Positions 1 through 64,000 of a DNA stretch of 64,000 nt are shown here, piece after piece. The notes beneath the pieces were generated by a model. The model saw nothing but the letters and a program-made list of their open reading frames with translations. It did not search any database and had not been told where the DNA came from. Origin of the DNA: Vicinamibacteria bacterium (lineage in GTDB: Bacteria > Acidobacteriota > Vicinamibacteria > Vicinamibacterales > UBA8438); the NCBI GenBank assembly GCA_022820825.1, contig JAJEEU010000062.1, forward strand, positions 1 to 64,000, in the 5' to 3' direction. A program made the position numbers and the translations under genes. Within the stretch, counting starts at the first letter, position 1; each line of letters opens with the position of its first letter.

Positions 1-702
1 CGCCAGCGCCGCCGCCACGCCGGCGGCATCGCGGCGTCCGCTGCCGACGTCGACCAGGGTTCCCACGATCGCGCGCACCATGTGCCGCAGAAAACCGTCT
101 CCCTGCACCTCGATGCCGATCAGCTCGCCTCCGCCGGCCGCGGCCCGCCAGTCCGGCGTCGGTTCCGGCGCTATCCGCAGTGCGGCAATGCAGCGCACGG
201 TCGAGACGGTCGCGGCCTCACCCGCCGCGGCCTGAAAGGCGGCGAAGTCATGCCGGCCCTCCAGCAGCGCGCCGGCGGCCTGCATCGCGGCCACGTCGAG
301 CGGCTGCGGCACATGCCACGCGTAGCGCAAGTCCAGGGGATGCGCCACGTCTCCGGCGGCGAGCCGGTAGCGGTAGACCTTGCCGCGTGCATCGAACCGC
401 GCGTGAAACCGGTCGCCCGCCTCCTCCGCGCAGAGCACGCGGACTGCCGGCGGCAGGTTGGCGTTGAGCGCACGCGGCAGGGCGTCCACGCTGATCGGGT
501 GCGCCAGGCGGACGCTGGCGACCTGGCCCAGCGCATGCACGCCCGCATCGGTGCGGCCGGCGCCGTGCACCGTCACGGCGCGCCCTTCCAGCGGCTGCAG
601 CGCCGTCTCGACCAGCGCCTGAATCGTGTCGGCGCCGGCCTGGCGCTGCCATCCGGCATAGCCGGTTCCGTCGTACGCCAGGGTCAGCTTGAGCGTGCGC
701 AT
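1..702 (-). CDS. truA: tRNA pseudouridine(38-40) synthase TruA, 3' end cut by window
   Basis: TruA isomerises uridines 38, 39 and 40 of the tRNA anticodon arm to pseudouridine. The translation from the ATG at 702 begins MRTLKLTLAYDGTGYAGWQR, the typical TruA N-terminus. It carries the catalytic motif RTDAGVHA with the nucleophile Asp at residue 52, and later the conserved block GDGFLRHMVRAIVGTL. The frame is open through position 1, so 234 codons are present and the C-terminal end is missing only because the window starts here. The gene is divergent from the glycosyltransferase at 741, leaving under 40 bases between the two starts. Several antisense open frames across it are GC-rich shadows. 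Confidence 0.95.
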   Translation of the reverse strand, partial: MRTLKLTLAYDGTGYAGWQRQAGADTIQALVETALQPLEGRAVTVHGAGRTDAGVHALGQVASVRLAHPISVDALPRALNANLPPAVRVLCAEEAGDRFHARFDARGKVYRYRLAAGDVAHPLDLRYAWHVPQPLDVAAMQAAGALLEGRHDFAAFQAAAGEAATVSTVRCIAALRIAPEPTPDWRAAAGGGELIGIEVQGDGFLRHMVRAIVGTLVDVGSGRRDAAGVAAALA

Positions 703-740
703 ACCATGGCCGGCAGAGACGGGCCTGCTAAACTCGGCCC

Positions 741-1502
741 GTGGTCGCGGGCCTGTCCGTCGTCGTCATCACCAAGAACGAGGCCGACAACATCTCCGGC
801 GTGCTCGAGTCGGTGGCGTGGGCCGACGACATAGTCGTGGTCGACTCCGAGAGCACCGACGACACGGTCGCCATCGCCCGCCGCTACACCGACCGCGTGT
901 TCACCCGGACGTGGGAAGGCTACGGGGCGCAGAAAAATTATGCGACCGGGCTGGCCGCCCACGACTGGGTGCTGTCCCTCGACGCGGACGAGCGCGTGCC
1001 GCCGGAGCTGGCCGCCGAGATCGGCGAGGCGCTGCGGCGCTCTCCGGCCCTCAAAGGGTACCGCATCCCGCGGACGACCCGCTATCTCGGCCGCTGGATC
1101 CGCTCCACCGACTGGTACCCGGACTACCAGTTGCGGTTGTACGACCGGCGGGTGTCGGCGTGGAACGCGCGCTTCGTGCACGAGTCGGTCACCGTCCAGG
1201 GCCGGGTCGGCACGCTGTCGTCGGAGATCCGCCACTACGCATACGACGACCTGTCGGACCACCTGGCCACGATCAACCATTACACGACCCTCGCCGCCAG
1301 GCAGATGGAGGCGGAGCACCGCCGCGCCGGACTGACGGATCTCATCGTGCACCCGCCGCTCGTGTTCTTCCGCAACTACCTGTTGCGCCGCGGCTTCCGC
1401 GACGGAGGCCCCGGGCTGGTGATCTCGCTGATGAATGCGTATTACGTGTTCCTGAAGTTCGCCAAGTTGTGGGAGCAGCAACGACACCCCGCGGACCGGT
1501 AA
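741..1502 (+). CDS. Family 2 glycosyltransferase (WaaE/KdtX-like)
   Basis: A 253-residue GT-A fold glycosyltransferase that probably adds a sugar during lipopolysaccharide or surface-glycan assembly at the inner face of the cytoplasmic membrane. The N-terminus LSVVVITKNEADNI is the nucleotide-sugar binding strand and loop of GT2 enzymes. The acidic motif LSLDADERVP near residue 80 is the DxD-like metal site. The middle (RIPRTTRYLGRWI, and the HYAYDDLSDHL block) matches the LPS core GT2 subgroup often annotated beta-1,4-glucosyltransferase. The start is GTG at 741. Nine bases separate it from the GT4 gene downstream, so the two are probably co-transcribed. The donor and acceptor cannot be told from sequence. 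Confidence 0.85.
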   Translation: MVAGLSVVVITKNEADNISGVLESVAWADDIVVVDSESTDDTVAIARRYTDRVFTRTWEGYGAQKNYATGLAAHDWVLSLDADERVPPELAAEIGEALRRSPALKGYRIPRTTRYLGRWIRSTDWYPDYQLRLYDRRVSAWNARFVHESVTVQGRVGTLSSEIRHYAYDDLSDHLATINHYTTLAARQMEAEHRRAGLTDLIVHPPLVFFRNYLLRRGFRDGGPGLVISLMNAYYVFLKFAKLWEQQRHPADR

Positions 1503-1511
1503 TCCTGCCCC

Positions 1512-2597
1512 ATGTTCTCCGTCCATGTCGACACCGCGCGCACCTGGCGCGGCGGCCAGAACCAGGTGCTGCTCACCGTCCTGGGCCTGCGCGGCCGGGG
1601 CCACCGGACCGCGCTGGTCGCGCATGCCGGCGGCGAGCTGCGGCGGCGGCTGGCCGAGGGACCCGACCTGTACCTGCTCACGCCGCGCGGCGATCTCGAC
1701 CTGCGCGCGGCCTGGCGCCTGGCGCGCCTGCTCAGGGAGCTGGACCCGGCCGTAGTGCACGCGCACGACGCGCACGCGGTGGCGGTCGCTGCCGCTGCCC
1801 TCTCGCTGGCGGGAGCGGGGCTCGCGGCGCGGCTCGTTGCCGCACGGCGCGTCGATTTCCGTCTTGCCGCGAACGCGCTGTCGCGCTGGAAGTACCGGCA
1901 GGTCGACCACTTCATCTGCGCCTCGTCCGCTATCCGGACACTGCTCGCAGCAGCGGGCATTCCCCCCGAACGGACCACCGTCGTCTATGAGGGGGTCGAC
2001 GTGGAGCGGATTCGCGCCGCGCCGGCGCTCGACCCGCACAAGGCGTTCGGGCTGCCGCGCGGCGCGCCGGTCGTGGGCAACGTCGCCGCGCTGGTGCCGC
2101 ACAAGGGCCAGCGCTACCTGATTGATGCGGCGGCGGAGGTGGTGCGCCATGTGCCGGACGCGCGCTTCGTCATTGCCGGCGAAGGCGAGCTGGAGTCGGC
2201 GCTCCGCCGCCGGATTGCCGCGCTGGGTCTAGAGAAGCACGTCGTGCTCGCCGGGTTCAGGCCGGACATCATCCCGCTGCACAAGGGCTTCGACCTGTTC
2301 GTCATGAGCTCCACGACGGAGGGACTCGGCACATCGGCCCTCGACGCCATGGCCTGCGGCAAGGCCGTGATCGCCACGCGCGCCGGCGGTCTGGCGGAGG
2401 TGGTGGCGGACGGCGAAACCGGCCTGCTCGTGCCGGTCCGCAATTCGCACGCGCTGGCCGACGCCATCGTGCGCCTGCTGCGGGACCCGGAATTGCGCCA
2501 GCGCTGCGGCGAGGCAGGTCTGGCCCGGGCGCAAGGCACCTTCGACGTGGAGCGGATGGTCGACGAGACGCTGCAGGTCTACGAGAGTCTCGTCTAG
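1512..2597 (+). CDS. Family 4 glycosyltransferase
   Basis: A 361-residue GT-B fold glycosyltransferase. The N-terminal domain begins with FSVHVDTARTWRGGQNQVLL, the acceptor-side motif of family 4 enzymes. The C-terminal domain has the donor-binding region VMSSTTEGLGTSALDAMACG, in which the E-x7-E type pair contacts the nucleotide sugar, followed by PVIATRAGGLAEVV-like residues. It follows the GT2 gene closely, so both probably build the same envelope glycan. Its TAG stop at 2595-2597 overlaps head-on with the TAG of pyrC on the other strand: the four bases CTAG serve both convergent genes. Confidence 0.88.
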   Translation: MFSVHVDTARTWRGGQNQVLLTVLGLRGRGHRTALVAHAGGELRRRLAEGPDLYLLTPRGDLDLRAAWRLARLLRELDPAVVHAHDAHAVAVAAAALSLAGAGLAARLVAARRVDFRLAANALSRWKYRQVDHFICASSAIRTLLAAAGIPPERTTVVYEGVDVERIRAAPALDPHKAFGLPRGAPVVGNVAALVPHKGQRYLIDAAAEVVRHVPDARFVIAGEGELESALRRRIAALGLEKHVVLAGFRPDIIPLHKGFDLFVMSSTTEGLGTSALDAMACGKAVIATRAGGLAEVVADGETGLLVPVRNSHALADAIVRLLRDPELRQRCGEAGLARAQGTFDVERMVDETLQVYESLV

Positions 2598-3936
2598 GGA
2601 ACTTCAAACGCGGTGGCCGCAGCGACCTGATCGTTCACGTAGGCCGTACGGCCGCCGACGAGCACCGCCGCTGCTGCGCCCTTCAGCTTCCAACCGTCGA
2701 ACGGCGTATTGCGGGCCCGCGAGCGGAACGCCGCCGCGCTCACTTCCACCTCCGCGTCCGGCGCCAGCACGGTGACGTCGGCCGGGGCGCCCGGCGCCAG
2801 GCTGCCGCCGGGGAGGCCGAGAATGCGGGCCGGATTGGTCGCCAGCAACTCGACGATCCGGGTCAGCGAGAGGTGCCCCGTGTGCAACAGCCGGTCGAGA
2901 ACGAGCGGGATGGCCGTCTCCAGACCGATGATGCCGAACGGCGCCTTGTCGAACTCCACCGCCTTGTCGTCCGCGTGGTGCGGCGCGTGGTCCGTGGCGA
3001 TCGCGTCGATCGAGCCGTCGGCCAGTCCCTCCAGCATCGCGTCCCGGTCGACCGTCCCGCGCAGCGGCGGGTTCATCTTGAAGTTCGTGTCGTAGGTGAG
3101 CTGCTCGTCGCTCAGAATGAAGTGGTGCGGCGTCACCTCGCAGGTGACGCGCACGCCGCGCTCCTTTCCGGCGCGGACGGCGCGCAGCGAGCCGGCGACG
3201 CTCATGTGCGCGATGTGCACCGAGCCGCCCGTGAGCTCGCTCAGCGCCACGTCGCGCGCCACCATCACCTCCTCGGCCGCTCCGGGGATGCCGCGCAGAC
3301 CGAGCTCGGCCGCCGTGGGGCCTTCGTGGGCCGATCCGTCGTCCTTCAACGAGGGATCCTCGCAGTGGTTGATGACCGGCATGCCGAACATCGATGCATA
3401 TTCCAGCGCGCGCCGCATCATGAGCGCGTCGGCCACCGGATGGCCGTCGTCGGAAACCGCCACGCAGCCCGCCTCGCGCAGCGCCCCGAACTCGGTCATC
3501 TGCTCCCCGCGGGAGCCGGCCGTCACGGCGCCGATCGGATAGACGTGCGCCAGTCCTGCCTCGGCCGCCTTGCGGACAATCTGCGTCGTGACGCCCGGAT
3601 GGTCGTTGACCGGCACGGTGTTCGGCATGCAGGCGACGCCGGTGAAGCCTCCTGCCAGCGCCGCCAGCGCGCCGCTGCGGATGGTCTCCTTGTACTCCTG
3701 GCCCGGCTCGCGCAGATGGACGTGCATATCGATCAGACCCGGACACACGACGAGCCCGTCCGGAATCTCGATGACCCGCGCTTCACCCACCGGCAGGCCG
3801 GGCCCGACCTGCTCCACCCGGCCGCCGCGCAGCAGGAGATCGCACGCGCCGTCGGCACCCTGGGCCGGATCGACCAGCCGCCCACCCTTGAGCAGCACGT
3901 CCCCGATTCCTGCCTGCGGCGGCGTCCGCGTCGCCA

Positions 3937-3937
<1 letters not shown>
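2594..3937 (-). CDS. pyrC: Dihydroorotase
   Basis: Class I dihydroorotase, 447 residues, converting N-carbamoyl-aspartate to dihydroorotate, the third step of pyrimidine synthesis. The metal-binding motif DMHVHLREPG is present, followed by MPNTVPVNDHP, the INHCEDPSL histidine and the ATDHAPHH aspartate-histidine region near the C-terminus, so the active-site residues appear intact. The length is normal for the family. The start codon shares one base with the pyrB stop (TGATG), which implies translational coupling within pyrR-pyrB-pyrC. Regulation is probably through the PyrR-binding hairpin upstream of pyrR. Confidence 0.96.
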
Positions 3938-5566
<1,629 letters not shown>

Positions 5567-5657
5567 CCTCGAAACTGCTGCGCGCATCGTAGCGGCGGAC
5601 TGTCCGGACTGTCAATTGCCGGGGTCCATCAAGGGCTCGCAGGCTATACTGCGCGGG

Positions 5658-6494
5658 ATGCCGGCGGATGTCGATGCGCTCGTCCTGTCGAACGATCGGC
5701 TTTCCGAGGCTTACAACGTGGTCAAGCTGGCGGCGCCCGCGATCGCCGCCGCGGTGCGGCCCGGCCAGTTCGTGATGGTCCGCGAGGACCACGCCGGGGC
5801 GCCGCTGTTGCGCCGGCCGTTCTCCGTCTTCGAGATCCTGCGCGACGCAGCGGGTGAACCGACGGGTTTCTCGCTCCTCAACAAGCAGGTGGGCGTGGTG
5901 ACCCGCGCGCTGTACGCGCTGGAACCCGGCGCGCACCTGCAGTGCCTCGGCCCGCTGGGGCAGCCGTTCTCGGTCGCCGCACCGTCCGGCGCGGCATGGA
6001 TGGTGGCCGGCGGCGTGGGTCTGGCCCCGTTCGCGACGCTGGCCGAGGCGCTGCGGGCGCAGGGAACGCCGGCCACGCTGTTCTACGGCGGCCGGTCCGT
6101 GCGCGACCTGTACTACGCCGGCTGGTTCGAGCGGCTGGGCGTCCGGGTGGTGCTGGCCACGGAAGACGGCAGCCGTGGCGAGGCCGGCCTGATCACCGCA
6201 CCGCTGCAGCGCGAGCTGGCGGCGCTGCCGGCAGCGACGGAGCTGATGATCCACGCCTGCGGCCCGACCGGCATGATGCGCGCCGTGGCGCAACTCGCGC
6301 AGGCGCTGGGACGCTCCACCGAGGTGTCGCTGGAGCCGGTCATGGGATGCGGGCTCGGCGGCTGCTACAGCTGCGTCGTGCCGGTCCGGACGGGACCGCA
6401 GGCGGCGGCCAGCCAGCTCGTGCGGTCCTGCCTGCATGGACCGGTATTCCCCGGCGACCGGGTGGTGTGGAACGAGTTGGCCCCGGCGCACTGA
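5658..6494 (+). CDS. pyrK: Dihydroorotate dehydrogenase electron transfer subunit
   Basis: PyrK carries electrons from class 1B dihydroorotate dehydrogenase to NAD through FAD and a 2Fe-2S cluster. In this 278-residue protein RRPFSVFEI is the FAD motif (RPFS), AGGVGLAPFATLAEAL is the NAD-binding glycine loop, and the C-terminal cluster CGLGGCYSC plus a later Cys in VRSCLHGP supply the four iron-sulfur ligands. The ATG at 5658 starts a typical N-terminus (ADVDALVLSNDRL). The frame stays open far upstream but that part is antisense to pyrR and is not coding. pyrD starts seven bases after the stop. Confidence 0.94.
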   Translation: MPADVDALVLSNDRLSEAYNVVKLAAPAIAAAVRPGQFVMVREDHAGAPLLRRPFSVFEILRDAAGEPTGFSLLNKQVGVVTRALYALEPGAHLQCLGPLGQPFSVAAPSGAAWMVAGGVGLAPFATLAEALRAQGTPATLFYGGRSVRDLYYAGWFERLGVRVVLATEDGSRGEAGLITAPLQRELAALPAATELMIHACGPTGMMRAVAQLAQALGRSTEVSLEPVMGCGLGGCYSCVVPVRTGPQAAASQLVRSCLHGPVFPGDRVVWNELAPAH

Positions 6495-6500
6495 ACGACG

Positions 6501-7460
6501 ATGTCCTCGATCGATCTCACCGCCGACCTCGGTCCGCTGCAATTGAAGAATCCACTGGTCGCCGCCAGCGGCTGCTTCGGCTACGGCACCGAGTACGCCG
6601 ACGTGGTGGACCTCTCCACGCTCGGCGCCATCGCGGTGAAGGGCCTGTTCCTGGAGGAGCGCCAGGGGCACGCGCCGCCCCGCATCGTCTAGACGCCGAG
6701 CGGCATGCTCAACGCCATCGGCCTGCAGGGGATCGGCGTGCGCCGTTTCATCGACGAACGGCTGCCGCCGCTGCGCGACCAGCGGGCGGTCGTGATCGTG
6801 AACATCTGCGGTACCACGGTGCACGAGTACGCCGAGCTGGCCCGGATCCTGTCGGACGCGCCGGGCGTCGCCGCGCTGGAGCTCAACATCTCCTGCCCCA
6901 ACATCAAGGAAGGCGGCATCACGTTCGGCTGCAGCCTGCAGGGCGCGCACGACGTCGTCGCAGCGGTCCGGCGGGCCACGCCGCTGCCGGTCATCCCGAA
7001 GCTGACGCCCAACGTGACCGACGTGGCGTCGTTCGCCCGCGCCGCCGAGGAAGCCGGCGCGGACGCGGTTTCGCTCGTCAACACCTTCCTGGCGATGGCC
7101 ATCGATGTCGAGACCCGTCGCCCGCGGCTGTCGAACGTCTTCGGGGGGCTGAGCGGACCGGCCATCCGGCCGATCGCCGTGCGGATGGTCTACGAGTGCC
7201 GCCAGGCGGTCAGGATCCCGATCATGGGCATGGGCGGAATCATGACGGCGGACGACGTCGTGGAGTTCCTGATTGCCGGTGCGGACGCGGTGCAGGTGGG
7301 CACGGCCAACTTCGTCGACCCGTTCATCTGGCCCAAGCTGCTCGACGGGCTGACCGCCTACCTGGCGCGCCACGGCCACGGCGCGGTCCGCGACATCGTG
7401 GGCACGGTGGAGATTCCGGACCGGAGCGCGACCACGGCGCCGCAACGGATCAGCACCTGA
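6501..7460 (+). pseudogene. pyrD: Dihydroorotate dehydrogenase (class 1B) interrupted by an in-frame TAG
   Basis: Catalytic partner of PyrK. The frame runs from ATG 6501 to TGA 7460 and is interrupted only by TAG at 6690-6692, after 63 codons. Before the stop come LKNPLVAASGCFGYG (FMN site) and AIAVKGLFLEE. The stop replaces the residue in ..RIV(*)TPSGMLNAIGLQG, where homologues usually have Glu (GAG), so one G-to-T change explains it. After it come ELNISCPNIKEGG with the catalytic Cys region and MGMGGIMTADDV (FMN phosphate site). Everything else looks intact and of normal length. TAG is a common ordinary stop in this window, so readthrough is not expected. The lesion is either a real nonsense mutation or a consensus error. 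Confidence 0.85.
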
Positions 7461-7505
7461 CCCGTTACGCCGCGGCGCGCAGCCGGACCGACGCTCTCGC
7501 GCGGG

Positions 7506-8039
7506 CTACTCGGACGTAACCGTGAAGTGGCCGCGCCGATTCTGCTGCCAGCACCTCTCGGTGGACTCGCGGCAGAAGGGCGACTCCTCTCCACGGCTGA
7601 CGGTCTGGATCCGGTTGCCGTCGATGCCGAGCCCGATCAGGTAGTCGCGCACGGCCGCCGCACGTTCCTCGCCGAGCGACAGGTTGTACTCGTTGGTGCC
7701 CCGCTCGTCGCAATGCCCTTCCACTCGGATCCGTGCTGAGGACCGCTCGCGCAACTTGCGCGCGGCCTCCTGCAGCACCGGTCGGGCATCCGCTCGAATC
7801 TCGGCCATGTCGAAGTCGAAGAAGACCGGCTCGAGCGCCAGCGGCTCCGGCTCCGGATCCGGAGGTGGCGGTGGCGGCGGAGGAGGCGGAGGAGGCGGCG
7901 GCGGAGGAGGAGGCGGCGCCGGCTCCGGCGCTGGTGGTGGCGGCGGCGGCTCCGGCGGCGGATTACCGCCGCAGGCGGCCCCCAGTCCAACGACGGCACA
8001 AAGGCTTACGGCCAGCAGCAGTCGCCATGCGGATCTCAT
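7506..8039 (-). CDS. pal: Peptidoglycan-associated lipoprotein (OmpA family)
   Basis: Outer-membrane lipoprotein that grips peptidoglycan. The signal peptide ends at a lipobox with the lipidated Cys at residue 23 (VGLGAACGG). It is followed by an unusually long proline tract (roughly residues 27-62) and a C-terminal OmpA domain with FFDFDMAEIRADA, the peptidoglycan-contact motif VEGHCDERGTNEYNLSLGEE and RAAAVRDYL. This is the Pal arrangement. The usual tolB/tolQRA neighbours are not beside it. The last residues include a Cys pair (PFCRESTERCW) often seen in acidobacterial and deltaproteobacterial Pal proteins. Confidence 0.93.
   Translation of the reverse strand: MRSAWRLLLAVSLCAVVGLGAACGGNPPPEPPPPPPAPEPAPPPPPPPPPPPPPPPPPPPDPEPEPLALEPVFFDFDMAEIRADARPVLQEAARKLRERSSARIRVEGHCDERGTNEYNLSLGEERAAAVRDYLIGLGIDGNRIQTVSRGEESPFCRESTERCWQQNRRGHFTVTSE
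7862..7975. repeat. GGN/CCN codon repeat encoding the Pal proline tract
   Basis: A simple-sequence stretch of GGC, GGA and GGT triplets on the plus strand reads as CCN proline codons on the minus strand. The longest pure run is about 19 Pro in Pal, extended by Pro-Ala-Glu repeats. The triplets vary at the third base, so slippage would usually keep frame while changing linker length. Confidence 0.8.
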
Positions 8040-8168
8040 AATCCTCTCCTGACTCAGAATTCAGACCGTGAACCACATCGTGCCGGTCGCGCCGACGCTC
8101 CCGCGCCAACGCCGCCGCACGGTGTTCCGCGGTAGCGGCGCCAGAGTACAAGGTTTCGCCGAAACCTG

Positions 8169-8396
8169 TCAATCGAACTCGTCGCCGTCGCCATCCACAC
8201 CGCCGCCAAAGGCGCCGTTGTCATCGCCGAATTCGATTGCGCCGGTGTCCCGGTCGGCTTCCGCGGCGAGCTCGAGCGGTGCGACGCCGACCACCTCGAG
8301 GTTGGCGCCGCATTCGGGACAGCTCAACTCGTCTCCGCGGTCGACGTCGAACTCGTCGATGTCGAAGTCCGCGTGGCAGCCGGCGCAGATCGTCAT
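8169..8396 (-). CDS. Small zinc-ribbon protein resembling LysW
   Basis: A 75-residue acidic protein. Its N-terminal half is a zinc ribbon with CAGCHADF and LSCPECGANLEVV, two CxxC pairs spaced about 20 residues apart. The order DVDRGDELSCPECGANLEVV closely matches LysW/ArgW carrier proteins, which hold amino-adipate or glutamate on a C-terminal Glu. Here the C-terminal half is a long Asp/Gly-rich tail ending in Phe-Asp instead of the usual EDWGE-type end. No lysX/argX genes are nearby. A carrier role is therefore uncertain and it may be a general zinc-ribbon regulator. Confidence 0.6.
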   Translation of the reverse strand: MTICAGCHADFDIDEFDVDRGDELSCPECGANLEVVGVAPLELAAEADRDTGAIEFGDDNGAFGGGVDGDGDEFD

Positions 8397-8459
8397 TGCC
8401 GGATCAAGCGTGCGAGATTATAGCGAGGAGTGTCGCGCGCGGGCAATGGGCTGGCAGCC

Positions 8460-8609
8460 CGTGGCGAAAGTCCCCCTGCATTCGACCGGCCATGCATCCC
8501 GCCTGAACTGCGTTGTTCCTCGCTCACATACTCTCAAGTATGCTCACTCGTCACGCCTTGCCAGACGGGCGCCTGACCGGTCTCGGTGCTACGCGGGACT
8601 TTCGCCACG
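8460..8609. repeat. 150-bp intergenic element bounded by a perfect 15-bp inverted repeat
   Basis: The gap between the zinc-ribbon gene and the receiver-PilZ gene holds CGTGGCGAAAGTCCC at 8460-8474 and its exact reverse complement at 8595-8609. Inside lies a second hairpin, CATACT (8527-8532), loop CTCA, AGTATG (8537-8542). No convincing protein is encoded, and an ATG at 8513 that would extend the next gene lies inside it. It could be a small mobile element remnant or a structured RNA. There is no transposase. Confidence 0.55.
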
Positions 8610-8659
8610 AACTGCTATGCTGGACCGGGCCGTCCGCGCGACGGGTGGCGGTCATTTCC

Positions 8660-9376
8660 ATGACGGCCGATACAGCCAAGACCGTGCTGGTCGCGGGCGC
8701 CGCGCAGGACACGCTGGACCGCTTCTTCGTGGCGCTCGGAGGGGCCGGGCATCGCGCGCTCGGCGCGTCCAGCGCGCAGGAGCTGCTCGACGTCCTGGCG
8801 GCGCGGCGCCGCGGCGTCGACCTCCTGGTGCTGGACGCACGGATTGGAGAGGGCGGCGCCGCGCAGGTGCTGCAGACGGTGCGGCGGCCGGCGCCGGACC
8901 TGCCCGTGGTCGTGTTCGGCGGCTCGGTCGCCAGCGCGCGCGAGGTGCGCGAGCTGGCCGAGCTGGGTGTCGGCGGCTACATCGACGAGCACGTCGAGGT
9001 CCAGCGCATCCTGCCGGCGCTTGCGCCCCTGCTGTTCGCGGACAACTTCGACCGGCGCACCAGCGCGCGCGTCACGCTCGGCATCCCGGCCGCGCTCACG
9101 GCGGGCGACGCGATCGTGCCGGTGTTCACGCTGAACATCGGCAGCGGCGGCATGGCCGTGCGCGCCACCACGAAGCTCGCGGCCGGTGCGCGGGTGGGCG
9201 TCCGCTTCAGGCTGCCCCGGTCCTCGCGCGACATCGAGGCCGCGGCCCGCGTCGTCTGGAGCCGCACCGCGCAGGCGGCGCTCGGCCTGCAGTTCGAGAC
9301 GGTGGCGGCGGCCGACCAGCACGCCATCGACGAGTTCGTCGAGCGCCACGCCGCCGACACGCCCACGCCGGACTGA
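8660..9376 (+). CDS. Receiver-like domain fused to a PilZ domain
   Basis: A 238-residue cytoplasmic protein. Residues about 5-125 form a CheY-like domain with the central Asp in LLVLDARIGEGGA. The N-terminal acidic pair is replaced (TVLVAGAAQD) and the usual Lys near the end is replaced (GYIDEHVEV), so it may not be phosphorylated normally. Residues about 130-225 form a PilZ domain with RRTSARV and FTLNIGSGGMAVR, the two segments that bind c-di-GMP in this family. I use the ATG at 8660 because earlier in-frame starts fall inside the inverted-repeat element. It may link c-di-GMP level to surface behaviour, but the partner is unknown. Confidence 0.75.
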   Translation: MTADTAKTVLVAGAAQDTLDRFFVALGGAGHRALGASSAQELLDVLAARRRGVDLLVLDARIGEGGAAQVLQTVRRPAPDLPVVVFGGSVASAREVRELAELGVGGYIDEHVEVQRILPALAPLLFADNFDRRTSARVTLGIPAALTAGDAIVPVFTLNIGSGGMAVRATTKLAAGARVGVRFRLPRSSRDIEAAARVVWSRTAQAALGLQFETVAAADQHAIDEFVERHAADTPTPD

Positions 9377-9687
9377 GCCGCCCGCCGCCCCTCCGGCGCC
9401 GCATCCGACCGCCCGTGATAGAATCCCGCGGCACCGGTTTCCCGCCGGCCGTTTGCGTGTTCGAGCGTCTAAATCTGCCGGGGCGTCCCGGACGCGGGCC
9501 GCAGCAGCAAGGCAACCGGCCCAACAACCGCCAACGGTGAAGTACGGAAGGGGACGGCAAGCATGAACGCAGCCGTACCCAGGCCGCGCACGGCGCGGCC
9601 CGCCGGCCACGGAGTGGGGCGAAGGGGCCCCCGCGAGTGGCCGGCGGGGGTTTGGGGCGAAGCCCCAAGTAACCAAGGAGCGACCTC
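9377..9687. other. Intergenic region with a repeat copy
   Basis: This 311-base gap has no gene I would support. It contains a TAGAAT-like hexamer near 9420 that could serve as a -10 element for the ABC operon, then the repeat element at 9581-9674, then the AAGGAG ribosome-binding site at 9675-9680 in front of the GTG at 9688. A short frame from the ATG at 9563 simply reads through the repeat and is rejected. Confidence 0.5.
9581..9674 (+). repeat. Interspersed GC-rich repeat, copy 1
   Basis: About 94 bases that match the copy at 53031-53122 almost throughout: both begin AGGCCGCGCACGGCG and end CCCCAAG.AAC. The 3' part folds as TTGGGGC-GAA-GCCCCAA (9652-9668), a seven-pair stem with a GNA-type triloop that is known to be unusually stable. 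It lies directly before the ribosome-binding site of the ABC ATPase gene. Confidence 0.75.
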
Positions 9688-10671
9688 GTGATTGAGGTGC
9701 AGCACGTCACCAAGCGCTACGGACCCGTCACCGCCGTCGACGACGTCAGTTTCCGGGTCGATTCCGGCCAGATTCTGGGGTTCCTCGGCCCCAATGGCGC
9801 GGGCAAGACGACCACCATGCGGATCCTGACCGGATGCGCGTCCGCTACCGAGGGACAGGCGTTCGTCGCGGGCTACGACGTGTTCGAGGAGCCGGTCGAG
9901 GCGAAACGCCGAACCGGCTACCTGCCCGAGACGCCGCCGCTCTATCCGGACATGACGGTCCGCGAGTACCTCGCGTTCGCCGCGCGGATCAACGGCATCC
10001 GGTCGGTCGCGCAGCGCGAGCGCGTGGCCGCCGCCATGGCGCGCACGAACGTCGAGGACGTGGCCGACCGGCACTGCGGCAAGCTGTCGAAAGGCTACCG
10101 CCAGCGCGTGGGGCTGGCGCAGGCCATCCTGCACAACCCGGACGTGCTGATCCTCGACGAGCCGACCGCCGGCCTCGACCCCAAGCAGATCATCGAGACC
10201 CGGGAGCTGATCAAGGAGCTGGCCGGGGACCACACCATCATCCTGAGCACGCACATCCTCCCGGAAGTGGCGCAGACGTGCGAGCGCGTCGTCATCATCA
10301 ACAAGGGCCGGGTGGTCGCGGTCGATACGCCGGAGAACCTGACCGGCCGGCTGCGCGGCTCGGAGACGATCAGGGTGCAACTGGACCCGCGGGGGGCCGA
10401 CGAGACGGCCGTCGTGCAGGCGGCGACGGTCCCCAACGTCTCGAACGTCACCGCAACACCCACCCAGGACGGACTCGTGACGCTGGAAGTGCAGTGCGAG
10501 AAGGGCGCCGACGTGCGCAGCGAGGTGGCCCGCGCCGTCATCACCAGCGGGTGGGGCCTGCTGGAGCTCACGTCCATGCGCATGAGCCTCGAGGACATCT
10601 TCCTCGAGCTGACGACTTCGGAAGAGCCGCGGGAGGAAGACGCCGAAGCGCCGGAGGCAACAGATGCGTAA
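9688..10671 (+). CDS. ABC transporter ATP-binding protein (GldA-like)
   Basis: A 327-residue ATPase that would energise the permease encoded next. Walker A is LGPNGAGKTTTMRILTG, the signature region is KLSKGYRQRVGLAQAI, Walker B is VLILDEPTAGLDP and the switch His is in ILSTHILPEV. The roughly 100-residue C-terminal extension is as in GldA/CcmA-type exporters. The start is GTG with AAGGAG eight bases upstream. The end overlaps the permease start by eight bases. The four-gene order ATPase, permease, GldG-like, DUF4340 recurs in Bacteroidetes, Acidobacteria and others. The substrate is not known. Confidence 0.9.
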   Translation: MIEVQHVTKRYGPVTAVDDVSFRVDSGQILGFLGPNGAGKTTTMRILTGCASATEGQAFVAGYDVFEEPVEAKRRTGYLPETPPLYPDMTVREYLAFAARINGIRSVAQRERVAAAMARTNVEDVADRHCGKLSKGYRQRVGLAQAILHNPDVLILDEPTAGLDPKQIIETRELIKELAGDHTIILSTHILPEVAQTCERVVIINKGRVVAVDTPENLTGRLRGSETIRVQLDPRGADETAVVQAATVPNVSNVTATPTQDGLVTLEVQCEKGADVRSEVARAVITSGWGLLELTSMRMSLEDIFLELTTSEEPREEDAEAPEATDA

Positions 10672-11434
10672 CATCCTGACCATAGCGCTGAAAGAGCTGC
10701 GGTCGTACTTCGTCTCGCCGATGGCGTACGTCGCCATCGGCTTCTTCGTGTTCATCTACGGCTACTTCTTCGTCGTCAGCCTGAACTTCATGGTGCGCGT
10801 GAGCATGCAGGCGGGCATGATGGGCGGGCCGCAGGCGATCAACGTCAACGAGTACATGGTGCGCCCGCTGCTCGGCAACATGGCCGTCGTCATGCTGTTC
10901 CTGCTGCCGGCGCTGACCGGCCGCAGCTACGCGGAGGAGAAGCGCTCGGGCACCATCGAGCTGCTGCTCTCCTCGCCGCTCACCGGACCGCAGATCATCC
11001 TGGGCAAGTACCTCGGCGCGCTGGCGCTGTTCACGCTCATGCTCGGCGTCACGTTCGTCCACGTGGGAGTGCTCTTCCTGTACGGCGAGCCGGAGCTCGG
11101 GCCGATCCTCAGCGGCTATCTGGGGTTGTGGCTGATGGGGGGCGCGTTCATCTCGGTCGGCCTGCTGATCTCCAGCATGACGAAGAACCAGACCGTCGCG
11201 GTCGTCGGCGCCTTCGGCACCGCGCTCATGCTCTGGATCGTGAGCTGGATCGGCGACCCGTCGAGCGGGTCCACGACGACCGAGGTGCTGGCGTACCTCT
11301 CGATCCTCGACCACTTCGACGATTTCTCGAAGGGGGTCATCGACACGAAGCATCTGGCGTACTACCTGAGCTTCATCACGTTCGGACTCTTCCTCACCGC
11401 GCGGTCCGTCGACAGCGAGCGGTGGCGGGGGTAG
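10664..11434 (+). CDS. ABC-2 type permease (GldF-like)
   Basis: A 256-residue inner-membrane permease with about six hydrophobic segments, starting at MAYVAIGFFVFIYGYFFVV. It contains the ABC-2 motif GRSYAEEKRSGTIELLLSSP after the second segment, followed by LGKYLGALALFTLMLG. It works with the ATPase encoded upstream, with which it overlaps by eight bases. Eight bases separate it from the GldG-like gene. Confidence 0.9.
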   Translation: MRNILTIALKELRSYFVSPMAYVAIGFFVFIYGYFFVVSLNFMVRVSMQAGMMGGPQAINVNEYMVRPLLGNMAVVMLFLLPALTGRSYAEEKRSGTIELLLSSPLTGPQIILGKYLGALALFTLMLGVTFVHVGVLFLYGEPELGPILSGYLGLWLMGGAFISVGLLISSMTKNQTVAVVGAFGTALMLWIVSWIGDPSSGSTTTEVLAYLSILDHFDDFSKGVIDTKHLAYYLSFITFGLFLTARSVDSERWRG

Positions 11435-11441
11435 CTGACTC

Positions 11442-13082
11442 ATGGCGCAGAAGATTCTCGGAGCGGTCGGCTGGGCGGGCATAGCGGTAGTTGCGGCCGG
11501 GATGGTGGCCCGGTTCGTCGTCCCCGAAAGGCAGGAGCTGTGGTGGTGGACGCTCGTCGCCGGGCTGGCCCTGGTGGTGGTCTATGGCCTCGGCCAGTGG
11601 CGCAGCTTCGCCGGCGTCTTCCAGCGCCGGCAGGCGCGCTACGGCACCCTGGCCGCCTCCGGCGTGGTGCTCGGCCTCGCCATCCTGGTGGCCGCCAACT
11701 ACATCCTGGCCCGTCAGAACAAGCGCTGGGACCTGACCGCGGCGCAGCAGTACTCGCTTTCCGACCAGACGGTCCGCGTGCTCGAATCGCTCGAAGCGCC
11801 GATCCGCGTGCTGGTGTTCGCCCAGGAAATCGACTTTCCCCGCTACCGCGACCGGCTCGGCGAGTACGAGTACACCTCGGATCGCGTGTCGCTGGAGCTG
11901 ATCGACGTCGACAAGAATCCGGTGCTGGCGCGCCAGTATGAAGTGCAGGCGTACGGCACCGTGGTGTTCGACTACAACGGCCGCATCGAGCGGGTCGTCT
12001 CCGACCAGGAGCAGGACCTGACCAACGGGCTGATCAAGGCGGTGGAAGGCGAAGAGCGCAAGGCGTACTTCCTGCAGGGTCACGGCGAGCGGTCGCCCAC
12101 CGGCACCGAGCGCGACGGCTACAGCGCGCTGGCCGACGCCCTGCGCCTCGACAACCTCTCGGTGGAGACCGTGATCCTCTCGCAGGCCGGCGAAGTGCCG
12201 GCCGACGCCGCCGTACTCGTCGCGGCGGGGCCGTCCACGGATCTGCTGCCCGGGGAAACCGACATGCTGCGGGCCTGGCTGGAGGAGGGCGGCAAGCTGC
12301 TCGTGCTGCTCGACCCGCCCGACGGCCCCGACGCAGAGAACCGGGAGAACCTGATCGGCCTGATCGCCGAGTGGGGCATCGAGGTGGGCCAGGACATCGT
12401 CGTCGACGTCAGCGGCGTCGGTCAGCTCCTGGGCACGGACGCCACCGTGCCGGTGGCCGCCACCTATCCGCAGCATCCCATCACCGACCGCTTCGCCCTG
12501 CTGACGGCGTTTCCGCTGGCGCGCTCCGTGAAGCCGGTGGAGGGCGGCGCCAACGGGCGGACGGCGGCGTCATTCGCCGAGACCTCCCCGCGCAGCTGGG
12601 CCGAGAGCAACCTCGACCTGAGCGGCGGCGAAGTCGCCATGGAGGAAGACCAGGGCGACGTCCCCGGGCCGATATCGATCGCCGCCGCGGTGTCCGCTAC
12701 GGTCGACGCTGATGCGGAGGGCCACGCCCCGGCGGCCGAGGCAGCCGACGACGACAGCGGCGACGGACACGATCACGGCGCGGAAGCCGACGACGAGGAT
12801 GCAACCGACGCGCCGGCCGAGGCGCGTCTCGCCGTGTTCGGCGACTCCGACTTCGCCGCGAACGGCTCGCTCGGCATACAGGGCAACCGCGACCTCGTGC
12901 TGAACGCGATCAACTGGCTGGCCGAGCAGGAGAACCTGATCTCCATCCGCCCGCGCGAGCCGGAGGACAGGCGCATCACGGTGACGGCCGACCAGCAGTT
13001 CCGCATCTTCGTGGCGTCTATCTTCCTGATCCCGGGCGTCATCGTCGGCACCGGCGTGTACACGTGGTGGCGGAGGCGGTAG
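11442..13082 (+). CDS. GldG-like ABC-associated membrane protein
   Basis: A 546-residue protein with two or three N-terminal membrane segments (residues about 5-85), the conserved NKRWDLTAAQQYSLSDQT segment at the start of the extracytoplasmic part, a substrate-binding-like fold (YFLQGHGERSP, DLLPGETDMLRAWLEEGGKL, LVLLDPPDGPD) and a final membrane anchor ending in WWRRR. This is the GldG/intraflagellar-transport-like ABC partner. Between residues about 430 and 465 it carries an acidic, His-containing insert (DGHDHGAEADDEDATD) that looks like a flexible linker. It lies in the same operon as its neighbours. Confidence 0.85.
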   Translation: MAQKILGAVGWAGIAVVAAGMVARFVVPERQELWWWTLVAGLALVVVYGLGQWRSFAGVFQRRQARYGTLAASGVVLGLAILVAANYILARQNKRWDLTAAQQYSLSDQTVRVLESLEAPIRVLVFAQEIDFPRYRDRLGEYEYTSDRVSLELIDVDKNPVLARQYEVQAYGTVVFDYNGRIERVVSDQEQDLTNGLIKAVEGEERKAYFLQGHGERSPTGTERDGYSALADALRLDNLSVETVILSQAGEVPADAAVLVAAGPSTDLLPGETDMLRAWLEEGGKLLVLLDPPDGPDAENRENLIGLIAEWGIEVGQDIVVDVSGVGQLLGTDATVPVAATYPQHPITDRFALLTAFPLARSVKPVEGGANGRTAASFAETSPRSWAESNLDLSGGEVAMEEDQGDVPGPISIAAAVSATVDADAEGHAPAAEAADDDSGDGHDHGAEADDEDATDAPAEARLAVFGDSDFAANGSLGIQGNRDLVLNAINWLAEQENLISIRPREPEDRRITVTADQQFRIFVASIFLIPGVIVGTGVYTWWRRR

Positions 13083-13085
13083 CCG

Positions 13086-14453
13086 ATGCGCGGCCTGCGA
13101 TCGACCCTCGTGCTGCTGGTCGTGGCTGTCGGCCTCGGCGCATATATCTACTTCGTCGAGCGGCATCGCGACCCGGCGTCGACCCCCGAACCGAACGAGG
13201 ATCTGTTCACGTTCGACGCCGACGACGTGACGGAGCTGGAGGTGCGCGGCGAGGACGGCGCCGTCACGGAGCTGCGACAGGACGACGGCGCGTGGAGCAT
13301 CGTCGCCCCCGTGGAGGCGGCTGCCGACGACGTCTCCGCGACATCGCTGGCCGCGACGCTCTCGTCGCTGGAGATCAACCGCGTCCTGGACGAAGGCCCG
13401 GTCGACCTGGAACCGTTCGGCCTCGACGCGCCGGCAATCGAGATCGGCGTTGCGGCTGAAGGCGGCGACGGCCGCCAGCGGCTGCTGATCGGCGACGAGA
13501 CGCCGACCGGCGCCGACCGCTATGCGAAGCTCGACGCGAGTGACCGCGTCTTCCTGATCCCCGGCTACCACCACGCCACGCTGAACAAGACCACGTTCGA
13601 CCTGCGGGACAAGACCATCCTGGACTTCGATCGGGATGCCATGGACCGGTTCGAGGTCGTGTCCGGCGAGCGGACCATCGAGTTCGCGAAGGACGGCGAC
13701 GACTGGCGGCTGGCCGCGCCGCTGGCGGCCGCGGCCGATTTCGGCACGGTAGAGGGACTGATCGGCTCGCTCGGCAGCGGCAGGATGCGCGCGGTGGCCA
13801 GCGAGGACGCCGACGCCCCGGAAGAGTACGGCCTGGACGCACCGGCCCATACCGTGTCGCTGCACGCCGGCAGCGCGACGGCGACGCTGCATATCGGCGC
13901 CGAGACGGAGGACGGCACGTACTACGCGCACGACGCGGCGCGTCCGCTCGTGTTCACCGTGGATTCCACGCTGGTGACGAACCTCGAGCGCGGCGCGGAG
14001 GAATACCGCCGCAAGGACCTGTTCGCGTTCCGGGCGTTCAACGCCGGCCGGCTGGAGGTCCGCCGCGGGGACGACACGGTCGTCTTCGAGAAGCGTGAAG
14101 CGCCGGAGGACGACGAGGAGGCCGAGGACACCTGGGAGCGGGTCGCACCGGCACCCGGCAGCGTCCCGCACGACGTGATCGACGACCTGCTGTCGAAGCT
14201 GTCCGGCCTGCGGGCCGAGTCGTTCGTCGCCTCCCGCGCGGAGGCCGGGATCGGACCGGAGCAGGTGGCCGCGACCGTCAGCGCGCGGTTCGGCGACGAC
14301 GACACGGAGGAACAGGTGGTCTTCTGGCGTTCCGGCGAGGAAACGTTCGCCATCAACGGCGACGAGCCGGGCGCCGCGCGCATCGACAGCCAGGCGTTCG
14401 AAGACGCGCTCGAAGCGCTGGCCGCGGCGCGCAACCCCGACGACGCCGGCTGA
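13086..14453 (+). CDS. DUF4340 domain protein of the ABC operon
   Basis: A 455-residue protein with one N-terminal membrane anchor (LVLLVVAVGLGAYIYFVER) and a large periplasmic part. The latter has repeated modules of the form D-x-F-G-L-D-A-P (LEPFGLDAPAIEIGV near 115, PEEYGLDAPAHTVSL near 255), each followed by a beta segment such as LLIGDETPTGADRYAKL. This is the DUF4340 pattern, found with GldG-like proteins. It starts three bases after the previous stop. The function is unknown. It probably forms the outer part of the exporter. Confidence 0.82.
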   Translation: MRGLRSTLVLLVVAVGLGAYIYFVERHRDPASTPEPNEDLFTFDADDVTELEVRGEDGAVTELRQDDGAWSIVAPVEAAADDVSATSLAATLSSLEINRVLDEGPVDLEPFGLDAPAIEIGVAAEGGDGRQRLLIGDETPTGADRYAKLDASDRVFLIPGYHHATLNKTTFDLRDKTILDFDRDAMDRFEVVSGERTIEFAKDGDDWRLAAPLAAAADFGTVEGLIGSLGSGRMRAVASEDADAPEEYGLDAPAHTVSLHAGSATATLHIGAETEDGTYYAHDAARPLVFTVDSTLVTNLERGAEEYRRKDLFAFRAFNAGRLEVRRGDDTVVFEKREAPEDDEEAEDTWERVAPAPGSVPHDVIDDLLSKLSGLRAESFVASRAEAGIGPEQVAATVSARFGDDDTEEQVVFWRSGEETFAINGDEPGAARIDSQAFEDALEALAAARNPDDAG

Positions 14454-14458
14454 CAGCT

Positions 14459-15142
14459 TCAGGACGCCGCCACCAGAGGGTCGGGGAGGCCCGCCTCCTC
14501 GAATCCGCGGGCGCGCAGGCGGCAACTGTCGCAACGTCCGCACGGCCGGTCCCGGGGTCCGGGGTCGTAGCACGTGACCGTCAGCCCGTAGTCGAGACCC
14601 AGCGCCGCGCCGCGGCGGACTATGTCCGCCTTGCTCAGCCTCAGCAGCGGCGCGTGGAGCCGCGTGGGCCTGCCTTCCACGCCGGCGCGGGTCGCCAGCG
14701 CCGCCATGCGCTCGAACGCCTCCAGGTACCCGGGGCGGCAGTCCGGATAGCCCGAGTAGTCCACCGCGTTGACCCCGATGAACAGGTCGCGGGAGCCGAC
14801 CACTTCCGCCCAGCCCAGGGCGAGCGAGAGCAGCACGGTGTTGCGCGCCGGGACGTACGTCGGCGGGATGGCCGGCGTCAGCACCCGATCCTTCGGGACC
14901 GGCACGCTCCCGGTCAGGGCGGAGCCGCCGATCGACGCCAGGTCCACCGCCAGCTCGAGATGCCCGCCTACCCCCAGCGCCCCGGCGACGCGCCGGGCGG
15001 CTTCCAGCTCGCCGGAATGCACCTGTCCGTAACGGACGGTCAGGGCGTACAGCTCGAAGCCGTCGGCCCTGGCAATCGCCGCCGCGGTGTACGAATCCAG
15101 GCCGCCGCTCAGCAGCACGACCGCTTTCGGCGCGGTAATCAC
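14459..15142 (-). CDS. queC: 7-cyano-7-deazaguanine synthase
   Basis: QueC makes preQ0 from 7-carboxy-7-deazaguanine with ATP and ammonia, for queuosine or related base modification. The PP-loop motif is [14 protein letters not shown] at residues about 7-20. The zinc site is C(Y)DP...[16 protein letters not shown] near the C-terminus, with four Cys in the expected spacing. The start is the GTG at 15142, 17 bases after the queE stop, with GGAG upstream. Frames extending further are antisense or out of phase with homology. It pairs with queE in one transcription unit. Confidence 0.95.
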
Positions 15143-15158
15143 GGAAAGCTCCGGGCTC

Positions 15159-15800
15159 CTACACGCCGCGGGCGTCGTCGCCCCATACGTACTTGTGCAA
15201 CTGGAGTTGAATCCGCGCGGGCAGGCGGTCTTCCAGCGACCAGGCCGCGAGCTGCACCGGCGCCAGCACGCCGTGCACCGGCGAGAGCAGGACGGCGGCG
15301 CAGCGCCGGTCGAGCTCGTGGCGGCGCAGGATGTTGCGGGCGAACTCGTAGTCGGCACGATCGCGGATGACGAACTTCACCTCGTCGTGGGCGGCCAGCC
15401 GCTCCAGGTTGACCCAGGCGTTCTGCGCCGCCTCGCCGCTGCCGGGGCACTTGACGTCGACCACCTTGACGACGGGGCGCGGCACGTCGCGGATGTCGAT
15501 GTGGCCCCCGGTCTCGAGCAGCACGGTCTTCCCGGCTGCCAGCAACCGCTCCATCAGGTCGTAGACGTCCGGCTGCAGCAGCGGCTCGCCGCCCGTGATC
15601 TCCACCAGCGGACAGTCGTACGCGTCCACCGCTTGCATGACCTCGTCGATGGACAGCCGGCGGCCCTCTTCGAAGGCGTACGGCGTATCGCACCAGACGC
15701 AGCGCAGGTTGCAGCCGGTCAGGCGCACGAAGACGCACGGCCGGCCGGCATGGCTCGACTCCCCCTGAATGGAATGGAAGATCTCGTTGACCGTCAGCAT
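15159..15800 (-). CDS. queE: 7-carboxy-7-deazaguanine synthase (radical SAM)
   Basis: Radical SAM enzyme converting 6-carboxytetrahydropterin to 7-carboxy-7-deazaguanine. The 213-residue protein shows [16 protein letters not shown], the iron-sulfur motif [11 protein letters not shown] (CX3CX2C) and [10 protein letters not shown] for SAM binding. The product feeds QueC, encoded next. No queD or queF is present here. The nth gene ends seven bases upstream, so nth-queE-queC may be one transcript. Confidence 0.95.
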
Positions 15801-15806
15801 GGGCTT

Positions 15807-16526
15807 CTATACCGCCGCGGCCGGGGAAGACATTGTAGACGATGGGTTCGTGACGCCGACCTTGCCGCACAACCCTTCGACGACGCATTCGCGGCAGCGC
15901 GGGCGGATGGGCCGGCAGACGTTCTGGCCCCAGGTCACCAGGTACAGGTTGATGGAGGCCCACCAGCGGCGCGGTGCGACGGCGTAGAGGGCCTGCTCGG
16001 TCTGCTCCGGCGTCCGGGTGCGCACCCAGCCGAGACGGTTGGCGATCCGGTGCACGTGCGTGTCGACGCAGATGTTGGCGCCGCTGCCGTGCGCCACGAT
16101 CAGCACCAGGTTGGCCGTCTTGCGGCCCACGCCCGGCAGCGCCAGCAATTCGTCCATGGTCGCTGGAACCCGCCCGCCGAAGCGGTCGAGGAGCTGCCGG
16201 CAGGCGTCGAGCACGTGCCGCGCCTTGTTGCGGTAGAAGCTCACCGGATAGATCAGCCTCTCGATCTCCTTGACGTCGAGGCGCAGCATCGCAGCCGGCG
16301 TCGGCGCGCGCGCGAACAGCCGCGTCGACGCGGCGAGAGTGACCGGGTCCTGCGTCTGGGCGGACAGCATCGTCGCCACCAGCACCTGGAACGGGTCGCC
16401 CTTCTGCTCCTCGGCAATCTTCTCGACGGCCGGGTCGTCCAGGCGCTCGATCGCGCGGCCGAGGCGCCGCATCACCGTCCCGACCGGCGGGACCGCCCGC
16501 TGCTTTCCGGACGCTGCTCTGCCCAT
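15807..16526 (-). CDS. nth: Endonuclease III
   Basis: DNA glycosylase/AP lyase that removes oxidised pyrimidines. The 239-residue protein has the helix-hairpin-helix LPGVGRKTANLVL, with the catalytic Lys in GRKTA, and the catalytic Asp in CVDTHVHRIANRLG. The C-terminal 4Fe-4S loop is C-x6-C-x2-C-x5-C (CRPIRPRCRECVVEGLC). A 20-residue basic N-terminal extension and a short Ser/Ala tail are extra. Confidence 0.95.
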   Translation of the reverse strand: MGRAASGKQRAVPPVGTVMRRLGRAIERLDDPAVEKIAEEQKGDPFQVLVATMLSAQTQDPVTLAASTRLFARAPTPAAMLRLDVKEIERLIYPVSFYRNKARHVLDACRQLLDRFGGRVPATMDELLALPGVGRKTANLVLIVAHGSGANICVDTHVHRIANRLGWVRTRTPEQTEQALYAVAPRRWWASINLYLVTWGQNVCRPIRPRCRECVVEGLCGKVGVTNPSSTMSSPAAAV

Positions 16527-16539
16527 GAGGCCTGGCAGA

Positions 16540-17523
16540 CTACGAGACGGGTGTCAGCGGAGGCTGGCCGCCCAGCACCGCCACGGCGTTGGCCGCTGCC
16601 AGCTCCGCCATGGCCGTCCGCGTGTCGCGGGTCGCGCTGCCCAGGTGCGGCGCCAGCACGACCTGCTCCAGCGCCAGCAACTCCTGCTCGACCGACGGCT
16701 CCCGCTCGTACACGTCGAGCGCCGCCCCGGCGATCAGCCGCTCGCGCAGCGCCCAGGCGAGGGCCGCCTCGTCGACCACCGGACCGCGGGCGGCATTGAT
16801 CAGCAGCGCCGTCCGCTTCATCCGCGCCAGCGCCCGACGGTCGATGAGGTGCCGCGTCGCGGCGTTCAGCGGCACGTGCAGCGACACGACGTCCGCGGTC
16901 ACCAGCAGCTCGTCGAGCGTCACGCGGCGCATTCCCGGCGGGCCGCCGGACGTGCGGTCGGCACGCTCCGCCGCCGGCCCGCTGCCGGCCGCGACGACCT
17001 CCATGCCGAACGCCGCGGCACGCTCCGCCACGGCCCGGCCTATCCGGCCCGGCCCGACGATGCCGAGGCGCTTGCCGCTCAGCTCCATCCCCAGCATGAA
17101 GTCGAGGGCCCAGCCGCTCCAGCCGCCCGCACGCACGAGCCGGTCGCCTTCGGCGATGCGGCGCGCCACGGCCAGGATCAGCCCCCAGGTGAATTCCGCG
17201 ACGGCGCCGGTCAGCACGTCGGGGGTATTGGTGACGACGATGCCGCGCGCGCGCGCCGCGGCCGCATCGATGTTGTCGTAGCCCACGCCGACGTTGGCGA
17301 TGACGCGCAGGTCGCCGCCCGCGGCGATGACCTCCCCGTCGACGGCGTCGGTTACCAGGCAGACGAGGCCGTACTTGCCCGCGACCCGCTTCCGCAGCTC
17401 GGCGGGCGGCAGGGGCCCGTGCTCGGCGTGCAGGTCGACGGCGCAGGCGGCCTCCAGCCGCGCCAGCGCCGCGCCCGGCAGGCGCCGGGTGACCAGCACC
17501 GGCGGCTTCGCAGGTGCGTTCAC
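16540..17523 (-). CDS. D-isomer-specific 2-hydroxyacid dehydrogenase
   Basis: A 327-residue NAD(P)-dependent dehydrogenase of the glyoxylate/hydroxypyruvate reductase type. The NAD fold is GKRLGIVGPGRIGRAVAERA. The catalytic triad is Arg in NAARGPVVDE, Glu in DVYEREP and His in APHLGSAT. The start GTG overlaps the stop of the last BMC-P gene by four bases (GTGA), so it belongs to the microcompartment operon. It may recycle NADH by reducing a 2-oxoacid or lactate-type product. It lacks a visible encapsulation helix, so whether it works inside the shell is open. Confidence 0.88.
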   Translation of the reverse strand: MNAPAKPPVLVTRRLPGAALARLEAACAVDLHAEHGPLPPAELRKRVAGKYGLVCLVTDAVDGEVIAAGGDLRVIANVGVGYDNIDAAAARARGIVVTNTPDVLTGAVAEFTWGLILAVARRIAEGDRLVRAGGWSGWALDFMLGMELSGKRLGIVGPGRIGRAVAERAAAFGMEVVAAGSGPAAERADRTSGGPPGMRRVTLDELLVTADVVSLHVPLNAATRHLIDRRALARMKRTALLINAARGPVVDEAALAWALRERLIAGAALDVYEREPSVEQELLALEQVVLAPHLGSATRDTRTAMAELAAANAVAVLGGQPPLTPVS

Positions 17524-17810
17524 GGTGCCAGCGGGGGATCGGCGCCGGTGTCGACCGTGTCGACCACGCCGACGACGGCGACATCGACCGGAGCGGCGCG
17601 ACGGCGCAGGGCCGCGCCGGCGGCCCGCCCTTCGATCACCACCAGGACCTTGTCGCCCACGCCGGCCTGCGCGGCATCCACGGCCAGCAGCGACCGGCCG
17701 TCCGGTACGCCGGCGGCATCCAGCAACTCGACGAGCAGCAGCTTGGCGCCGGTCAGTTTTTCGTTCTTGTGCGTCGCGACGACGTTGCCGGTGACCCGTC
17801 CCAGCCGCAC
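17520..17810 (-). CDS. Microcompartment vertex protein BMC-P (EutN/CcmL family), third copy
   Basis: A 96-residue pentamer-forming shell vertex protein. It begins MRLGRVTGNVVATHKNEKL and continues KLLLVELLD, then AGVGDKVLVVIEG and VDVAVVGVVDTVD, the EutN/CcmL fold in order. The C-terminus extends a little past the fold. It starts one base after the second BMC-P stop. Confidence 0.94.
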   Translation of the reverse strand: MRLGRVTGNVVATHKNEKLTGAKLLLVELLDAAGVPDGRSLLAVDAAQAGVGDKVLVVIEGRAAGAALRRRAAPVDVAVVGVVDTVDTGADPPLAP

Positions 17811-17811
17811 T

Positions 17812-18096
17812 TCAGGACTCCGGCGCCGTGTCGTCCACGAACCAGGAATCCACGCTGGCGACGACCGCCGCGTCGGTGGGCACTTGCCGCGGCAGGAACG
17901 GAAAGGAGGCCTCGCGGCCGCGGACGATGAACACGGTCTCGCCGACGCCTGCGCCGATCGAATCGACTCCGACCAGGCTGGCGCCGGCGGCGGCGCCGTC
18001 GGGCGCCAGCGGCTGGAGCACCAGCAGCTTCAGTCCGTGCAGGCCCGGGTCCTTCCGCGTGGCGACGACCGTGCCCGCCACTCGCGCCAGTTGCAC
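17812..18096 (-). CDS. Microcompartment vertex protein BMC-P, second copy
   Basis: A 94-residue EutN/CcmL-type protein (MQLARVAGTVVATRKDPGL, LKLLVLQPL, GVDSIGAGVGETVFIVRG). It differs from its neighbours by a longer loop before the last strand (REASFPFLPRQVPTD). Five-fold vertices of the shell are capped by such proteins. Three paralogues in one operon suggest vertices of different types or different loading. The gap to the first copy is four bases. Confidence 0.94.
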   Translation of the reverse strand: MQLARVAGTVVATRKDPGLHGLKLLVLQPLAPDGAAAGASLVGVDSIGAGVGETVFIVRGREASFPFLPRQVPTDAAVVASVDSWFVDDTAPES

Positions 18097-18100
18097 GGGA

Positions 18101-18373
18101 TCAGTGCTCCGTCAACTCGACCGTATCGACGATGCCGACGATGGCGGCGTCCACGGGGGTTTCCTGCAACTGGCCCGCCAGGCGCGCGGAGCTGCCGCTG
18201 ACAATCAGCACTGTCTCGCCGAAGCCGGCGTCGACCGTGTCGACCGCCACCAGTTGGCCGCCCCGCGCCGCGCGGTGCGCATCGAGCGGCTGGACGACCA
18301 GCAGCTTGCTGCTGACCAGCCGCTCGTCCTTCTGCGTGGCGACGACCGTGCCGATGATCCTGGCGAGAAGCAT
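18101..18373 (-). CDS. Microcompartment vertex protein BMC-P, first copy
   Basis: A 90-residue EutN/CcmL-type protein (MLLARIIGTVVATQKDERL, SSKLLVVQPLDAH, DAGFGETVLIVSG, AIVGIVDTVEL). It is the most canonical of the three in length. A 41-base gap containing a copy of the interspersed hairpin repeat separates it from the BMC-H gene upstream, so the repeat could affect relative shell-protein levels. Confidence 0.94.
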   Translation of the reverse strand: MLLARIIGTVVATQKDERLVSSKLLVVQPLDAHRAARGGQLVAVDTVDAGFGETVLIVSGSSARLAGQLQETPVDAAIVGIVDTVELTEH

Positions 18374-18384
18374 TTGTCGTCAGA

Positions 18385-18410
18385 TGGGGCTGCGCCCCAA
18401 ACCCCCGGCG
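18385..18410 (-). repeat. Interspersed GC-rich repeat, copy 2 (core only)
   Basis: The minus strand reads CGCCGGGGGTTTGGGGCGCA followed by GCCCCA, identical to the core of the copy at 53091-53116 and one base from copy 1. It folds as TGGGGC-GCA-GCCCCA. It sits inside the microcompartment operon between the BMC-H and first BMC-P genes. Confidence 0.7.
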
Positions 18411-18414
18411 GCTG

Positions 18415-18711
18415 CTAACCGTCCGTGTCCGGGTCGGACGTGCCGATCGGCAACGCCTCTTCGAGGTTGGCGTGCGGCCGGGGAATGACGTGGACGGATA
18501 CCAGCTCGCCCACCCGCCGGGCGGCCGCTGCGCCGGCGTCCGTGGCCGCCTTCACGGCCGCCACGTCGCCGCGTACGATGGCCGTTACGTAGCCCGCGCC
18601 GATCTTCTCCCAGCCGACGAGCTTCACCGTGGCAGCCTTGACCATGGCGTCGGCCGCTTCGATCATCGCGACCAGCCCCTTGGTCTCCACCATCCCCAAC
18701 GCCTCACCCAT
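18415..18711 (-). CDS. Microcompartment shell hexamer BMC-H
   Basis: A 98-residue hexameric shell protein that tiles the facets of the compartment. It begins [20 protein letters not shown], the canonical BMC-H N-terminus, followed by [20 protein letters not shown] (pore-region K-I-G-x-G) and [19 protein letters not shown] use the ATG at 18711 because GGAGGTAACC sits just upstream. A longer frame to 18744 has no support. It is the only BMC-H here, and no BMC-T is present. A further facet protein may lie elsewhere. Confidence 0.95.
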
Positions 18712-18762
18712 GGTTACCTCCATGCGCCGTGCACCGGCGGCCACCGGTCACGCGCATGCGTA

Positions 18763-19617
18763 TCAGCGCAACTGTTTCACGGCATCCTCGATGAGCGCCG
18801 CAAGCTCGCGGTATGTTAATCGAATTTCCCCGTCGCCACTCGCTGGCGGGTGTGGGGCGGCCGGGCTGTCGACGACCTGCTGGCCGGGCGCGGACGGCGC
18901 CTGCACGACCTGGCAGTCCTGATCCTCGCCTCCCGCCCCCGACTCCCCCGGATCCGGACATATCGGCGCCGGCGCAGCGATGCCGTACGAGCCGCGCAGC
19001 GTCTGCAGCCGCTCCACCTCCTCGCGCGACAGCAGCCGCTCGCGGCCGAGCGTGCGCGCCACCAGGCTGATGCGCGCGAAGTGCTCGATGGTCTCCATCT
19101 TGTAGTACGCGGCGTACAGGTCGCCGGCGACCGTCAGCGCGCCGTGGTTCGCCAGCAGCAGGCCGTCGTGGGCCTTGATGTACTGCCTTACGGCGTCGGC
19201 CAGCTCCTTTGTGGACGGCGTGCCGTATTCGGCGATTGGAATGCTGCCCAGCGTCGTGACCACCTCGGCGAGCACGGCCCGGTCCAGGGGTATCCCGGCC
19301 ACGGCGAAGCCGGTGGCGGTGGGCGGATGCGCGTGGACCACGGCGCTTGTCTCGGGGCGCAGCTCGTACACCGCCAGGTGCATCAGCAGCTCCGACGACG
19401 GGTCGCGCCGGCCCGCCAGCTTGCGTCCCTCGAAGTCGGTGACCACCATCATGTCGGGCGTCATGAAGCCCTTGGATACGCCCTTGGGCGTGGTGAGGAG
19501 GCGCTCGTCGTCGAGGCGGACGCTGATGTTGCCGTCGTTCGACGCCACGTAGGCGCGGGCGTGCAGGCGCCGCCCCAACTCGACGATATCGGCGCGCAGT
19601 TCCTCCTCGCGATTCAT
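18763..19617 (-). CDS. Class II aldolase/adducin with C-terminal encapsulation-type tail
   Basis: A zinc aldolase of the L-fuculose/rhamnulose-phosphate family. Residues about 1-215 form the fold with SNDGNISVRLDD, the catalytic Glu in DPSSELLMHLAVY, the zinc pair VVHAHPPTATGFA and the third His in LANHGALTVAG. Homologues stop near residue 220. This one continues with a Pro/Ala/Gly/Ser-rich linker of about 45 residues and ends in an amphipathic helix, LTYRELAALIEDAVKQLR. A linker plus terminal amphipathic helix is the known signature of cargo targeted into microcompartments, and the shell genes follow immediately. It probably cleaves a deoxysugar phosphate to lactaldehyde and DHAP inside the shell. 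Confidence 0.88.
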   Translation of the reverse strand: MNREEELRADIVELGRRLHARAYVASNDGNISVRLDDERLLTTPKGVSKGFMTPDMMVVTDFEGRKLAGRRDPSSELLMHLAVYELRPETSAVVHAHPPTATGFAVAGIPLDRAVLAEVVTTLGSIPIAEYGTPSTKELADAVRQYIKAHDGLLLANHGALTVAGDLYAAYYKMETIEHFARISLVARTLGRERLLSREEVERLQTLRGSYGIAAPAPICPDPGESGAGGEDQDCQVVQAPSAPGQQVVDSPAAPHPPASGDGEIRLTYRELAALIEDAVKQLR

Positions 19618-19630
19618 TGCATCATCCGGG

Positions 19631-19894
19631 TTACGAACTCTCCATGAACGTCCGGCGGCATTTCTCGGAGCAGAAATAGTGCACCTGGCCGCCGGAGCGC
19701 GCTTCCAGTGCGCGCGACTGCTGCACGAACGTGCCGCACACCGGGTCGCGTGCGAGCGGCAGGCTCCTGTCCGCCTTTCCCGACGTCTTCCGCCGGGGCT
19801 CGGTGGCGCCGGAGAAGATGCCGTGGAAAAAGCTCCAGAGCAGGCGGATGATCAGCACCGCGATCAGCAGCCGGACGATCCACCCACCGAGCAT
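19631..19894 (-). CDS. Membrane-anchored YHS/TRASH-like metal-binding protein
   Basis: An 87-residue protein with one N-terminal membrane helix (IVRLLIAVLIIRLLWSFF), a basic linker and a C-terminal YHS-type domain: RDPVCGTFV, then VHYFCSEKCRRTF. The three Cys and neighbouring Tyr-Phe match YHS/TRASH domains that bind copper or iron. It lies 13 bases upstream of the aldolase gene. Any connection with the microcompartment is not evident from the sequence. Confidence 0.75.
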   Translation of the reverse strand: MLGGWIVRLLIAVLIIRLLWSFFHGIFSGATEPRRKTSGKADRSLPLARDPVCGTFVQQSRALEARSGGQVHYFCSEKCRRTFMESS

Positions 19895-19914
19895 CGGCAG
19901 CCGTTCCTCTCACC

Positions 19915-20544
19915 TCACGGCCCGTCCGCCGCACCGCTGGCGTCGAGGCCGCCGTGCGCCGCGCCCATGCGCTCGATCGCGTCGCGCGCGGCGCCGCTTT
20001 CCGGCGTGCCGGGCGCCACCGCGATCACCTGCTCCCAGGCCTCCCGGGCGCCGTCCAGGTCCTGCAGGCCGAACGCCTTCACGATGCCCAGACTGAGCAG
20101 CGTCCGCGGATGCTCCGGGTTGGCGGCCAGCACCCGCTCGAACGCCTCCACCGCGCGTTCGGCCTGGCCGTCATAGAAGTAGCTCACCCCGAGGCTCGCG
20201 CCCGCGTCGGCGTCGGCCGGGTCCAGGGCAAGAACCTCCTCGTACCACGGAATCGCCGCGGAGAACTGCCGTGCGTTGAAGTACAGGTCGCCGAGCGCCG
20301 CGCGCGGCAGCGGGTCGTCCGCGTCCGCGGCTGCGGTCTCTTCCAGCGTGGCCACGCGGGCCGGATCGACTTCGGTTGCCTCGGGCGCGGAACCCGCGCC
20401 CAGCGCCGTCGAGGACCGCTCTTCCGCGGCGGGTTCCCGGGCCGCGGGCGGCGCCGGCGGCTGCTCGCTCCAGATGATCCAGCCCATGACGGCGACCGAG
20501 GCCGCCGCGGCGACGCCCAGCACCCCCCATTCGCGCCCGCTCAT
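19915..20544 (-). CDS. Membrane-anchored TPR protein
   Basis: A 209-residue protein starting at the ATG at 20544 (MSGREWGVLG). It has one N-terminal membrane helix, a Pro/Ala/Glu-rich linker and three TPR units from residue about 90: LPRAALGDLYFNARQFSAAI, DAGASLGVSYFYDGQAERAV and PRTLLSLGIVKAFGLQDLDG. It probably acts as a scaffold in or near the cell envelope. Upstream in-frame starts to 20583 have no support. It marks the left edge of the defence island. Confidence 0.75.
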   Translation of the reverse strand: MSGREWGVLGVAAAASVAVMGWIIWSEQPPAPPAAREPAAEERSSTALGAGSAPEATEVDPARVATLEETAAADADDPLPRAALGDLYFNARQFSAAIPWYEEVLALDPADADAGASLGVSYFYDGQAERAVEAFERVLAANPEHPRTLLSLGIVKAFGLQDLDGAREAWEQVIAVAPGTPESGAARDAIERMGAAHGGLDASGAADGP

Positions 20545-20598
20545 GCCACGATGATATCCGCTCCGGGTCGGCAGGCGTCCCAACGCCGCATCCCACGA

Positions 20599-23500
20599 TC
20601 AACCGTCCAGCAGCTTCTTGAGGGTCGTGTCCGAAGGAAACTCCTCCTCAGGCGCCACGAACTCCGGTGGCGTGAAGAGCGGGTTGCCCGGCGACCAGAG
20701 CTCCAAGCTGTCGGAATGTTCCTCGTAGTAGGCGGGATCAGTGGTCACACGCAACCGGTCGGTCATGCCGGGAGCCAGCAGGCCGTACTCGCGCCGGCCG
20801 AGCGGTTGAATATGGGCGCCGGGCGGCATCAGGTCGGGCGAGGCAATCACCCGGTCGAGATCCTCCATGGCCACCGGCGAAGACGCCCGCGGCGGCATCG
20901 CAACGTCCGTGTCCACGGCGGCGTCGATGTCGAACCCGGCGGCCGCGTCCCGCACCTGACGCTCGATCGCGTCGGCGACACTGCCTTGCTCCGCCGGCGC
21001 TTCCGCGCCCGGCGTCTCCCCCGTTCGCCTTCCGCGGCCGGTGAGGACCGCGCCGGTGATGGTCTGCGGAAGTCGGGCCAGGATCGGCTGCAGGGAACCG
21101 ATGACCGTCTCGAAGAGGTTGATGCGGGTTCGCAGTGCACGGTAGACGTCGGTTTCGACCGTTCCGGCATAGTGCAGGTTGACGATTTGAATTGCCGCAT
21201 GGCTCTGGCCCAGGCGGTCGATGCGGCCGATCCGCTGCTCCACGCGCATCGGGTTCCACGGCATGTCGTAGTTGACCAGGGCGCCGCAGAACTGGAAGTT
21301 CAGGCCTTCCGCGGCGGCGTCGGTGCACAGCAGCAAGTCGGCCTCGCCGTTACGGAAGCGGCGCTTGACCTCATCGCGGCCGATCGTGGTCCATTCTCCG
21401 CCGGCGGAAAGCACCTCGCCCCCGCGGCCCGAGAAGCACATCAGGCGCAGTTCACCTTCCCACTGGCGTAGCTCCTCCCGCAGAAAGTCCATCGTGTCTG
21501 TGTACTGCGTGAACACCATCGCCTGGGTGAAACCAGCCTGCCGTAGCTCGCGGACCACGCCCTTCAGTTCCTGCACCTTGCTGTCCGGAGGCAGGCGGCC
21601 GATGTCCTCCAACAGCGCCTGGATGTCAGTGGCCTCCTCGAAGGCCAGCGCTCGCTGCTCGAAGCTCGCCACCTCATCGGCTTCCCGCGCCTCGTCCGAC
21701 GTCTCGTCGTCGGATACGTCCTCGTCCAGACCTGCAAGAAGGGAGGGCGGCGGATGGTCCGCGTCCGCGCCCGCCGGCCTATCGCCGGCCCTGGCCACGG
21801 CGTCGAGATGCCGCTGCAGCGTGGTGCGCAGGGCCTGGAAGCTGCTGGCCAGCCGGCGGCGGTAGATGGTCATGACGAACCCCACCGCCGTGCGCTCATC
21901 TGCTGCCGCCTGATTGTACGTGGTGGTGATGTAGTCCTCCACCGCGTCGTAGAGCGCGCGCTCGCCGGCGGTCATCTCGACGAAGCGATCCTCGACCTTG
22001 CGTTCGGCGATCGGCGTCTTCAGCAGGCCCGCCTTGTGATAGCGGCGCAGCAACTCGCGCGTATGCCGCGAGACGAGATGGCGCACCGGCGTCTGTGACC
22101 GCATGAGCGCCAGCGCCGCGCGGCGCTCCGGCGTTTCGAGCTGGCGGCGCGGAATACTGGCGGAGTCCCGCAACGCGCGGAGCACCCGGTTGGCCCGCAA
22201 CGGCGACAGGCTGGTGATGCGCCGGGCGGCCGGCACGGTCACCGCGCCGTACTGCCGCTCCGCCGCCTGGAACAGCCGTGCCATCCGTTCGACGGCCTCG
22301 TTCGACGGGCTGGGCTGGCCGAGGTCCTCGAAGAACTGGAGGAACGCCGCATCCGTCCAGTCGGGCGGCAGCCCCAGCAGGTTCAACAGGTCCCAGACCT
22401 CGACAGGATGCACCTGCATCGGGGTCGCCGTCAGCAGCAGCATGCCGGCAGCCCGCTCCTTGAGGCCCTGCATGAGCCGCAGCAGGGCGTTCGGCCCGCC
22501 TTCCTGCGCCGAGCCCGCCGCACGCCGCCGCGCGTGATGCGCTTCGTCCAGCACCACCAGATCCCACGGCGCCGCCTCCTCCAGCAGGACCTTCGCCCGG
22601 TCGCGCCGGCGCATCAGGTGGCTGGAGGCAATGACGACCGGCTCGGCATGCCACGCATCCGGCTCCACCGCGCGCCGCTCGCGTCCGCGCAGCGCCGGAG
22701 AGGAATACCAGACAAGCTGGCGCCCGTCGTAGATCGGCCAGTTCAGGTTGAACTTCTCGCGCAGCTCGATCTGCCACTGCCGGAGCACTGCTTTAGGCGC
22801 CAGGATCAGGATCCGTCTGGCCCTTCCGGCGAGCCACGCCTGCCGCAACAGCAGGCCAGCCTGGATGGTCTTGCCCAGACCCACTTCGTCGGCAATCAAC
22901 AGTCGCGGCGGCCAGTGCGCGTAGAGGCGTTCGAACGCCCGCACCTGGTGCGGCCAGGGAACGACCGCCGCAGTTGCCTCGCCGACGCGTGCGCCCGCCG
23001 CAGGCAGCGCGGGCGCCCGGTCGATGAACGCCCACACCCGGCGGCGGAGATCGACAGCCGGTTCTTCGATCTCGCCGGCGGGTGTTTCGTCCGGCGGGAC
23101 AGGTGGCGGGGTGGCCGGATCGGGCGCGGCTTCCCGCAGGCGCGCGGGCCGGTCGCTGGCGGGCATGAAGCGCAGCAGGTCGCGGCGCGCCGCCTCGGGG
23201 GCGTCGAGCACGACCACGCGCTGCGCCCGGTCGGCCCAGATGCGCGCGAAGTTGGCGTCCTCGTCCTTGACCCGCTCCGGTTCGGGCCCCCAGCTCGTGT
23301 AGACGTTGATGCTCTCCCAGTTGCGCCGCCAGCCGGCCGCCGTCTCGTTGAGGCTCCCGTTCCAGGCGAGCGTGTCACCCGCCCGGTCGGTCACTATGCC
23401 GGCCTTCTCGTGAAAGATGCCGTCTTCGGGAATCGGCCGGCGGGCGGTGTCGCACGGTACGGCCACCTTCACGTCGAGATGGCCGCGCGCGACCATCCAG

Positions 23501-23835
23501 GCCAGCAGTTCCAGCGCGTCGGCGGCGTCCTGATCGGCTGGCGCCAGCGGCGCCTCCGCCAGATACTGCTCGACTTGCTCGCGTAGCTCCGTGCCGCGCT
23601 CGATGGCCGCAATCTCGGCCGGTGGCAGCGTGCACCCGACGACCAGCCGCATGCGGCCGCCGTTGCGCACCAGCCCCTCGATGCCACGCGCCGCCAGGAC
23701 CAGCGCTCCGGCGTTGAAGTAGCCCGTCAACCGGTCGTAGCGCTCCGCGTCTTCGAGGGCCGGAACGTAAAACAGGCGCACGAGGTCGCCGTCGTCCGGC
23801 GTGTACTTCCGCTTCCAGGTGCGCGTGGCGAGCAT
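20599..23835 (-). CDS. PLD-like/SNF2-type helicase of a phage-defence locus
   Basis: A 1078-residue protein. Residues about 1-230 form a phospholipase D-like domain with IFHEKAGIVTDRAGDTLAWN and GSLNET; the HxK-type pair is reduced to HEK, and the second HKD copy is not obvious. Then comes a superfamily 2 helicase: Walker A ADEVGLGKTIQ near 313, DEAH box VVLDEAHHARR near 427, LLTATPMQV, and the C-terminal motor with CTDAAAEGLNFQ and EQRIGRIDRLGQ near 865. Families of this architecture occur with DUF1156 methylases and DUF499 ATPases in loci linked to phage defence. It starts three bases after the end of the methylase frame, so the two are coupled. Confidence 0.88.
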   Translation of the reverse strand: MLATRTWKRKYTPDDGDLVRLFYVPALEDAERYDRLTGYFNAGALVLAARGIEGLVRNGGRMRLVVGCTLPPAEIAAIERGTELREQVEQYLAEAPLAPADQDAADALELLAWMVARGHLDVKVAVPCDTARRPIPEDGIFHEKAGIVTDRAGDTLAWNGSLNETAAGWRRNWESINVYTSWGPEPERVKDEDANFARIWADRAQRVVVLDAPEAARRDLLRFMPASDRPARLREAAPDPATPPPVPPDETPAGEIEEPAVDLRRRVWAFIDRAPALPAAGARVGEATAAVVPWPHQVRAFERLYAHWPPRLLIADEVGLGKTIQAGLLLRQAWLAGRARRILILAPKAVLRQWQIELREKFNLNWPIYDGRQLVWYSSPALRGRERRAVEPDAWHAEPVVIASSHLMRRRDRAKVLLEEAAPWDLVVLDEAHHARRRAAGSAQEGGPNALLRLMQGLKERAAGMLLLTATPMQVHPVEVWDLLNLLGLPPDWTDAAFLQFFEDLGQPSPSNEAVERMARLFQAAERQYGAVTVPAARRITSLSPLRANRVLRALRDSASIPRRQLETPERRAALALMRSQTPVRHLVSRHTRELLRRYHKAGLLKTPIAERKVEDRFVEMTAGERALYDAVEDYITTTYNQAAADERTAVGFVMTIYRRRLASSFQALRTTLQRHLDAVARAGDRPAGADADHPPPSLLAGLDEDVSDDETSDEAREADEVASFEQRALAFEEATDIQALLEDIGRLPPDSKVQELKGVVRELRQAGFTQAMVFTQYTDTMDFLREELRQWEGELRLMCFSGRGGEVLSAGGEWTTIGRDEVKRRFRNGEADLLLCTDAAAEGLNFQFCGALVNYDMPWNPMRVEQRIGRIDRLGQSHAAIQIVNLHYAGTVETDVYRALRTRINLFETVIGSLQPILARLPQTITGAVLTGRGRRTGETPGAEAPAEQGSVADAIERQVRDAAAGFDIDAAVDTDVAMPPRASSPVAMEDLDRVIASPDLMPPGAHIQPLGRREYGLLAPGMTDRLRVTTDPAYYEEHSDSLELWSPGNPLFTPPEFVAPEEEFPSDTTLKKLLDG

Positions 23836-23838
23836 CGG

Positions 23839-26465
23839 TCAGCTCTCCTCGCGCCAGAAACGCAACTGATCAGGCTCGTCGATGCGGTCATCGTAGGCGA
23901 AGCGGTAGAGGTTGTAGAGCGCCTCGAAATCGCTGCTCGACGCTTCGACCGCGCCTTCGAGCGCGACGCCGGTGAACGTCCGCGAAGGCGGCAGGGTCTC
24001 CAGGACAGCTTCGAGCGCCGCGAAGAAACGCGGCTCGCGGCGTCGAGCGCGTCTTCGGGCGTCACGGCATACGGGTCCCAGGGCTCCTCGAACAGCACCC
24101 GCTGGCGCCGGCGGCGGCGCTCCGCGGGCTGCGGGCGCGGCGTGCCGCGCCGCAACGGCCAGCGCCGCGAGAACTCCTCCAGCGCCGGCCCGAAAGACGC
24201 CAGGTACAGATCGACGCCTGTGATGCCCGCCTCCTGGAACTCCTCGACCCGGGCCCGGACGGCGCGCGCGACCACCGGCTCCACGTCTTCCCAGTACACC
24301 GTATCGCTCTCGTCCCCGTAGGCCGGGCGAGCTTCGCGCACGGTAGACGCTCCGCCCGCCGCAGCCGGGCGGCCGGTGTCGCGCGGACGGCACACGAGGA
24401 AGATGGTGCTGTTGGCCGCCGCCTTGTCCTTGATGTGCAGGCTGCCCTCAGCCTCGGTGTTCACCGGCCACGACGCGGTGATGGCGAAGCCGGCCTCGAT
24501 CAGTCCCGTCGTGAGCGCGTCCCAGGCGCCGGTCGCCTTGTGCGTGAACATCAGCGTCATGATGCCGTCCGCCCTGAGGACGCGCCGGCACTCAGCGAAG
24601 ATGGCCGCCATGCGCTGCTGGTAGTCGCGCCCTGCCAGCTCCCTGGCACCCGGCTGCCCCGCGAAGCGCGCCGGATTGGCCACCGCCTCGTTCTCTTTGT
24701 CGGTCAGCTTCCGCCGGAAGAGCTCCGGGAAGACGTGGCCGGCCGTGCGCTTGAGCCAGACGTAGAAGAAGTCCGACAGCTCCGCGTACATCACGTTGTC
24801 GTAGTAGGGCGGGTCCATGACGACGACGTCGACCGACCCGTCGTCGATGTGGTCGAGGTTGTCGCCCGGCTTGCAGGTGATCGTGACAGCGGGCGGATCG
24901 GGATGGGCGCCGGTTTCTTCGTCAGCCGCGTCGAAAAGACCGCCCGCCCCGGCGGCGGTCTCGGGCCGCACCAGCGCCACGAGCTCCCGAATGCACTTGG
25001 CGGTCTGCTCGATGACCCAGTCGTAGCCGAGCCCCACGATCAGGGGAGCCATTTCCGCGTAGGACCACTTGAACGCGAAGTCGTGCCGGTCGAAGGTGCC
25101 AGCAACGACCTCGCGACCGGCGTGCCAGCGCGTCATTCGGGAGTTGTAGTCGCGGAGCTTGTCCAGCGACAGCGCCAGATACGCGTAGGCCGCCTTGCGA
25201 ACGTCATCGAGCCTCCCGGCCGCGTGATCAGCGTCGAGCATCTCGCGGAAGACCTCGACGCTGACGCCGTGGCAGAGAAGCTGGCGCGGCGAGAACAGAT
25301 CCTGCCAGTGCTTCATGCCATAGCGGTGCGGCTCCGTTGTCTTGTTGCCGTCCGGAATCGTCTCACTCGGCACGAAATCGAACGCCTCCCACTCCGGCAG
25401 CTTGTCGGCGAGCTTCTTCTGAATCTCGGAGGTGTTGTCGTCTTCCGGTCGGGGAGCGCGGTAACCGCGGACCCACTTCTCGCGTATCCTGCCGGCCTTC
25501 GTCTTGGTCCGTACCCTCCGCTTGTAGACCACCGCGTAGAGCTGATCGCCCATCCGTCCGGCCTGCGCCTGCCGCTTGATCTCATCCCCGTCGAACACGC
25601 GGCCGCAATCCGTGTAGGGGCAAATCCCGTTGCCGCGCGCCACGGTGCCCGCCGATTGCTCCGCAGTGGAAGTCACGATCTCGAACGAGCAGACCCGCCG
25701 GTCCGAACCGGGACCGTTTTCGAGACGAGGTGCCAGGCGGATGCCGGTGCCGTCCGGGGCGACACGCCAGTTGGGTGACAGAGGTACGAGTCCATCGCAG
25801 TACGGACAGGTGACGGTGCGCGCCCAGAGGTAGCCTTCGATGCGAACGCCTTCGGGTTCCAACGGAAAGATGTGGTCGTACTTCCGCTCGGCTCGGCGCA
25901 TGAACTCCCGCGTCACGTCGTCGAACTGCGTGTGCAGCGCCGTCCCGTGCACCCGTGGCCACTCGACCGTCGCCTTCAAGAGCAGGGACGCAACCGGGTT
26001 CACGTCGTTGGCGAGCACCGGATAACCCAACCGGTGGATCTCGATTGGGATGCTGCCTCCGCCAGCGGTGGGATCCAGAATCGTCCGCGCCAGTGAACTA
26101 CTCTCCACAGCACCTTCGACCCAATGCCGGTCATCCGCTGACGGCGTGTACGAGAACGCGCGTTTGTAGCCATAGGGGTTGGGACCGAGGTTTTCCTTGC
26201 TGCGCTTGGCCGCATCGAGCCTGCGCCGCGTCGCCACCGGATCCCCGTGAATCCCGATCACGTGCAGGAACTTGTTCCGGTCCGCATCAGCCGGCAGCAG
26301 CGACGCCAGCACCGCCGCCCGCGACGCGACCAGCGGACGCCGCGCCCACCAGACGTGGAGCCTGTTCGGCGCCGGGAACGGCGTCATGGGCGTCCGCTCA
26401 CGCGTGCTCTCGATACCGAGCGCCGAGATCGGCAGCCAGCGCTCGATCAGGCGGGTGTCAGGCAT
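23839..26465 (-). pseudogene. DUF1156 DNA methylase with a one-base frameshift near its 3' end
   Basis: Adenine-type DNA methyltransferase, about 875 residues if the frame is restored. DUF1156 begins at residue 1 (ALGIESTRER, RLHVWWARRPLVASRAA). The SAM-site motif ILDPTAGGGSIPIE is at 129-142, zinc-ribbon pairs VTCPYCDG and ICPYTDCG follow, and the catalytic motif VVVMDPPYYDN is near 550. Near 24036 one base seems missing: frame 1 reads VTPEDALDAA and then low-complexity Arg/Ser nonsense, while the next frame continues EPRFFAALEAVLETLPPS to a proper end (QLRFWREES, stop 23839). As printed, the frame runs on into the helicase gene and stops at 23727. A lost G in GCGGAG explains it. Confidence 0.85.
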
Positions 26466-26504
26466 GGCTCGGCATGAGTGTTGGAGTTGCTACCAGCCAG
26501 GTCG

Positions 26505-27356
26505 TCACACCTGAGGTCTTCCGCGTACACAGACCAGCCTCTGTATTGTGGTCTCGTCGCTGCCTGCAATTAAGTCAGACGCATCGCTAATGCTTCTGTT
26601 TACATCCACCGCAAACCTTTTGGACATCTCGTCGCACCATACGAACTCGCCTTCCCTCCGCCGGCCGTTGAAAGCCCAACCGAGCATATGATGCGTGTCT
26701 ACAGGTATGCCTATTTGGACAGGTTTCTTCCTCAGTCGCGTCTCAATCCGAAGCAACGCCGGCCGATTCCCCATGATCAACGGAATCGGCGAGCGCAATA
26801 GAAACATTCGCGTGGCGTCCAGATCACGCACGGTGAAACCGCCGTTCGCGCTCTCATCGGGCATCTCCAGTGCCAATTTCGTTATCAGGGCCTTGAACTG
26901 CGGGTAGTCATCCACCAGGTTGTGGTACTCTTTCTCATACAAATAATCAAACTTGTTAGGCTCCCGGTACCACATGGACAAAAACATGTGCTGAAGGATG
27001 TATCGCGTTGTATGTTCGCGGTTTGGTTGCGGAACGGATACCCGCAGCGCCTCCGCTCCTTGAGCTGCGACATTCACAACGCTTCTTACTGCTCTGGCCG
27101 ATATATCGTCCAAAAAACTGTACGCATCTTCGCCGTACGCCACCAATTTTTCGCCTCGAAACGCGGCGTACCCGTTGGCTTTTGAGAACAACTTGTCCGG
27201 TTTCTTTCGGTATATCCTGCCCGTCCTCCTGTCGCCTGTGTACAATTCGTCTTCACCTTCCGGCAGGAATCGCTTGATCAACCAGCGCGGCACATAGTGA
27301 TGGTTCTTTGCCCTATTTTGCCGGTCGAGATCAGGCGCATTGAAAACAAGTTGCAT
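26505..27356 (-). CDS. DUF4238 family protein
   Basis: A 283-residue protein of unknown function. The N-terminal motif NHHYVPRWLIKRF (residues about 18-30) fits the H-x-Y-V-P-x-x-L-x-x-F hallmark of DUF4238, and the middle has ILQHMFLSMWYREP. DUF4238 genes are often found among accessory and defence genes. The stretch is clearly less GC-rich than the surroundings, which points to recent acquisition. GGAG precedes the ATG at a normal distance. It lies 39 bases before the methylase gene on the same strand and could be transcribed with it. Confidence 0.75.
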   Translation of the reverse strand: MQLVFNAPDLDRQNRAKNHHYVPRWLIKRFLPEGEDELYTGDRRTGRIYRKKPDKLFSKANGYAAFRGEKLVAYGEDAYSFLDDISARAVRSVVNVAAQGAEALRVSVPQPNREHTTRYILQHMFLSMWYREPNKFDYLYEKEYHNLVDDYPQFKALITKLALEMPDESANGGFTVRDLDATRMFLLRSPIPLIMGNRPALLRIETRLRKKPVQIGIPVDTHHMLGWAFNGRRREGEFVWCDEMSKRFAVDVNRSISDASDLIAGSDETTIQRLVCVRGRPQV

Positions 27357-27488
27357 GTCTTCTCCAATCCACTAAAATCCCCGACTGCTTGATCGTCACG
27401 AGCGGCTCCAACGATCGTTACCGCTCATGTTATCACCGCTACCGACGTTGCCGCGCACCACTCGTTCCAGCATCGACTCACCGTTCCC

Positions 27489-27514
27489 CGTCAGGGGCGG
27501 CGCCGCGCCTGACG
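27489..27514. terminator. Strong imperfect palindrome after the HTH gene
   Basis: CGTCAGG (27489-27495), one mismatch, GCGGC/GCCGC back to back, one mismatch, then CCTGACG (27508-27514): a 26-base near-perfect palindrome about 12 bases beyond the stop of the large HTH gene. No run of T follows on either strand, so it is not a classical intrinsic terminator. It could limit readthrough or bind protein. Confidence 0.45.
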
Positions 27515-27525
27515 AACATGTGCGG

Positions 27526-30500
27526 TCAGTGCTCAAGCCGCTTCATTACCCGCACCTGGGAGTCCTCACGTTCAGCGTACCGGTCATAGTGCTTGGCGAT
27601 GCTTTCGAGGATATTCGCAACGTAGGGGTAGTCGAACTCCAGCCGTTGCGACCACGTTCGATATTTCTTCGACAACTCGCGTTCCTGTTTGCCGCCCTCG
27701 TCCAGGCCGCGCGAAACCACGCCGCGCCCGTTGTACACGCCGATTTCGAACCCGCTGGCTATGTCCTCGCTTGCAATGGACTCCAGCACCTCGCACACCG
27801 GGCGACAAGGCCAGCCGCCATCTTCTTCGGACGGCGATCTCGACAGCAACTGGCCGATTTTCTCATCACCTATTTCAGCACGGCCATGTTCCCGGCACAA
27901 TCGGCGCGCCTCCCTAACCCACAGACTCAGCGCGCGTGGGTCCACCCTGCCATCGTCATCGGCGCCCGGCATGCGTTTGATTTCGTCGAGCAGTCGATAG
28001 ACAGCATGCCCCAGGGCGGTACGCCGGTCTGGATCATTGACGCGCCACTCGGGTGGATCCTGACCGTTGTCGCTGCGCTTGTAGAGAAGAGCGAGAGCCT
28101 GTGCGAAGAGACTTGGCGACTCGGTGATCTTCCGCTCGATATTGGGAATGCCGTGTTCGTTATGGACAAGCGCGTCGATGAACGCAAACTCCAGTTGCGC
28201 CATCTCGTCCGTCGTGACGCCAAGCCGCTTGTCGAGTGAATCCAGCGCCTCCGAAAGGCTCCAGGACTCGATCTCGTACTTCGCGGCGGCGGGCTCGGTG
28301 TTGACGTGGATGAGGGCTGCCAGGAGGCTCTTGAGCCGTGCGGTTTCGACCTGGTCCAAATTGAATTGCACCGCCGCGAAGGCTGCCCGAGGGCGCTCGG
28401 CTTTCAACAGGCGATCGATAATCTCGTTCGTCTCGGACTCGGTAGGTCCCACCACCAGGGGAAAGACGGTGCACCAGTATTGGTCCCGTACAGTTCCATC
28501 CTGCCGGTCGAGCAGGTTCCAAGTCGCATTGCGGAACGGAGCACATCTGAAAAGGCGAACTATCTGATCGACGCCGCCGGTTTCCGCTAACGTCGAAAGG
28601 ACCGTGGACGTTACGCCTTCATCAAAACGCCAGAGAAATCCCCGCATGAATTCATCGAGCTTCTCTTCAGGTTCGGTGCCGGTAGACAGACATGTCCGCA
28701 GCGCTTCGGCCGCCGCGTGCGGATCGGCTGCGCAGCGGGCGGCGTACTCGCCGACGGTCCGGGCATCGCAGTCCGCCAAGAGCGCGAGAGCACCGTCAAG
28801 GCCCCGCGCTGACCAGATCTCCGCCATCGCCTCCATACGAAGTTCGTGGACCTGCTCTTCTCGCTTCTTCCAATCCGGACGCTCCTCGTCGAGTTCGTCA
28901 ACCGACACCTCCCACATTGCACCGGGCACGAAAAGCCATGCATGGCGCTGGACCTGATCGCTCGGAGCGAGCGTGTCACAGATTTGGCGCGCCCGGTCGT
29001 GCTGATCGGCGTCCAGACCACTGAGACGTCCGGGCCGTCCGAGTACCGTCCGACGGAGCCGTGTGCGCAATGCCGTTTTGGCTTTTTCATCGGACTCCCG
29101 CCGTGACCAAGCGTCGATAATGTCCCATACTCGGGATTGAACCTCACCCTCCATATTGCCGATGCGCTCGACCAGATCGCCCAGTGTCTCCACGTCATGC
29201 CTATGCACCGGCCAAGACAGCGCGAGATCGAGTGCCTTGCGGAAGAACTCGTACCGTTCCCGGCCGCTAACTCCGCGCCCTGCTCCCGCAGCGTCGTTCC
29301 GCCAACGTGGTCGGTCGCTGAAGTGGCCGAGCTGCTGACGACCTTCAAACTGCTGGACGCAAATTGGCCAGCCGATGTCGGGAAAGTGATCACACAGGGA
29401 CTCGAGTGCCTTGATTCGAGCGTCCAGCGGTGCGGCCGTTTGTGGCAGCCAGAATCGGAATATGGCGGAAAGACTATTGATGGGTTTGTTGACCCAGTTG
29501 TCGTCGATCTTCGTTTGGGATAGCCTCGCGAGAATGTTCACCACGCGCATCAGGTTCCGCGGATTCCAAGCCAAGCGTTCCAGTGCCCACAGGATCCCGG
29601 TGCGCCAGGGACGTTCGGATACGCCGGCGCCTACCGGCTTCAGCAGCGCCAGCAGGGCCGGTTTGGGCTGCCTTAGATCCTCTTTGAGCAACCTCAGGAA
29701 CTCGTCGGGTGCAGCCTCGGCGTAAGCCGGCAGGTCACGGTCGTGGGATCGCAGCGTCTCGCTCGTGAAGGGCTCGAGGAGGCCCTTGATGAGCTCCGCG
29801 ACGCGCGACGCGACGTCGATGCCAAGTCGGTTTCCGAACAGGGCGTTCCCGTGAACCGACAGCATGACCAGGGTTTCGCAGACGCCTGTCCGCAATACGT
29901 TGGAATGCTCCCGGACCTTGCCGTAGAAACCCGCTGCCCATTGTTGATCCTCCGGGAGTTCCAGCGCCGGATCGGACTCGGACAGAACGCACTTGGCAAC
30001 GTGCAGGAAATGGGAAATGTCTTTTGCCGTCATCCACCGGCGGATGGCAAACAGAGCATCGATCTTGGAAACGACCCCGCGGTATTCGTCCACACACCAG
30101 AGCGGGCAGTCTTCGCACTGAAGCAGGCCGGCGATGCTCTCCTCGACCTCGTCGTATTCGCACCTCGCGAGCGTCGCGAGAACCTCCCGATCCACCTTCG
30201 ATCCGCTGCGCCACGCGCCGACCAGAGCCATCGGTATCAGGCATCGCGCAACTGCCTCGTCCTCGGCCCAGGACGGCTTTCTGATCGCGTCGATCTCCGA
30301 CAACCGCCGTCGCAGAACGGTCGGTGACCGGCCCGATTCGCTTGCCAGTCGATCGAACCGGTCCTGTTCGATGCCCATGTCAGCGAGCGCCTGCTCGAAT
30401 GCCGCGTGTGCCATGAGCTCGACGGCAATGTCCGGTTCGCGATCGACCGCATTGCGGGGCCGCACGACGATGCAGTGACGTTGCCGGTACAGGGAAGCGA

Positions 30501-31617
30501 CCTCGCGCTCGACCTCTTCGCTATACACGATCGGAATGAACGGAGACGAGGACTCCGCCAGGGTTCTCAGCGTGCTTGCCGACTCGAAGACGACGGCTTG
30601 GTCGTAAGTACCAGCAGGCAGGTCTTCGTGCCGTAGCAGGCACGCGAGAAACGCGACAGCCTCATCCCTGGAATCGGCGGCGACGGTGCGGGGCCGGTCG
30701 CCGGGCTTTTTCTCCAGCCATTTCCTGAGGTCTTTCAGGTGGGCGGCGATGGATGGTGCGAAGATCGCGGCAGTCAGCGGCGGGTCACTGGCCGCTGCCC
30801 ATCGACTCCAGAAGTCGTCAAGTGTCTTGAAGCCCTCCGTGGGAATGCCGAGTTCCCTCGCGAGCCAGATCCGCGGTGCTATGGTGGTCTCCAGCCACTG
30901 CTCCAGATCGCTTGCGTCCAGCGCCTTCACCGCCTTCCAGTCGCCGGCCGCCTCCTTGGCGCGGACCCACCGGACCTTGCCCGGCCAGTTGCGCGGTGTG
31001 ACGAACACGAACGTGCACTCGGCCCGTTCTTTCGGGTCAACCGTCTTCAGACGCGCTTGGTAGTCTTGTTCTGCCTTACGGCCGGGATCCTGTTCGACGC
31101 CGAACTCCCATACCGACTTCCCTTCAGGCACCCACGGCGTCGCCGCATCCGCTTCGACCCGGCCGTCGCAGCCGTGACGCTGCGCGTTGTCGTAGCCGGG
31201 GAAGTCCACATGGCGCAGCTCGCGCCCGGCCGAGTGGACAAGCCGGCGCAGGAGGACGGGCAGAAGTTCGCGGGCGCGGAGATTCCCCGCCGCCCATTCC
31301 TCGATCTGCCGAGCCTTGATAGTGAGAAAATCCGGAACGTAGGCACCGACAGCGACGGCGCGGTCTTCGTCGCGCCGCCGGTCCCGATCGGCCGCCGCCT
31401 GGAGTGCAAGCAGCTTCGTCCGGTCCGCGCCGAACGTCGCCTCCAGCCGCAGAGCCATGTTCTGCGACAGCGCCGCCCGGCCGTTCAGGAGGTTCGACAG
31501 CGCCGGCCTGCCGACGCCCAGCTTCTTGGCAGCTTCCGTCACCGTCATCCCGGCCGGGATGACGTGCTGCCGGATGAAGGTGCCGACTTTCGAGGAGTTG
31601 GACGCTGAGCGCGGCAT
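27526..31617 (-). CDS. Giant HigA-type HTH protein with a possible restriction-endonuclease-like domain
   Basis: A 1363-residue protein I cannot assign to a described system. Residues about 10-65 are a HigA/XRE helix-turn-helix (VTEAAKKLGVGRPALSNLLN). Residues about 135-250 carry RHGCDGRVEADAATPWVPEG, SVWEFGVEQDPGRKAEQDY and CTFVFVTPRNWPG. The order Asp151 ... Glu171 ... Lys181 inside predicted strands is reminiscent of PD-(D/E)xK nucleases. Around 300 there is a degenerate P-loop-like segment (TVAADSRDEAVAFLACLL). The remaining thousand residues look alpha-helical, possibly HEAT-like, with no known motif. A promoter/operator lies directly upstream. GC is lower than in core genes. The nuclease and P-loop readings are inference. 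Confidence 0.7.
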   Translation of the reverse strand: MPRSASNSSKVGTFIRQHVIPAGMTVTEAAKKLGVGRPALSNLLNGRAALSQNMALRLEATFGADRTKLLALQAAADRDRRRDEDRAVAVGAYVPDFLTIKARQIEEWAAGNLRARELLPVLLRRLVHSAGRELRHVDFPGYDNAQRHGCDGRVEADAATPWVPEGKSVWEFGVEQDPGRKAEQDYQARLKTVDPKERAECTFVFVTPRNWPGKVRWVRAKEAAGDWKAVKALDASDLEQWLETTIAPRIWLARELGIPTEGFKTLDDFWSRWAAASDPPLTAAIFAPSIAAHLKDLRKWLEKKPGDRPRTVAADSRDEAVAFLACLLRHEDLPAGTYDQAVVFESASTLRTLAESSSPFIPIVYSEEVEREVASLYRQRHCIVVRPRNAVDREPDIAVELMAHAAFEQALADMGIEQDRFDRLASESGRSPTVLRRRLSEIDAIRKPSWAEDEAVARCLIPMALVGAWRSGSKVDREVLATLARCEYDEVEESIAGLLQCEDCPLWCVDEYRGVVSKIDALFAIRRWMTAKDISHFLHVAKCVLSESDPALELPEDQQWAAGFYGKVREHSNVLRTGVCETLVMLSVHGNALFGNRLGIDVASRVAELIKGLLEPFTSETLRSHDRDLPAYAEAAPDEFLRLLKEDLRQPKPALLALLKPVGAGVSERPWRTGILWALERLAWNPRNLMRVVNILARLSQTKIDDNWVNKPINSLSAIFRFWLPQTAAPLDARIKALESLCDHFPDIGWPICVQQFEGRQQLGHFSDRPRWRNDAAGAGRGVSGRERYEFFRKALDLALSWPVHRHDVETLGDLVERIGNMEGEVQSRVWDIIDAWSRRESDEKAKTALRTRLRRTVLGRPGRLSGLDADQHDRARQICDTLAPSDQVQRHAWLFVPGAMWEVSVDELDEERPDWKKREEQVHELRMEAMAEIWSARGLDGALALLADCDARTVGEYAARCAADPHAAAEALRTCLSTGTEPEEKLDEFMRGFLWRFDEGVTSTVLSTLAETGGVDQIVRLFRCAPFRNATWNLLDRQDGTVRDQYWCTVFPLVVGPTESETNEIIDRLLKAERPRAAFAAVQFNLDQVETARLKSLLAALIHVNTEPAAAKYEIESWSLSEALDSLDKRLGVTTDEMAQLEFAFIDALVHNEHGIPNIERKITESPSLFAQALALLYKRSDNGQDPPEWRVNDPDRRTALGHAVYRLLDEIKRMPGADDDGRVDPRALSLWVREARRLCREHGRAEIGDEKIGQLLSRSPSEEDGGWPCRPVCEVLESIASEDIASGFEIGVYNGRGVVSRGLDEGGKQERELSKKYRTWSQRLEFDYPYVANILESIAKHYDRYAEREDSQVRVMKRLEH

Positions 31618-31621
31618 GAAC

Positions 31622-31652
31622 GACTAGTGTAGCGTGTCGCGCTACACTAGTC
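31622..31652. promoter_or_regulatory. Perfect 13-bp inverted repeat, probable autoregulatory operator
   Basis: GACTAGTGTAGCG at 31622-31634, spacer TGTCG, and the exact complement CGCTACACTAGTC at 31640-31652. It ends five bases before the start codon of the large HTH gene and overlaps its promoter, as expected of an operator for a homodimeric HigA-type repressor. Confidence 0.72.
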
Positions 31653-31654
31653 AA
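31626..31654 (-). promoter_or_regulatory. Sigma-70-like promoter giving a leaderless HTH mRNA
   Basis: On the minus strand TTGACT (31654-31649), a spacer of exactly 17 bases, then TACACT (31631-31626). Only eight bases lie between the -10 hexamer and the ATG at 31617, so transcription would begin at or within a base or two of the start codon. No ribosome-binding site is present, consistent with a leaderless message. Confidence 0.65.
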
Positions 31655-31843
31655 CGACACCGTAACTCACGTTGCATGCACCGCACGCTCAAGCGCCGCT
31701 CTCGACAACCGGCATCCGCTCGGACCGAAGTTGGACCTCCTTCAGCGTGCCCCTCCGGCGCGGGCAGCGGCGCAGCTCTGGCCACGGAACGGGAAGTTGA
31801 CACAATTCCGGGATGCGCCACGGGAAACGCGATCGCTCATCAC

Positions 31844-34800
31844 TTATGCTCCACGGCGATCCAAGTCTCCCCAATGGACGTTCGAAAGTGCCGATTCAAT
31901 AGAGTTCTCCGGGTTACCAGTAGCCGTGGCGCCATCGTCTGCCTCGGCGTGGACGTGATAGCGCAGATTCGCCGGTGAGTTGATGCCGGCATCGAGAATC
32001 GTTACCGTCACGTTCTGCATAGATCCGTCCTTGCGCGTCCGGCAGCACGAAAAATCAGTTTTCTGATATACCTCCGGGCGTCCAGGCACGACCTCACGCA
32101 ACTTCGTTATGGCTTCTTGCACGTCATATTTGTCCAAATTCTCCTCCTGTCCTTCTGTTCGGGGCCGCCGGGCGCGGCGCTTCGCCAGATCCTGCCTGAT
32201 GTCCTCCGCGACCTCCTCGACCTCGCGCGCCACGCGGGGCTCAAAACCGAGTTCCCGTTCCAACGCCGTCGTCAACGGCAGCAGGAGAGTTGCCGACGGA
32301 GATACCTTGATGAGTTCAAGCATACGCGCCGGCCCGAGCACATCGCTGAACATGGCAAGGGCGTCGAGGTGTTCCCTCCGGAGAGCGCCCAGCTCCGGGA
32401 GGATCGCGAGTATCGCCTCGATGTCCTGCTCGGTCTCCTGCATATCGCCCTTTGCGAAGTATGCCTTCGCACGGATCAGGTGACACAACCATCGGTTTTC
32501 GGCAGAGCCTGCGCCGAACTGATCGAACGCCTGATCAACTGCGTTGACCGTTGCATCGTATTGCTGGCGACCCAGCTCGACCTCCGCCCTCGTGAGAAGT
32601 GCGCGCGCTTTTAGCACCCGCAGTTCCGGGGATTCCTTCCCATCGCAACGACGCACCACCTCCTCACAGACGGCCAGCGCTTCCTCCGGCCGATTCAACG
32701 CGCCAAGTGCGACACCCTTGTTGGTGAGAGCCCTCGCGACCGACTCGGCCAGAACTGGCGATTCACTTTCTCCAAAGCGATGCACCACCTCGTCATTGAC
32801 GGCCAGTGCCTCTTCCAGCCTGTTCAATCTACCAAGTGCAACGCCTTTGCCTACGAGAGCCTTCGCGACGCGCTCACGCAAAATCGGCATCTCGCTCGCC
32901 TCGAAGCGCTGCACAACTTCTTCACATGCGGCCAGTGCGTTCTCGAGACGTTCCAGCTTACCTAGCGCGACCGCCTTGTTGACGAGGGCATCTGCAACCA
33001 GAATGCGGAGAACGTCCGGCTCGCTCTCCCCAAAGCGACGCACCACTTCGTCCCACGCGGCCACCGCCTCTTCCAGCCGATTCAACTTCGCGAGCGTAGT
33101 CCCTCTGTAGACGAGGATGTGCGCAACTAGCGCCAGACCTGCTAGCGTTTCGGTCATCCCGAAACGTCGCCACGCCTCGTCGTAGACGGCCAGTGCCTCC
33201 TCCGGCCGATCCAGCTCATCAAGCGCGACGCCCTTGTTGATGAGCGCTTTCGCGACCGATTCCCGCAGGTCCGGTGCGTCGCTCCCCCCGAAGCGACGCA
33301 CCACCTCATCGCAAACGGCCAGCGCGTCTTTCGGCCGACCGAGATTGCCGAGCGCACTCGTTTTGTAGACGAGGGCCTTCGCCACGGGCTCAAGAACGAC
33401 CGGCGATTGGCTAAACCCAAAGCGGCGGACTACCTCGTCATATGCGTCCAGCGCCGCCTCAATTTCATTCGCTTCACGAAGCAGGACGCCCTTGTTGACG
33501 AGAGCCTTCGCGACCCATTCCTGCACGGCGGGGTCTTCACTAGTGCCAAAACGACGCACCACCTCGCCGCAGGCCACCAAGGTATCGTCGGTCCCGCGGG
33601 ACATGCGCAGCGTAGCGGTCGTCTCGAAGAGCTCTCTCGCCGCCTGTTCTGGCGATATGTCTGTCCTCCCATAGGACTGCTCATCCCGATGACTATCCGG
33701 CCGGTCGGGATTTTCCGCCACCGCCGGCAACTCCATCAACTGCGTGAACGCAGCCTGGTACAACAACTGCGCCTCTGCGTCCAGACCATCCATTTCCTGG
33801 ACCATGCGGGCGCCTATCTCCCTCAACTCGGACGGCGAGTAGTACGACTCCATGAAACGAATAAGGGCTGCGACCAGATGGTCCGGGCGGCGGCGGCGCA
33901 GCAGGTAGTAGATGTTGTAAAGGCGCGCGGTCAAGTAGTACTGCTTGCGTCGGGCACTACCACCCGCCACCTGGACCGCCCCGCGCTCTCCGAGGCGCGC
34001 GAGTTGCGCGCTGCACGTGCTGGTGTCCAGCCGGGCCTGCTCGGCTGTCTCCCGCGTGGTCGCCGGCTTCCACAGCGTAGCGAGCGCAAGGTAGACGCGC
34101 CGCTCCTGCGCCGGCAGCGATTCGATGTGGCTCTTGAAGTCCCCCGTGTGATCATCGACCAGATCGAGGAGATCCGCCATGAGCTCGCGGAACGACAGCC
34201 CTGCGCCGAAGCGGGCAACGATCGAGATCAACCGCGAATTCCCGCCGGTGAGGATCTCCAGCGAACGAACCGTGCCGGGCGCAGGAGAACGGCCGACTAC
34301 CGATTCCCAGAGAACGGCGCATTGACTTGTGTCGAGCGGGCGCAACGTGTGGACACCGAATAAGTCGTACAGGGCGTGGTCCGGGTGATCGATCTCGTCG
34401 AACCGGCTGGTCGCGCTTGCGAACATGATGACCCGCGGCTCGGTCTGGAGGACTTTCCGCAACCGCCAACCCGCGTCCGGATCGGTCATGTCCCGGAACA
34501 ACGCGTTCAGGTTCTCGACCACCAACAGCAGCCGCTTGTCGCGCCGGTCGGCAAAATCCAGCACCGCGGCAAGGCAACGGTCGGCCAACGTTTGATCGTC
34601 ACGAATGGCGCGCAATTCGGTGACAGTGCGGTTCAAGTCGGGGTCGTCCTCGGGGCACGACGCCTGCGCCGTCAGGTGCGTCAGACATTCGAGCCAGAAC
34701 TCTCCCGCCGTGGCGACCTCGTAGCTCTCCTCGGCGAAGATGACCGGGAAGCAGCGCGCCGCCAGCGCAGCGTCCCGGCGCACCTCGGCCGCGACGCGCA

Positions 34801-34987
34801 GCAGCAGGCTGGTCTTACCGCTGCCCTGCGGGCCGATCACGATCTGGTGCGGGTTTGAGGATCCGGTGCATGTGCGCAGGATCTCGACGAGCAGATCGAA
34901 CTCCGCCCGTCGGACGCAGAAGGACGCGACCAGCTCGTCGTCCGTGAGGAAACCGGGGTTGTACTTGCGGGCGCTCACCGCCATCAC
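31844..34987 (-). CDS. P-loop ATPase with winged helix and TPR-like repeat array
   Basis: A 1047-residue STAND-like protein. Walker A is IGPQGSGKTSLLLR (residues about 51-64) and Walker B is RLLLVVENLNALF (152-164). A winged-helix-like segment follows (LARLGERGAVQVAGG), then eight tandem 43-residue helical repeats at about 465-800 of the type AVCDEVVRRFGGSDAP plus VAKALINKGVALDELDRPEEAL, and a C-terminal region with CCRTRKDGSMQNVTVTIL. Repeat arrays behind a P-loop switch are typical of proteins that sense a ligand and trigger immunity or regulation, but no effector domain is recognisable. The start is GTG 34987 or ATG 34984; it overlaps the stop of the small frame upstream. No experimental role is implied. 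Confidence 0.75.
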   Translation of the reverse strand: MMAVSARKYNPGFLTDDELVASFCVRRAEFDLLVEILRTCTGSSNPHQIVIGPQGSGKTSLLLRVAAEVRRDAALAARCFPVIFAEESYEVATAGEFWLECLTHLTAQASCPEDDPDLNRTVTELRAIRDDQTLADRCLAAVLDFADRRDKRLLLVVENLNALFRDMTDPDAGWRLRKVLQTEPRVIMFASATSRFDEIDHPDHALYDLFGVHTLRPLDTSQCAVLWESVVGRSPAPGTVRSLEILTGGNSRLISIVARFGAGLSFRELMADLLDLVDDHTGDFKSHIESLPAQERRVYLALATLWKPATTRETAEQARLDTSTCSAQLARLGERGAVQVAGGSARRKQYYLTARLYNIYYLLRRRRPDHLVAALIRFMESYYSPSELREIGARMVQEMDGLDAEAQLLYQAAFTQLMELPAVAENPDRPDSHRDEQSYGRTDISPEQAARELFETTATLRMSRGTDDTLVACGEVVRRFGTSEDPAVQEWVAKALVNKGVLLREANEIEAALDAYDEVVRRFGFSQSPVVLEPVAKALVYKTSALGNLGRPKDALAVCDEVVRRFGGSDAPDLRESVAKALINKGVALDELDRPEEALAVYDEAWRRFGMTETLAGLALVAHILVYRGTTLAKLNRLEEAVAAWDEVVRRFGESEPDVLRILVADALVNKAVALGKLERLENALAACEEVVQRFEASEMPILRERVAKALVGKGVALGRLNRLEEALAVNDEVVHRFGESESPVLAESVARALTNKGVALGALNRPEEALAVCEEVVRRCDGKESPELRVLKARALLTRAEVELGRQQYDATVNAVDQAFDQFGAGSAENRWLCHLIRAKAYFAKGDMQETEQDIEAILAILPELGALRREHLDALAMFSDVLGPARMLELIKVSPSATLLLPLTTALERELGFEPRVAREVEEVAEDIRQDLAKRRARRPRTEGQEENLDKYDVQEAITKLREVVPGRPEVYQKTDFSCCRTRKDGSMQNVTVTILDAGINSPANLRYHVHAEADDGATATGNPENSIESALSNVHWGDLDRRGA
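32607..33588 (-). repeat. Eight 129-bp tandem repeats inside the TPR ATPase gene
   Basis: Eight in-frame units of 129 bases, each coding 43 residues with the pattern DEVVRRFG.SE.P.L, VAKAL.NKGVAL and L.R.EEAL. Units are diverged but keep the same length, so the array grew by duplication and may still change copy number. Confidence 0.8.
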
Positions 34988-35130
34988 TCGGTGCGGGACT
35001 CGGTGCTTTCGGGCTGTTGAACGGTTCCAGGCAGAACGACCTTGACATCGTTGTTGTCGCCTGACACGTTGATCTGAACGCCGGATAACGGTGCACGCCC
35101 TTGGGGACGCAGCTTACGCAGCAGCGCCAT
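34984..35130 (-). CDS. Short hypothetical frame (48 aa) before the TPR ATPase
   Basis: ATG 35130 to TGA 34984, overlapping the start of the TPR ATPase gene (TGATG). It encodes a basic N-terminus (MALLRKLRPQGRAPL) followed by GVQINVSGDNNDVKVVLPG. The motif of alternating Gly, Asn, Asp and Val is of the kind found at the ends of NTPase-associated proteins. It may be a real small partner or the remnant of a longer gene. I assign no function. Confidence 0.4.
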   Translation of the reverse strand: MALLRKLRPQGRAPLSGVQINVSGDNNDVKVVLPGTVQQPESTESRTE

Positions 35131-35166
35131 GAACCCTTGTCCCCAGCCTTCCAGCACTATCCTTCG

Positions 35167-35213
35167 TCCTTTCCCAACAGATTTACTGCCAGCAACATTG
35201 CCGGCTATGCCCG
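35167..35213. repeat. Imperfect direct repeat, copy B
   Basis: The plus strand TTTCCCAACAGATTTACTGC and following bases through CCCGCTG align with 35631-35680 at roughly three identities in four, with two small gaps. It lies just past the point where ATPase homology stops, suggesting that the repeat pair took part in the rearrangement. Confidence 0.5.
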
Positions 35214-35653
35214 CTGAGCTGCCGCCAGTTTCCGGCGTCGATTCCGGCCCGCAGCTTGACGCGCACCTCGCCGACGGCCAGCGTCTCGACCCGATCGCCG
35301 GCGTCGCGCAGGACGTTGGCGAATCCCGACTTGATCCGGCGCCACACACCTTCGACGCGCTGCGACTGAACGCCGATCTCCACAACGGCATCCGCCGCGC
35401 TGCCGGCAGCTTCCAGGTCGACGAAGACCGTCTCGAAGCGCTCCTCGTCCGCCAAGCGGCGCAGCAGCTCCCGCACTAGGCGGGTCTTGCCGATCCGCCG
35501 CTGCGCCTTCAGCAACGTGTGGGTTCCGTTCCCTGTTCGCTCGGCGAGCAGACCGAGCTCGGTCTCCCGGTCGAAGAAGCGATCCCCATTCACCCAGTTC
35601 GATCCCGCCTTCGTCAATCCCGCCACACATTTTCCCAACGATTTCGTTGCCAA
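35183..35653 (-). pseudogene. Truncated COG1672-type ATPase
   Basis: The frame encodes NGDRFFDRETELGLLAERTG, then LLKAQRRIGKTRLVRELLRR (Walker A-like RRIGKT), [18 protein letters not shown] and VKLRAGIDAGNWRQ. This is the N-terminal third of the archaeal-type ATPase family, whose members are usually near 480 residues. After NWRQ homology ends and the frame closes eleven residues later, before Walker B. The start may be TTG 35653 or GTG 35593. The fragment is bracketed by imperfect direct repeats (35167-35213 and 35631-35680). It is probably non-functional. Confidence 0.65.
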
Positions 35654-35680
35654 CTATATTGCTGGTAAACATTCTCGCTG
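35631..35680. repeat. Imperfect direct repeat, copy A
   Basis: The plus strand TTTCCCAACGATTTCGTTGC and following bases through TCTCGCTG. It lies just upstream of the truncated ATPase frame. On the minus strand one frame reads MFTSNIVGNEIVGKM, similar in pattern to NVAGSKSVGKG encoded by copy B. Confidence 0.5.
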
Positions 35681-35785
35681 TCAAGGGCAGAATCGCACCC
35701 GTCGATTGCATCATTTTGAGTCGCTGCAGACATCAATAGGATGCTATGCTGACGTGGCTGAGGTGATGGTCAGGGGAGAACACTG

Positions 35786-36238
35786 GTGACGCAAGAAACC
35801 GTCGCGCGTGAAGCTACCGGGCAACCCGCGGGAGGCCTGCGGGGCATCGACGTGCCGCCCGCCGCCTTGGCCGATCGTTCCGCCTTTGTCGAAGCGGTCC
35901 GAGCCGGGTTACCCGGTGAGGTCGTGAAGCAGACCGTCGATGTCGTCGGCTATCGGGACCTCGTCGTACGGCTGGTCGGCACGACATCCGCCAACCTGCA
36001 CCGGGTCTATCGCCGCAAGGCGCTCGCCCAGGCGCAGTCGGAGGCACTTCTCGATACGCTGCGGGTCTTCAGCCGCGCCGAGCAGGCGTTCGCGGGTCTA
36101 GTTAGGGCGCACGAGTGGCTGGGAACTGCGCTTCCCGCGCTGGGGGGAGAACGGCCGATAGACCTCTGCGATACGTTTGAAGGGCGGCGCCAGGTACGAG
36201 ACACCCTCCGCCGGATTGAACACGGCGAGTTTCCCTGA
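35786..36238 (+). CDS. MbcA/ParS/Xre-type antitoxin
   Basis: A 150-residue antitoxin. An N-terminal HTH-like region (GYRDLVVRLVGTTSANLHRV) is followed by the DUF2384 toxin-binding domain: SEALLDTLRVFSRAEQAF, AHEWLGTALPALGGERPIDL and CDTFEGRRQVRDTLRRIEHG. This is the partner of RES-domain toxins, encoded immediately downstream with a TGATG overlap. Such antitoxins usually repress their own promoter. The start is GTG at 35786. It is on the plus strand, opposite to the surrounding island genes. Confidence 0.92.
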   Translation: MTQETVAREATGQPAGGLRGIDVPPAALADRSAFVEAVRAGLPGEVVKQTVDVVGYRDLVVRLVGTTSANLHRVYRRKALAQAQSEALLDTLRVFSRAEQAFAGLVRAHEWLGTALPALGGERPIDLCDTFEGRRQVRDTLRRIEHGEFP

Positions 36239-36723
36239 TGCGGCTGTATCGAATCTGCCATGTCGACCATCTTGAGAACTACCAGGGGCTCGGGGCGAGC
36301 TACCAGGACGGCGGACGTTGGAACGAGCAAGGCATCCCGGCACTCTACTTCGCCGTGACGGCCAGCGTCGCGATGCTGGAGATGGCAAACTACCTGCCGT
36401 CGCCCCGCCTGGTGCCTCCCACCTATCGCCTGGGCGTCTACGACGCCGCCGGGAACCTGACAACGGAACGCTGGATGGCAGCTGAGCTGCCGTCCGGCTG
36501 GGACCGGTTTCCCTGGCCGCCGTCCACGCAGCGGATGGGATCGGACTGGCTACGGCAAGGGAGGGCGTCCCTGCTCGTGGTTCCGAGCGCCGCCGTGCCC
36601 GGCGGGCTCGAAAACATCGTGCTCGCCAACCCCGCCCGTCTCGACACGGAGTCGATTCGCCTGAGCGCCGTGCACGAACGGCTCTACAGCCCGCGGGCGT
36701 TCACGGATACGCACAAAGCGTAG
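36238..36723 (+). CDS. RES-domain toxin (MbcT/ParT family)
   Basis: A 161-residue RES toxin. Family members attack NAD+ (phosphorolysis) or ADP-ribosylate targets. The sequence shows GGRWNEQGIPALYFAVTASV with the conserved Arg and Tyr, then AMLEMANYL with the conserved Glu, and the terminal ESIRLSAVHERLYSPRAF. The length is normal, so it should be active. The stop lies at the junction with a truncated ATPase gene on the other strand, which suggests that this pair replaced part of that gene. Confidence 0.92.
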   Translation: MRLYRICHVDHLENYQGLGASYQDGGRWNEQGIPALYFAVTASVAMLEMANYLPSPRLVPPTYRLGVYDAAGNLTTERWMAAELPSGWDRFPWPPSTQRMGSDWLRQGRASLLVVPSAAVPGGLENIVLANPARLDTESIRLSAVHERLYSPRAFTDTHKA

Positions 36724-36838
36724 TACGGTCGACAGGTTCCGCCGGATTGGCGAATCGGCGCACGCCCATCAACCGACGGCCGACGGCTCGGCCAAACGGA
36801 GCGCGGTAGTTCTCGATCTCCACCGTCTTGAGCTTCAT
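36701..36838 (-). pseudogene. 5' remnant of a RecF/AAA15-like ATPase gene
   Basis: The frame begins MKLKTVEIENYR, the characteristic first strand of RecF, SMC-like and OLD/AAA15 ATPases, then loses all similarity and ends after 45 codons. Its ATG overlaps the stop of the 166-aa gene upstream (ATGA), as a genuine operon member would. The loss of homology falls next to the stop of the inserted RES toxin gene. The rest of the ATPase has therefore probably been deleted. Confidence 0.5.
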
Positions 36839-37335
36839 GTTCCCGGCTTCCTGGTGCGCGGCCGCGGCTCGGTCAAAAGCACGCGCAGGGCCGTGAGCAC
36901 GCGGCGCGGGCACGGGCGGTGCATTGCCATGCCGAGCCAGTAGGCCGCTTCCTCGCGGCCCATCGCCTCTATGCCGTCGGCCACGGCGCGCATGTTGTCG
37001 CGGCTGCGCATGGGGGCGAGCGTGCGGAACAGCAGCCCCAGCCCCAGCGCCAGGTCTTCCGTGAGCGCATAGCCGCGTTTCCTTGCCGCCGCGCGCGGTC
37101 CGAGCATGACGCCCGCCTGCGCGAGCCGCTTCAATACGCGGTGCTCCACGAGCTGCAGGTTGCGGTGGCGGAGGCCGGCGACGCGGACGGGCGCGGTCAC
37201 GTGGGGCGTGGCGGAGGCCGGCATCTGCCAGATCTCGTACTCCGCATCGACCGGTCCGTACCGCCGCACCCGCAGCTCGTAGCGCGGTGCGGAGGCCGGC
37301 GTCTCGACCGATGCCACCCGCTCCAGTTGCGCCAT
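36835..37335 (-). CDS. Uncharacterised 166-aa protein coupled to the DUF499 ATPase
   Basis: No family recognised with certainty. The N-terminal half is beta-rich and compact (RYELRVRRYGPVDAEYEIWQ, VRVAGLRHRNLQLVEHRVLK). The C-terminal half is alpha-helical and basic (LALGLGLLFRTLAPMRSRDN, then EAMGREEAAYWLGMAMHRP). The start overlaps the DUF499 stop by one base and its stop overlaps the ATPase remnant, so it is the second gene of the right-hand defence operon. It may bridge the DUF499 ATPase to other subunits; that is inference. Confidence 0.7.
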   Translation of the reverse strand: MAQLERVASVETPASAPRYELRVRRYGPVDAEYEIWQMPASATPHVTAPVRVAGLRHRNLQLVEHRVLKRLAQAGVMLGPRAAARKRGYALTEDLALGLGLLFRTLAPMRSRDNMRAVADGIEAMGREEAAYWLGMAMHRPCPRRVLTALRVLLTEPRPRTRKPGT

Positions 37336-40300
37336 CAGGATGCAGCCTCCTGTGCGGTCGCCGAGACGTACGCCGCCCCGCCCGCGAAGCGGGTCAGCCT
37401 TTCGGTCAATGCTTCGGCGGCATCGCCGGTCATCGACAGCCCTTCGGTGAAGGTCAGTTCGAAACCCGCCTCCAGGTTTCTTTCCCGCGCGTCCCGCAAC
37501 TGCGGCTCGAGGAACTCGCGCAGCGGTTGCGCGTCCGTTACCGGCCCTCGAAACTCGATTTGGAACGAGCCGCCGTCGCGGGTCTCGTAGCCGCCGACGA
37601 AGGACACGACCTTTTCGGCGCCCCGCACAGAGCCGACGCTGCTCAGCAGGCGAAAGGCGTCGCCCGCCTCGAACATGCGGACCGTCAACCGGCCGATACG
37701 TTCGATGTTCCGGCCGCGCGCCTGCTCCCAGAGCTGCGTCAGCGCGTCGCGGAGCACCCCTTCGGCGGACAATTCGGGTCGTTCCCTCACCTTGCCGGGC
37801 GGCTGGGGCGGAGGGAACGGTGGTTCCGGCTCTGGCGGCACGGGCGGTTCCGGCTCCGGGGGACCCGGCGCCGGCCGCGGCCAGATGCCGCGGTTCCTGG
37901 CGAACGCCATCGTCAGGATCACAGACTGCTCGTCGATCACTATCTCCGCCGACGGGTCCCCCGGACCGAACAGCAGATCGCCGCGGCGATAGACGTACTC
38001 GCTCTGCTCGACACCCAGCCGCACGCCGCGGATGAAAACGTCGTCACCGATCAGCATCGGCAGGCCCGGATCACGCCGGAACTCGTTGCGCAGCGCCAGG
38101 GTTGTGATTTCCCCCTTCCGGAGCGGCGTGCGGTCGCGCACGTACGCCGGCGAATCGGGCTCGTCCTCGGCGCGCCGCAACTTGTTGAGGTCGGCGAGAA
38201 CCCGCGCGATGTGTTGCTGGCCAGCGCCCGGCTGATCCGACGTCGAGTGGACGTCGATAGCGGAATGCGCCAGGTCGACGTCGGCGCCATCCATGCGGTG
38301 GCGCGACGGATAGAAGACGTGGCGGTAGCACTGCTGCACGGCGATGGCCAGTTCCTGCTCGGAGCGTGCTTCCAGCTCGCGGACCTTCTCCCGCTGATGT
38401 TCGGCCAGGTCGGCGAGGCGCTCCGGTCGCTTCAGCTCCCGCAGGGCCAGCCGCCGCGACGCGTGGCGGCGCATCTCGTTCCGGCGCTTGTCGTCCGCGA
38501 CGACGAACACGACGTTGTTGCGCAGCACCCGCAGTGCCGACCCGTCGGAACCCTTGCGCAGGTGGATCCGCCGCACGAGATCCGGCAGGTTTTCCGACTC
38601 CCCGACGGTCACCGCGTCGTAGGCCACGACCACGAGCCTGGGCCGCCCGTCGCCGACGTCGTCCGCCACGTCGAAGGGGCCGCCGGGAAACGGGAGCGCG
38701 TCGAAGGGGCCGCCACGGAAAATCCGGACGATGAGGTCGTTGAGCTCGGCGCGCGAGTCGCCAGCGTCGACGTGCTGCTCCTCGCGGCGGATGATCTGGG
38801 TCAGGTTGGCTTCCGCCAGGAACCGCATCGGCGCGCCAGGCCGGTCGTCGAGATACGCCGACTCGGACAGGAACCGCTTCCGCGCGTCTTCGATGAAGCT
38901 GATGTCCAACTCCGGACTCAGCATCGAGTAACGCAACTGCTCGGGCGCGACCCCCTTGAGTGGGTCGTTGAACGCCAGGGTGTGCATGAAGATCGTGCGC
39001 GCGACATAGGCGGCGTACGGCGGCAGCCCGCCGTGATGCTGCGCATCGAGGTCCTGCGCCAGCGAACGGTTGCCACCTGTCCCGGCCACGTCGTTGGCAA
39101 TAGCCGGGACGTAGGCGGACTGCTGAAGGCGGGTAACGATTTCCTGGCGAATCGGCTCGTTGCCGGGATCTATGTGGTGCAGGTGAATGGCCGTGGCGTC
39201 AGCCGGGCGCGCCTCCCAGAGATGCGCAATGGTGCGGGCCAGCAGCCGCAGCATGCCGCGCACGCGCTGGAACGTTTCCAGCGTTGCGGTCTTGGACGTC
39301 AGCGTCTGCAGCACCTCGGGGTGCAGCGGATAGCTCGCCCGGAAGCTGTCGGCTGTTTCCGCGCGACCCGCGTCGGCTGAGATGCCGTCACGGCTTGCGG
39401 ACCAGACGGACTGATAGGCTGCGACGACGTCCTGAGCGGCCTTGGAGTCGATTTTCTCGAACAGGCGCCGGCGCAGCACGTGGGCCGTCTCGTCCTCCTC
39501 GGTCGGGTTCAGCAACGTCGCCTTGCGCGCCGAGACGCTTTCTGCCTCCGCCATCCGGTCGGCAATGAACTGGTTCTCGGCCGAATACGCGTCCGAAGCC
39601 CGGCCATCCTTGCCGATCGCCAGCGTATAGACAAGCGCGGCCCGTGGCTCCCCTTCGACGGCCTTGAAGAGCGACGTCAGAAACGCGGTCAACTGGTCGC
39701 GCGCCGCGCCAACCTGCTGTACCTTGCGCAGGTAGACGGAAAGCTCGTCGAGGAGTATCAGTGTCGGCTCGCCGCCGAACAGCTCGCGCAGCGTGTCGGC
39801 GCCGGGAGCGACGCCACGGGTGTCACTCTTCTTGACACGCTCGAAACCTGTCTTCCCCGCGAGCGCGTATGCCAGCTCACCCCACGGCGTATGCGCCCGC
39901 ACACCTTTCCCCATCGTCCGGCCGTTGGCCGGATCGGCGTTCTCTCCGTCGAAGGCGGCCACCCGCACTGGACCGTCTGGTAACCGAGCCGGATCAATGA
40001 ACTCGTCTGCGTCGTCTACGCCAGTCAGACCGCGCGCGGCGTGCGCGAGTGCTATCAAGCCGTGTGTTTTACCGCCGCCGTACGACGTGTCGAGGCGGAA
40101 AATCGCCGCGGCCTCGCCGCCGGCGCCGCTCAGACGCGCGCATACATTCGCCAACAGGTTCTTCAGGCCTCGCGTAGGGTAGGTATTGGCGAAGAATCGA
40201 ACGGGATCGCTGTAATCGCCGCTGCCCTTACCGTCCATCACCTGGGCCAGATCAGCGGCGAAATCTGCTTCCGCAATCGCTCCGCGCAGCACGTCCGGGC

Positions 40301-40337
40301 GAGGGCGGCACGTATCGAATATCGTCGGCGGTGTCAT
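37335..40337 (-). CDS. DUF499 family ATPase of a phage-defence locus
   Basis: A 1000-residue P-loop ATPase. Walker A is DTSYGGGKTHGLIAL (residues about 83-97), Walker B is PTLILLDELSVYL (near 190), and the sensor-like segment AALVYTLAIGKDGRASD follows. Near 830 there is a Pro/Glu linker, then a C-terminal domain with GSVRGAEKVVSFVGGYETRD. DUF499 proteins are found with DUF1156 methylases and PLD helicases in loci linked to phage defence, as BREX-like large ATPases. Here those partners lie 11 kb away, beyond inserted genes. The gene begins 21 bases after pdxJ on the same strand, so it could be driven by the housekeeping operon. Confidence 0.88.
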   Translation of the reverse strand: MTPPTIFDTCRPRPDVLRGAIAEADFAADLAQVMDGKGSGDYSDPVRFFANTYPTRGLKNLLANVCARLSGAGGEAAAIFRLDTSYGGGKTHGLIALAHAARGLTGVDDADEFIDPARLPDGPVRVAAFDGENADPANGRTMGKGVRAHTPWGELAYALAGKTGFERVKKSDTRGVAPGADTLRELFGGEPTLILLDELSVYLRKVQQVGAARDQLTAFLTSLFKAVEGEPRAALVYTLAIGKDGRASDAYSAENQFIADRMAEAESVSARKATLLNPTEEDETAHVLRRRLFEKIDSKAAQDVVAAYQSVWSASRDGISADAGRAETADSFRASYPLHPEVLQTLTSKTATLETFQRVRGMLRLLARTIAHLWEARPADATAIHLHHIDPGNEPIRQEIVTRLQQSAYVPAIANDVAGTGGNRSLAQDLDAQHHGGLPPYAAYVARTIFMHTLAFNDPLKGVAPEQLRYSMLSPELDISFIEDARKRFLSESAYLDDRPGAPMRFLAEANLTQIIRREEQHVDAGDSRAELNDLIVRIFRGGPFDALPFPGGPFDVADDVGDGRPRLVVVAYDAVTVGESENLPDLVRRIHLRKGSDGSALRVLRNNVVFVVADDKRRNEMRRHASRRLALRELKRPERLADLAEHQREKVRELEARSEQELAIAVQQCYRHVFYPSRHRMDGADVDLAHSAIDVHSTSDQPGAGQQHIARVLADLNKLRRAEDEPDSPAYVRDRTPLRKGEITTLALRNEFRRDPGLPMLIGDDVFIRGVRLGVEQSEYVYRRGDLLFGPGDPSAEIVIDEQSVILTMAFARNRGIWPRPAPGPPEPEPPVPPEPEPPFPPPQPPGKVRERPELSAEGVLRDALTQLWEQARGRNIERIGRLTVRMFEAGDAFRLLSSVGSVRGAEKVVSFVGGYETRDGGSFQIEFRGPVTDAQPLREFLEPQLRDARERNLEAGFELTFTEGLSMTGDAAEALTERLTRFAGGAAYVSATAQEAAS

Positions 40338-40358
40338 CCGTTGCGCTTTGCCTCCAAG

Positions 40359-41069
40359 CTAGGCCCGCAGCAGGGCGAGCATCTCGCGGACCGCGCGCTC
40401 CATGCCGACCAGCACCGCGCGCGCCACGATGCTGTGGCCGATGTTCAGCTCCGCAATCGTGGGGATCGCCGCGATCGGGCCGACGTTCTGGTAGGTCAGC
40501 CCGTGACCGGCCAGCACGTCCAGGCCCTGCTCGGCAGCGGCCTCCGCCGCCGCGGCCACCTGGTCGCGGTGCTCCGCGCGTGCGTTCTCCGCGGCGTCGG
40601 CGTACGGACCGGTGTTGATCTCTACCGCCTCGGCGCCCACTTCCGCGGCGCCCTGCACCTGCGCCGGGTCGGCGTCGATGAACACGCTGGTCCCGATCCC
40701 GGCGGTCCGCAGGCTCCGGACAACGATCCGCAGCGCGGCCGCGTGGCTCACCACGTCGAGGCCGCCGGTCGTCGTCAGCTCCTCCGGCTGCTCCGGCACG
40801 AGCGTCGCCTGGTGCGGCTTGACGCGCACGGCGATGTCGATCATCTCCGGCGTGGCCGCCATCTCCAGGTTCAGCTTCGTCGCGACGACCTGCCGCAGCA
40901 GCTCCACGTCACGCTCCTGCATGTGCCGGCGGTCGCCGCGCAGGTGCACCGTGATGCCGTGCGCACCCGCCAGCTCCGCCAGCACGGCGGCCGCAACCGG
41001 CTCCGGCTCGGGAGCCAGGCGCGCCTGCCGCACCGTAGCCACGTGGTCGATGTTCACACCCAAGCGCAT
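40359..41069 (-). CDS. pdxJ: Pyridoxine 5'-phosphate synthase
   Basis: Condenses 1-deoxyxylulose 5-phosphate with amino-acetone phosphate to make vitamin B6. The 236-residue TIM barrel shows [15 protein letters not shown] at the N-terminus, [20 protein letters not shown], and the C-terminal [20 protein letters not shown] with [15 protein letters not shown]. Residues and length are canonical. It is the last gene of the tilS-to-pdxJ block, 20 bases after glmM. Confidence 0.97.
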
Positions 41070-41089
41070 GCGTTTCTCCAGGCGGCCGT

Positions 41090-42412
41090 TCAGCCGAGCG
41101 CTTCGCGGGCGGCCGCGGCGACGTCGTCCGCCAGTTGCCGCACCGCTCCTTCTTCAGGGCCCTCGACCATCACCCGCAGCAGCGGCTCGGTCCCCGAGTA
41201 GCGCACGAGCACGCGTCCGGCGCCGCCGAGCTTCCGCTCCGCCAGGCGGACGGTCGCGGCAATCCGCGGCTCGGACGCAAGGTCGGGCTTGGCGCGGACG
41301 GGGACATTGATCAGCACCTGCGGAAAGATGTCGAGCTCCTGCCGCAGATCGGCCAGGCTGCGCCCGGTCTCGGCAATCACCTTGATGACCGACAGCGCCG
41401 TCAGCAGCCCGTCGCCGGTCGGCAGCAACTCGGAGAAGATGAGGTGCCCCGACTGCTCGCCGCCGAGCACGACGCCGTGCGCGACCATTGCGGCCCGTAC
41501 CTGCCGGTCGCCCACCGGGCAGCGGTGCACCGCCACGCCGGCCGCCCGCAGGCCAACCTCCAGTCCGACGTTGCTCATTACCGTCGCCACGACGGCGTTG
41601 CCGGGCAGCCTGCCGCGTTCGTGCAGGTAGCGCGCGCAGATGAACAGCATGGCGTCGCCGTCGACCACCGCGCCGCGATGATCCACCAGGATCACCCGGT
41701 CGCCGTCCCCGTCGAAGGCCAGCCCGATCTGGCAGCCGCGGTCGACGACGGCCCGCCGCAGCCCCTCCGGATGCGTGGATCCGCAGCCGCGGTTGATGTT
41801 GCGGCCGTCCGGCTCGACGTTCAGCGCGACCACGTCGAAGCCGAGCCGTCGCAGCACCTCCGGCGCCGCCCGCGACATCGCCCCGTTGGCGCAGTCGGCA
41901 GCGATGCGCAGGGACGGCACCGAGGCGCAGTCCGCAAGGACGCCCGCGGCATGCGCCAGGTACTCGCCGGAAAGGTCTCGGGGTTCGCCGGCGGCGCGTT
42001 CGACCGCCGTCACCTCCCACGACTCGTCCATCACGAGCGACTCGATCTCCGCCTCCAGCGCCGGCGATGCCTTGCCCCCGTCACCGGACAGCACCTTGAT
42101 CCCGTTGTCGGGGAACGGATTGTGGGATGCCGAGATCACCACTCCCCCGTCGAACCCCCCGGTCGAAACGAGGAAAGCGGCCGCCGGCGTCGGCAGCACC
42201 CCGGCGCTCACCAGCGTCCCGTGCGCGTGGGCCACGCCGCGGGCGAGATGCCCCTCGATCCAGGCGCCCGATTCGCGGGTGTCGCGCGCCGCCAGGAAAG
42301 TTGCGCCGCGCGGACCGATTGCACGCGCCGCCGCCGCGCCGAGCCGCGCGAGGGTGCGCGCGTCCAGCGGCGGCCGGCCGGGAGTGCCGCGGACGCCGTC
42401 AGTGCCGAACAT
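41090..42412 (-). CDS. glmM: Phosphoglucosamine mutase
   Basis: Interconverts glucosamine-6- and -1-phosphate for peptidoglycan and LPS. The 440-residue protein starts [12 protein letters not shown]. The phosphoserine loop is [16 protein letters not shown], the metal loop is [14 protein letters not shown], the sugar-binding loop is [10 protein letters not shown] and the phosphate site is [13 protein letters not shown]. All four catalytic loops are intact. The association with ybbR and cdaA is conserved in many bacteria, where c-di-AMP cyclase and GlmM interact. Confidence 0.97.
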
Positions 42413-42426
42413 GCCAGTGGTCCGGT

Positions 42427-42816
42427 TCAGGAATCATCGGATACCTGTTCGAGGATCAGGTCGACCGTCTCCGGCACGACGCTCGTCACCTCTACGCCCG
42501 GCGGCGTCCGCACGCTGCCGGCGAGCATGTCGAACGTCTCACGCCCCGGCTGCGCGTCGGACAGGTCCAGCACGGCCGCCAGGTCGCCCGGCTCCACGCC
42601 GCCGAAGGCGTCGGCCGGACCGCGCAGCCGGATGCGCAGCGTATCTGTCGGATCGCCGGCGATCCGCAGCGTCGCGGGCACGTTCTCGAATTCGAGCGGC
42701 ACTTGGTACCCGCGTTCGATAATGCGCTCGTCGGTCACGCTCAGCCACAGGAACACGGCAATCACGAGAGCCAGCAGCTTGAGGCTGAAGTCGCGGAAGG
42801 GGACCATGGCCATCAC
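42427..42816 (-). CDS. YbbR-like domain protein (CdaA partner)
   Basis: A 129-residue protein with one N-terminal membrane helix (SLKLLALVIAVFLWLSVTDE) and a single YbbR-like domain (YQVPLEFENVPATLRIAGDP, VRLRGPADAFGGV-type region). Firmicute CdaR proteins carry several YbbR units, so this is a short form. The start overlaps the cdaA stop by four bases. It probably modulates the cyclase at the membrane. Confidence 0.85.
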   Translation of the reverse strand: MMAMVPFRDFSLKLLALVIAVFLWLSVTDERIIERGYQVPLEFENVPATLRIAGDPTDTLRIRLRGPADAFGGVEPGDLAAVLDLSDAQPGRETFDMLAGSVRTPPGVEVTSVVPETVDLILEQVSDDS

Positions 42817-43634
42817 GGCGCCAGCGTCTGCCGATCCCGGCGGGGCAACACGCGCCGTTCGGCCTTGAGCATCAACGCCTCGAGACGGTAGCGGAGCTCG
42901 TCAGGTGCGATGGGGCCGTCCACTTCACCGTCGATCGCCAGCGACACCGCGCCGGTCTCCTCGGACACGATCAGCGCCACGGCGTCCGATTCCTCGGCCA
43001 GTCCGATGGCGGCCCGATGCCGCGCGCCGTAGCGCGTGCCGACGCGCGGATTGACGGTCAGCGGCAGGAAACAGGCCGCGGCCGCAATCCGGTTCTCCTG
43101 GATGATCACGGCCCCGTCGTGCAGCGGCGACTCCGTCTGAAAGATGCTGACCAGCAGGTCGTACGTCACGGCGGAGTCGATCGGGATGCCGCTCTCGATG
43201 TAGTTGCGCAGGCCGACCGTGCGCTCCATGGCGATGATCGCCCCGATACGCCGGCTGGCCAGCATGGTCGACGCCACCACAATCTCCTCGATCGTCTCGT
43301 CCGTGGTGGTGGGGCGGGTCAGGTAGCGGAACAGCCGCGCCCGTCCGAGGTTGGACAGTCCGCGCCGAATTTCGCTCTGGAACAGCACGATCACCGCGAA
43401 CACGACATAGCCGAGCATATTGCTTACGAGCCAGTTGAGCGTCGGCAGCGGCGCCAGCTCGGACACGTAGTACAGCGCCACCAGCAGGGCCGCGCCGAAC
43501 ACTATCTGGACCGCACCGGTGCGCTGGATGAGCTTGAGCACCGCGTAGACGAGGACCGCGACGATGGCCAGGTCGAGCAGCGCCTGCCAGCCCGCGCTGC
43601 CGCTCGGCCAGACGTTCAGCAGGTATTCGATCAT
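42813..43634 (-). CDS. cdaA: Membrane diadenylate cyclase (c-di-AMP synthase)
   Basis: A 273-residue cyclase making c-di-AMP from two ATP. Three membrane helices occupy residues about 15-90 (LLDLAIVAVLVYAVLKLIQ, FGAALLVALYYVSEL, MLGYVVFAVIVLFQ). The DAC domain contains SPLHDGAVIIQ (DGA motif) and TRYGARHRAAIGLAEES (RHR motif). It is followed by ybbR and glmM in the conserved order. c-di-AMP controls osmotic and wall homeostasis where studied. Confidence 0.95.
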   Translation of the reverse strand: MIEYLLNVWPSGSAGWQALLDLAIVAVLVYAVLKLIQRTGAVQIVFGAALLVALYYVSELAPLPTLNWLVSNMLGYVVFAVIVLFQSEIRRGLSNLGRARLFRYLTRPTTTDETIEEIVVASTMLASRRIGAIIAMERTVGLRNYIESGIPIDSAVTYDLLVSIFQTESPLHDGAVIIQENRIAAAACFLPLTVNPRVGTRYGARHRAAIGLAEESDAVALIVSEETGAVSLAIDGEVDGPIAPDELRYRLEALMLKAERRVLPRRDRQTLAP

Positions 43635-43649
43635 CGGCTTGCGATACGG

Positions 43650-44513
43650 TCACTCCGGGGCCGCGCGCAGCCGGTCGGCCACGCGTGCGACCTGCGCCAT
43701 TGCCCGCACGCCGTGGACGCGCACGATGTGCGCACCGAGCAGCACCGCCGCGGTCACGGCGGCGGCCGTCCCCCACTCGCGCTCGCCGGGCGGGCACTCG
43801 CCGACGGCCTCCTGAAGAAACGACTTCCGTGAAGGCCCGACCAGCAGCGGCCGGTCCAGCGCCGCGAAGGCCGCGAGCCGCGCGAGCACCGCGAACGTCT
43901 GGTCCGCCTGCTTGGCGAACCCCAGTCCGGGATCGAGAATGACCTGCTCGCGCCGGATGCCGGCAGCCACCGCGCGGCGCAGCGCCGCATCCAGCTCTGC
44001 GGCCACCTCGGCGGCCACGTCGCCGTACGCCGCGTGGCGGTACATGTCGCGGGACCGGCCCCGCATGTGCATCAGCACGACCGGAGCGCCGGCGGCCGCG
44101 ACGACCTGCGCCAGATCGGAATCATAGCGCAGCCCCGAGATGTCGTTGATCAGCGCGGCGCCGTTGTCGAGCGCCTGCCGCGCCACTTCCGCCTTGTACG
44201 TGTCGACCGATATGGGTGCGTGCAGCCGCGCCGCCAGGCGCTGCAGCACCGGTATGACGCGCGCCGCTTCCGCCGCTGCCGGCAGCTCCGCCGCGCCGGG
44301 CCGCGTGGACTCCCCGCCGAGGTCGATGATGTCGGCCCCCTCCTGCTCCATGGCAAGCGCGGCGTCGGCCGCAACGTCAGGATCCAGATACGCTCCGCCG
44401 TCGGCGAAGGAATCGGGAGTGACGTTGACGATGCCCATGACCAGCGTGCGGTCGCCCAGGGCCAGCGGGCGGCCGTCGGGCAGGCGCAGGGTGTAGCGGG
44501 CTCGCGGTTGCAG
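43650..44513 (-). CDS. folP: Dihydropteroate synthase
   Basis: Joins p-aminobenzoate to the pterin pyrophosphate in folate synthesis. Motifs are VMGIVNVTPDSFADGG, DIIDLGGESTRPGA, ALINDISGLRY, LMHMRGR, ILDPGLGFAKQ and LLVGPSRKSFL, covering all substrate sites. The first ATG (44438) would remove the usual N-terminal strand. In-frame upstream sequence encodes RYTLRLPDGRPLALGDRTLV, exactly what homologues have. The only start before the ftsH stop is a CTG at 44513, with AGGA seven bases upstream and the ftsH stop immediately before. I therefore propose a CTG start and coupling to ftsH. Confidence 0.93.
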   Translation of the reverse strand: MQPRARYTLRLPDGRPLALGDRTLVMGIVNVTPDSFADGGAYLDPDVAADAALAMEQEGADIIDLGGESTRPGAAELPAAAEAARVIPVLQRLAARLHAPISVDTYKAEVARQALDNGAALINDISGLRYDSDLAQVVAAAGAPVVLMHMRGRSRDMYRHAAYGDVAAEVAAELDAALRRAVAAGIRREQVILDPGLGFAKQADQTFAVLARLAAFAALDRPLLVGPSRKSFLQEAVGECPPGEREWGTAAAVTAAVLLGAHIVRVHGVRAMAQVARVADRLRAAPE

Positions 44514-44516
44514 GGG

Positions 44517-46433
<1,917 letters not shown>

Positions 46434-46496
46434 CCGATTCCTCCAGACATACCTGTCTCAAAGGTTAGCACGCTTGCGCCCCGGACGGTCACGCGA

Positions 46497-47507
46497 TCAG
46501 CGCCGCGGGCGCGGCAGCGGCGGCCGGATCACCAGCCGCGCGCCGCGCCATTCGACGCGGCAGCCCGGAAAGTCGGCTTCGCGGATCTCCCCGCCCGGCG
46601 CGGAGGCGACGGCCAGCAGCCGCTCCACCGTGTCGAACTCGGGACGGCGGCCGGCGACGTGCTCGAGCGCGCGGCGGGCCAGACGGCGCGCCATGGCTGT
46701 CGGCTGGCGGAGCAGCGCCGCGGCGTCCAGCGCGGCGTCGCGGTCGCCGAGGGCCAGGACGGCCGGGGCAACCTCGTCGGCCGCCGCGTCCATCCATTCC
46801 GCATCGGCGCGCACGATCTCGGCCGTGCGCGCCAGCACGCCCGCGATGGGCGGCGAAAACCGCGCTTCGAGAAACGGAATCAGCTCGTGACGCACGCGGT
46901 TGCGGGTGAACGCTGCGTCGCGGTTGGTCTCGTCCTCCAGGAACTGTTGCCCGCGCTCCTCCAGCCAGGCCCGCAGCGCCGCCCTGGACACGTGCAACAG
47001 CGGCCGCACGACGCAGCCGGCGCGCGGCCTGATCCCTGCGAGGCCGTCCGGGCCGGCGCCGCGGATCAGGCGCATCAGCAGGGTCTCGGCCTGGTCGTCC
47101 CGGTGGTGCCCGGTAGCCACCCTGTCGGCCCGCATCCGCGCCGCGGCGCGGCGGAAGAACGCGTAGCGCTCCTGGTGGCCGGCATCCTCCAGCGAGATGC
47201 GGCCGCGCCGGGCCGCCAGCGCGACGTCCACGCGTTCCACGTCGATCGGCAGCGCGAGCGTAGCGGCCAGCTCGCGGCAAAACTGCTCGTCCCCGTCGGC
47301 CGCCGCCCGCAATCCGTGGTTGAGGTGCGCGACCCCGGCCAGCACGAACCCGCCCTGCTCCGCCAGCTCGCGCAGCAGCAAGGTGAGCGCGACCGAGTCG
47401 GCCCCGCCGGACAGTGCGGCAACCACGCGCACACCGGCCGGCAGTAGCTGCTCGCGCTGGATCAGCTGCAGAACGCGCTCGTGCGGGGATGACAGCGGCT
47501 GCGCCAC
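46497..47507 (-). CDS. tilS: tRNA(Ile)-lysidine synthase
   Basis: Puts lysidine at position 34 of the AUA-reading tRNA-Ile. The 336-residue protein shows the PP-loop [20 protein letters not shown] near residue 30, [36 protein letters not shown] and [20 protein letters not shown]. It ends after the substrate-binding middle domain and lacks a long C-terminal domain, as in the short TilS class. It is the first gene of the minus-strand block with ftsH and folP. Confidence 0.95.
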
Positions 47508-47584
47508 GGGACGCGAGTTTATCCACTATTGACGTGCTGTGAGCGGTCACGTAGCGTGCCGTCCTGGCGCCCGGCGGGCGACCG

Positions 47585-48289
47585 CTACTGCCTGGCGTGG
47601 CGGGACAGCATCTCGAACCAACCTTCCAGCGCCACGTCGCCGGCGGGCGGGCTCGGCTGGCGATCGAGAATGATGTCGCGGGTGTCGTACGGATACCCGT
47701 AGTAGCGCTCGTTGGCGTCGCGGTCCGAGCGCACCGTGGAACCCTCCAGGCTGACGCCGGCAAACAGGCCGCGCGAGCGCGAGTAGCTGAGGATCTCGGC
47801 CGTCAGCAGCAAGTCGGTCGCCGCTGCCGCGCTCCGTCCGACCGGTCCGGCCGCCACCGAGGCCTCGGCGCCGATCTTGAACTGGTTGCCCAGGATACGG
47901 TCCAGCCCGCGGCGGTTCATGATGAGCAGCACGATGTCGGTCGCCTGACCGCCGATCTGCAGGCCGAAGCTGGCCCCGGTTAGCGTCAGGAACGCCGGCA
48001 GCGACCACTCGCCGGTCTGGACATCGCGCGCGCTGACGATACCCCGCCCGCGGTGGCCGCCGAAGATGAAGCCGCCGCGAATGGTGGAGGGAAAGATCGC
48101 GATCGCATCGACGCTCGACATCACGGCGTTCGGGACGCCGGCGTCTTCCGCGGTCATGATCTGCCGCAGCGCGTTGGAAGAGTTCCAGATGCGGTCTGCC
48201 TCGTTGGACTGGGCGGACGCCGCCGCCGTGACGACCAGCGCCAGGCACAGCGCCACCGCCGTCGTCGAAGCGCCGCGTTGCAATCTCAT
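47585..48289 (-). CDS. Exported SYLF (YSC84) domain protein
   Basis: A 234-residue protein with a cleavable signal peptide (TAVALCLALVVTAAASAQ) and a SYLF lipid-binding domain: PNAVMSSVDAIAIFPSTIRG, SLPAFLTLTGASFGLQIGGQ, ATDIVLLIMNRRGLDRIL and AATDLLLTAEILSYSRSRGL. SYLF domains bind phosphoinositides in eukaryotes. The bacterial role is not defined. The ATG at 48289 is chosen because the signal peptide begins there. It lies 17 bases after the PQQ dehydrogenase stop. Confidence 0.85.
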   Translation of the reverse strand: MRLQRGASTTAVALCLALVVTAAASAQSNEADRIWNSSNALRQIMTAEDAGVPNAVMSSVDAIAIFPSTIRGGFIFGGHRGRGIVSARDVQTGEWSLPAFLTLTGASFGLQIGGQATDIVLLIMNRRGLDRILGNQFKIGAEASVAAGPVGRSAAAATDLLLTAEILSYSRSRGLFAGVSLEGSTVRSDRDANERYYGYPYDTRDIILDRQPSPPAGDVALEGWFEMLSRHARQ

Positions 48290-48306
48290 GCTGGCCCCAC
48301 CGCGCG

Positions 48307-50013
48307 TCAATCGCGCAACGCAAACGTCGAGAGGGCGTTCCCGGCGATGACCGCCACGTACTGCCGGCCATCCACCTCGTAGGCAATCGGGCCGTTGACG
48401 ATCTGGCCGCCGAGACTCGCCTTCCAGAGCAGGTCTCCGGTGCGGGCGTCGTGCGCCTGGAAGTAGCCCGACCGCGCGCCGGTGAACAGCAGGTCGGACG
48501 CGGTCGTCAGGATGCCGCTGCTGATCACGTCCGTCATCTCGAACTTCCAGCGCTGCTCGCCGGTCAGCGCGTCCACGGCCAGCACCGCGCCGTGTCCCGC
48601 CGCGGCCGTCCACGTATTGATCGGCCCCCGCGTCAGCCCCGGCACGACCGGCGCGCCCGGCACCGGCGCAAACATCGTCGGAATGCCGCCGATGAACGAC
48701 CGGCCCGGCTCGTATTCCTGCGGTTCACCGGCGAACACCGTGCCGTAGTCTTCCCAGGCCGGGATGTAGAACAGCTCGGTGCGCGGGCTGTAGGCCGGCG
48801 AGTACCAGTTGGTGCCGCCCTGTATGCCCGGATAGGTCGGCGCACCGGGCGGCTGCGGCGTCTCGATCGGCCGCCCGCTGTCGTCCAGGCCCTCCGCCCA
48901 GTTCACGCTGACGAACGGCACGCCGTCGAGGAAGCGGCCCGTCGCCCGGTCCAGCACGTAGTAGAACCCGTTGCGGTTGGCCCACAGCACCACCTTGAAC
49001 AACTGGCCGCCGCGCTCGATGTCCGCCAGCACCGGAATCTGCACCGCGTCGTAGTCGTAGGGGTCGTTGGGCGTGAACTGGAAGTGCCAGCGGATCTCGC
49101 CGGTGTCGGCGTCGAGCGCCACCACCGAGTTGGAGTACAGGTTGTCGCCGGGCCGCTGCTCGCGGTAGAAATCCGGCCCCGGATTGCCGATGCCCCAGAA
49201 GAGCAGGTCGAGCTCGGGGTCGTACGATCCGGTCAGCCAGGCCGCCGCCCCGCCGTGCATCCACGCCTCCGGGTCGCAGTAGGTTTCCGGATTGGGCGGG
49301 CACGGCTCCCAGGTTTCGTGGCCCCTCTCGCCGGGGCCGGGAATGGTGTGGAAGCGCCAGACCTCCTCCCCGGTGGCGGCGTCCAGCGCCAGGATGAAGC
49401 CGCGGATGCCCCGGTCGCCGCCGGCCGTGCCCAGGACCACCATGTCCTTGACGGCCAAGGGCGCCAGGGTCAGCGAGTACGCGAGGTCTTTGTCGGCGAC
49501 CTCGACATCCCACAGTTGGGCGCCGGTGGCCGCGTCGACGGCCACGACGTGGGCGTCGAGCGTGCCCATGAAGAGGCGGTCGCCCAGCACCGCCACGCCG
49601 CGGTTGTTCGATCCGCAGCAGGCGCGGTGGTCGGAGGGCGTCGGATAGCTGTAGACCCAGAACACGCGCCCCGTGCGGGCGTCGAGCGCCACGATGTCGT
49701 TCGGCCGCTGCGTCAGGTACATCACGCCGTCAACGACCAGCGGCGTCGACTGCCACGGGCCGTGCACCGGCGTCTGGTACACCCACTGCAACTCGAGATC
49801 CCCGACGTTGTCGGGCGTGACCTGATCGAGCTCGCTGTAGCGCTGGCTGAAGTAGGTGCCGGAATACGTCAGCCAGTTGTGCGGCTCGGCCGGCGCGCCC
49901 TGCAGCCGCGCGAACGGCACCTGCGCCGCCACGCCGGCCGCAAGCACCAGCCCCAGGGCGGCCGCCAGCAGCCAGACGGCGGTGAAGCTCCGGCCCGTAG
50001 ACATACGCCGCAT
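48307..50013 (-). CDS. PQQ-dependent alcohol dehydrogenase with lanthanide-type Asp pair
   Basis: A periplasmic quinoprotein of 568 residues with signal peptide (residues 1-31) and an eight-bladed propeller. Tryptophan-docking repeats such as VVALDADTGEIRWHFQF recur. The adjacent Cys pair that covers PQQ is DHRACCGSNNRG (132-133). Metal/PQQ ligands include D200 (where Glu is usual), N277 (GIGNPGPDF) and D320 in PNDPYDYDAVQ. D322, two residues on, is the extra Asp typical of lanthanide-dependent enzymes such as XoxF and PedH. The dihaem cytochrome c gene lies 16 bases upstream and is the likely electron acceptor. The substrate is unknown, perhaps an alcohol. Confidence 0.88.
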   Translation of the reverse strand: MRRMSTGRSFTAVWLLAAALGLVLAAGVAAQVPFARLQGAPAEPHNWLTYSGTYFSQRYSELDQVTPDNVGDLELQWVYQTPVHGPWQSTPLVVDGVMYLTQRPNDIVALDARTGRVFWVYSYPTPSDHRACCGSNNRGVAVLGDRLFMGTLDAHVVAVDAATGAQLWDVEVADKDLAYSLTLAPLAVKDMVVLGTAGGDRGIRGFILALDAATGEEVWRFHTIPGPGERGHETWEPCPPNPETYCDPEAWMHGGAAAWLTGSYDPELDLLFWGIGNPGPDFYREQRPGDNLYSNSVVALDADTGEIRWHFQFTPNDPYDYDAVQIPVLADIERGGQLFKVVLWANRNGFYYVLDRATGRFLDGVPFVSVNWAEGLDDSGRPIETPQPPGAPTYPGIQGGTNWYSPAYSPRTELFYIPAWEDYGTVFAGEPQEYEPGRSFIGGIPTMFAPVPGAPVVPGLTRGPINTWTAAAGHGAVLAVDALTGEQRWKFEMTDVISSGILTTASDLLFTGARSGYFQAHDARTGDLLWKASLGGQIVNGPIAYEVDGRQYVAVIAGNALSTFALRD

Positions 50014-50029
50014 TGTTGACTCCCGCCCC

Positions 50030-50800
50030 TTACCGCTTGAGGGAAACGAGATACGCCAGCACGTCCGCCAGCTCCTGCTCTTCGAGCTCGTCCCCGTAGG
50101 AGGGCATCGGCGACTCGGTGTGCACCGTGAACTGCTGCAGGCGGTCCTTGTCGAAAGAGCGCAGCCGGCCCTGGTCGTCGATGATCTGCACCGTGTAGGT
50201 GTCCTCGTTGAGCCGGCGGCCGTTGAAGCGCTCGCCGGCGGCCGTCACGATCTCCACCGGGCGATCGATGGGCCGCATGGTTCCGGTCGGGTCGAGCAGC
50301 GAGCGGCGCAGCGCGCTCGGCGCCCGCGTGGTGCCGATCGACGTCAGGTCCACCGAACCGCGCGGACCTTCCTGTCCGACGCGGTGGCAGCTCAGGCAGT
50401 CGCCCTTGCCCTCGAAGATGGTCCGCCCCCGCGCTTCGTCACCCAGCGTGACCGCATCCAGCTCGAAGTTGGGATTCCGCAGGAAGGCGATGATGCCGGT
50501 CATTTCCGCCGAGTCCAGGTCGAACGCCAGCATGCCTGTGTCGGGAATCCCGTTGGCGATGAGCGCCCGCAGGTCCCGGTCGGACACCGCCCGCCGGAAC
50601 TGGCCGCTGCGGAGGTTCACGCCGGCGATGCCGTCGCCGGAGTCGCCGTGGCAGGTCACGCACTGCGAACGGTAGACGCTCAGGCCGTACTCGATGTCGG
50701 CCGGGTCGTAGTCGCCGTGATCCTGGGCCTGCGCCAGACCGCTCGTGCAGAACAGCAGCGCCGCGCAGACTGACAGCCGTCGGAAGATTGGTCGGCTCAT
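50030..50800 (-). CDS. Exported dihaem cytochrome c
   Basis: A 256-residue periplasmic protein with a signal peptide ending near AQAQD and two c-type haem sites: SQCVTCHGDSGDG near residue 50 and DCLSCHRVGQEGP near residue 135. Met ligands are plausible in NGIPDTGMLAF and ESPMPSYGDELE. A beta segment (PVEIVTAAGERFNGRRLNED) follows the second site. It is the first gene of the pair with the PQQ dehydrogenase, to which it probably passes electrons onward toward the respiratory chain. Confidence 0.92.
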   Translation of the reverse strand: MSRPIFRRLSVCAALLFCTSGLAQAQDHGDYDPADIEYGLSVYRSQCVTCHGDSGDGIAGVNLRSGQFRRAVSDRDLRALIANGIPDTGMLAFDLDSAEMTGIIAFLRNPNFELDAVTLGDEARGRTIFEGKGDCLSCHRVGQEGPRGSVDLTSIGTTRAPSALRRSLLDPTGTMRPIDRPVEIVTAAGERFNGRRLNEDTYTVQIIDDQGRLRSFDKDRLQQFTVHTESPMPSYGDELEEQELADVLAYLVSLKR

Positions 50801-50845
50801 GCTTGTCCTCCCGCGAAGCCCGGATTATAGCCCCCGCCCGGCAGC

Positions 50846-53041
50846 TCAGAACCGGTGCGTGTAGTTGAGCTTTGTAGTGGCGCCCCGCGACAGCGTCTCC
50901 CAGCGGTCGTCCGTCGACCGCCAGTTCTCAGTGTAGACGAAGTAGAAGTCGCGTCCCGGCCGCAGAATCCAGCGCAACCGCAGGTACAGACCCGACACCG
51001 CCGTCACGGTGTCGTACTGGAGGTTCCCGTCGAACGCCACCCAGGGGCTGGCGTGCCAACTGCCGAGCAGCCTGATCAGGTTGGTCTCGAAACGCCCCTG
51101 GAACAGGTCGACGTCCTCGTGCTCCCATTCGGTAGTGGCGGTGACGCCGGCCAGCGGCCGTGCGGTGAACGCGAGCTCCACCGCCGTGCGCTGGCCGGAC
51201 CAGAACTCCCCGAAGTTGACCGACGCCCGGGCAGACAGGCGGCGGTGAGCGGCGCTCTCGGCGTTCAGCTCCCAGGCGTCGAACCGGTAACGCCCTACCG
51301 GCAGCACCACCCCCGGATTGATGTGGAATGGCTCTTCGAGCAGCTCGAAGCGGAAGTTGCGCCGCAGGTCGAAGCGGTCGCCGCTGTCGTAGACCACGCC
51401 CAGCAGCTCCAGCCCGGTCTCGCGCGTCAGCAGCCGGTTGTGCAGGTCGGACAGGTGCTCGTGGTAGACGCCGAACTCGAGGTTGCGCACGCCGTCGAAC
51501 CAGTCGGGGCGCGGCGCGTAGCGCACGACCGGGTTCGCGCGGCGGAACCCGCGGCGCTGCACGAAGCCGACCGCCGGGTCCCACGCCTCGCCGAACTCGC
51601 GGTACGAGAGGTGCGCCCGCCACACGTCGTTCGGGTAGTTGATGCGGAACCCGCGCGACGAGCGGTCCGCCGCGCCGTCGATGCCGCCCCGCTCCGGATC
51701 CGTGTGCACCACGTAGAACGCCTGCATCTGCAGGTTCTTGTCGCCCAGGAACGTCGAGGTGAAGAGGTCGAGGTCCACGCCCGCGGTGTGCCTGTCCACC
51801 GGCGCCGGCACCCCCCCCGAGGCGGCGGTCGAGCGGCGCGTGTAGATGAAGCCGATGCTTGACTGCGCGAGGAAGTTGCGCTTGACCCGGCCGACGGTGA
51901 ACTGCTCGGCCGGCCGGCCGTCCACCGGCCCGGTGCGGACCTGCAGGAAGCCGAGGTCGTACGCCCCGGCCTGCCCGGCCAGCCGCGCGCCGTACTCGAT
52001 GGGGATGACCCGCCCCTCGTCGAGGCCGATGCGCCGGCTGAAGTACGGATTCACCGCGTTGAGCGGCGCGAACTCGAAGATGCTCGCGCTCTCCAGGAAG
52101 AAGTCCCGCTGCTCGGGATAGAAGAGCGGGAAGCGCGTCAGGTTGACGCGCCGCCGGTCGACCTCGGCCTCCGCGAAGTCCGTGTTGACCGTCACCGCCG
52201 CACGCAGGTTGGGGGTGACGCTGTAATTGACGTCGATGCCGGCGTCGGGCGTCGTCTCGGTCGGCTCGCCCGCCACGTCGCGCCAGACCGCCGCCCCGTA
52301 CGGGACGACCTCCAGGCCCAGGCCCTGGGTCACGTCCTGCAGTCCCGTGAGCCGTCCCGCGTGGATCGGCCGCAGCAGGCCCTGGTTGCGGCGGTAGCCG
52401 GACCACACCAGCTCCTCGTTCTTGCGCCGCACCGTGCGCTGGAAGTTGATGCCCCACGCGTCCGCGGACTCGTCGAAGTTGAGCGTGCGGAACGGGATGC
52501 GGATCTCGGCCGACCAGCCGAACGGGCCGCGGGCGGCGCGCGCCTCCCACACGCCGTCCCAGGCCTTGTTCACCCCCGCGTAGCCCGTGTTGCGCACCAG
52601 GCCGTCGCCCATGAGCCCGGCCGGATTGGTCTCGAAGAAGTACGCCGTGCGGCCGTCGAGGAACGTGTCGAGGATCAGCATGAAGCGGTCGTCCGAGGTC
52701 AAGTCGTGGTCCCGCTGCCGCTGATGGCCGAGGATGCCGTCCGGATCGCTGTCGTGCAGCGTTGCTCCTATGTACAGGTTGTCCGCGTCGAACGCCACGC
52801 GCACCTCGGTCCGCTCGGTGGGCTGCTGCCCCTCCACGGGTTCCTGCTGCAGGAAGCCGCCGGCGACCGCCGCGCGCGTCCACGCCGCCTCGTCGAGCCG
52901 GCCGTCGAGGGCGATCCGCTCGTCCGGCGCCAGCGGCAGGGCCCGCACGCTGCGCGCAGCATTGGCGTCCTGCGCCTGCAGCGGAACCTGTGCCCAACCC
53001 ACCGCGCACACCAGGACAAAAAGGACGAGCAGGCCGCGCAC
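50846..53041 (-). CDS. CBM9-like/DUF5916 outer-membrane protein
   Basis: A 731-residue protein starting at the GTG at 53041, where a signal peptide begins (VRGLLVLFVLVCAVGWAQ). Residues about 40-210 form a family 9 carbohydrate-binding-like domain (ERIALDGRLDEAAWTRA, VRVAFDADNLYIGATLHDSD, WGINFQRTVRRKNEELVWSG). The rest is a DUF5916 domain of alternating beta strands ending in TTKLNYTHRF, a terminal Phe typical of outer-membrane barrels. The frame stays open 132 codons upstream, but that part is the interspersed repeat. The gene is divergent from the propeller gene at 53236. The ligand is unknown. Confidence 0.85.
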   Translation of the reverse strand: MRGLLVLFVLVCAVGWAQVPLQAQDANAARSVRALPLAPDERIALDGRLDEAAWTRAAVAGGFLQQEPVEGQQPTERTEVRVAFDADNLYIGATLHDSDPDGILGHQRQRDHDLTSDDRFMLILDTFLDGRTAYFFETNPAGLMGDGLVRNTGYAGVNKAWDGVWEARAARGPFGWSAEIRIPFRTLNFDESADAWGINFQRTVRRKNEELVWSGYRRNQGLLRPIHAGRLTGLQDVTQGLGLEVVPYGAAVWRDVAGEPTETTPDAGIDVNYSVTPNLRAAVTVNTDFAEAEVDRRRVNLTRFPLFYPEQRDFFLESASIFEFAPLNAVNPYFSRRIGLDEGRVIPIEYGARLAGQAGAYDLGFLQVRTGPVDGRPAEQFTVGRVKRNFLAQSSIGFIYTRRSTAASGGVPAPVDRHTAGVDLDLFTSTFLGDKNLQMQAFYVVHTDPERGGIDGAADRSSRGFRINYPNDVWRAHLSYREFGEAWDPAVGFVQRRGFRRANPVVRYAPRPDWFDGVRNLEFGVYHEHLSDLHNRLLTRETGLELLGVVYDSGDRFDLRRNFRFELLEEPFHINPGVVLPVGRYRFDAWELNAESAAHRRLSARASVNFGEFWSGQRTAVELAFTARPLAGVTATTEWEHEDVDLFQGRFETNLIRLLGSWHASPWVAFDGNLQYDTVTAVSGLYLRLRWILRPGRDFYFVYTENWRSTDDRWETLSRGATTKLNYTHRF

Positions 53042-53122
53042 GGCGGGGCCCGGCGGTCGCGGCGCGGGGCGAGGGGCCCCCGCTAGCGGTCGCCGGGGGT
53101 TTGGGGCGCAGCCCCAAGCAAC
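53031..53122 (+). repeat. Interspersed GC-rich repeat, copy 3
   Basis: About 92 bases matching copy 1 (9581-9674): AGGCCGCGCACGGCG at the left, a GGGGCGAGGGGCCCCCGC block, and the hairpin TTGGGGC-GCA-GCCCCAA at the right. Its left end overlaps the start codon of the DUF5916 gene and it sits between two divergent genes. Confidence 0.75.
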
Positions 53123-53235
53123 GATGCCGCCGTGCCGGCGCTCAGCCCGCCCGCCCGCGCCTTGCACTTTCGGGAGCCTTGCGACAAGATTCGCAGATGA
53201 TCGTCCGGGCAGGAGGCACCATGAAGTCTCAGTAG

Positions 53236-54570
53236 ATGATTGCTGTCGCCGCGGCGCTGCTGCTGGCGGCCGGTTCCTTGGGCGTCCCCGCCGCGTCGGC
53301 CGAAGACAACTGGCCGCAGTTCCGCGGGCTCCGGGCCGGTGTGGCAGAGGATAGCCCAACCCTGCCGGAAACCTGGAGCCAGACCGAGAACGTCGTCTGG
53401 AAGATGCCCATCCCGGGCCACGGCTGGAGCTCTCCAATCGTCTGGGACGACCTGGTCGTCGTCACGTCCGCTGTCAGCGACGATCCGGGTCCGGGCCCGC
53501 AGCTCGGGTTGTACGACGGCCATTCGTCGGCCGCCATTCCGACCGCGATTCATCGCTGGATGGTCTACGGCCTCGACCGCGATTCCGGCCAGGTGCGCTG
53601 GGAGCAGGAGGTGCGCGCGTCGCCGCCGCCGATCGCCCGCCACGGCAAGAACACCTACGCGTCTGAGACGCCCGTCACCGACGGCGAGCGCATCTACGTC
53701 TACTTCGGCGGCATCGGCCTGTATGCGTTCGACATGGACGGCAACCCGGTCTGGTCGAAGGAGATGGAGCCCCTGGAGTACCGGCACGGCTGGGGCGGCG
53801 GCGCCTCGCCGGTGGTGCACGACGACCGCCTCTACATCGTGAACGACAACGACGGCCAGTCGTTCCTCGCGGCGTACGACAAGCGGACCGGCGAGGAGGT
53901 CCTGCACGTCGACCGCGACGAGGGCAGCAACTGGGCCACGCCGTTCATCTGGGAAAACAACGTCCGCACCGAGATCGTCACCGCCGGCAGCGACAAGGTG
54001 CGCTCCTACGGCCTCGACGGCGAGCTGCTGTGGGAGCTCACCGGCATGACCTGGATCACGTCGCCCACGCCCTACGCCAAGCACGGGCTGCTGTATATCA
54101 GCTCCGGCTTCCTGGCGGACGCCGTGCGCCCGGTGTACGCCATCCGGCCCGGAGCCATCGGCGACATCACGCTGGGGGAGGGCCGCGACCGCAACGAGTA
54201 CATCGCCTGGTCGAACCCGAAGCTGGGCACTTACAGCACGACGTCGCTTGTGTACGGGGACTTCCTCTACACGCTCCTCGACCGCGGCTTCCTGATCTGC
54301 ACCGACGCCCGGACCGGCCGCGAGGTCTATTCGCGCAAGCGGATCGCGCGGCGCGCCACGGCGTTCACCGCCTCGCCATGGGCGTACAACGGCAAGATCT
54401 TCGTGCTGAGCGAGGAGGGCGAAACGTTCGTGATCAACGCCGGCCCCGATTACGAGGTGCTCGGCAGCAACGCGCTCGACGAGATGGCCATGGCCACCCC
54501 GGCCATCGCCGACGGCAGCCTGTACATCCGGACGGCCGGGCACCTGTACCGCATCCAGGAGACGCCGTAG
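53236..54570 (+). CDS. Exported PQQ-like beta-propeller protein; amber codon just upstream of the ATG
   Basis: A 444-residue propeller protein with signal peptide (AVAAALLLAAGSLGVPAASA) and outer-membrane-assembly/PQQ-like repeats (WPQFRGLRAG, IHRWMVYGLDRDSGQVRWEQ, ERIYVYFGGIGLYAFDMDGN, VWSKEMEPLEYRHGWGG). It lacks the Cys pair and catalytic Asp of PQQ dehydrogenases, so it is probably a structural or binding propeller. AGGAGG at 53211-53216 points to the ATG at 53221, but that frame reads Met-Lys-Ser-Gln-TAG before the ATG at 53236. Without the TAG, the Lys would supply the missing positive charge of the signal peptide. Either reinitiation occurs or the TAG is a lesion. Confidence 0.85.
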   Translation: MIAVAAALLLAAGSLGVPAASAEDNWPQFRGLRAGVAEDSPTLPETWSQTENVVWKMPIPGHGWSSPIVWDDLVVVTSAVSDDPGPGPQLGLYDGHSSAAIPTAIHRWMVYGLDRDSGQVRWEQEVRASPPPIARHGKNTYASETPVTDGERIYVYFGGIGLYAFDMDGNPVWSKEMEPLEYRHGWGGGASPVVHDDRLYIVNDNDGQSFLAAYDKRTGEEVLHVDRDEGSNWATPFIWENNVRTEIVTAGSDKVRSYGLDGELLWELTGMTWITSPTPYAKHGLLYISSGFLADAVRPVYAIRPGAIGDITLGEGRDRNEYIAWSNPKLGTYSTTSLVYGDFLYTLLDRGFLICTDARTGREVYSRKRIARRATAFTASPWAYNGKIFVLSEEGETFVINAGPDYEVLGSNALDEMAMATPAIADGSLYIRTAGHLYRIQETP

Positions 54571-54573
54571 TCC

Positions 54574-55608
54574 GTGAAGACCCGGATCGCAGCCGCACTC
54601 GCCGCGGTCCTGAGCGGCAGCGCCGCGCTCGCGCCGGCGCTTGCCCAGGAACGCTCGCTGGAACGCATCGGGTTCATCCCCGGGCCGGCCGCATTCGTAC
54701 ATCTGCATGAAGGAATCGCGTACGTCGCGGATGGCCCCACCGTGCGCCTGTACGACGTGTCCGACCCCACGGCGCCGGCGGCGCTCGGGTCGCACACGTT
54801 CCCCCAGAACATCTACGGCGTCCGCGTGTCCGGGTCGACGGCGTACGCCGCCATCGACTTCACCGGCCTAGGGATAATCGATGTCTCGGACCCGGCGGCG
54901 CCGGTCGCGCTCGGCTCGTATCAGACCCCGGGGCAGGCGCTCGCCGTGGACGTCAGCGGGACCACGGTCGTCGTCTCCAACCGCCTCTCCGGCCTGGAGG
55001 TGGTCGACGCGTCGGACCCGTCCGCGCCGGTGCTGGTCGGCTCCTATTTCACCGAAGGGTACGGGACGGATGTCAAGGCCGTCGGCTCGTACGCCTACGT
55101 CGTGGATCGGCCCGGCGGGCTGTCGATCGTCGACCTCGACCAGTCGAGCGACTCGGACGAGTTCGAGGCCGCCGGCATGGTGGGCTCGACCGAGCGCCCC
55201 GCCACCACCGCCGCGGTCAGCCTCGATCCGGACGCCCCCGGCGCCACGCTTGCGGCCATCGTCACCACCGACACGCTGCTGGAGCTGTTCGACGTGTCGG
55301 ATCCTTCAGCGCCGGTTGCCGTGGGCGCCTACCGCCATCCGCAGCGCCCCGCGCAGGGGGTCAACATCGCCGCGCCGCGCGTGCGGTTCGAGGGGTCGCT
55401 CGCCTACATCGCCGACGTCTTTCCGCCGTTCCTGGTGCAGGTGGTCGACCTGTCGAATCCCGCGCAGCCCGCGCTCGTCACGACCTACGAGCCGTCGGGT
55501 CCGCCGCGCGACGTATCCGTATCGGGCTCGCTGGTGCTCGTGGCCGTAGGGGCGGGTCCCGCCGGCTCCGGCGAGCCTGGCGTGGACATTCTGCGTCTGG
55601 GTTCGTAG
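54574..55608 (+). CDS. Exported LVIVD-repeat propeller protein
   Basis: A 344-residue protein with a signal peptide (RIAAALAAVLSGSAALAPAL) and LVIVD repeats, each of the form YAAIDFTGLGIIDVSDPAAP, SGLEVVDASDPSAPVLVGSY, DTLLELFDVSDPSAPVAVG and LVQVVDLSNPAQPALV. Such repeats form a beta-propeller in secreted or surface proteins of unknown function. The start is GTG, three bases after the previous gene, so the two form an operon and may act together. Confidence 0.88.
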   Translation: MKTRIAAALAAVLSGSAALAPALAQERSLERIGFIPGPAAFVHLHEGIAYVADGPTVRLYDVSDPTAPAALGSHTFPQNIYGVRVSGSTAYAAIDFTGLGIIDVSDPAAPVALGSYQTPGQALAVDVSGTTVVVSNRLSGLEVVDASDPSAPVLVGSYFTEGYGTDVKAVGSYAYVVDRPGGLSIVDLDQSSDSDEFEAAGMVGSTERPATTAAVSLDPDAPGATLAAIVTTDTLLELFDVSDPSAPVAVGAYRHPQRPAQGVNIAAPRVRFEGSLAYIADVFPPFLVQVVDLSNPAQPALVTTYEPSGPPRDVSVSGSLVLVAVGAGPAGSGEPGVDILRLGS

Positions 55609-55662
55609 AACAACCGATTCGCGCATCACGCAGGCCGATCGCGGCCTGTCCACCCTCGGTGC

Positions 55663-56427
55663 GTGAGCGAGAAACCGTTGCAACCGCATCGTGGGAGGAT
55701 GGTCTTGTGCAACCGCACGCTGCCTGAATGGGAGGCAGACGACTTCGTAACGAAGTTCGACCGTCTGCCCGGGCCGGGGTTTTTCCCGGTGCACGACGGC
55801 CGCTTCGAGGGCTGCGGCGCGGGTACGCCCCCGCGTGTCGTGTTCTTCGGATCGAACTGGGGAACCTTGAAGTCGTACGGGGCGTGCGCCAGCGACCTGC
55901 GCTCACGCGGACGATGCGGTTGCCCCAAGTCTCCTACGGACTGGAATCTGCGCTGCGTCGTGGAGGACGCCGGCATCGATCCCTGCGCCTGCCATCTGAC
56001 GAACGCCGTGCTGGCGCTCGCCGATGTCGAGCGGGACACGAAGGCTAACGAAGTGTATTGGGGTCATAAGCTCTACTTGCAGCACTGTGGGAAATACCAC
56101 CAGCAGTGGCTGAAAGAGTACGCGCCGCGCCACGCGGTGATCATGGGGTCCTGGAACCTCGAAGGGTACGCCAGGTTCATATGGCCGGAGTTGTTCGAGC
56201 AGAGCGCCGCGTGGCATCGTGTGACACTTGGACAGATATTCGCCGGTGACGATCCGGACAAGTGGAACGATGTTGTGACGGCCGACTCGGGCCTGACCGT
56301 GCAAGTGATGTACCACCCTTCGATGAAGCAAGCCCATCCCAAAGGGCGCGGGCCGTTACACCGCAAAGCAGTTTGGGAGAGAACCGTGGCGCAGTTGCGC
56401 CGCTTCGGCGCCTGCCTGTCGGGATGA
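55663..56427 (+). CDS. Uracil-DNA-glycosylase-fold-like protein
   Basis: A 254-residue protein. The segment PPRVVFFGSNWGTLKSYG resembles the first strand and water-activating loop of the uracil-DNA glycosylase superfamily. CACHLTNAVLALADVE and the later VQVMYHPSMKQA, with His-Pro-Ser, resemble its downstream motifs. It has several extra Cys (YGACASDLRSRGRCGC, CVVEDAGIDPCAC) that could hold an iron-sulfur cluster or zinc. I am not certain of the family. The start is GTG. The gene lies in a small patch of accessory genes. Confidence 0.5.
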   Translation: MSEKPLQPHRGRMVLCNRTLPEWEADDFVTKFDRLPGPGFFPVHDGRFEGCGAGTPPRVVFFGSNWGTLKSYGACASDLRSRGRCGCPKSPTDWNLRCVVEDAGIDPCACHLTNAVLALADVERDTKANEVYWGHKLYLQHCGKYHQQWLKEYAPRHAVIMGSWNLEGYARFIWPELFEQSAAWHRVTLGQIFAGDDPDKWNDVVTADSGLTVQVMYHPSMKQAHPKGRGPLHRKAVWERTVAQLRRFGACLSG

Positions 56428-56809
56428 CGAATGGGGCGTTTCCGCACTCCAGCCTCGACCCGCATTTCTCACGTCGCAAAGCCGGCGACGCTGTCATGTG
56501 GCTATACCAAGAACTCGAGCGAAGTTTTGCGGACAGTCGACTCCCAACGGTCTGAGCCGGCAATCCCGCACCAGAAGACCGCTGTTCAGTGGCTGAATGC
56601 ACCCATGACGCCGTGTGGTAGCATCGGCAAGTAGCGCCTCGGCATCGCGGGAGTACTTCATCGGCCGGTGTGGGATTCTCGGCGAACCGCCGCCGGCCGA
56701 GGCCAACTCTTCGAGCGCGATGTGCTGCTTAGCGCGCGGCGTTCGCGAAGACGCCACCAACTGGATGTCCTGACAATTACGCGGTTCACACCGCGCCTCA
56801 GAGCAAAAC
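56428..56809. other. Intergenic region, nothing recognised
   Basis: A 382-base gap with lower GC than the core genome. Short frames occur on both strands but none has a ribosome-binding site plus plausible composition. I found no tRNA fold, terminator with U-tract or direct repeat. Confidence 0.5.
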
Positions 56810-57826
56810 ATGACCGATTCCAGCTCGAAACTCACACGTATCGGCGTCTTCTATGACGGCGGCTTCTTCTCTCAAGTCAGCAACTACTACTGCTATCAGC
56901 ACGAGCGCAAGGCCAGACTGTCGGTCACTGGTCTCCACGAGTTCATCCGCGAAGAGGTCGCGAAGGCGGAAGGCGTTGACAAGCGCTATTGTCAGATTGT
57001 CGATTCGCACTACTTCCGGGGCAGGTTGTCAGCCAGCGAGGCACGGAATCGCGAGGTTCTGATGGCCGAGCGAAAATGGGACGATGTTCTGATGCGGACG
57101 GGTATCGTGACCCATTATCTTCCCCTCAGTGAGCGGGACGGGCGCATCGTAGGCGAAAAGGGCATCGACGTGTGGTTTGCACTTGAAGCGTTCGAATTGG
57201 CGATCTACAAGCGATTCAACGTCAGTGTGCTCATCGCGTGCGACGGCGACTTCATTCCCCTCGTCAGAAAACTGAACACCCTCGGCACCCGGGTCATGCT
57301 TCTTGGGTGGGACTACTCGTACATCGATACAGAAGGGAAGAAGAGGGAGACGGTCACTTCCGTCCGTCTGCTGGACGAAGTGACATATCCTGTCCTGATG
57401 CACGGGCTGATCGACGACAAGACCCGCCGACATGACCCGGTCGTCAACAATCTCTTCCTCCCACGGAAGGAACAACAGCACTCGTCATCGCCCGCCGGCA
57501 ACGCCTCACCCACCAAGGCGCCGTCGTCCGCCGAGGAGACCTCCGGAGCGTTGGCGGATGCTCCAGGCGACCCGGAGAATAGAGCGGTCCAGCGCGGCCG
57601 GCTTCAGAATCTCAAGGAAGGCTATGGGTTCATTACGCCCGAGAATGGGGGTAACAACGTCTTCTTCCATTGGAGCGAGATTCGGAACAAGGACTTCAAT
57701 GACTTGTCGATCGGCGACGAGGTTGAGTTCATGTTGGGCGAGAACGACAGGGGTCCCATCGCAACAGCGGTCCTCGTCACGGGGCCTCCGTATCGACAAG
57801 CCGCCGACGCCGGCACCGCACGTTGA
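56810..57826 (+). CDS. NYN nuclease-like domain fused to a cold-shock domain
   Basis: A 338-residue fusion. Residues about 8-195 are a NYN (LabA/DUF88) domain with the acidic metal-site residues D16 (VFYDGGFF), D120 (EKGIDVWFALEAF) and D145/D147 (LIACDGDFIPLV), all present, so RNase activity is plausible. A Ser/Pro/Glu-rich linker (about 220-258) leads to a C-terminal cold-shock domain with RNP1-like KEGYGFITPE and RNP2-like NNVFFHWSEI. The protein therefore pairs a candidate RNase with a nucleic-acid-binding module. Lower GC and accessory neighbours suggest transfer. The cold-shock domain may target the nuclease to structured or foreign RNA. Confidence 0.85.
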   Translation: MTDSSSKLTRIGVFYDGGFFSQVSNYYCYQHERKARLSVTGLHEFIREEVAKAEGVDKRYCQIVDSHYFRGRLSASEARNREVLMAERKWDDVLMRTGIVTHYLPLSERDGRIVGEKGIDVWFALEAFELAIYKRFNVSVLIACDGDFIPLVRKLNTLGTRVMLLGWDYSYIDTEGKKRETVTSVRLLDEVTYPVLMHGLIDDKTRRHDPVVNNLFLPRKEQQHSSSPAGNASPTKAPSSAEETSGALADAPGDPENRAVQRGRLQNLKEGYGFITPENGGNNVFFHWSEIRNKDFNDLSIGDEVEFMLGENDRGPIATAVLVTGPPYRQAADAGTAR

Positions 57827-57996
57827 GCGAGGCGGGGTGCGGCGCGGTGCATGCTCCGCGTTGCCGCGCATCCGCCAGCGCGCCACGGTCCACGTGCACC
57901 ACCACTTGGTAGCGGTCGCCCGTCGTCCCGATGTCCAGTCCGCCGGCCGGCGGCGGTTCGGATGATGCCGGCGGACGTGAAGCCCGCGCGCTATCC

Positions 57997-59229
57997 TCAC
58001 AGGGCGGACCAGGGGATGGCGGTGACGCGGGCGGTCAGGCGCATCGGACGGGGGCAGCGGCAGACGACGAAACCCTCGGTCGCGGCGGCATGTTCGCGCA
58101 CGAACGCATCGACGTGGCGTGCGTCCCCCGGACGTGGGCGAGCCGTCCACTTCACTTCCACCGGCACGACATCGCCCGCCGGACGCTCCAGGATGATGTC
58201 GATCTCTTTCCCGCCGCGCGTGCGGTAGAACGCAAGCCGGCCGGCCCCGAGGTACTGCAGCCGCCGCCACAGCTCCAGCACCACCCACTGCTCGAAGCGG
58301 CGTCCCGGATCCGCAAGCACGACTTCGGGGCCGGGACGCGCACCGCTCGCCGCGTGGCAGACGCCGAGGTCGAACAGGACGAACCGCGGCGTGGATAGCA
58401 GCGCCTTGCGCGGACTGCCGGACCAGGCCGGCACTCGCACGCCGGCGAACATGTCTTCCAGAAGCTGGTAATGCGACTTGACGGTCGGCACCGAAAGGCC
58501 GACCTCGCGCGCGATGGCCGTGTAGTTGACGACGTTGCCCGACTCCCTGGCCGCCAGGCGCAGGAAATTTACGAATGCGCCCCAGTCGCGCACCAGCGCT
58601 TCGCGGCGGATCTCCTCCTCCAGGTACACGGTTGCATAGGCGGTCAGGATGCTGGCGCGGTGCGCCTCGTCGGTCAGGACCACGCCGGGCAGATCGCCGT
58701 ACGCGAGGCGCTCCTCCAGGGCCGCCGCCGGAAACGTGCTGTGCGCCGGCGGCGACGGCAGCGGGAGCACGAACGAGCCCGCATGCGCAGCCGCGGGCGC
58801 AGGTCGTTCGGCAAGCACGAGCGGCAACAGGCGGTGCAGCAGGCTACGCCCCGGCAACAGATTCGCGCCGGTCAACCGCAGCTTGCGGGCCGAGCTGCCG
58901 CACAGCACGAACCTCCAGCGCAGCCGGTCACTATCGTGGAGCACCTGCACCGCATCGAACACGGCAGGAACCGCCTGCGCCTCGTCCACGACTACGACGT
59001 GCGGGCCGCCGCCAACCGGCAGCGCTTCGCACTCGCGGCGGAATGCGCCGGGATCCGCCAGCAGGCGGCCGCGCTCTTCGGGATCGGCGAGGTTGTAGTG
59101 AAGCGCGGGAGCGGGAACCAGGCGGGCCAGCAGCGTCGACTTGCCGGTCTGGCGGGCTCCGAAGAGGATGTGGACCAGCGGCCTGCGCAGATCGCCAGCG
59201 AGCGGACCCTGAATCCACCGATCAATCAC
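57997..59229 (-). CDS. AAA ATPase with DUF4143 domain
   Basis: A 410-residue protein of the widespread ATP-binding DUF4143 family. Walker A is ILFGARQTGKSTLLARL (residues about 21-37), Walker B is VVVVDEAQAVPAVFDAV, the sensor region is FVLCGSSARKLR, and DUF4143 follows with TVYLEEEIRREALVRDWGAF, a winged-helix YTAIAREVGLSVPTVKSHYQ and the C-terminal ERPAGDVVPVEVKW. The biological role of the family is unsettled. An AT-rich upstream stretch contains TTGACT and a TGAC/GTCA inverted repeat. The start is GTG at 59229. Confidence 0.88.
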   Translation of the reverse strand: MIDRWIQGPLAGDLRRPLVHILFGARQTGKSTLLARLVPAPALHYNLADPEERGRLLADPGAFRRECEALPVGGGPHVVVVDEAQAVPAVFDAVQVLHDSDRLRWRFVLCGSSARKLRLTGANLLPGRSLLHRLLPLVLAERPAPAAAHAGSFVLPLPSPPAHSTFPAAALEERLAYGDLPGVVLTDEAHRASILTAYATVYLEEEIRREALVRDWGAFVNFLRLAARESGNVVNYTAIAREVGLSVPTVKSHYQLLEDMFAGVRVPAWSGSPRKALLSTPRFVLFDLGVCHAASGARPGPEVVLADPGRRFEQWVVLELWRRLQYLGAGRLAFYRTRGGKEIDIILERPAGDVVPVEVKWTARPRPGDARHVDAFVREHAAATEGFVVCRCPRPMRLTARVTAIPWSAL

Positions 59230-59245
59230 ACAATCTTGTAATCGC

Positions 59246-59275
59246 CTGACATATACAAAGTCAAGTTGCAGATTA
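59246..59275 (-). promoter_or_regulatory. Possible promoter of the DUF4143 ATPase
   Basis: The only clearly AT-rich spot nearby. The minus strand reads TTGACT, 17 bases, TTACAA, with the inverted repeat TGACTTTGTATATGTCA overlapping the -35 and spacer. The -10 match is weak. Confidence 0.4.
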
Positions 59276-59327
59276 TGCAGGCTACTGCGCTACCCGCCGA
59301 CGGCAGAAGGCTGGTGAGCCGTACGGG

Positions 59328-60263
59328 CTACTGCTCCAGCTCGTCGTAGATCGTCTGGATGTTGGTCGGAATCCGCATCGGATCCGACCGGTTGTAGCCC
59401 TCGAACTCGTCGGGAATCACGTACTCCTCGGCGGCCTCCTCCGCGGTCTTGCCCGCGGCGTGCGCCGCCCGCGCCATCGCCACGAACTGGCGGTGGAACT
59501 CGGCGTACTCCTCCAGTTCGGCCCAGGTGAAGAATCCCGGCGTGTGACCCGGAATGATGGTGTCGACGCCCTGAATGCCGGCCGCGGTCTTCGCCAGCGT
59601 CTCCGGATACTCGAGGCCACTGCCGCCGTTGTTGGTGTCGATGAACGGCGGGCGCTTCAGCGAGAACATGTCGCCGGAATGCATCGCCCGCTCGGCCGGG
59701 AACACCACCAGCGTGTCGCCGTTGGTGTGCGCCGGCCCGAAGTGGTAGAGGTCGATCCGGTCGTCCCCGAACCAGACCGACGCTTTCTCCGAGAACGTCG
59801 TCTGCGGTAGGTACCGCGCGTTCTCGCCCTTGAACGTCTGGCAGTTGGTGACCGGCAGGCACTCCTCCCGGGTCAGGCTGGCCTTGATGTTCTCGTGCGT
59901 GATCACCTCGATCGTGTCGGGAAACTCCGGCGTGCTGCCGGCGTGATCGTTGTGGGTGTGCGTGTGGAACATCGCCAGGATCGGCTTGTCGGTGACCGTC
60001 CGGATCTGGTCGATGATCTGCTGGCCGTAGCCGGGGAGCTTGGAGTCGACCACGGCGACGCCCTGATCCATCACGTAGACCGCCACGTTGCCGCCGCTGA
60101 AGGTGGCGCGATCGGTCGGATCGCCGCCCTGGATCACGTACAGGTCGCCGCGGACCTGCTCGATTGCGGGCACGGGCGGCGGCCCGTCGGGCCCGCACGC
60201 CGCGGCGCCGATCAGCAGACCGCCCGATGTCAGCAGCAATCCGAGCAGCACGGTTCGTCTCAT
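59328..60263 (-). CDS. MBL-fold metallo-hydrolase lipoprotein
   Basis: A 311-residue lipoprotein with a lipobox at Cys23 (LIGAAACGPDG). The metallo-beta-lactamase fold follows, with the zinc motif FHTHTHNDHAGS (H102, H104, D106, H107), the second-site His in FGPAHTNGDTLVV and the late IIPGHTPGFF. Both metal sites look complete, so it should hydrolyse a small ester, lactone or thioester in the periplasm. An approximately 60-residue C-terminal extension is helical. The substrate is unknown. Confidence 0.88.
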   Translation of the reverse strand: MRRTVLLGLLLTSGGLLIGAAACGPDGPPPVPAIEQVRGDLYVIQGGDPTDRATFSGGNVAVYVMDQGVAVVDSKLPGYGQQIIDQIRTVTDKPILAMFHTHTHNDHAGSTPEFPDTIEVITHENIKASLTREECLPVTNCQTFKGENARYLPQTTFSEKASVWFGDDRIDLYHFGPAHTNGDTLVVFPAERAMHSGDMFSLKRPPFIDTNNGGSGLEYPETLAKTAAGIQGVDTIIPGHTPGFFTWAELEEYAEFHRQFVAMARAAHAAGKTAEEAAEEYVIPDEFEGYNRSDPMRIPTNIQTIYDELEQ

Positions 60264-60351
60264 CTAAGCCCTCCCGGCGTGCGCGCCCATCCAGAGCGGC
60301 AGAGTGGGGGTCATTGTACCGCGGACGGCAACCGGCGGCCGTCCCCGGGGG

Positions 60352-61104
60352 TCAGTCGGCGGTGAGCGCTTCTACGTAGTCCCGGATGCGGGCGGCGTTC
60401 GTGCCGGCGTCGCCGCCGCCGACGCGCGACAGCGACCGGACGTCGATCCGGCTGCCCGCGCCGGCCGGCCGCACACGGATGACGACGTCGTCCTTGAACC
60501 CGAACCAGAAGGTGGTGTCCGTCGCCTCGATCCGCCCCGCTGGCTCGTCGGCCTCCACGAGCTGCCAGCGCATCCGGTACACCGCGGCGAGCGCACGTTC
60601 GAACGCCTCCGCCGGCGGATCGTCCAGCATGACGGGCTGGAGGTCCGGATACGCCTGGCGCTGCTGCGCAGCGATCACCTCTCCCTCGTAGTCCGTCCGG
60701 CCCGGGGCATTCAGGAGCACCACGGCGACGAACGGGGGCGGATCCCCGGTATCGGTCGAGATGTCGTGAATGGGCGGCCTGGCGGGACCGACCCGGTAGC
60801 CGGCCGGGATCGAGAACATCGCGCCGGCAGCCACCAGGCAAGGCAGGGCCACCCAGACGCCGCGGCGCGCGCCTTTCGGCCTGGCAAGCAGATACCCGAG
60901 CGCCAGGGCCGACACGCCGGCGGCCGCGACCGCGGCGTACGCGCCCCAGCGCAGCACCCCCAGCAGCGCGGTCCGTAGCGGCAGGACGCCGAGCCGGTAG
61001 CCCAGCGGCGCCGCAAGCAGCACCAGCGCCGCCACCACGACGGCGGCGACAGCAAGCTTCACCACCCACGGGATGGATGCGCTGCGTCCCTGCCGGCGAG
61101 TCAT
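60352..61104 (-). CDS. DUF1499 membrane protein
   Basis: A 250-residue protein with three N-terminal membrane helices (VVKLAVAAVVVAALVLLAA, WGAYAAVAAAGVSALALGYL, VALPCLVAAGAMFSIPAGY) and a C-terminal DUF1499 domain. The latter shows AYPDLQPVMLDDPPAEAFER, WQLVEADEPAGRIEATDTTF, WFGFKDDVVIRVRPAGAGSR and SLSRVGGGDAGTNAARIRDY. The family has no defined biochemical role. The start overlaps the stop of the small membrane protein gene upstream by four bases (ATGA). Confidence 0.85.
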   Translation of the reverse strand: MTRRQGRSASIPWVVKLAVAAVVVAALVLLAAPLGYRLGVLPLRTALLGVLRWGAYAAVAAAGVSALALGYLLARPKGARRGVWVALPCLVAAGAMFSIPAGYRVGPARPPIHDISTDTGDPPPFVAVVLLNAPGRTDYEGEVIAAQQRQAYPDLQPVMLDDPPAEAFERALAAVYRMRWQLVEADEPAGRIEATDTTFWFGFKDDVVIRVRPAGAGSRIDVRSLSRVGGGDAGTNAARIRDYVEALTAD

Positions 61105-61439
61105 GTGCCTGTAACCCCCCTGATCCGATGCGTCGCCCGCACCACCAGGATCGAGGCGACGCTGGCGTAGAGCGACGTGGTCACGCCCTCGATGATCGCG
61201 TTGAGGGTCGTGCCGACGGCCGGTAGAAACGCCAGCACATCCGAGTTGGCGGCGGCGCCGGCGGCAACGACGAACACGAGGTAGTTCGTGGCGTCCTCGG
61301 CATCGACCGCCAGCGCCCCGTACAGCAACCCGAGCACGACGAGCAGCGGCGACAGGCTGCTGCGCACGTCCGGCAACGGCACGACGGCGATCAGGATCGC
61401 CACCAGGAACGTGAGACCAACGATAGCTCGGACTGCCAT
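61101..61439 (-). CDS. Small multi-pass membrane protein
   Basis: A 112-residue protein with four hydrophobic stretches (AIVGLTFLVAILIAVV, LSPLLVVLGLLYGALAV, NYLVFVVAAGAAA, then ASVASILVVRATH). No family recognised. The ATG at 61439 has a strong AGGAGGAG-type ribosome-binding site. Larger overlapping frames on this strand are shadows of the M1 peptidase. It is translationally coupled to the DUF1499 gene, so the two may act together. Confidence 0.65.
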   Translation of the reverse strand: MAVRAIVGLTFLVAILIAVVPLPDVRSSLSPLLVVLGLLYGALAVDAEDATNYLVFVVAAGAAANSDVLAFLPAVGTTLNAIIEGVTTSLYASVASILVVRATHRIRGVTGT

Positions 61440-61519
61440 GCTCTCCTCCTTGTGATCCAGTGCCACGTGGGCACCGTCACAGCATATGATCTCCGAGCTA
61501 TCCATTCGGAGCCGCGTGC

Positions 61520-64000
61520 ATGCCGCCCCCTGAACCCCCTCAGCGACACGCGCTGCGCGGGGCCGCATTGGCCGCGCTGGCGGCGATGCCGCTGGCGGCC
61601 GGCCAGGATGGCCGCGACGCGGGCAAACCCGAGCCGCCAGCCGCCTACCAGGCGCTCGTGGACGCCGCGCTCGAGCCCGCCGGCCGCATCGACGGCGGCG
61701 TGCTGCGCATCGACCGCTTCGAGTTCGAGCTGACCGGCGGCGACCTGTACGTGCTGCCGCACGGGGGCGCGGCGGGCGACGTGGCCGTCTACCTGGGCGA
61801 CGGCGTCGTGCGCGCCTGGCCGCCGGACGGGGTGGAGCACCAGCAGGTGGAGAAGTTCCTCGACGAGGACCTGCTGGAAGAGCAGTTCGACCGCTTCGTG
61901 TTCTGGCTGACCGGTGACGCGAGCGGGCGCCTGCGGGCGCTGGCCGGCGGTCCGGCCGGACGCCGCGCGGGGCGGGCCGACGACCTGCTCGACGACCGTC
62001 GCGAGGCGCTGCTGGAGCACCAGTTCTACAACCCCGACAGCCGGCTGCTGCTCGACATCCTGGCGCCCGAAGCCGCGGCGGCGGCCCCGCGCCGGCCGGC
62101 GTATTTCCACGCACAGGTCGACGGGGACGACAAGGGCTGGTTCACGATAGAGATCGAGCCGCGGGCGCGGGAGGAAGTGGCGGTCTTCCGCTACGACCAC
62201 CGGCGCAACGTGCGCAATGTCTGGATGGGGTTCCACGCGCTCGAGGAGTTCGACCGCGGCGCGGCCGAGCGTGCGTTCGGCGGCTTTCCCCGCGACCCCG
62301 AGACGGACGGACCCGCGCCCGGCCGCCGCGACGACGAGGACGACGACGACTGGACCGCGCGCGACCTCGGCCTGGCGCCCCGCACGCTGTTCCCCGCGGA
62401 CGAGGGGTGGGCGCCGCGGCTTGCGGTCGCGCGCACCGACGTCGACCTGGCGCTGGAGGGCAACGGCGACGCCGCCGGCACCGCCGCGCTGCTCATCGAG
62501 CCGCTGGAGCCGCTGGCCGCGCTGCGGCTGCAGATCTCGCGCCTCCTGGAGGTTACGGGCGTGCACTGGCAGGCTGGCTGGCCGGAGAACGCGGACGACG
62601 TGCGTGCCGTGGCCCTCATCGGCGGCCCGGAACAGGCCGGCGGCGGAGACGCCGCGGCCGATCCGTCGGAGCCGGCCGCCCCCGCCGGCGATCCGATCCC
62701 TTACGTGCAGGAAACGCACGGGCGGCTCATGGGCGACGACCTGCACGAGGAGTGGGTGACGGTCGCCCTGCCCCGCACCGTGGCCGCGGGCGAGCGGTTC
62801 GTACTCGAAGTCGCCTACGAAGGCCCGCTCGTCGAACGTCTGCGCACCGCCCGCGGATACTTCCTGAAGGACACGCTGTACTGGGCGCCGGCGCACCCCG
62901 ACAACCGGCGCTGGCGGCAGCGCTTCAGCTTCCGTTCCCCGGAGCGGCTGCAGGTCGCCAGCGGCATGGAGCTGCTCGACGAGCGCGTGGTCGACGGCAC
63001 GCGGATATCCGAATGGGTCTCGGATACGCCGGTGCGCGGCATGTCGTTCAGCATCGGCCGCTTCGAGGTCACCGCGGCCGAGGCCGAGGGCCTGCCCCCG
63101 ATCAGCGTCTACGAGAACCGCAGCCAGACCGGGTTCGCGCCCGGCGCGCTGCGCAAGACCATCGAGGATCTCGAGGGATCAATACGCGTGTTCGGGGACT
63201 ACTTCGGCGCCTATCCGTATCCCTCGCTGCTGCTGACCGAAACCGTGGCCCACAACGGCCAGGCGTTTCCCGGAATGGTGCTGCTGTCGTACCAGGCGTT
63301 CGGCCAGCTCCACACCGGGGTGTCGGAGGTGTTCCGCGCCCACGAGGTGGCGCACCAGTGGTGGGGCGCCCTCGTCCACTGGGAGGACTACCGCGACCAG
63401 TGGATCTCGGAAGGGTTCTCCCACTACTCGGCGGCGTTGTACGTGCTCGCCGGTCTGGAGGACGAGGACCAGTTCGAGGACATCCTGGACGCCTGGCGCC
63501 TCGACGTGCTCGGCGAGGTGAACGTCGGCCAGGGCCTCGGCATCCTGCACTACGGCGTGCGGCCCGCGGTGATCCGCGAGAGCGAGGGCCACGAGTCCGG
63601 CCCGGTCGTGGCCGGCTATCGGCTCAACTCCACCGAGACGCCGGTCGACTACCAGATCCTGGCGTACGAGAAGGGCGCCTTCATCCTGCACATGCTGCGG
63701 ATGCTGCTGGCCGACATCGCGACCGGCGACGACACGCGGTTCCGCGCGATGATGCGGCAGTTCGTCCGCGACCACCGCGAGGCGCCGGCCAGCACGCGCT
63801 CGTTCGAGGCGGCGGTCGAGCGGGCGTTCGGCGAGCCGATGGACTGGTTCTTCGACCAGTGGGTGTACGGCGTGGACGTGCCGACCTACCGCCCGGATCT
63901 GGAGGTGTCGCCCGTCGCCGACCAGCAGCCCCCCTGGCTGCTGCACGGCACGATCCGCCAGGAGGACGTCCCCGACACGTTCCGCATGCCGGTGCCCGTC
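61520..64000 (+). CDS. M1-family metallopeptidase, 3' end beyond the window
   Basis: The frame is open from ATG 61520 to the window end, 827 codons. An N-terminal signal-like hydrophobic stretch (residues about 14-30) is followed by a large beta-rich domain. The zinc motif FRAHEVAHQWWGALVHWEDY (HExxH) is near residue 608, with the third ligand Glu in QWISEGFSHYSAAL about 20 residues on. This is the M1 aminopeptidase signature. The exopeptidase GAMEN motif is replaced by NGQAFPGMVLL. It is longer at the N-terminus than standard M1 enzymes, with an extra domain that has Asp-rich loops (RRDDEDDDDW). Confidence 0.9.
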   Translation, partial: MPPPEPPQRHALRGAALAALAAMPLAAGQDGRDAGKPEPPAAYQALVDAALEPAGRIDGGVLRIDRFEFELTGGDLYVLPHGGAAGDVAVYLGDGVVRAWPPDGVEHQQVEKFLDEDLLEEQFDRFVFWLTGDASGRLRALAGGPAGRRAGRADDLLDDRREALLEHQFYNPDSRLLLDILAPEAAAAAPRRPAYFHAQVDGDDKGWFTIEIEPRAREEVAVFRYDHRRNVRNVWMGFHALEEFDRGAAERAFGGFPRDPETDGPAPGRRDDEDDDDWTARDLGLAPRTLFPADEGWAPRLAVARTDVDLALEGNGDAAGTAALLIEPLEPLAALRLQISRLLEVTGVHWQAGWPENADDVRAVALIGGPEQAGGGDAAADPSEPAAPAGDPIPYVQETHGRLMGDDLHEEWVTVALPRTVAAGERFVLEVAYEGPLVERLRTARGYFLKDTLYWAPAHPDNRRWRQRFSFRSPERLQVASGMELLDERVVDGTRISEWVSDTPVRGMSFSIGRFEVTAAEAEGLPPISVYENRSQTGFAPGALRKTIEDLEGSIRVFGDYFGAYPYPSLLLTETVAHNGQAFPGMVLLSYQAFGQLHTGVSEVFRAHEVAHQWWGALVHWEDYRDQWISEGFSHYSAALYVLAGLEDEDQFEDILDAWRLDVLGEVNVGQGLGILHYGVRPAVIRESEGHESGPVVAGYRLNSTETPVDYQILAYEKGAFILHMLRMLLADIATGDDTRFRAMMRQFVRDHREAPASTRSFEAAVERAFGEPMDWFFDQWVYGVDVPTYRPDLEVSPVADQQPPWLLHGTIRQEDVPDTFRMPVPV

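Follow-up and report, generated by a model that had tools for sequence, protein, structure and literature searches.

The REP sequences of the GTAG and CGTC types are 20-40 bp long, bear an unpaired tag and are located mostly downstream of genes, and the CGTC REPs likewise have no transposase dedicated to them, according to the available part of PMC3733652. ERIC, Correia, RUP and other repeats are about 100-200 bp long, are strongly folded if transcribed, and most of them have terminal inverted repeats, as portions of PMC2229807 describe them. BOX, RUP and SPRITE of the pneumococcus are interpreted as parasitic and are found in excess in convergent gaps (PMC3049150, in excerpt). In the open-access literature searched, no description of such a repeat family in Acidobacteriota was found.

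The repeat family described here resembles each of these groups in some respects and departs from each in others. Like REP/REPIN sequences, it is extragenic, hairpin-forming, high in copy number, patchy between relatives, and probably non-autonomous mobile DNA; unlike them, it is about 140 nt long with four different hairpins instead of a 20-40 bp palindrome or an inverted pair, it has neither a conserved unpaired GTAG/CGTC nor a link to RAYT, and it abuts gene starts as well as ends, whereas the main position of REPs in the excerpted PMC3733652 is downstream of genes. ERIC/IRU (127 bp) and YPAL of enterobacteria are similar in size, intergenic position, strong folding if transcribed, and having no known transposase. 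However, they are marked by short inverted repeats or by target duplications, and ERIC also by a terminal TA (PMC2229807, in the part available), no clear instance of which is seen here; ERIC is set apart from the present family by its description, not by sequence comparison. BOX, RUP and SPRITE are likewise small folded intergenic repeats that insert near or into one another, and BOX and RUP have similar copy numbers (~100 each). BOX and RUP differ in having terminal inverted repeats and target duplications (PMC3049150, same excerpt), and the present family differs from all three in being GC-rich and nearer to gene starts in its host.

The window is the whole 64-kb stretch of DNA that was analysed. 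It is part of contig 31 of the host genome (G000), a 4.23-Mb draft that is 94% complete and consists of 108 contigs. An earlier note had pointed to repeat sites in the areas of 9581, 18385, and 53031, and all three are real and well above chance. The pattern GGGGTTYGGGGCGNAGCCCCR, with up to three mismatches, matches the window exactly three times, at 9647-9667 (+), 18385-18405 (-), and 53096-53116 (+). Shuffled windows have a mean of 0.08 matches and none gets to three, which rules out a chance origin of the three copies. With an 87-nt core in BLAST, the identity is 98% for copy 1 (9581) and 86% for copy 3 (53031). The features are as follows.

9541..9679, plus strand: full-length copy 1 (covariance model R1, 136.8 bits, model positions 1-139)
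9550..9580, plus strand: hairpin 1, GGGGACGGC ... GCCGTACCC, with a variable loop (folds; paired changes)
9582..9600, plus strand: hairpin 2, GGCCGCGC-ACG-GCGCGGCC (folds; paired changes)
9601..9646, plus strand: hairpin 3, CGCCGGCCAC ... GTGGCCGGCG, with an inner hairpin inside (folds; paired changes)
9652..9668, plus strand: hairpin 4, TTGGGGC-GAA-GCCCCAA (folds; paired changes)
9669..9674, plus strand: 3' tail GTAACC of copy 1 (read from the sequence)
18385..18412, minus strand: copy 2, hairpin 4 plus a few hairpin-3 bases (BLAST, 96% over 28 nt)
53018..53128, plus strand: copy 3, without hairpin 1 (R1, 82.2 bits; hairpin 4 at 53101-53117)

The segment 9535-9705 folds with -95.7 kcal/mol, compared with -74.7 kcal/mol in its own shuffles (z -5.1). 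Alignment of 46 host copies reveals four consecutive hairpins in a repeat unit of about 140 nt, and conserved bases extend from about 25 nt 5' of hairpin 1 to about 13 nt 3' of hairpin 4. In this alignment the consensus of hairpin 1 is GGGGAC..GTCCCC with a variable loop, and the junction profile gives A[TA][CG]TAACGA as the consensus of the 3' tail. The extent first assigned to the element, 9581-9674, captured its right part and missed the upstream part, where an extra hairpin lies at 9550-9580. The tail of copy 1 is directly followed by AAGGAG (9675-9680) and, at 9688, by the GTG start of an ABC-transporter ATPase gene (Pfam ABC_tran).

Copy 2 (18385) is flanked by a BMC-domain gene and an EutN/CcmL gene (Pfam). 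The 26-base core reported at 18385-18410 is present in the microcompartment operon as stated, in the form of a truncated 28-nt remnant of the 3' end on the minus strand; its last stem pair is not closed. The claim that all copies lie immediately upstream of starts applies to copy 2, 11 nt before the EutN/CcmL start, and not to copy 3. The latter sits in a divergent gap: its last hairpin is 118 nt upstream of the plus-strand gene at 53236, and its 5' side adjoins a minus-strand gene. The operon itself (window 16540-19617) includes two EutN/CcmL genes and BMC-domain, class II aldolase, and 2-hydroxyacid dehydrogenase genes; its version in the same-genus genome G001 has repeat copies at no fewer than three places.

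In the host genome, at least 118 copies were found with the covariance model of the unit (150 candidates scored), i.e. one per about 36 kb. The family is therefore dispersed over the genome as the earlier note had predicted, with more than a hundred copies instead of hundreds. BLAST gave at least 42 matches in the host (40 of 223 candidates scored). The BLAST yield was 55 distinct copies in G000, from which three degraded ones were left out; six others that were truncated or lacked hairpin 1, the window copy at 53031 among them, were not put into the alignment, leaving the 46 copies of A1. Model matches in the G000 loci numbered 62 + 64 = 126, of which 117 are distinct, the duplicates being mostly one place counted twice. 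Among these 117 copies, a called gene is present on the 3' side in 112, on the 5' side in 113, and on both sides in 108; 99 were used in the relative-distance test, and the junction profiles are based on 82 (5') and 107 (3') of them. Genes were called with an in-house codon-usage caller trained on the window, not with a published tool. In G001, clusters of full and partial copies occur at L135:16338-16619 and L281:15988-16559, some adjoining N runs of the assembly.

Standard pairs fill 98.2% of cells in alignment A2 (55 distinct rows), 97.0% in A3 (63), and 93.8% in A5 (42, from relatives); when the partner is slid by 1-3 columns as a control, pairing is down to 40-56%. Changes on both sides of a pair occur in 14, 17, and 20 of the 38 pairs in A2, A3, and A5, respectively. 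None of 500 shuffles matches the real covariation score in any of the three, which were fitted to the structure of the model and whose scores are inflated by kinship among copies. In an independent RNAalifold run on A1, which was aligned without structure, both sides are changed in 12 of the 38 pairs. Such changes affect six of eight pairs (A2) or all eight (A3) in hairpin 1, two of seven in hairpin 2, and five (A2) or six (A3) of ten in the outer stem of hairpin 3; in the stem of hairpin 4, one U-A pair is C-G or G-C in other copies. These compensatory changes show that the predicted hairpins are kept paired in the host and across one order of Acidobacteriota. Ortholog pairs of copies have broken base pairs alongside kept ones and so do not show upkeep of the structure in place after insertion.

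Three stretches were compared with the same-genus genomes G001 (blocks ~80-88% identical) and G002 (~75-84%); all three genomes are drafts (G000 94%, G001 88%, and G002 71% complete). The copy at 9581 fills its site in G000, and the orthologous place is empty in both relatives, the gap being 287 nt in the window vs 159 nt in G001, and 323 vs 177 nt in the comparison with G002. The AAGGAG and the start behind this site are kept alike in G000, G001, and G002, i.e. also at the empty sites. Likewise, the G000 copy at C49:15554 has an empty counterpart in G002, and those at C47:133752 and C86:33706 have empty counterparts in G001. Sites 5 and 6 in the microcompartment operon have copies in G001 and none in the window or G002, and at site 3 a copy in G001 only separates a gene's stop from the ATG that follows; G000 has two bases there. 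The 18385 place is occupied by a full copy in G001 and by the remnant in the window, and is empty in G002. Two G000 copies are clearly common to G001 at orthologous sites; some copies are older and common to relatives. Two sites fit poorly: site 4 has a reverse partial copy in G002 and none in G000, and at C27:22323 (L018:1489-1626) G001 is also without the gene end, which blurs the ancestral state. Nested and tandem partial copies are present, and orthologous sites sometimes hold different subfamilies, as would be expected if copies had inserted repeatedly or exchanged sequence with each other. As judged from the aligned genomes, the family is shown to be mobile by the fact that close relatives differ in its presence at given sites. 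The repeat finding is sound, and larger than first noted.

None of the 117 distinct host copies lies inside a gene as called by the in-house caller. Of 112 copies with a called 3' neighbour, 74 have their 3' end toward a start and 38 toward a gene end; of 113 with a called 5' neighbour, the 5' end points to a gene end in 62 and to a start in 51. Median gaps from the 3' end are 20.5 nt to starts and 7 nt to gene ends; from the 5' end they are 39 nt to gene ends and 106 nt to starts. Where the 3' end faces a start, it lies within 15 nt of it in 39 of 74 copies; for the 5' end this holds in 6 of 51 (Fisher p 1.7e-6). The same contrast is weaker for gene ends (25/38 vs 26/62, p 0.025). In 22 of the 74, the 3' end is 7-10 nt from the start. 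One host copy abuts a tRNA-Met gene, and one copy of a relative abuts a tRNA-Pro gene. Start positions are backed by an empty ortholog in a few cases, namely sites 3 and 5 and L048; at the last, a gene of the ribosome-binding-GTPase family, GTG is the start at the empty site, and an ATG precedes it at the filled one.

The proposed position bias is real but is not one toward starts alone: in the host the 3' end faces starts in 74/112, with ends making up the remaining 38 of the 112. In relatives, by contrast, the 3' end faces gene ends in 24 and starts in 15 of the 39 copies with a called 3' neighbour (42 distinct copies). Comparison of host and relatives therefore indicates that a 3' end near a gene boundary is general and a preference for starts is not. 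Host copies occupy 52 co-directional, 35 divergent, and 21 convergent gaps (of 108), while intergenic length in 125 kb of the host is 63% co-directional, 26% divergent, and 11% convergent (p 0.0013 vs copies); therefore, there is no special enrichment ahead of genes. The orientation in co-directional gaps is that of the genes in 38 cases and the opposite in 14 (p 0.0012, kinship of copies unadjusted). This sense bias is more than pure tolerance needs, and it counts against the reading that we favour, a mobile family spreading through intergenic spaces.

In the order, 16 of 80 genomes match by the model, 12 of them with at least six copies, in seven families of which other members have none; in a sample of the phylum Acidobacteriota, 5 of 149 genomes match, all within the order, and both searches used stricter filters by which weak matches are lost. 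By DNA, 24 of the 40 genomes in the set of relatives match, host included, single matches being maybe due to chance or, in G013, to a shared contig. The patchy spread within the order fits mobile DNA. In G013 (L053 and L028), a copy and its flank are near-identical to C22 of G000, though the genera are different; a shared contig, transfer, or a binning error are alternative accounts of this likeness. The exact 25-mer of the hairpin-4 region occurs in 34 stretches in named genomes, 15 of them in other groups (Chloroflexota, Clostridia, and Minicystis). These other-group stretches hold the short hairpin only, and spread of the element to other phyla was therefore rejected; judging by sequence, we take the look-alikes as probable convergence or a much wider simple hairpin. 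The hairpin-4 region GGCGGGGGTTTGGGGCGNAGCCCCA without the rest of the element is seen in L082, L087, L088, L093, and L103 (Candidatus Viridilinea) and in L091, L095, and L102 (Clostridia-type records).

Window 8450-8617 holds a second, unrelated repeat that is MITE-like, measures about 165 nt and is bounded by the terminal inverted repeats CGTGGCGAAAGTCCC ... GGGACTTTCGCCACG. G000 has at least 40 copies of it (40 of 117 candidates scored), G001 and G002 have many, and the window copy is absent at the orthologous place in both relatives. A fragment of this second repeat lies just upstream of an IS200-type Y1 gene at L138:1262-1352 (G016), and a similar gene in L140 is without it.

It was also considered that the present family may be a classical REP/REPIN family moved by a RAYT (an IS200/IS605-like Y1 enzyme) that the drafts have missed. 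The hairpins, extragenic placement, and the constraint of a folded single strand would fit such a system, and drafts at 94%, 88%, and 71% completeness do lose genes. However, the search for Y1/RAYT/IS200 genes gave no match in G000, G001, and G002, three copy-rich genomes of one genus, an absence that in drafts is not absolute, while the same search as a positive control found them in 5 of 14 control genomes. Y1 genes are present in 20 of the 40 genomes of the relatives set, yet they do not track the repeat, being found in 9 of 15 repeat-rich genomes (at least five DNA matches within this set) vs 11 of the remaining 25 (p 0.51). Among 20 of the 41 listed Y1 matches whose loci were scanned in relatives, none has a convincing copy (best R1 score 15.6 bits, E 0.087). 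There is no unpaired GTAG/CGTC tag in the junctions, the 3' tail being mostly ATCTAAC or AAGTAAC, with AAGTAGG once in 107, and CGTC/GACG occurs within the paired hairpin 1. The RAYT-type transposase proposed for checking was thus found neither in the host and its two same-genus relatives nor beside a convincing copy at the scanned Y1 loci, and mobilisation by RAYT, left without support by the Y1 searches, the loci scan, and the richness test, is considered unlikely. A transposase between neighbouring copies was sought as well; ten proteins encoded between two nearby copies were tested, nine of which fall into Pfam families, with no transposase among the ten, and this candidate was dropped. 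Terminal inverted repeats are not seen by eye (5' end ACGGTTGAA..., 3' end ...TAACGA), and no clear target duplication could be read by eye at the junctions of about six filled and empty sites, whose flanks are too diverged or rearranged for the left junction to be placed.

The covariation in the hairpins, the closeness of the 3' end to starts (7-10 nt in 22/74), and the favoured sense orientation (38:14) would all agree with a cis-regulatory RNA leader, kept by selection to control the genes behind it. Against this, the 20 proteins tested downstream of copies belong to unrelated families with no shared function, among them SHMT, Hsp70, ETF, SelA, an AcrB-type transporter, and anthranilate synthase; the 3' end in relatives faces ends more often than starts (24 vs 15); one and the same gene has the element or is without it between close relatives; and the window has no Rfam match at the gathering threshold against 4227 families. 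A permissive Rfam search of three loci gave two sub-threshold matches only, both off the copies. The dedicated regulatory element suggested earlier consequently finds no support, since the downstream genes are without a common function, riboswitch-like control was rejected on the same gene content, and a leader of this kind is quite improbable. Somewhat better placed, while still doubtful, is the idea that once-selfish copies are now used at many sites as stabilisers of mRNA ends, terminators, or folded leaders. Copies are present at gene ends as well as starts, copies common to orthologous sites exist, and uses of this kind have been reported for ERIC, NEMIS, and REP (PMC2229807 and PMC3733652, in the parts available). 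On the other hand, the region 9400-9800, which covers copy 1 alone, has no intrinsic terminator (stem + T-run), no T-rich tail, and no sigma-70-like site, and a terminator or sigma-70 promoter in copy 1 was dropped. An effect of the copies on mRNA is no more than plausible, and such co-option and the mobile-family reading can both hold.

With its demonstrated high copy number, four hairpins with paired changes, presence or absence at given sites, and intergenic placement with a 3' end near a gene boundary, the family is best read, at a probability of about 0.78, as short non-autonomous mobile DNA of about 140 nt, without a gene of its own, that spreads through intergenic spaces. Counting against this reading, besides the sense bias, are that no transposase turned up, that neither a target duplication nor terminal inverted repeats stand out at the readable junctions, and that ortholog pairs include broken base pairs. 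The traits of MITE/ERIC-type elements are found in so far as it is short, non-coding, mobile, and present in many copies, and terminal inverted repeats are absent. The likeness to REPs that was first proposed stands for its behaviour (extragenic, hairpin-rich, and mobile) and falls on the RAYT, the tag, and the unit size. Since it fails the tested marks of REPs, and the inverted-repeat mark of MITEs as well, we class it not as a REP but more generally, as a new family of 'small non-autonomous folded interspersed repeat'.

The scheme inferred for its spread has an enzyme encoded at another place moving the copies in trans, most likely by acting on the folded single strand; this would explain why stems keep pairing while the sequence and loops drift. 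Insertions would survive where the gene keeps a usable end, or a usable start codon and Shine-Dalgarno sequence. The 3' end may supply a stop codon to some genes running in, and sometimes a start codon to the gene behind, and most copies before a gene would enter its transcript as a strongly folded leader. A bolder and rather unlikely version is that the element is a portable translation boundary, whose 3' end (TAACGATG or TAACGAAG) would be suited to gene edges, giving a stop/start or leaving the Shine-Dalgarno sequence undisturbed, and which would re-leader genes with a folded 5' region as it is moved by a non-RAYT transposase.

The non-autonomous mobile family adds a recently active, structurally complex repeat to the phylum Acidobacteriota. 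Filled and empty versions of one gene start in close relatives are a ready-made expression test of a folded leader. As an abundant repeat whose shape is kept across families of the order and which moves without a visible RAYT, it lends itself well to the question of what moves REP-like repeats where RAYT is missing.

Follow-up and report, generated by a model that had tools for sequence, protein, structure and literature searches.

A probable HigA/higBA-type operator in the promoter of a gene for a large HigA-domain fusion protein

The fusion gene, its protein and its neighbours

The window, by which is meant the whole 64,000-nucleotide stretch of Vicinamibacteria DNA analysed here, carries on its minus strand a gene (27526–31617) for a protein of 1363 residues, P0001, in which a HigA-type helix-turn-helix (HTH) domain is fused to a large protein. 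The full-length homologues match it in length, all having about 1350–1370 residues, unlike the small stand-alone HigA proteins (about 100 residues).

The HTH domain covers residues 8–77 (31387–31596, minus strand) and is matched by HTH_3 and by TIGR02607, the HigA antitoxin model (49.7 bits, with a curated cut-off of 47.7). A search of the solved structures with the alignment profile finds E. coli HigA, YbaQ, GraA, P. vulgaris HigA and PaHigA for this domain, and no significant structure match elsewhere in the P0001 chain. The core of the HTH (Pro38, Leu40, Ser41, Asn45 and Gly46, in P0001 numbering) is invariant in the 19 aligned members of the family.

The model predicted for residues 1–620 has a pLDDT of 82 and a pTM of 0.72, and it places the HTH first, followed by an α/β order that would suit PD-(D/E)XK and by a further α/β region. 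Residues 130–255 (30853–31230, minus strand) are tentatively assigned as a PD-(D/E)XK-like region, on the basis of their α/β order and the invariant residues Asp151, Glu171 and Lys181. The order of the elements fits this fold, yet the E-x-K spacing is non-canonical, and there is no Pfam nuclease match. Residues 283–450 (30268–30771, minus strand) form a tentative STAND NTPase-like region, for which Foldseek finds Avs3, CED-4, Avs4 and Apaf-1; the 15 family members shown do not have a GxxxxGK[ST] Walker A motif at the aligned position. With the whole 1–620 model the best matches are Avs3, CED-4 and Avs4, at low TM-scores (about 0.2). The remainder of the chain, from about residue 440/450 to residue 1363 (27529–30270, minus strand), is a HEAT/ARM-like helical solenoid in the structure model, and the C-terminal fold search gives generic HEAT solenoids only, again with low TM-scores. 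In addition, PD-Lambda-4_A has a weak match in nine of 19 members (best E value 1e-6). P0001 resembles the Avs and other STAND anti-phage sensors in the Foldseek likeness of its first 620 residues and in its long helical C-terminus. Unlike Avs and PD-Lambda-4, it has no recognisable Walker A motif, and it carries a putative self-repressing HTH at its N-terminus.

The annotated neighbours of P0001 are DUF4238, STAND-TPR, RES/Xre and Hma-like genes, and no higB (RelE-like) toxin gene is recognised among them. A co-directional gene for a 1047-residue AAA/STAND-like TPR protein (31844–34987) is located directly upstream of the fusion gene, the DUF4238 gene (26505–27356) is directly downstream, and a RES-domain toxin with an Xre/MbcA/ParS antitoxin is found at 35786–36723. 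Hma/DISARM-like genes flank the fusion gene over the region 20599–40337: a DrmD-like helicase (20599–23835), a DUF1156 methylase resembling HmaB (23727–26465), DUF7680 (36835–37335) and a DUF499 ATPase resembling HmaC (37335–40337). The fusion gene and others lie mid-way among them, as if inserted. The homologues often adjoin defence genes. Among their neighbours are an MmeI-type enzyme, HipA, a type I specificity subunit and a methylase that is accompanied by a Pycsar-type TIR protein; one homologue (L013), however, adjoins gyrB. A recurrent partner gene was sought in the homologous loci and was not found. A role in defence against phage is likely for the fusion protein, and the product of this 1363-residue gene may be harmful, as supposed in the original prediction.

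The operator-promoter and its conservation

Upstream of the gene is a perfect inverted repeat (31622–31652, minus strand), with half-sites GTAGCG and CGCTAC. Its two 13-bp arms, GACTAGTGTAGCG and CGCTACACTAGTC, are located at 31622–31634 and 31640–31652, are 100% complementary and are separated by five nucleotides, as the original prediction described. The –35 hexamer TTGACT (31654–31649, minus strand) and the –10 hexamer TACACT (31631–31626) are 17 nucleotides apart, and eight bases (31625–31618) separate the –10 hexamer from the ATG at 31617; both distances agree with those given earlier. The repeat had been placed in the interval between the two hexamers. It does fill the spacer, but it also takes in the last four bases of the –35 hexamer and all of the –10 hexamer. 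In the homologues, the –35 hexamer has the same frame, and the –10 hexamer is mostly TACAAT or TACACT. No other promoter-like site is found in the region 31400–31900, and the shuffled sequences give 0.0.

This is the longest perfect repeat with a spacer of at most 10 nucleotides in the window. Repeats as long as this one occur at a mean of 0.15 per shuffled window, and the palindrome by itself is therefore only mildly unusual for 64 kb. Its significance comes from its position in the promoter and from its conservation, not from its bare length. A weight matrix built from the sites of 19 other homologues ranks the operator first in the whole window, with 39.1 bits. The next ranks are taken by this palindrome read in overlapping registers on the opposite strand, and everything else in the window scores below zero. 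The core pattern, with up to three mismatches, has a single copy in the 4.23-Mb assembly.

Homologues that are full-length or nearly so are found in Nitrospira, Binatota, Proteobacteria, Firmicutes, Planctomycetota, Thermoleophilia and Acidobacteria, with pairwise identities of 44–85%. One of them (L004) shares 85% identity with L010 or L017 even though they come from different phyla, which indicates horizontal transfer. A sequence related to TTGa-N5-TGTAGCGcTACACgATACAAT is located before the gene in 20 of the 21 homologues, in the same promoter frame and with the right half-site overlapping the –10 hexamer. With a leave-one-out matrix, each of these sites outscores anything in 300 shuffles of the upstream region that it comes from. 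The expectation that the palindrome would be kept before homologous genes is thus borne out, as is the assignment of an operator to an HTH gene in its own promoter, the HTH being of the HigA antitoxin type. Beyond what was predicted, the operator is of the HigA/higBA type, belongs to a large fusion protein and is conserved across phyla.

The one homologue that lacks the operator (L016, 192–1922) is from an Acidobacteria MAG, whose genome belongs to the same family as that of the window. It has a disrupted open reading frame and may be a decaying copy. Its upstream sequence, with a tRNA-like 3′ end, is also shown by L035. Three relatives have about 40% protein identity, and two of them, on plasmids of Shewanella and Ensifer, still have a recognisable operator. 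The third, from Halioglobus (L089), with about 38% identity, has an HTH of the HigA type, and no operator site was found for it.

The perfect symmetry of the window operator is unusual in the family, and the sites of most homologues are imperfect. This bears on a very different reading of the repeat, in which it ends transcription of the upstream gene, forms an RNA hairpin or arose by chance. The upstream gene is co-directional and ends about 190 nucleotides before the repeat, and the count in the shuffled windows leaves some room for chance. On the other hand, both the sequence and the promoter frame are kept across phyla, and the homologues vary in symmetry while their half-sites stay, as for a protein-binding site rather than a hairpin. 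We consider this reading highly improbable. A terminator can be rejected, as there is no T-run and no terminator is found at the repeat.

Phage records contain no full-length relative. Comparing the promoter region with plasmids at the nucleotide level was uninformative, and so was a scan of viral contigs for the exact palindrome core, whose ten scattered hits were accompanied by neither a HigA nor a shared gene.

The original prediction also held that the mRNA has essentially no leader. This is plausible for the window and its close relatives, where the gap between the –10 hexamer and the start codon is 5–8 nucleotides (the window, L014, L032, L033 and L034; L014 is from Acidobacteria, and the other three are from the order of the window). 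It does not extend to most homologues from other phyla. Apart from the planctomycetal L010, with a gap of seven nucleotides, the remaining homologues have gaps of 20–46 nucleotides, often with a GGAGG-like sequence. In a 310-kb sample of the host genome, TANNNT shows a peak before candidate starts (11 at –12 and five at –13, compared to about two per position elsewhere), accompanied by a Shine-Dalgarno peak. The –10 hexamer of the window starts at –14, slightly off this peak, so that one to three leader bases are possible. In the acidobacterial host, the transcript would begin at the ATG or within about three nucleotides of it. About 13% of the genes in Acidobacteria are reported to be leaderless (PMC3160421). 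The near-leaderless layout is a habit of the acidobacterial lineage and not the core of the regulation.

Relation to HigA and GraA autorepression

HigA proteins repress transcription through palindromes in their own promoters (PMC6987408, PMC6393540). Like the HigA and GraA proteins of higBA and graTA (PaHigA, PMC6987408; GraA, PMC6393540), P0001 has a HigA-type HTH and a palindromic operator inside its own promoter. In comparison with those systems, however, the HTH is confined to the first 80 of 1363 residues, and there is no recognised higB next to the gene. The half-sites differ as well: GTAGCG/GTATCG stands in place of TTAAC(G).

The GraA operator (sequence from PMC6393540) is read as distal and central half-sites. 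By our parsing it is TTAACG-AA-TAACGTTA-AG-CATTCA, and the operator of the L004 homologue, GTATCG-TA-TAGCGCTA-CA-CGATAC, parsed in the same manner, has the same 6-2-8-2-6 spacing. By our parsing, the operator in the window has two possible dimer sites, of which one has been perfected to arms of 13 bp and one is poor.

Related genomes encode stand-alone HigA-like proteins that share up to about 51% identity with the fused domain. Sites recognised by the matrix are located about 340–390 bp upstream of several of these higA genes, and the open reading frame in between is presumably higB, judging from its position and size. One such higBA-type site is TTGACGACTGTAGCCTGTAACGCTACAGT-TATCAT-ATG in L037. 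As the matrix sites are at the presumed starts of higB, the fusion gene appears to use a promoter-operator of the higBA type. Stand-alone HigA genes on plasmids (L091, L092 and L093), with no annotated higB, immediately precede DNA methylase genes and have upstream palindromes such as TGTAAAG-N5-CTTTACA. Their HigA proteins are possibly controllers of restriction-modification genes.

The sites, their promoter frame, the identity of the domain, the conservation and the similar operators on higBA operons are observed, whereas we infer binding, repression, the origin of the domain and operator, and a defence role. The palindrome is very probably the operator of a HigA-type autorepressor, with P0001 repressing its own gene. 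The N-terminal HigA domain would bind GTAGCG-N5-CGCTAC as a dimer, and the bound dimer would shut out RNA polymerase, because the site overlaps the –35 hexamer and covers the –10 hexamer. As a result, the gene would be nearly off until the protein becomes scarce or is engaged elsewhere.

The main ligand of a genuine operator could instead be a separate HigA, from a higBA or restriction-modification locus, with the fused domain being a relic or a decoy. The related genomes do commonly encode stand-alone HigA proteins with similar operators. However, in the assembly of the window, which is 94% complete, nothing else is HigA-like at E ≤ 1e-3 and the site occurs once, which leaves P0001 as the only evident ligand of the operator, and the invariant HTH core argues against a relic or a decoy. 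A separate main ligand is therefore improbable. Under autorepression by P0001, a domain and an operator of the higBA kind would serve other cargo, probably a defence-related protein with PD-(D/E)XK-like, STAND-like and HEAT-repeat regions.

The autorepression of HigA and GraA is an established mechanism, which appears here on an unusual gene; no description of a HigA fusion of this kind was found in the open literature. CdxB of lypABC (PMC13236601) and CapS (PMC13373217) are similar in that an HTH-type repressor holds down the expression of a potentially toxic immune gene. They are separately encoded, whereas the putative repressor domain of P0001 is fused to the protein that it controls. The findings indicate that control parts of toxin-antitoxin systems, the HigA domain and its operator, serve as an integral regulator of a large protein with a probable immune role, a pairing that has survived transfer between phyla. 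They also predict that, within one polypeptide, transcription of the gene is tied to the level of the protein and perhaps to its activation state. At least one such gene (WP_012197948.1, 1370 residues) carries the bare annotation 'HigA family addiction module antitoxin', which conceals the remainder of the protein.

Distant relatives and possible exchange of the HTH

Relatives with about 24–32% identity share the core from about residue 98 onwards. Before this point they have another XRE-type HTH, a MerR-like HTH or no HTH. Four relatives with the other XRE type (L083, L087, L094 and L097), three of which are closely related, have TCATAT-N5-ATATGA at or over the start codon, and two further ones keep one half of it. 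The two relatives without an HTH have no notable palindrome. This pattern in the sequences is suggestive, although not conclusive, of the HTH and its operator being swapped as a unit.

The distant relatives are also relevant to the function of the HTH itself, which could have some other function, or a further one, such as aiming the protein at DNA. The HTH might mainly be an effector or sensing part that binds DNA at targets, with binding to its own promoter being secondary, and an HTH followed by a PD-(D/E)XK-like region is an order that would suit DNA targeting. However, the core is the same in members that have a different type of HTH or lack one, and nearly every homologue has the operator in the promoter of the gene. 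There is little likelihood that this is the main function of the domain, and control of its own gene remains the preferred one.

More tentatively, and with somewhat less than an even chance in our estimate, the proteins may constitute a single-gene defence family that has spread horizontally, with PD-(D/E)XK-like, STAND-like and HEAT-solenoid parts, and that exchanges a self-repressing HTH together with its operator as one cassette. The cassette would be of the HigA type, of another XRE type, MerR-like or absent. Each protein would then be the thermostat of its own expression, and engagement of a phage signal by the solenoid might release it.

Genes like those near the fusion gene in the window are also found beside distant relatives. 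In Thalassospira (L096), a RES/Xre pair adjoins a relative, and in Adhaeribacter (L085, 6882–8123) a DUF4238 gene is located downstream of a relative that has no HTH.
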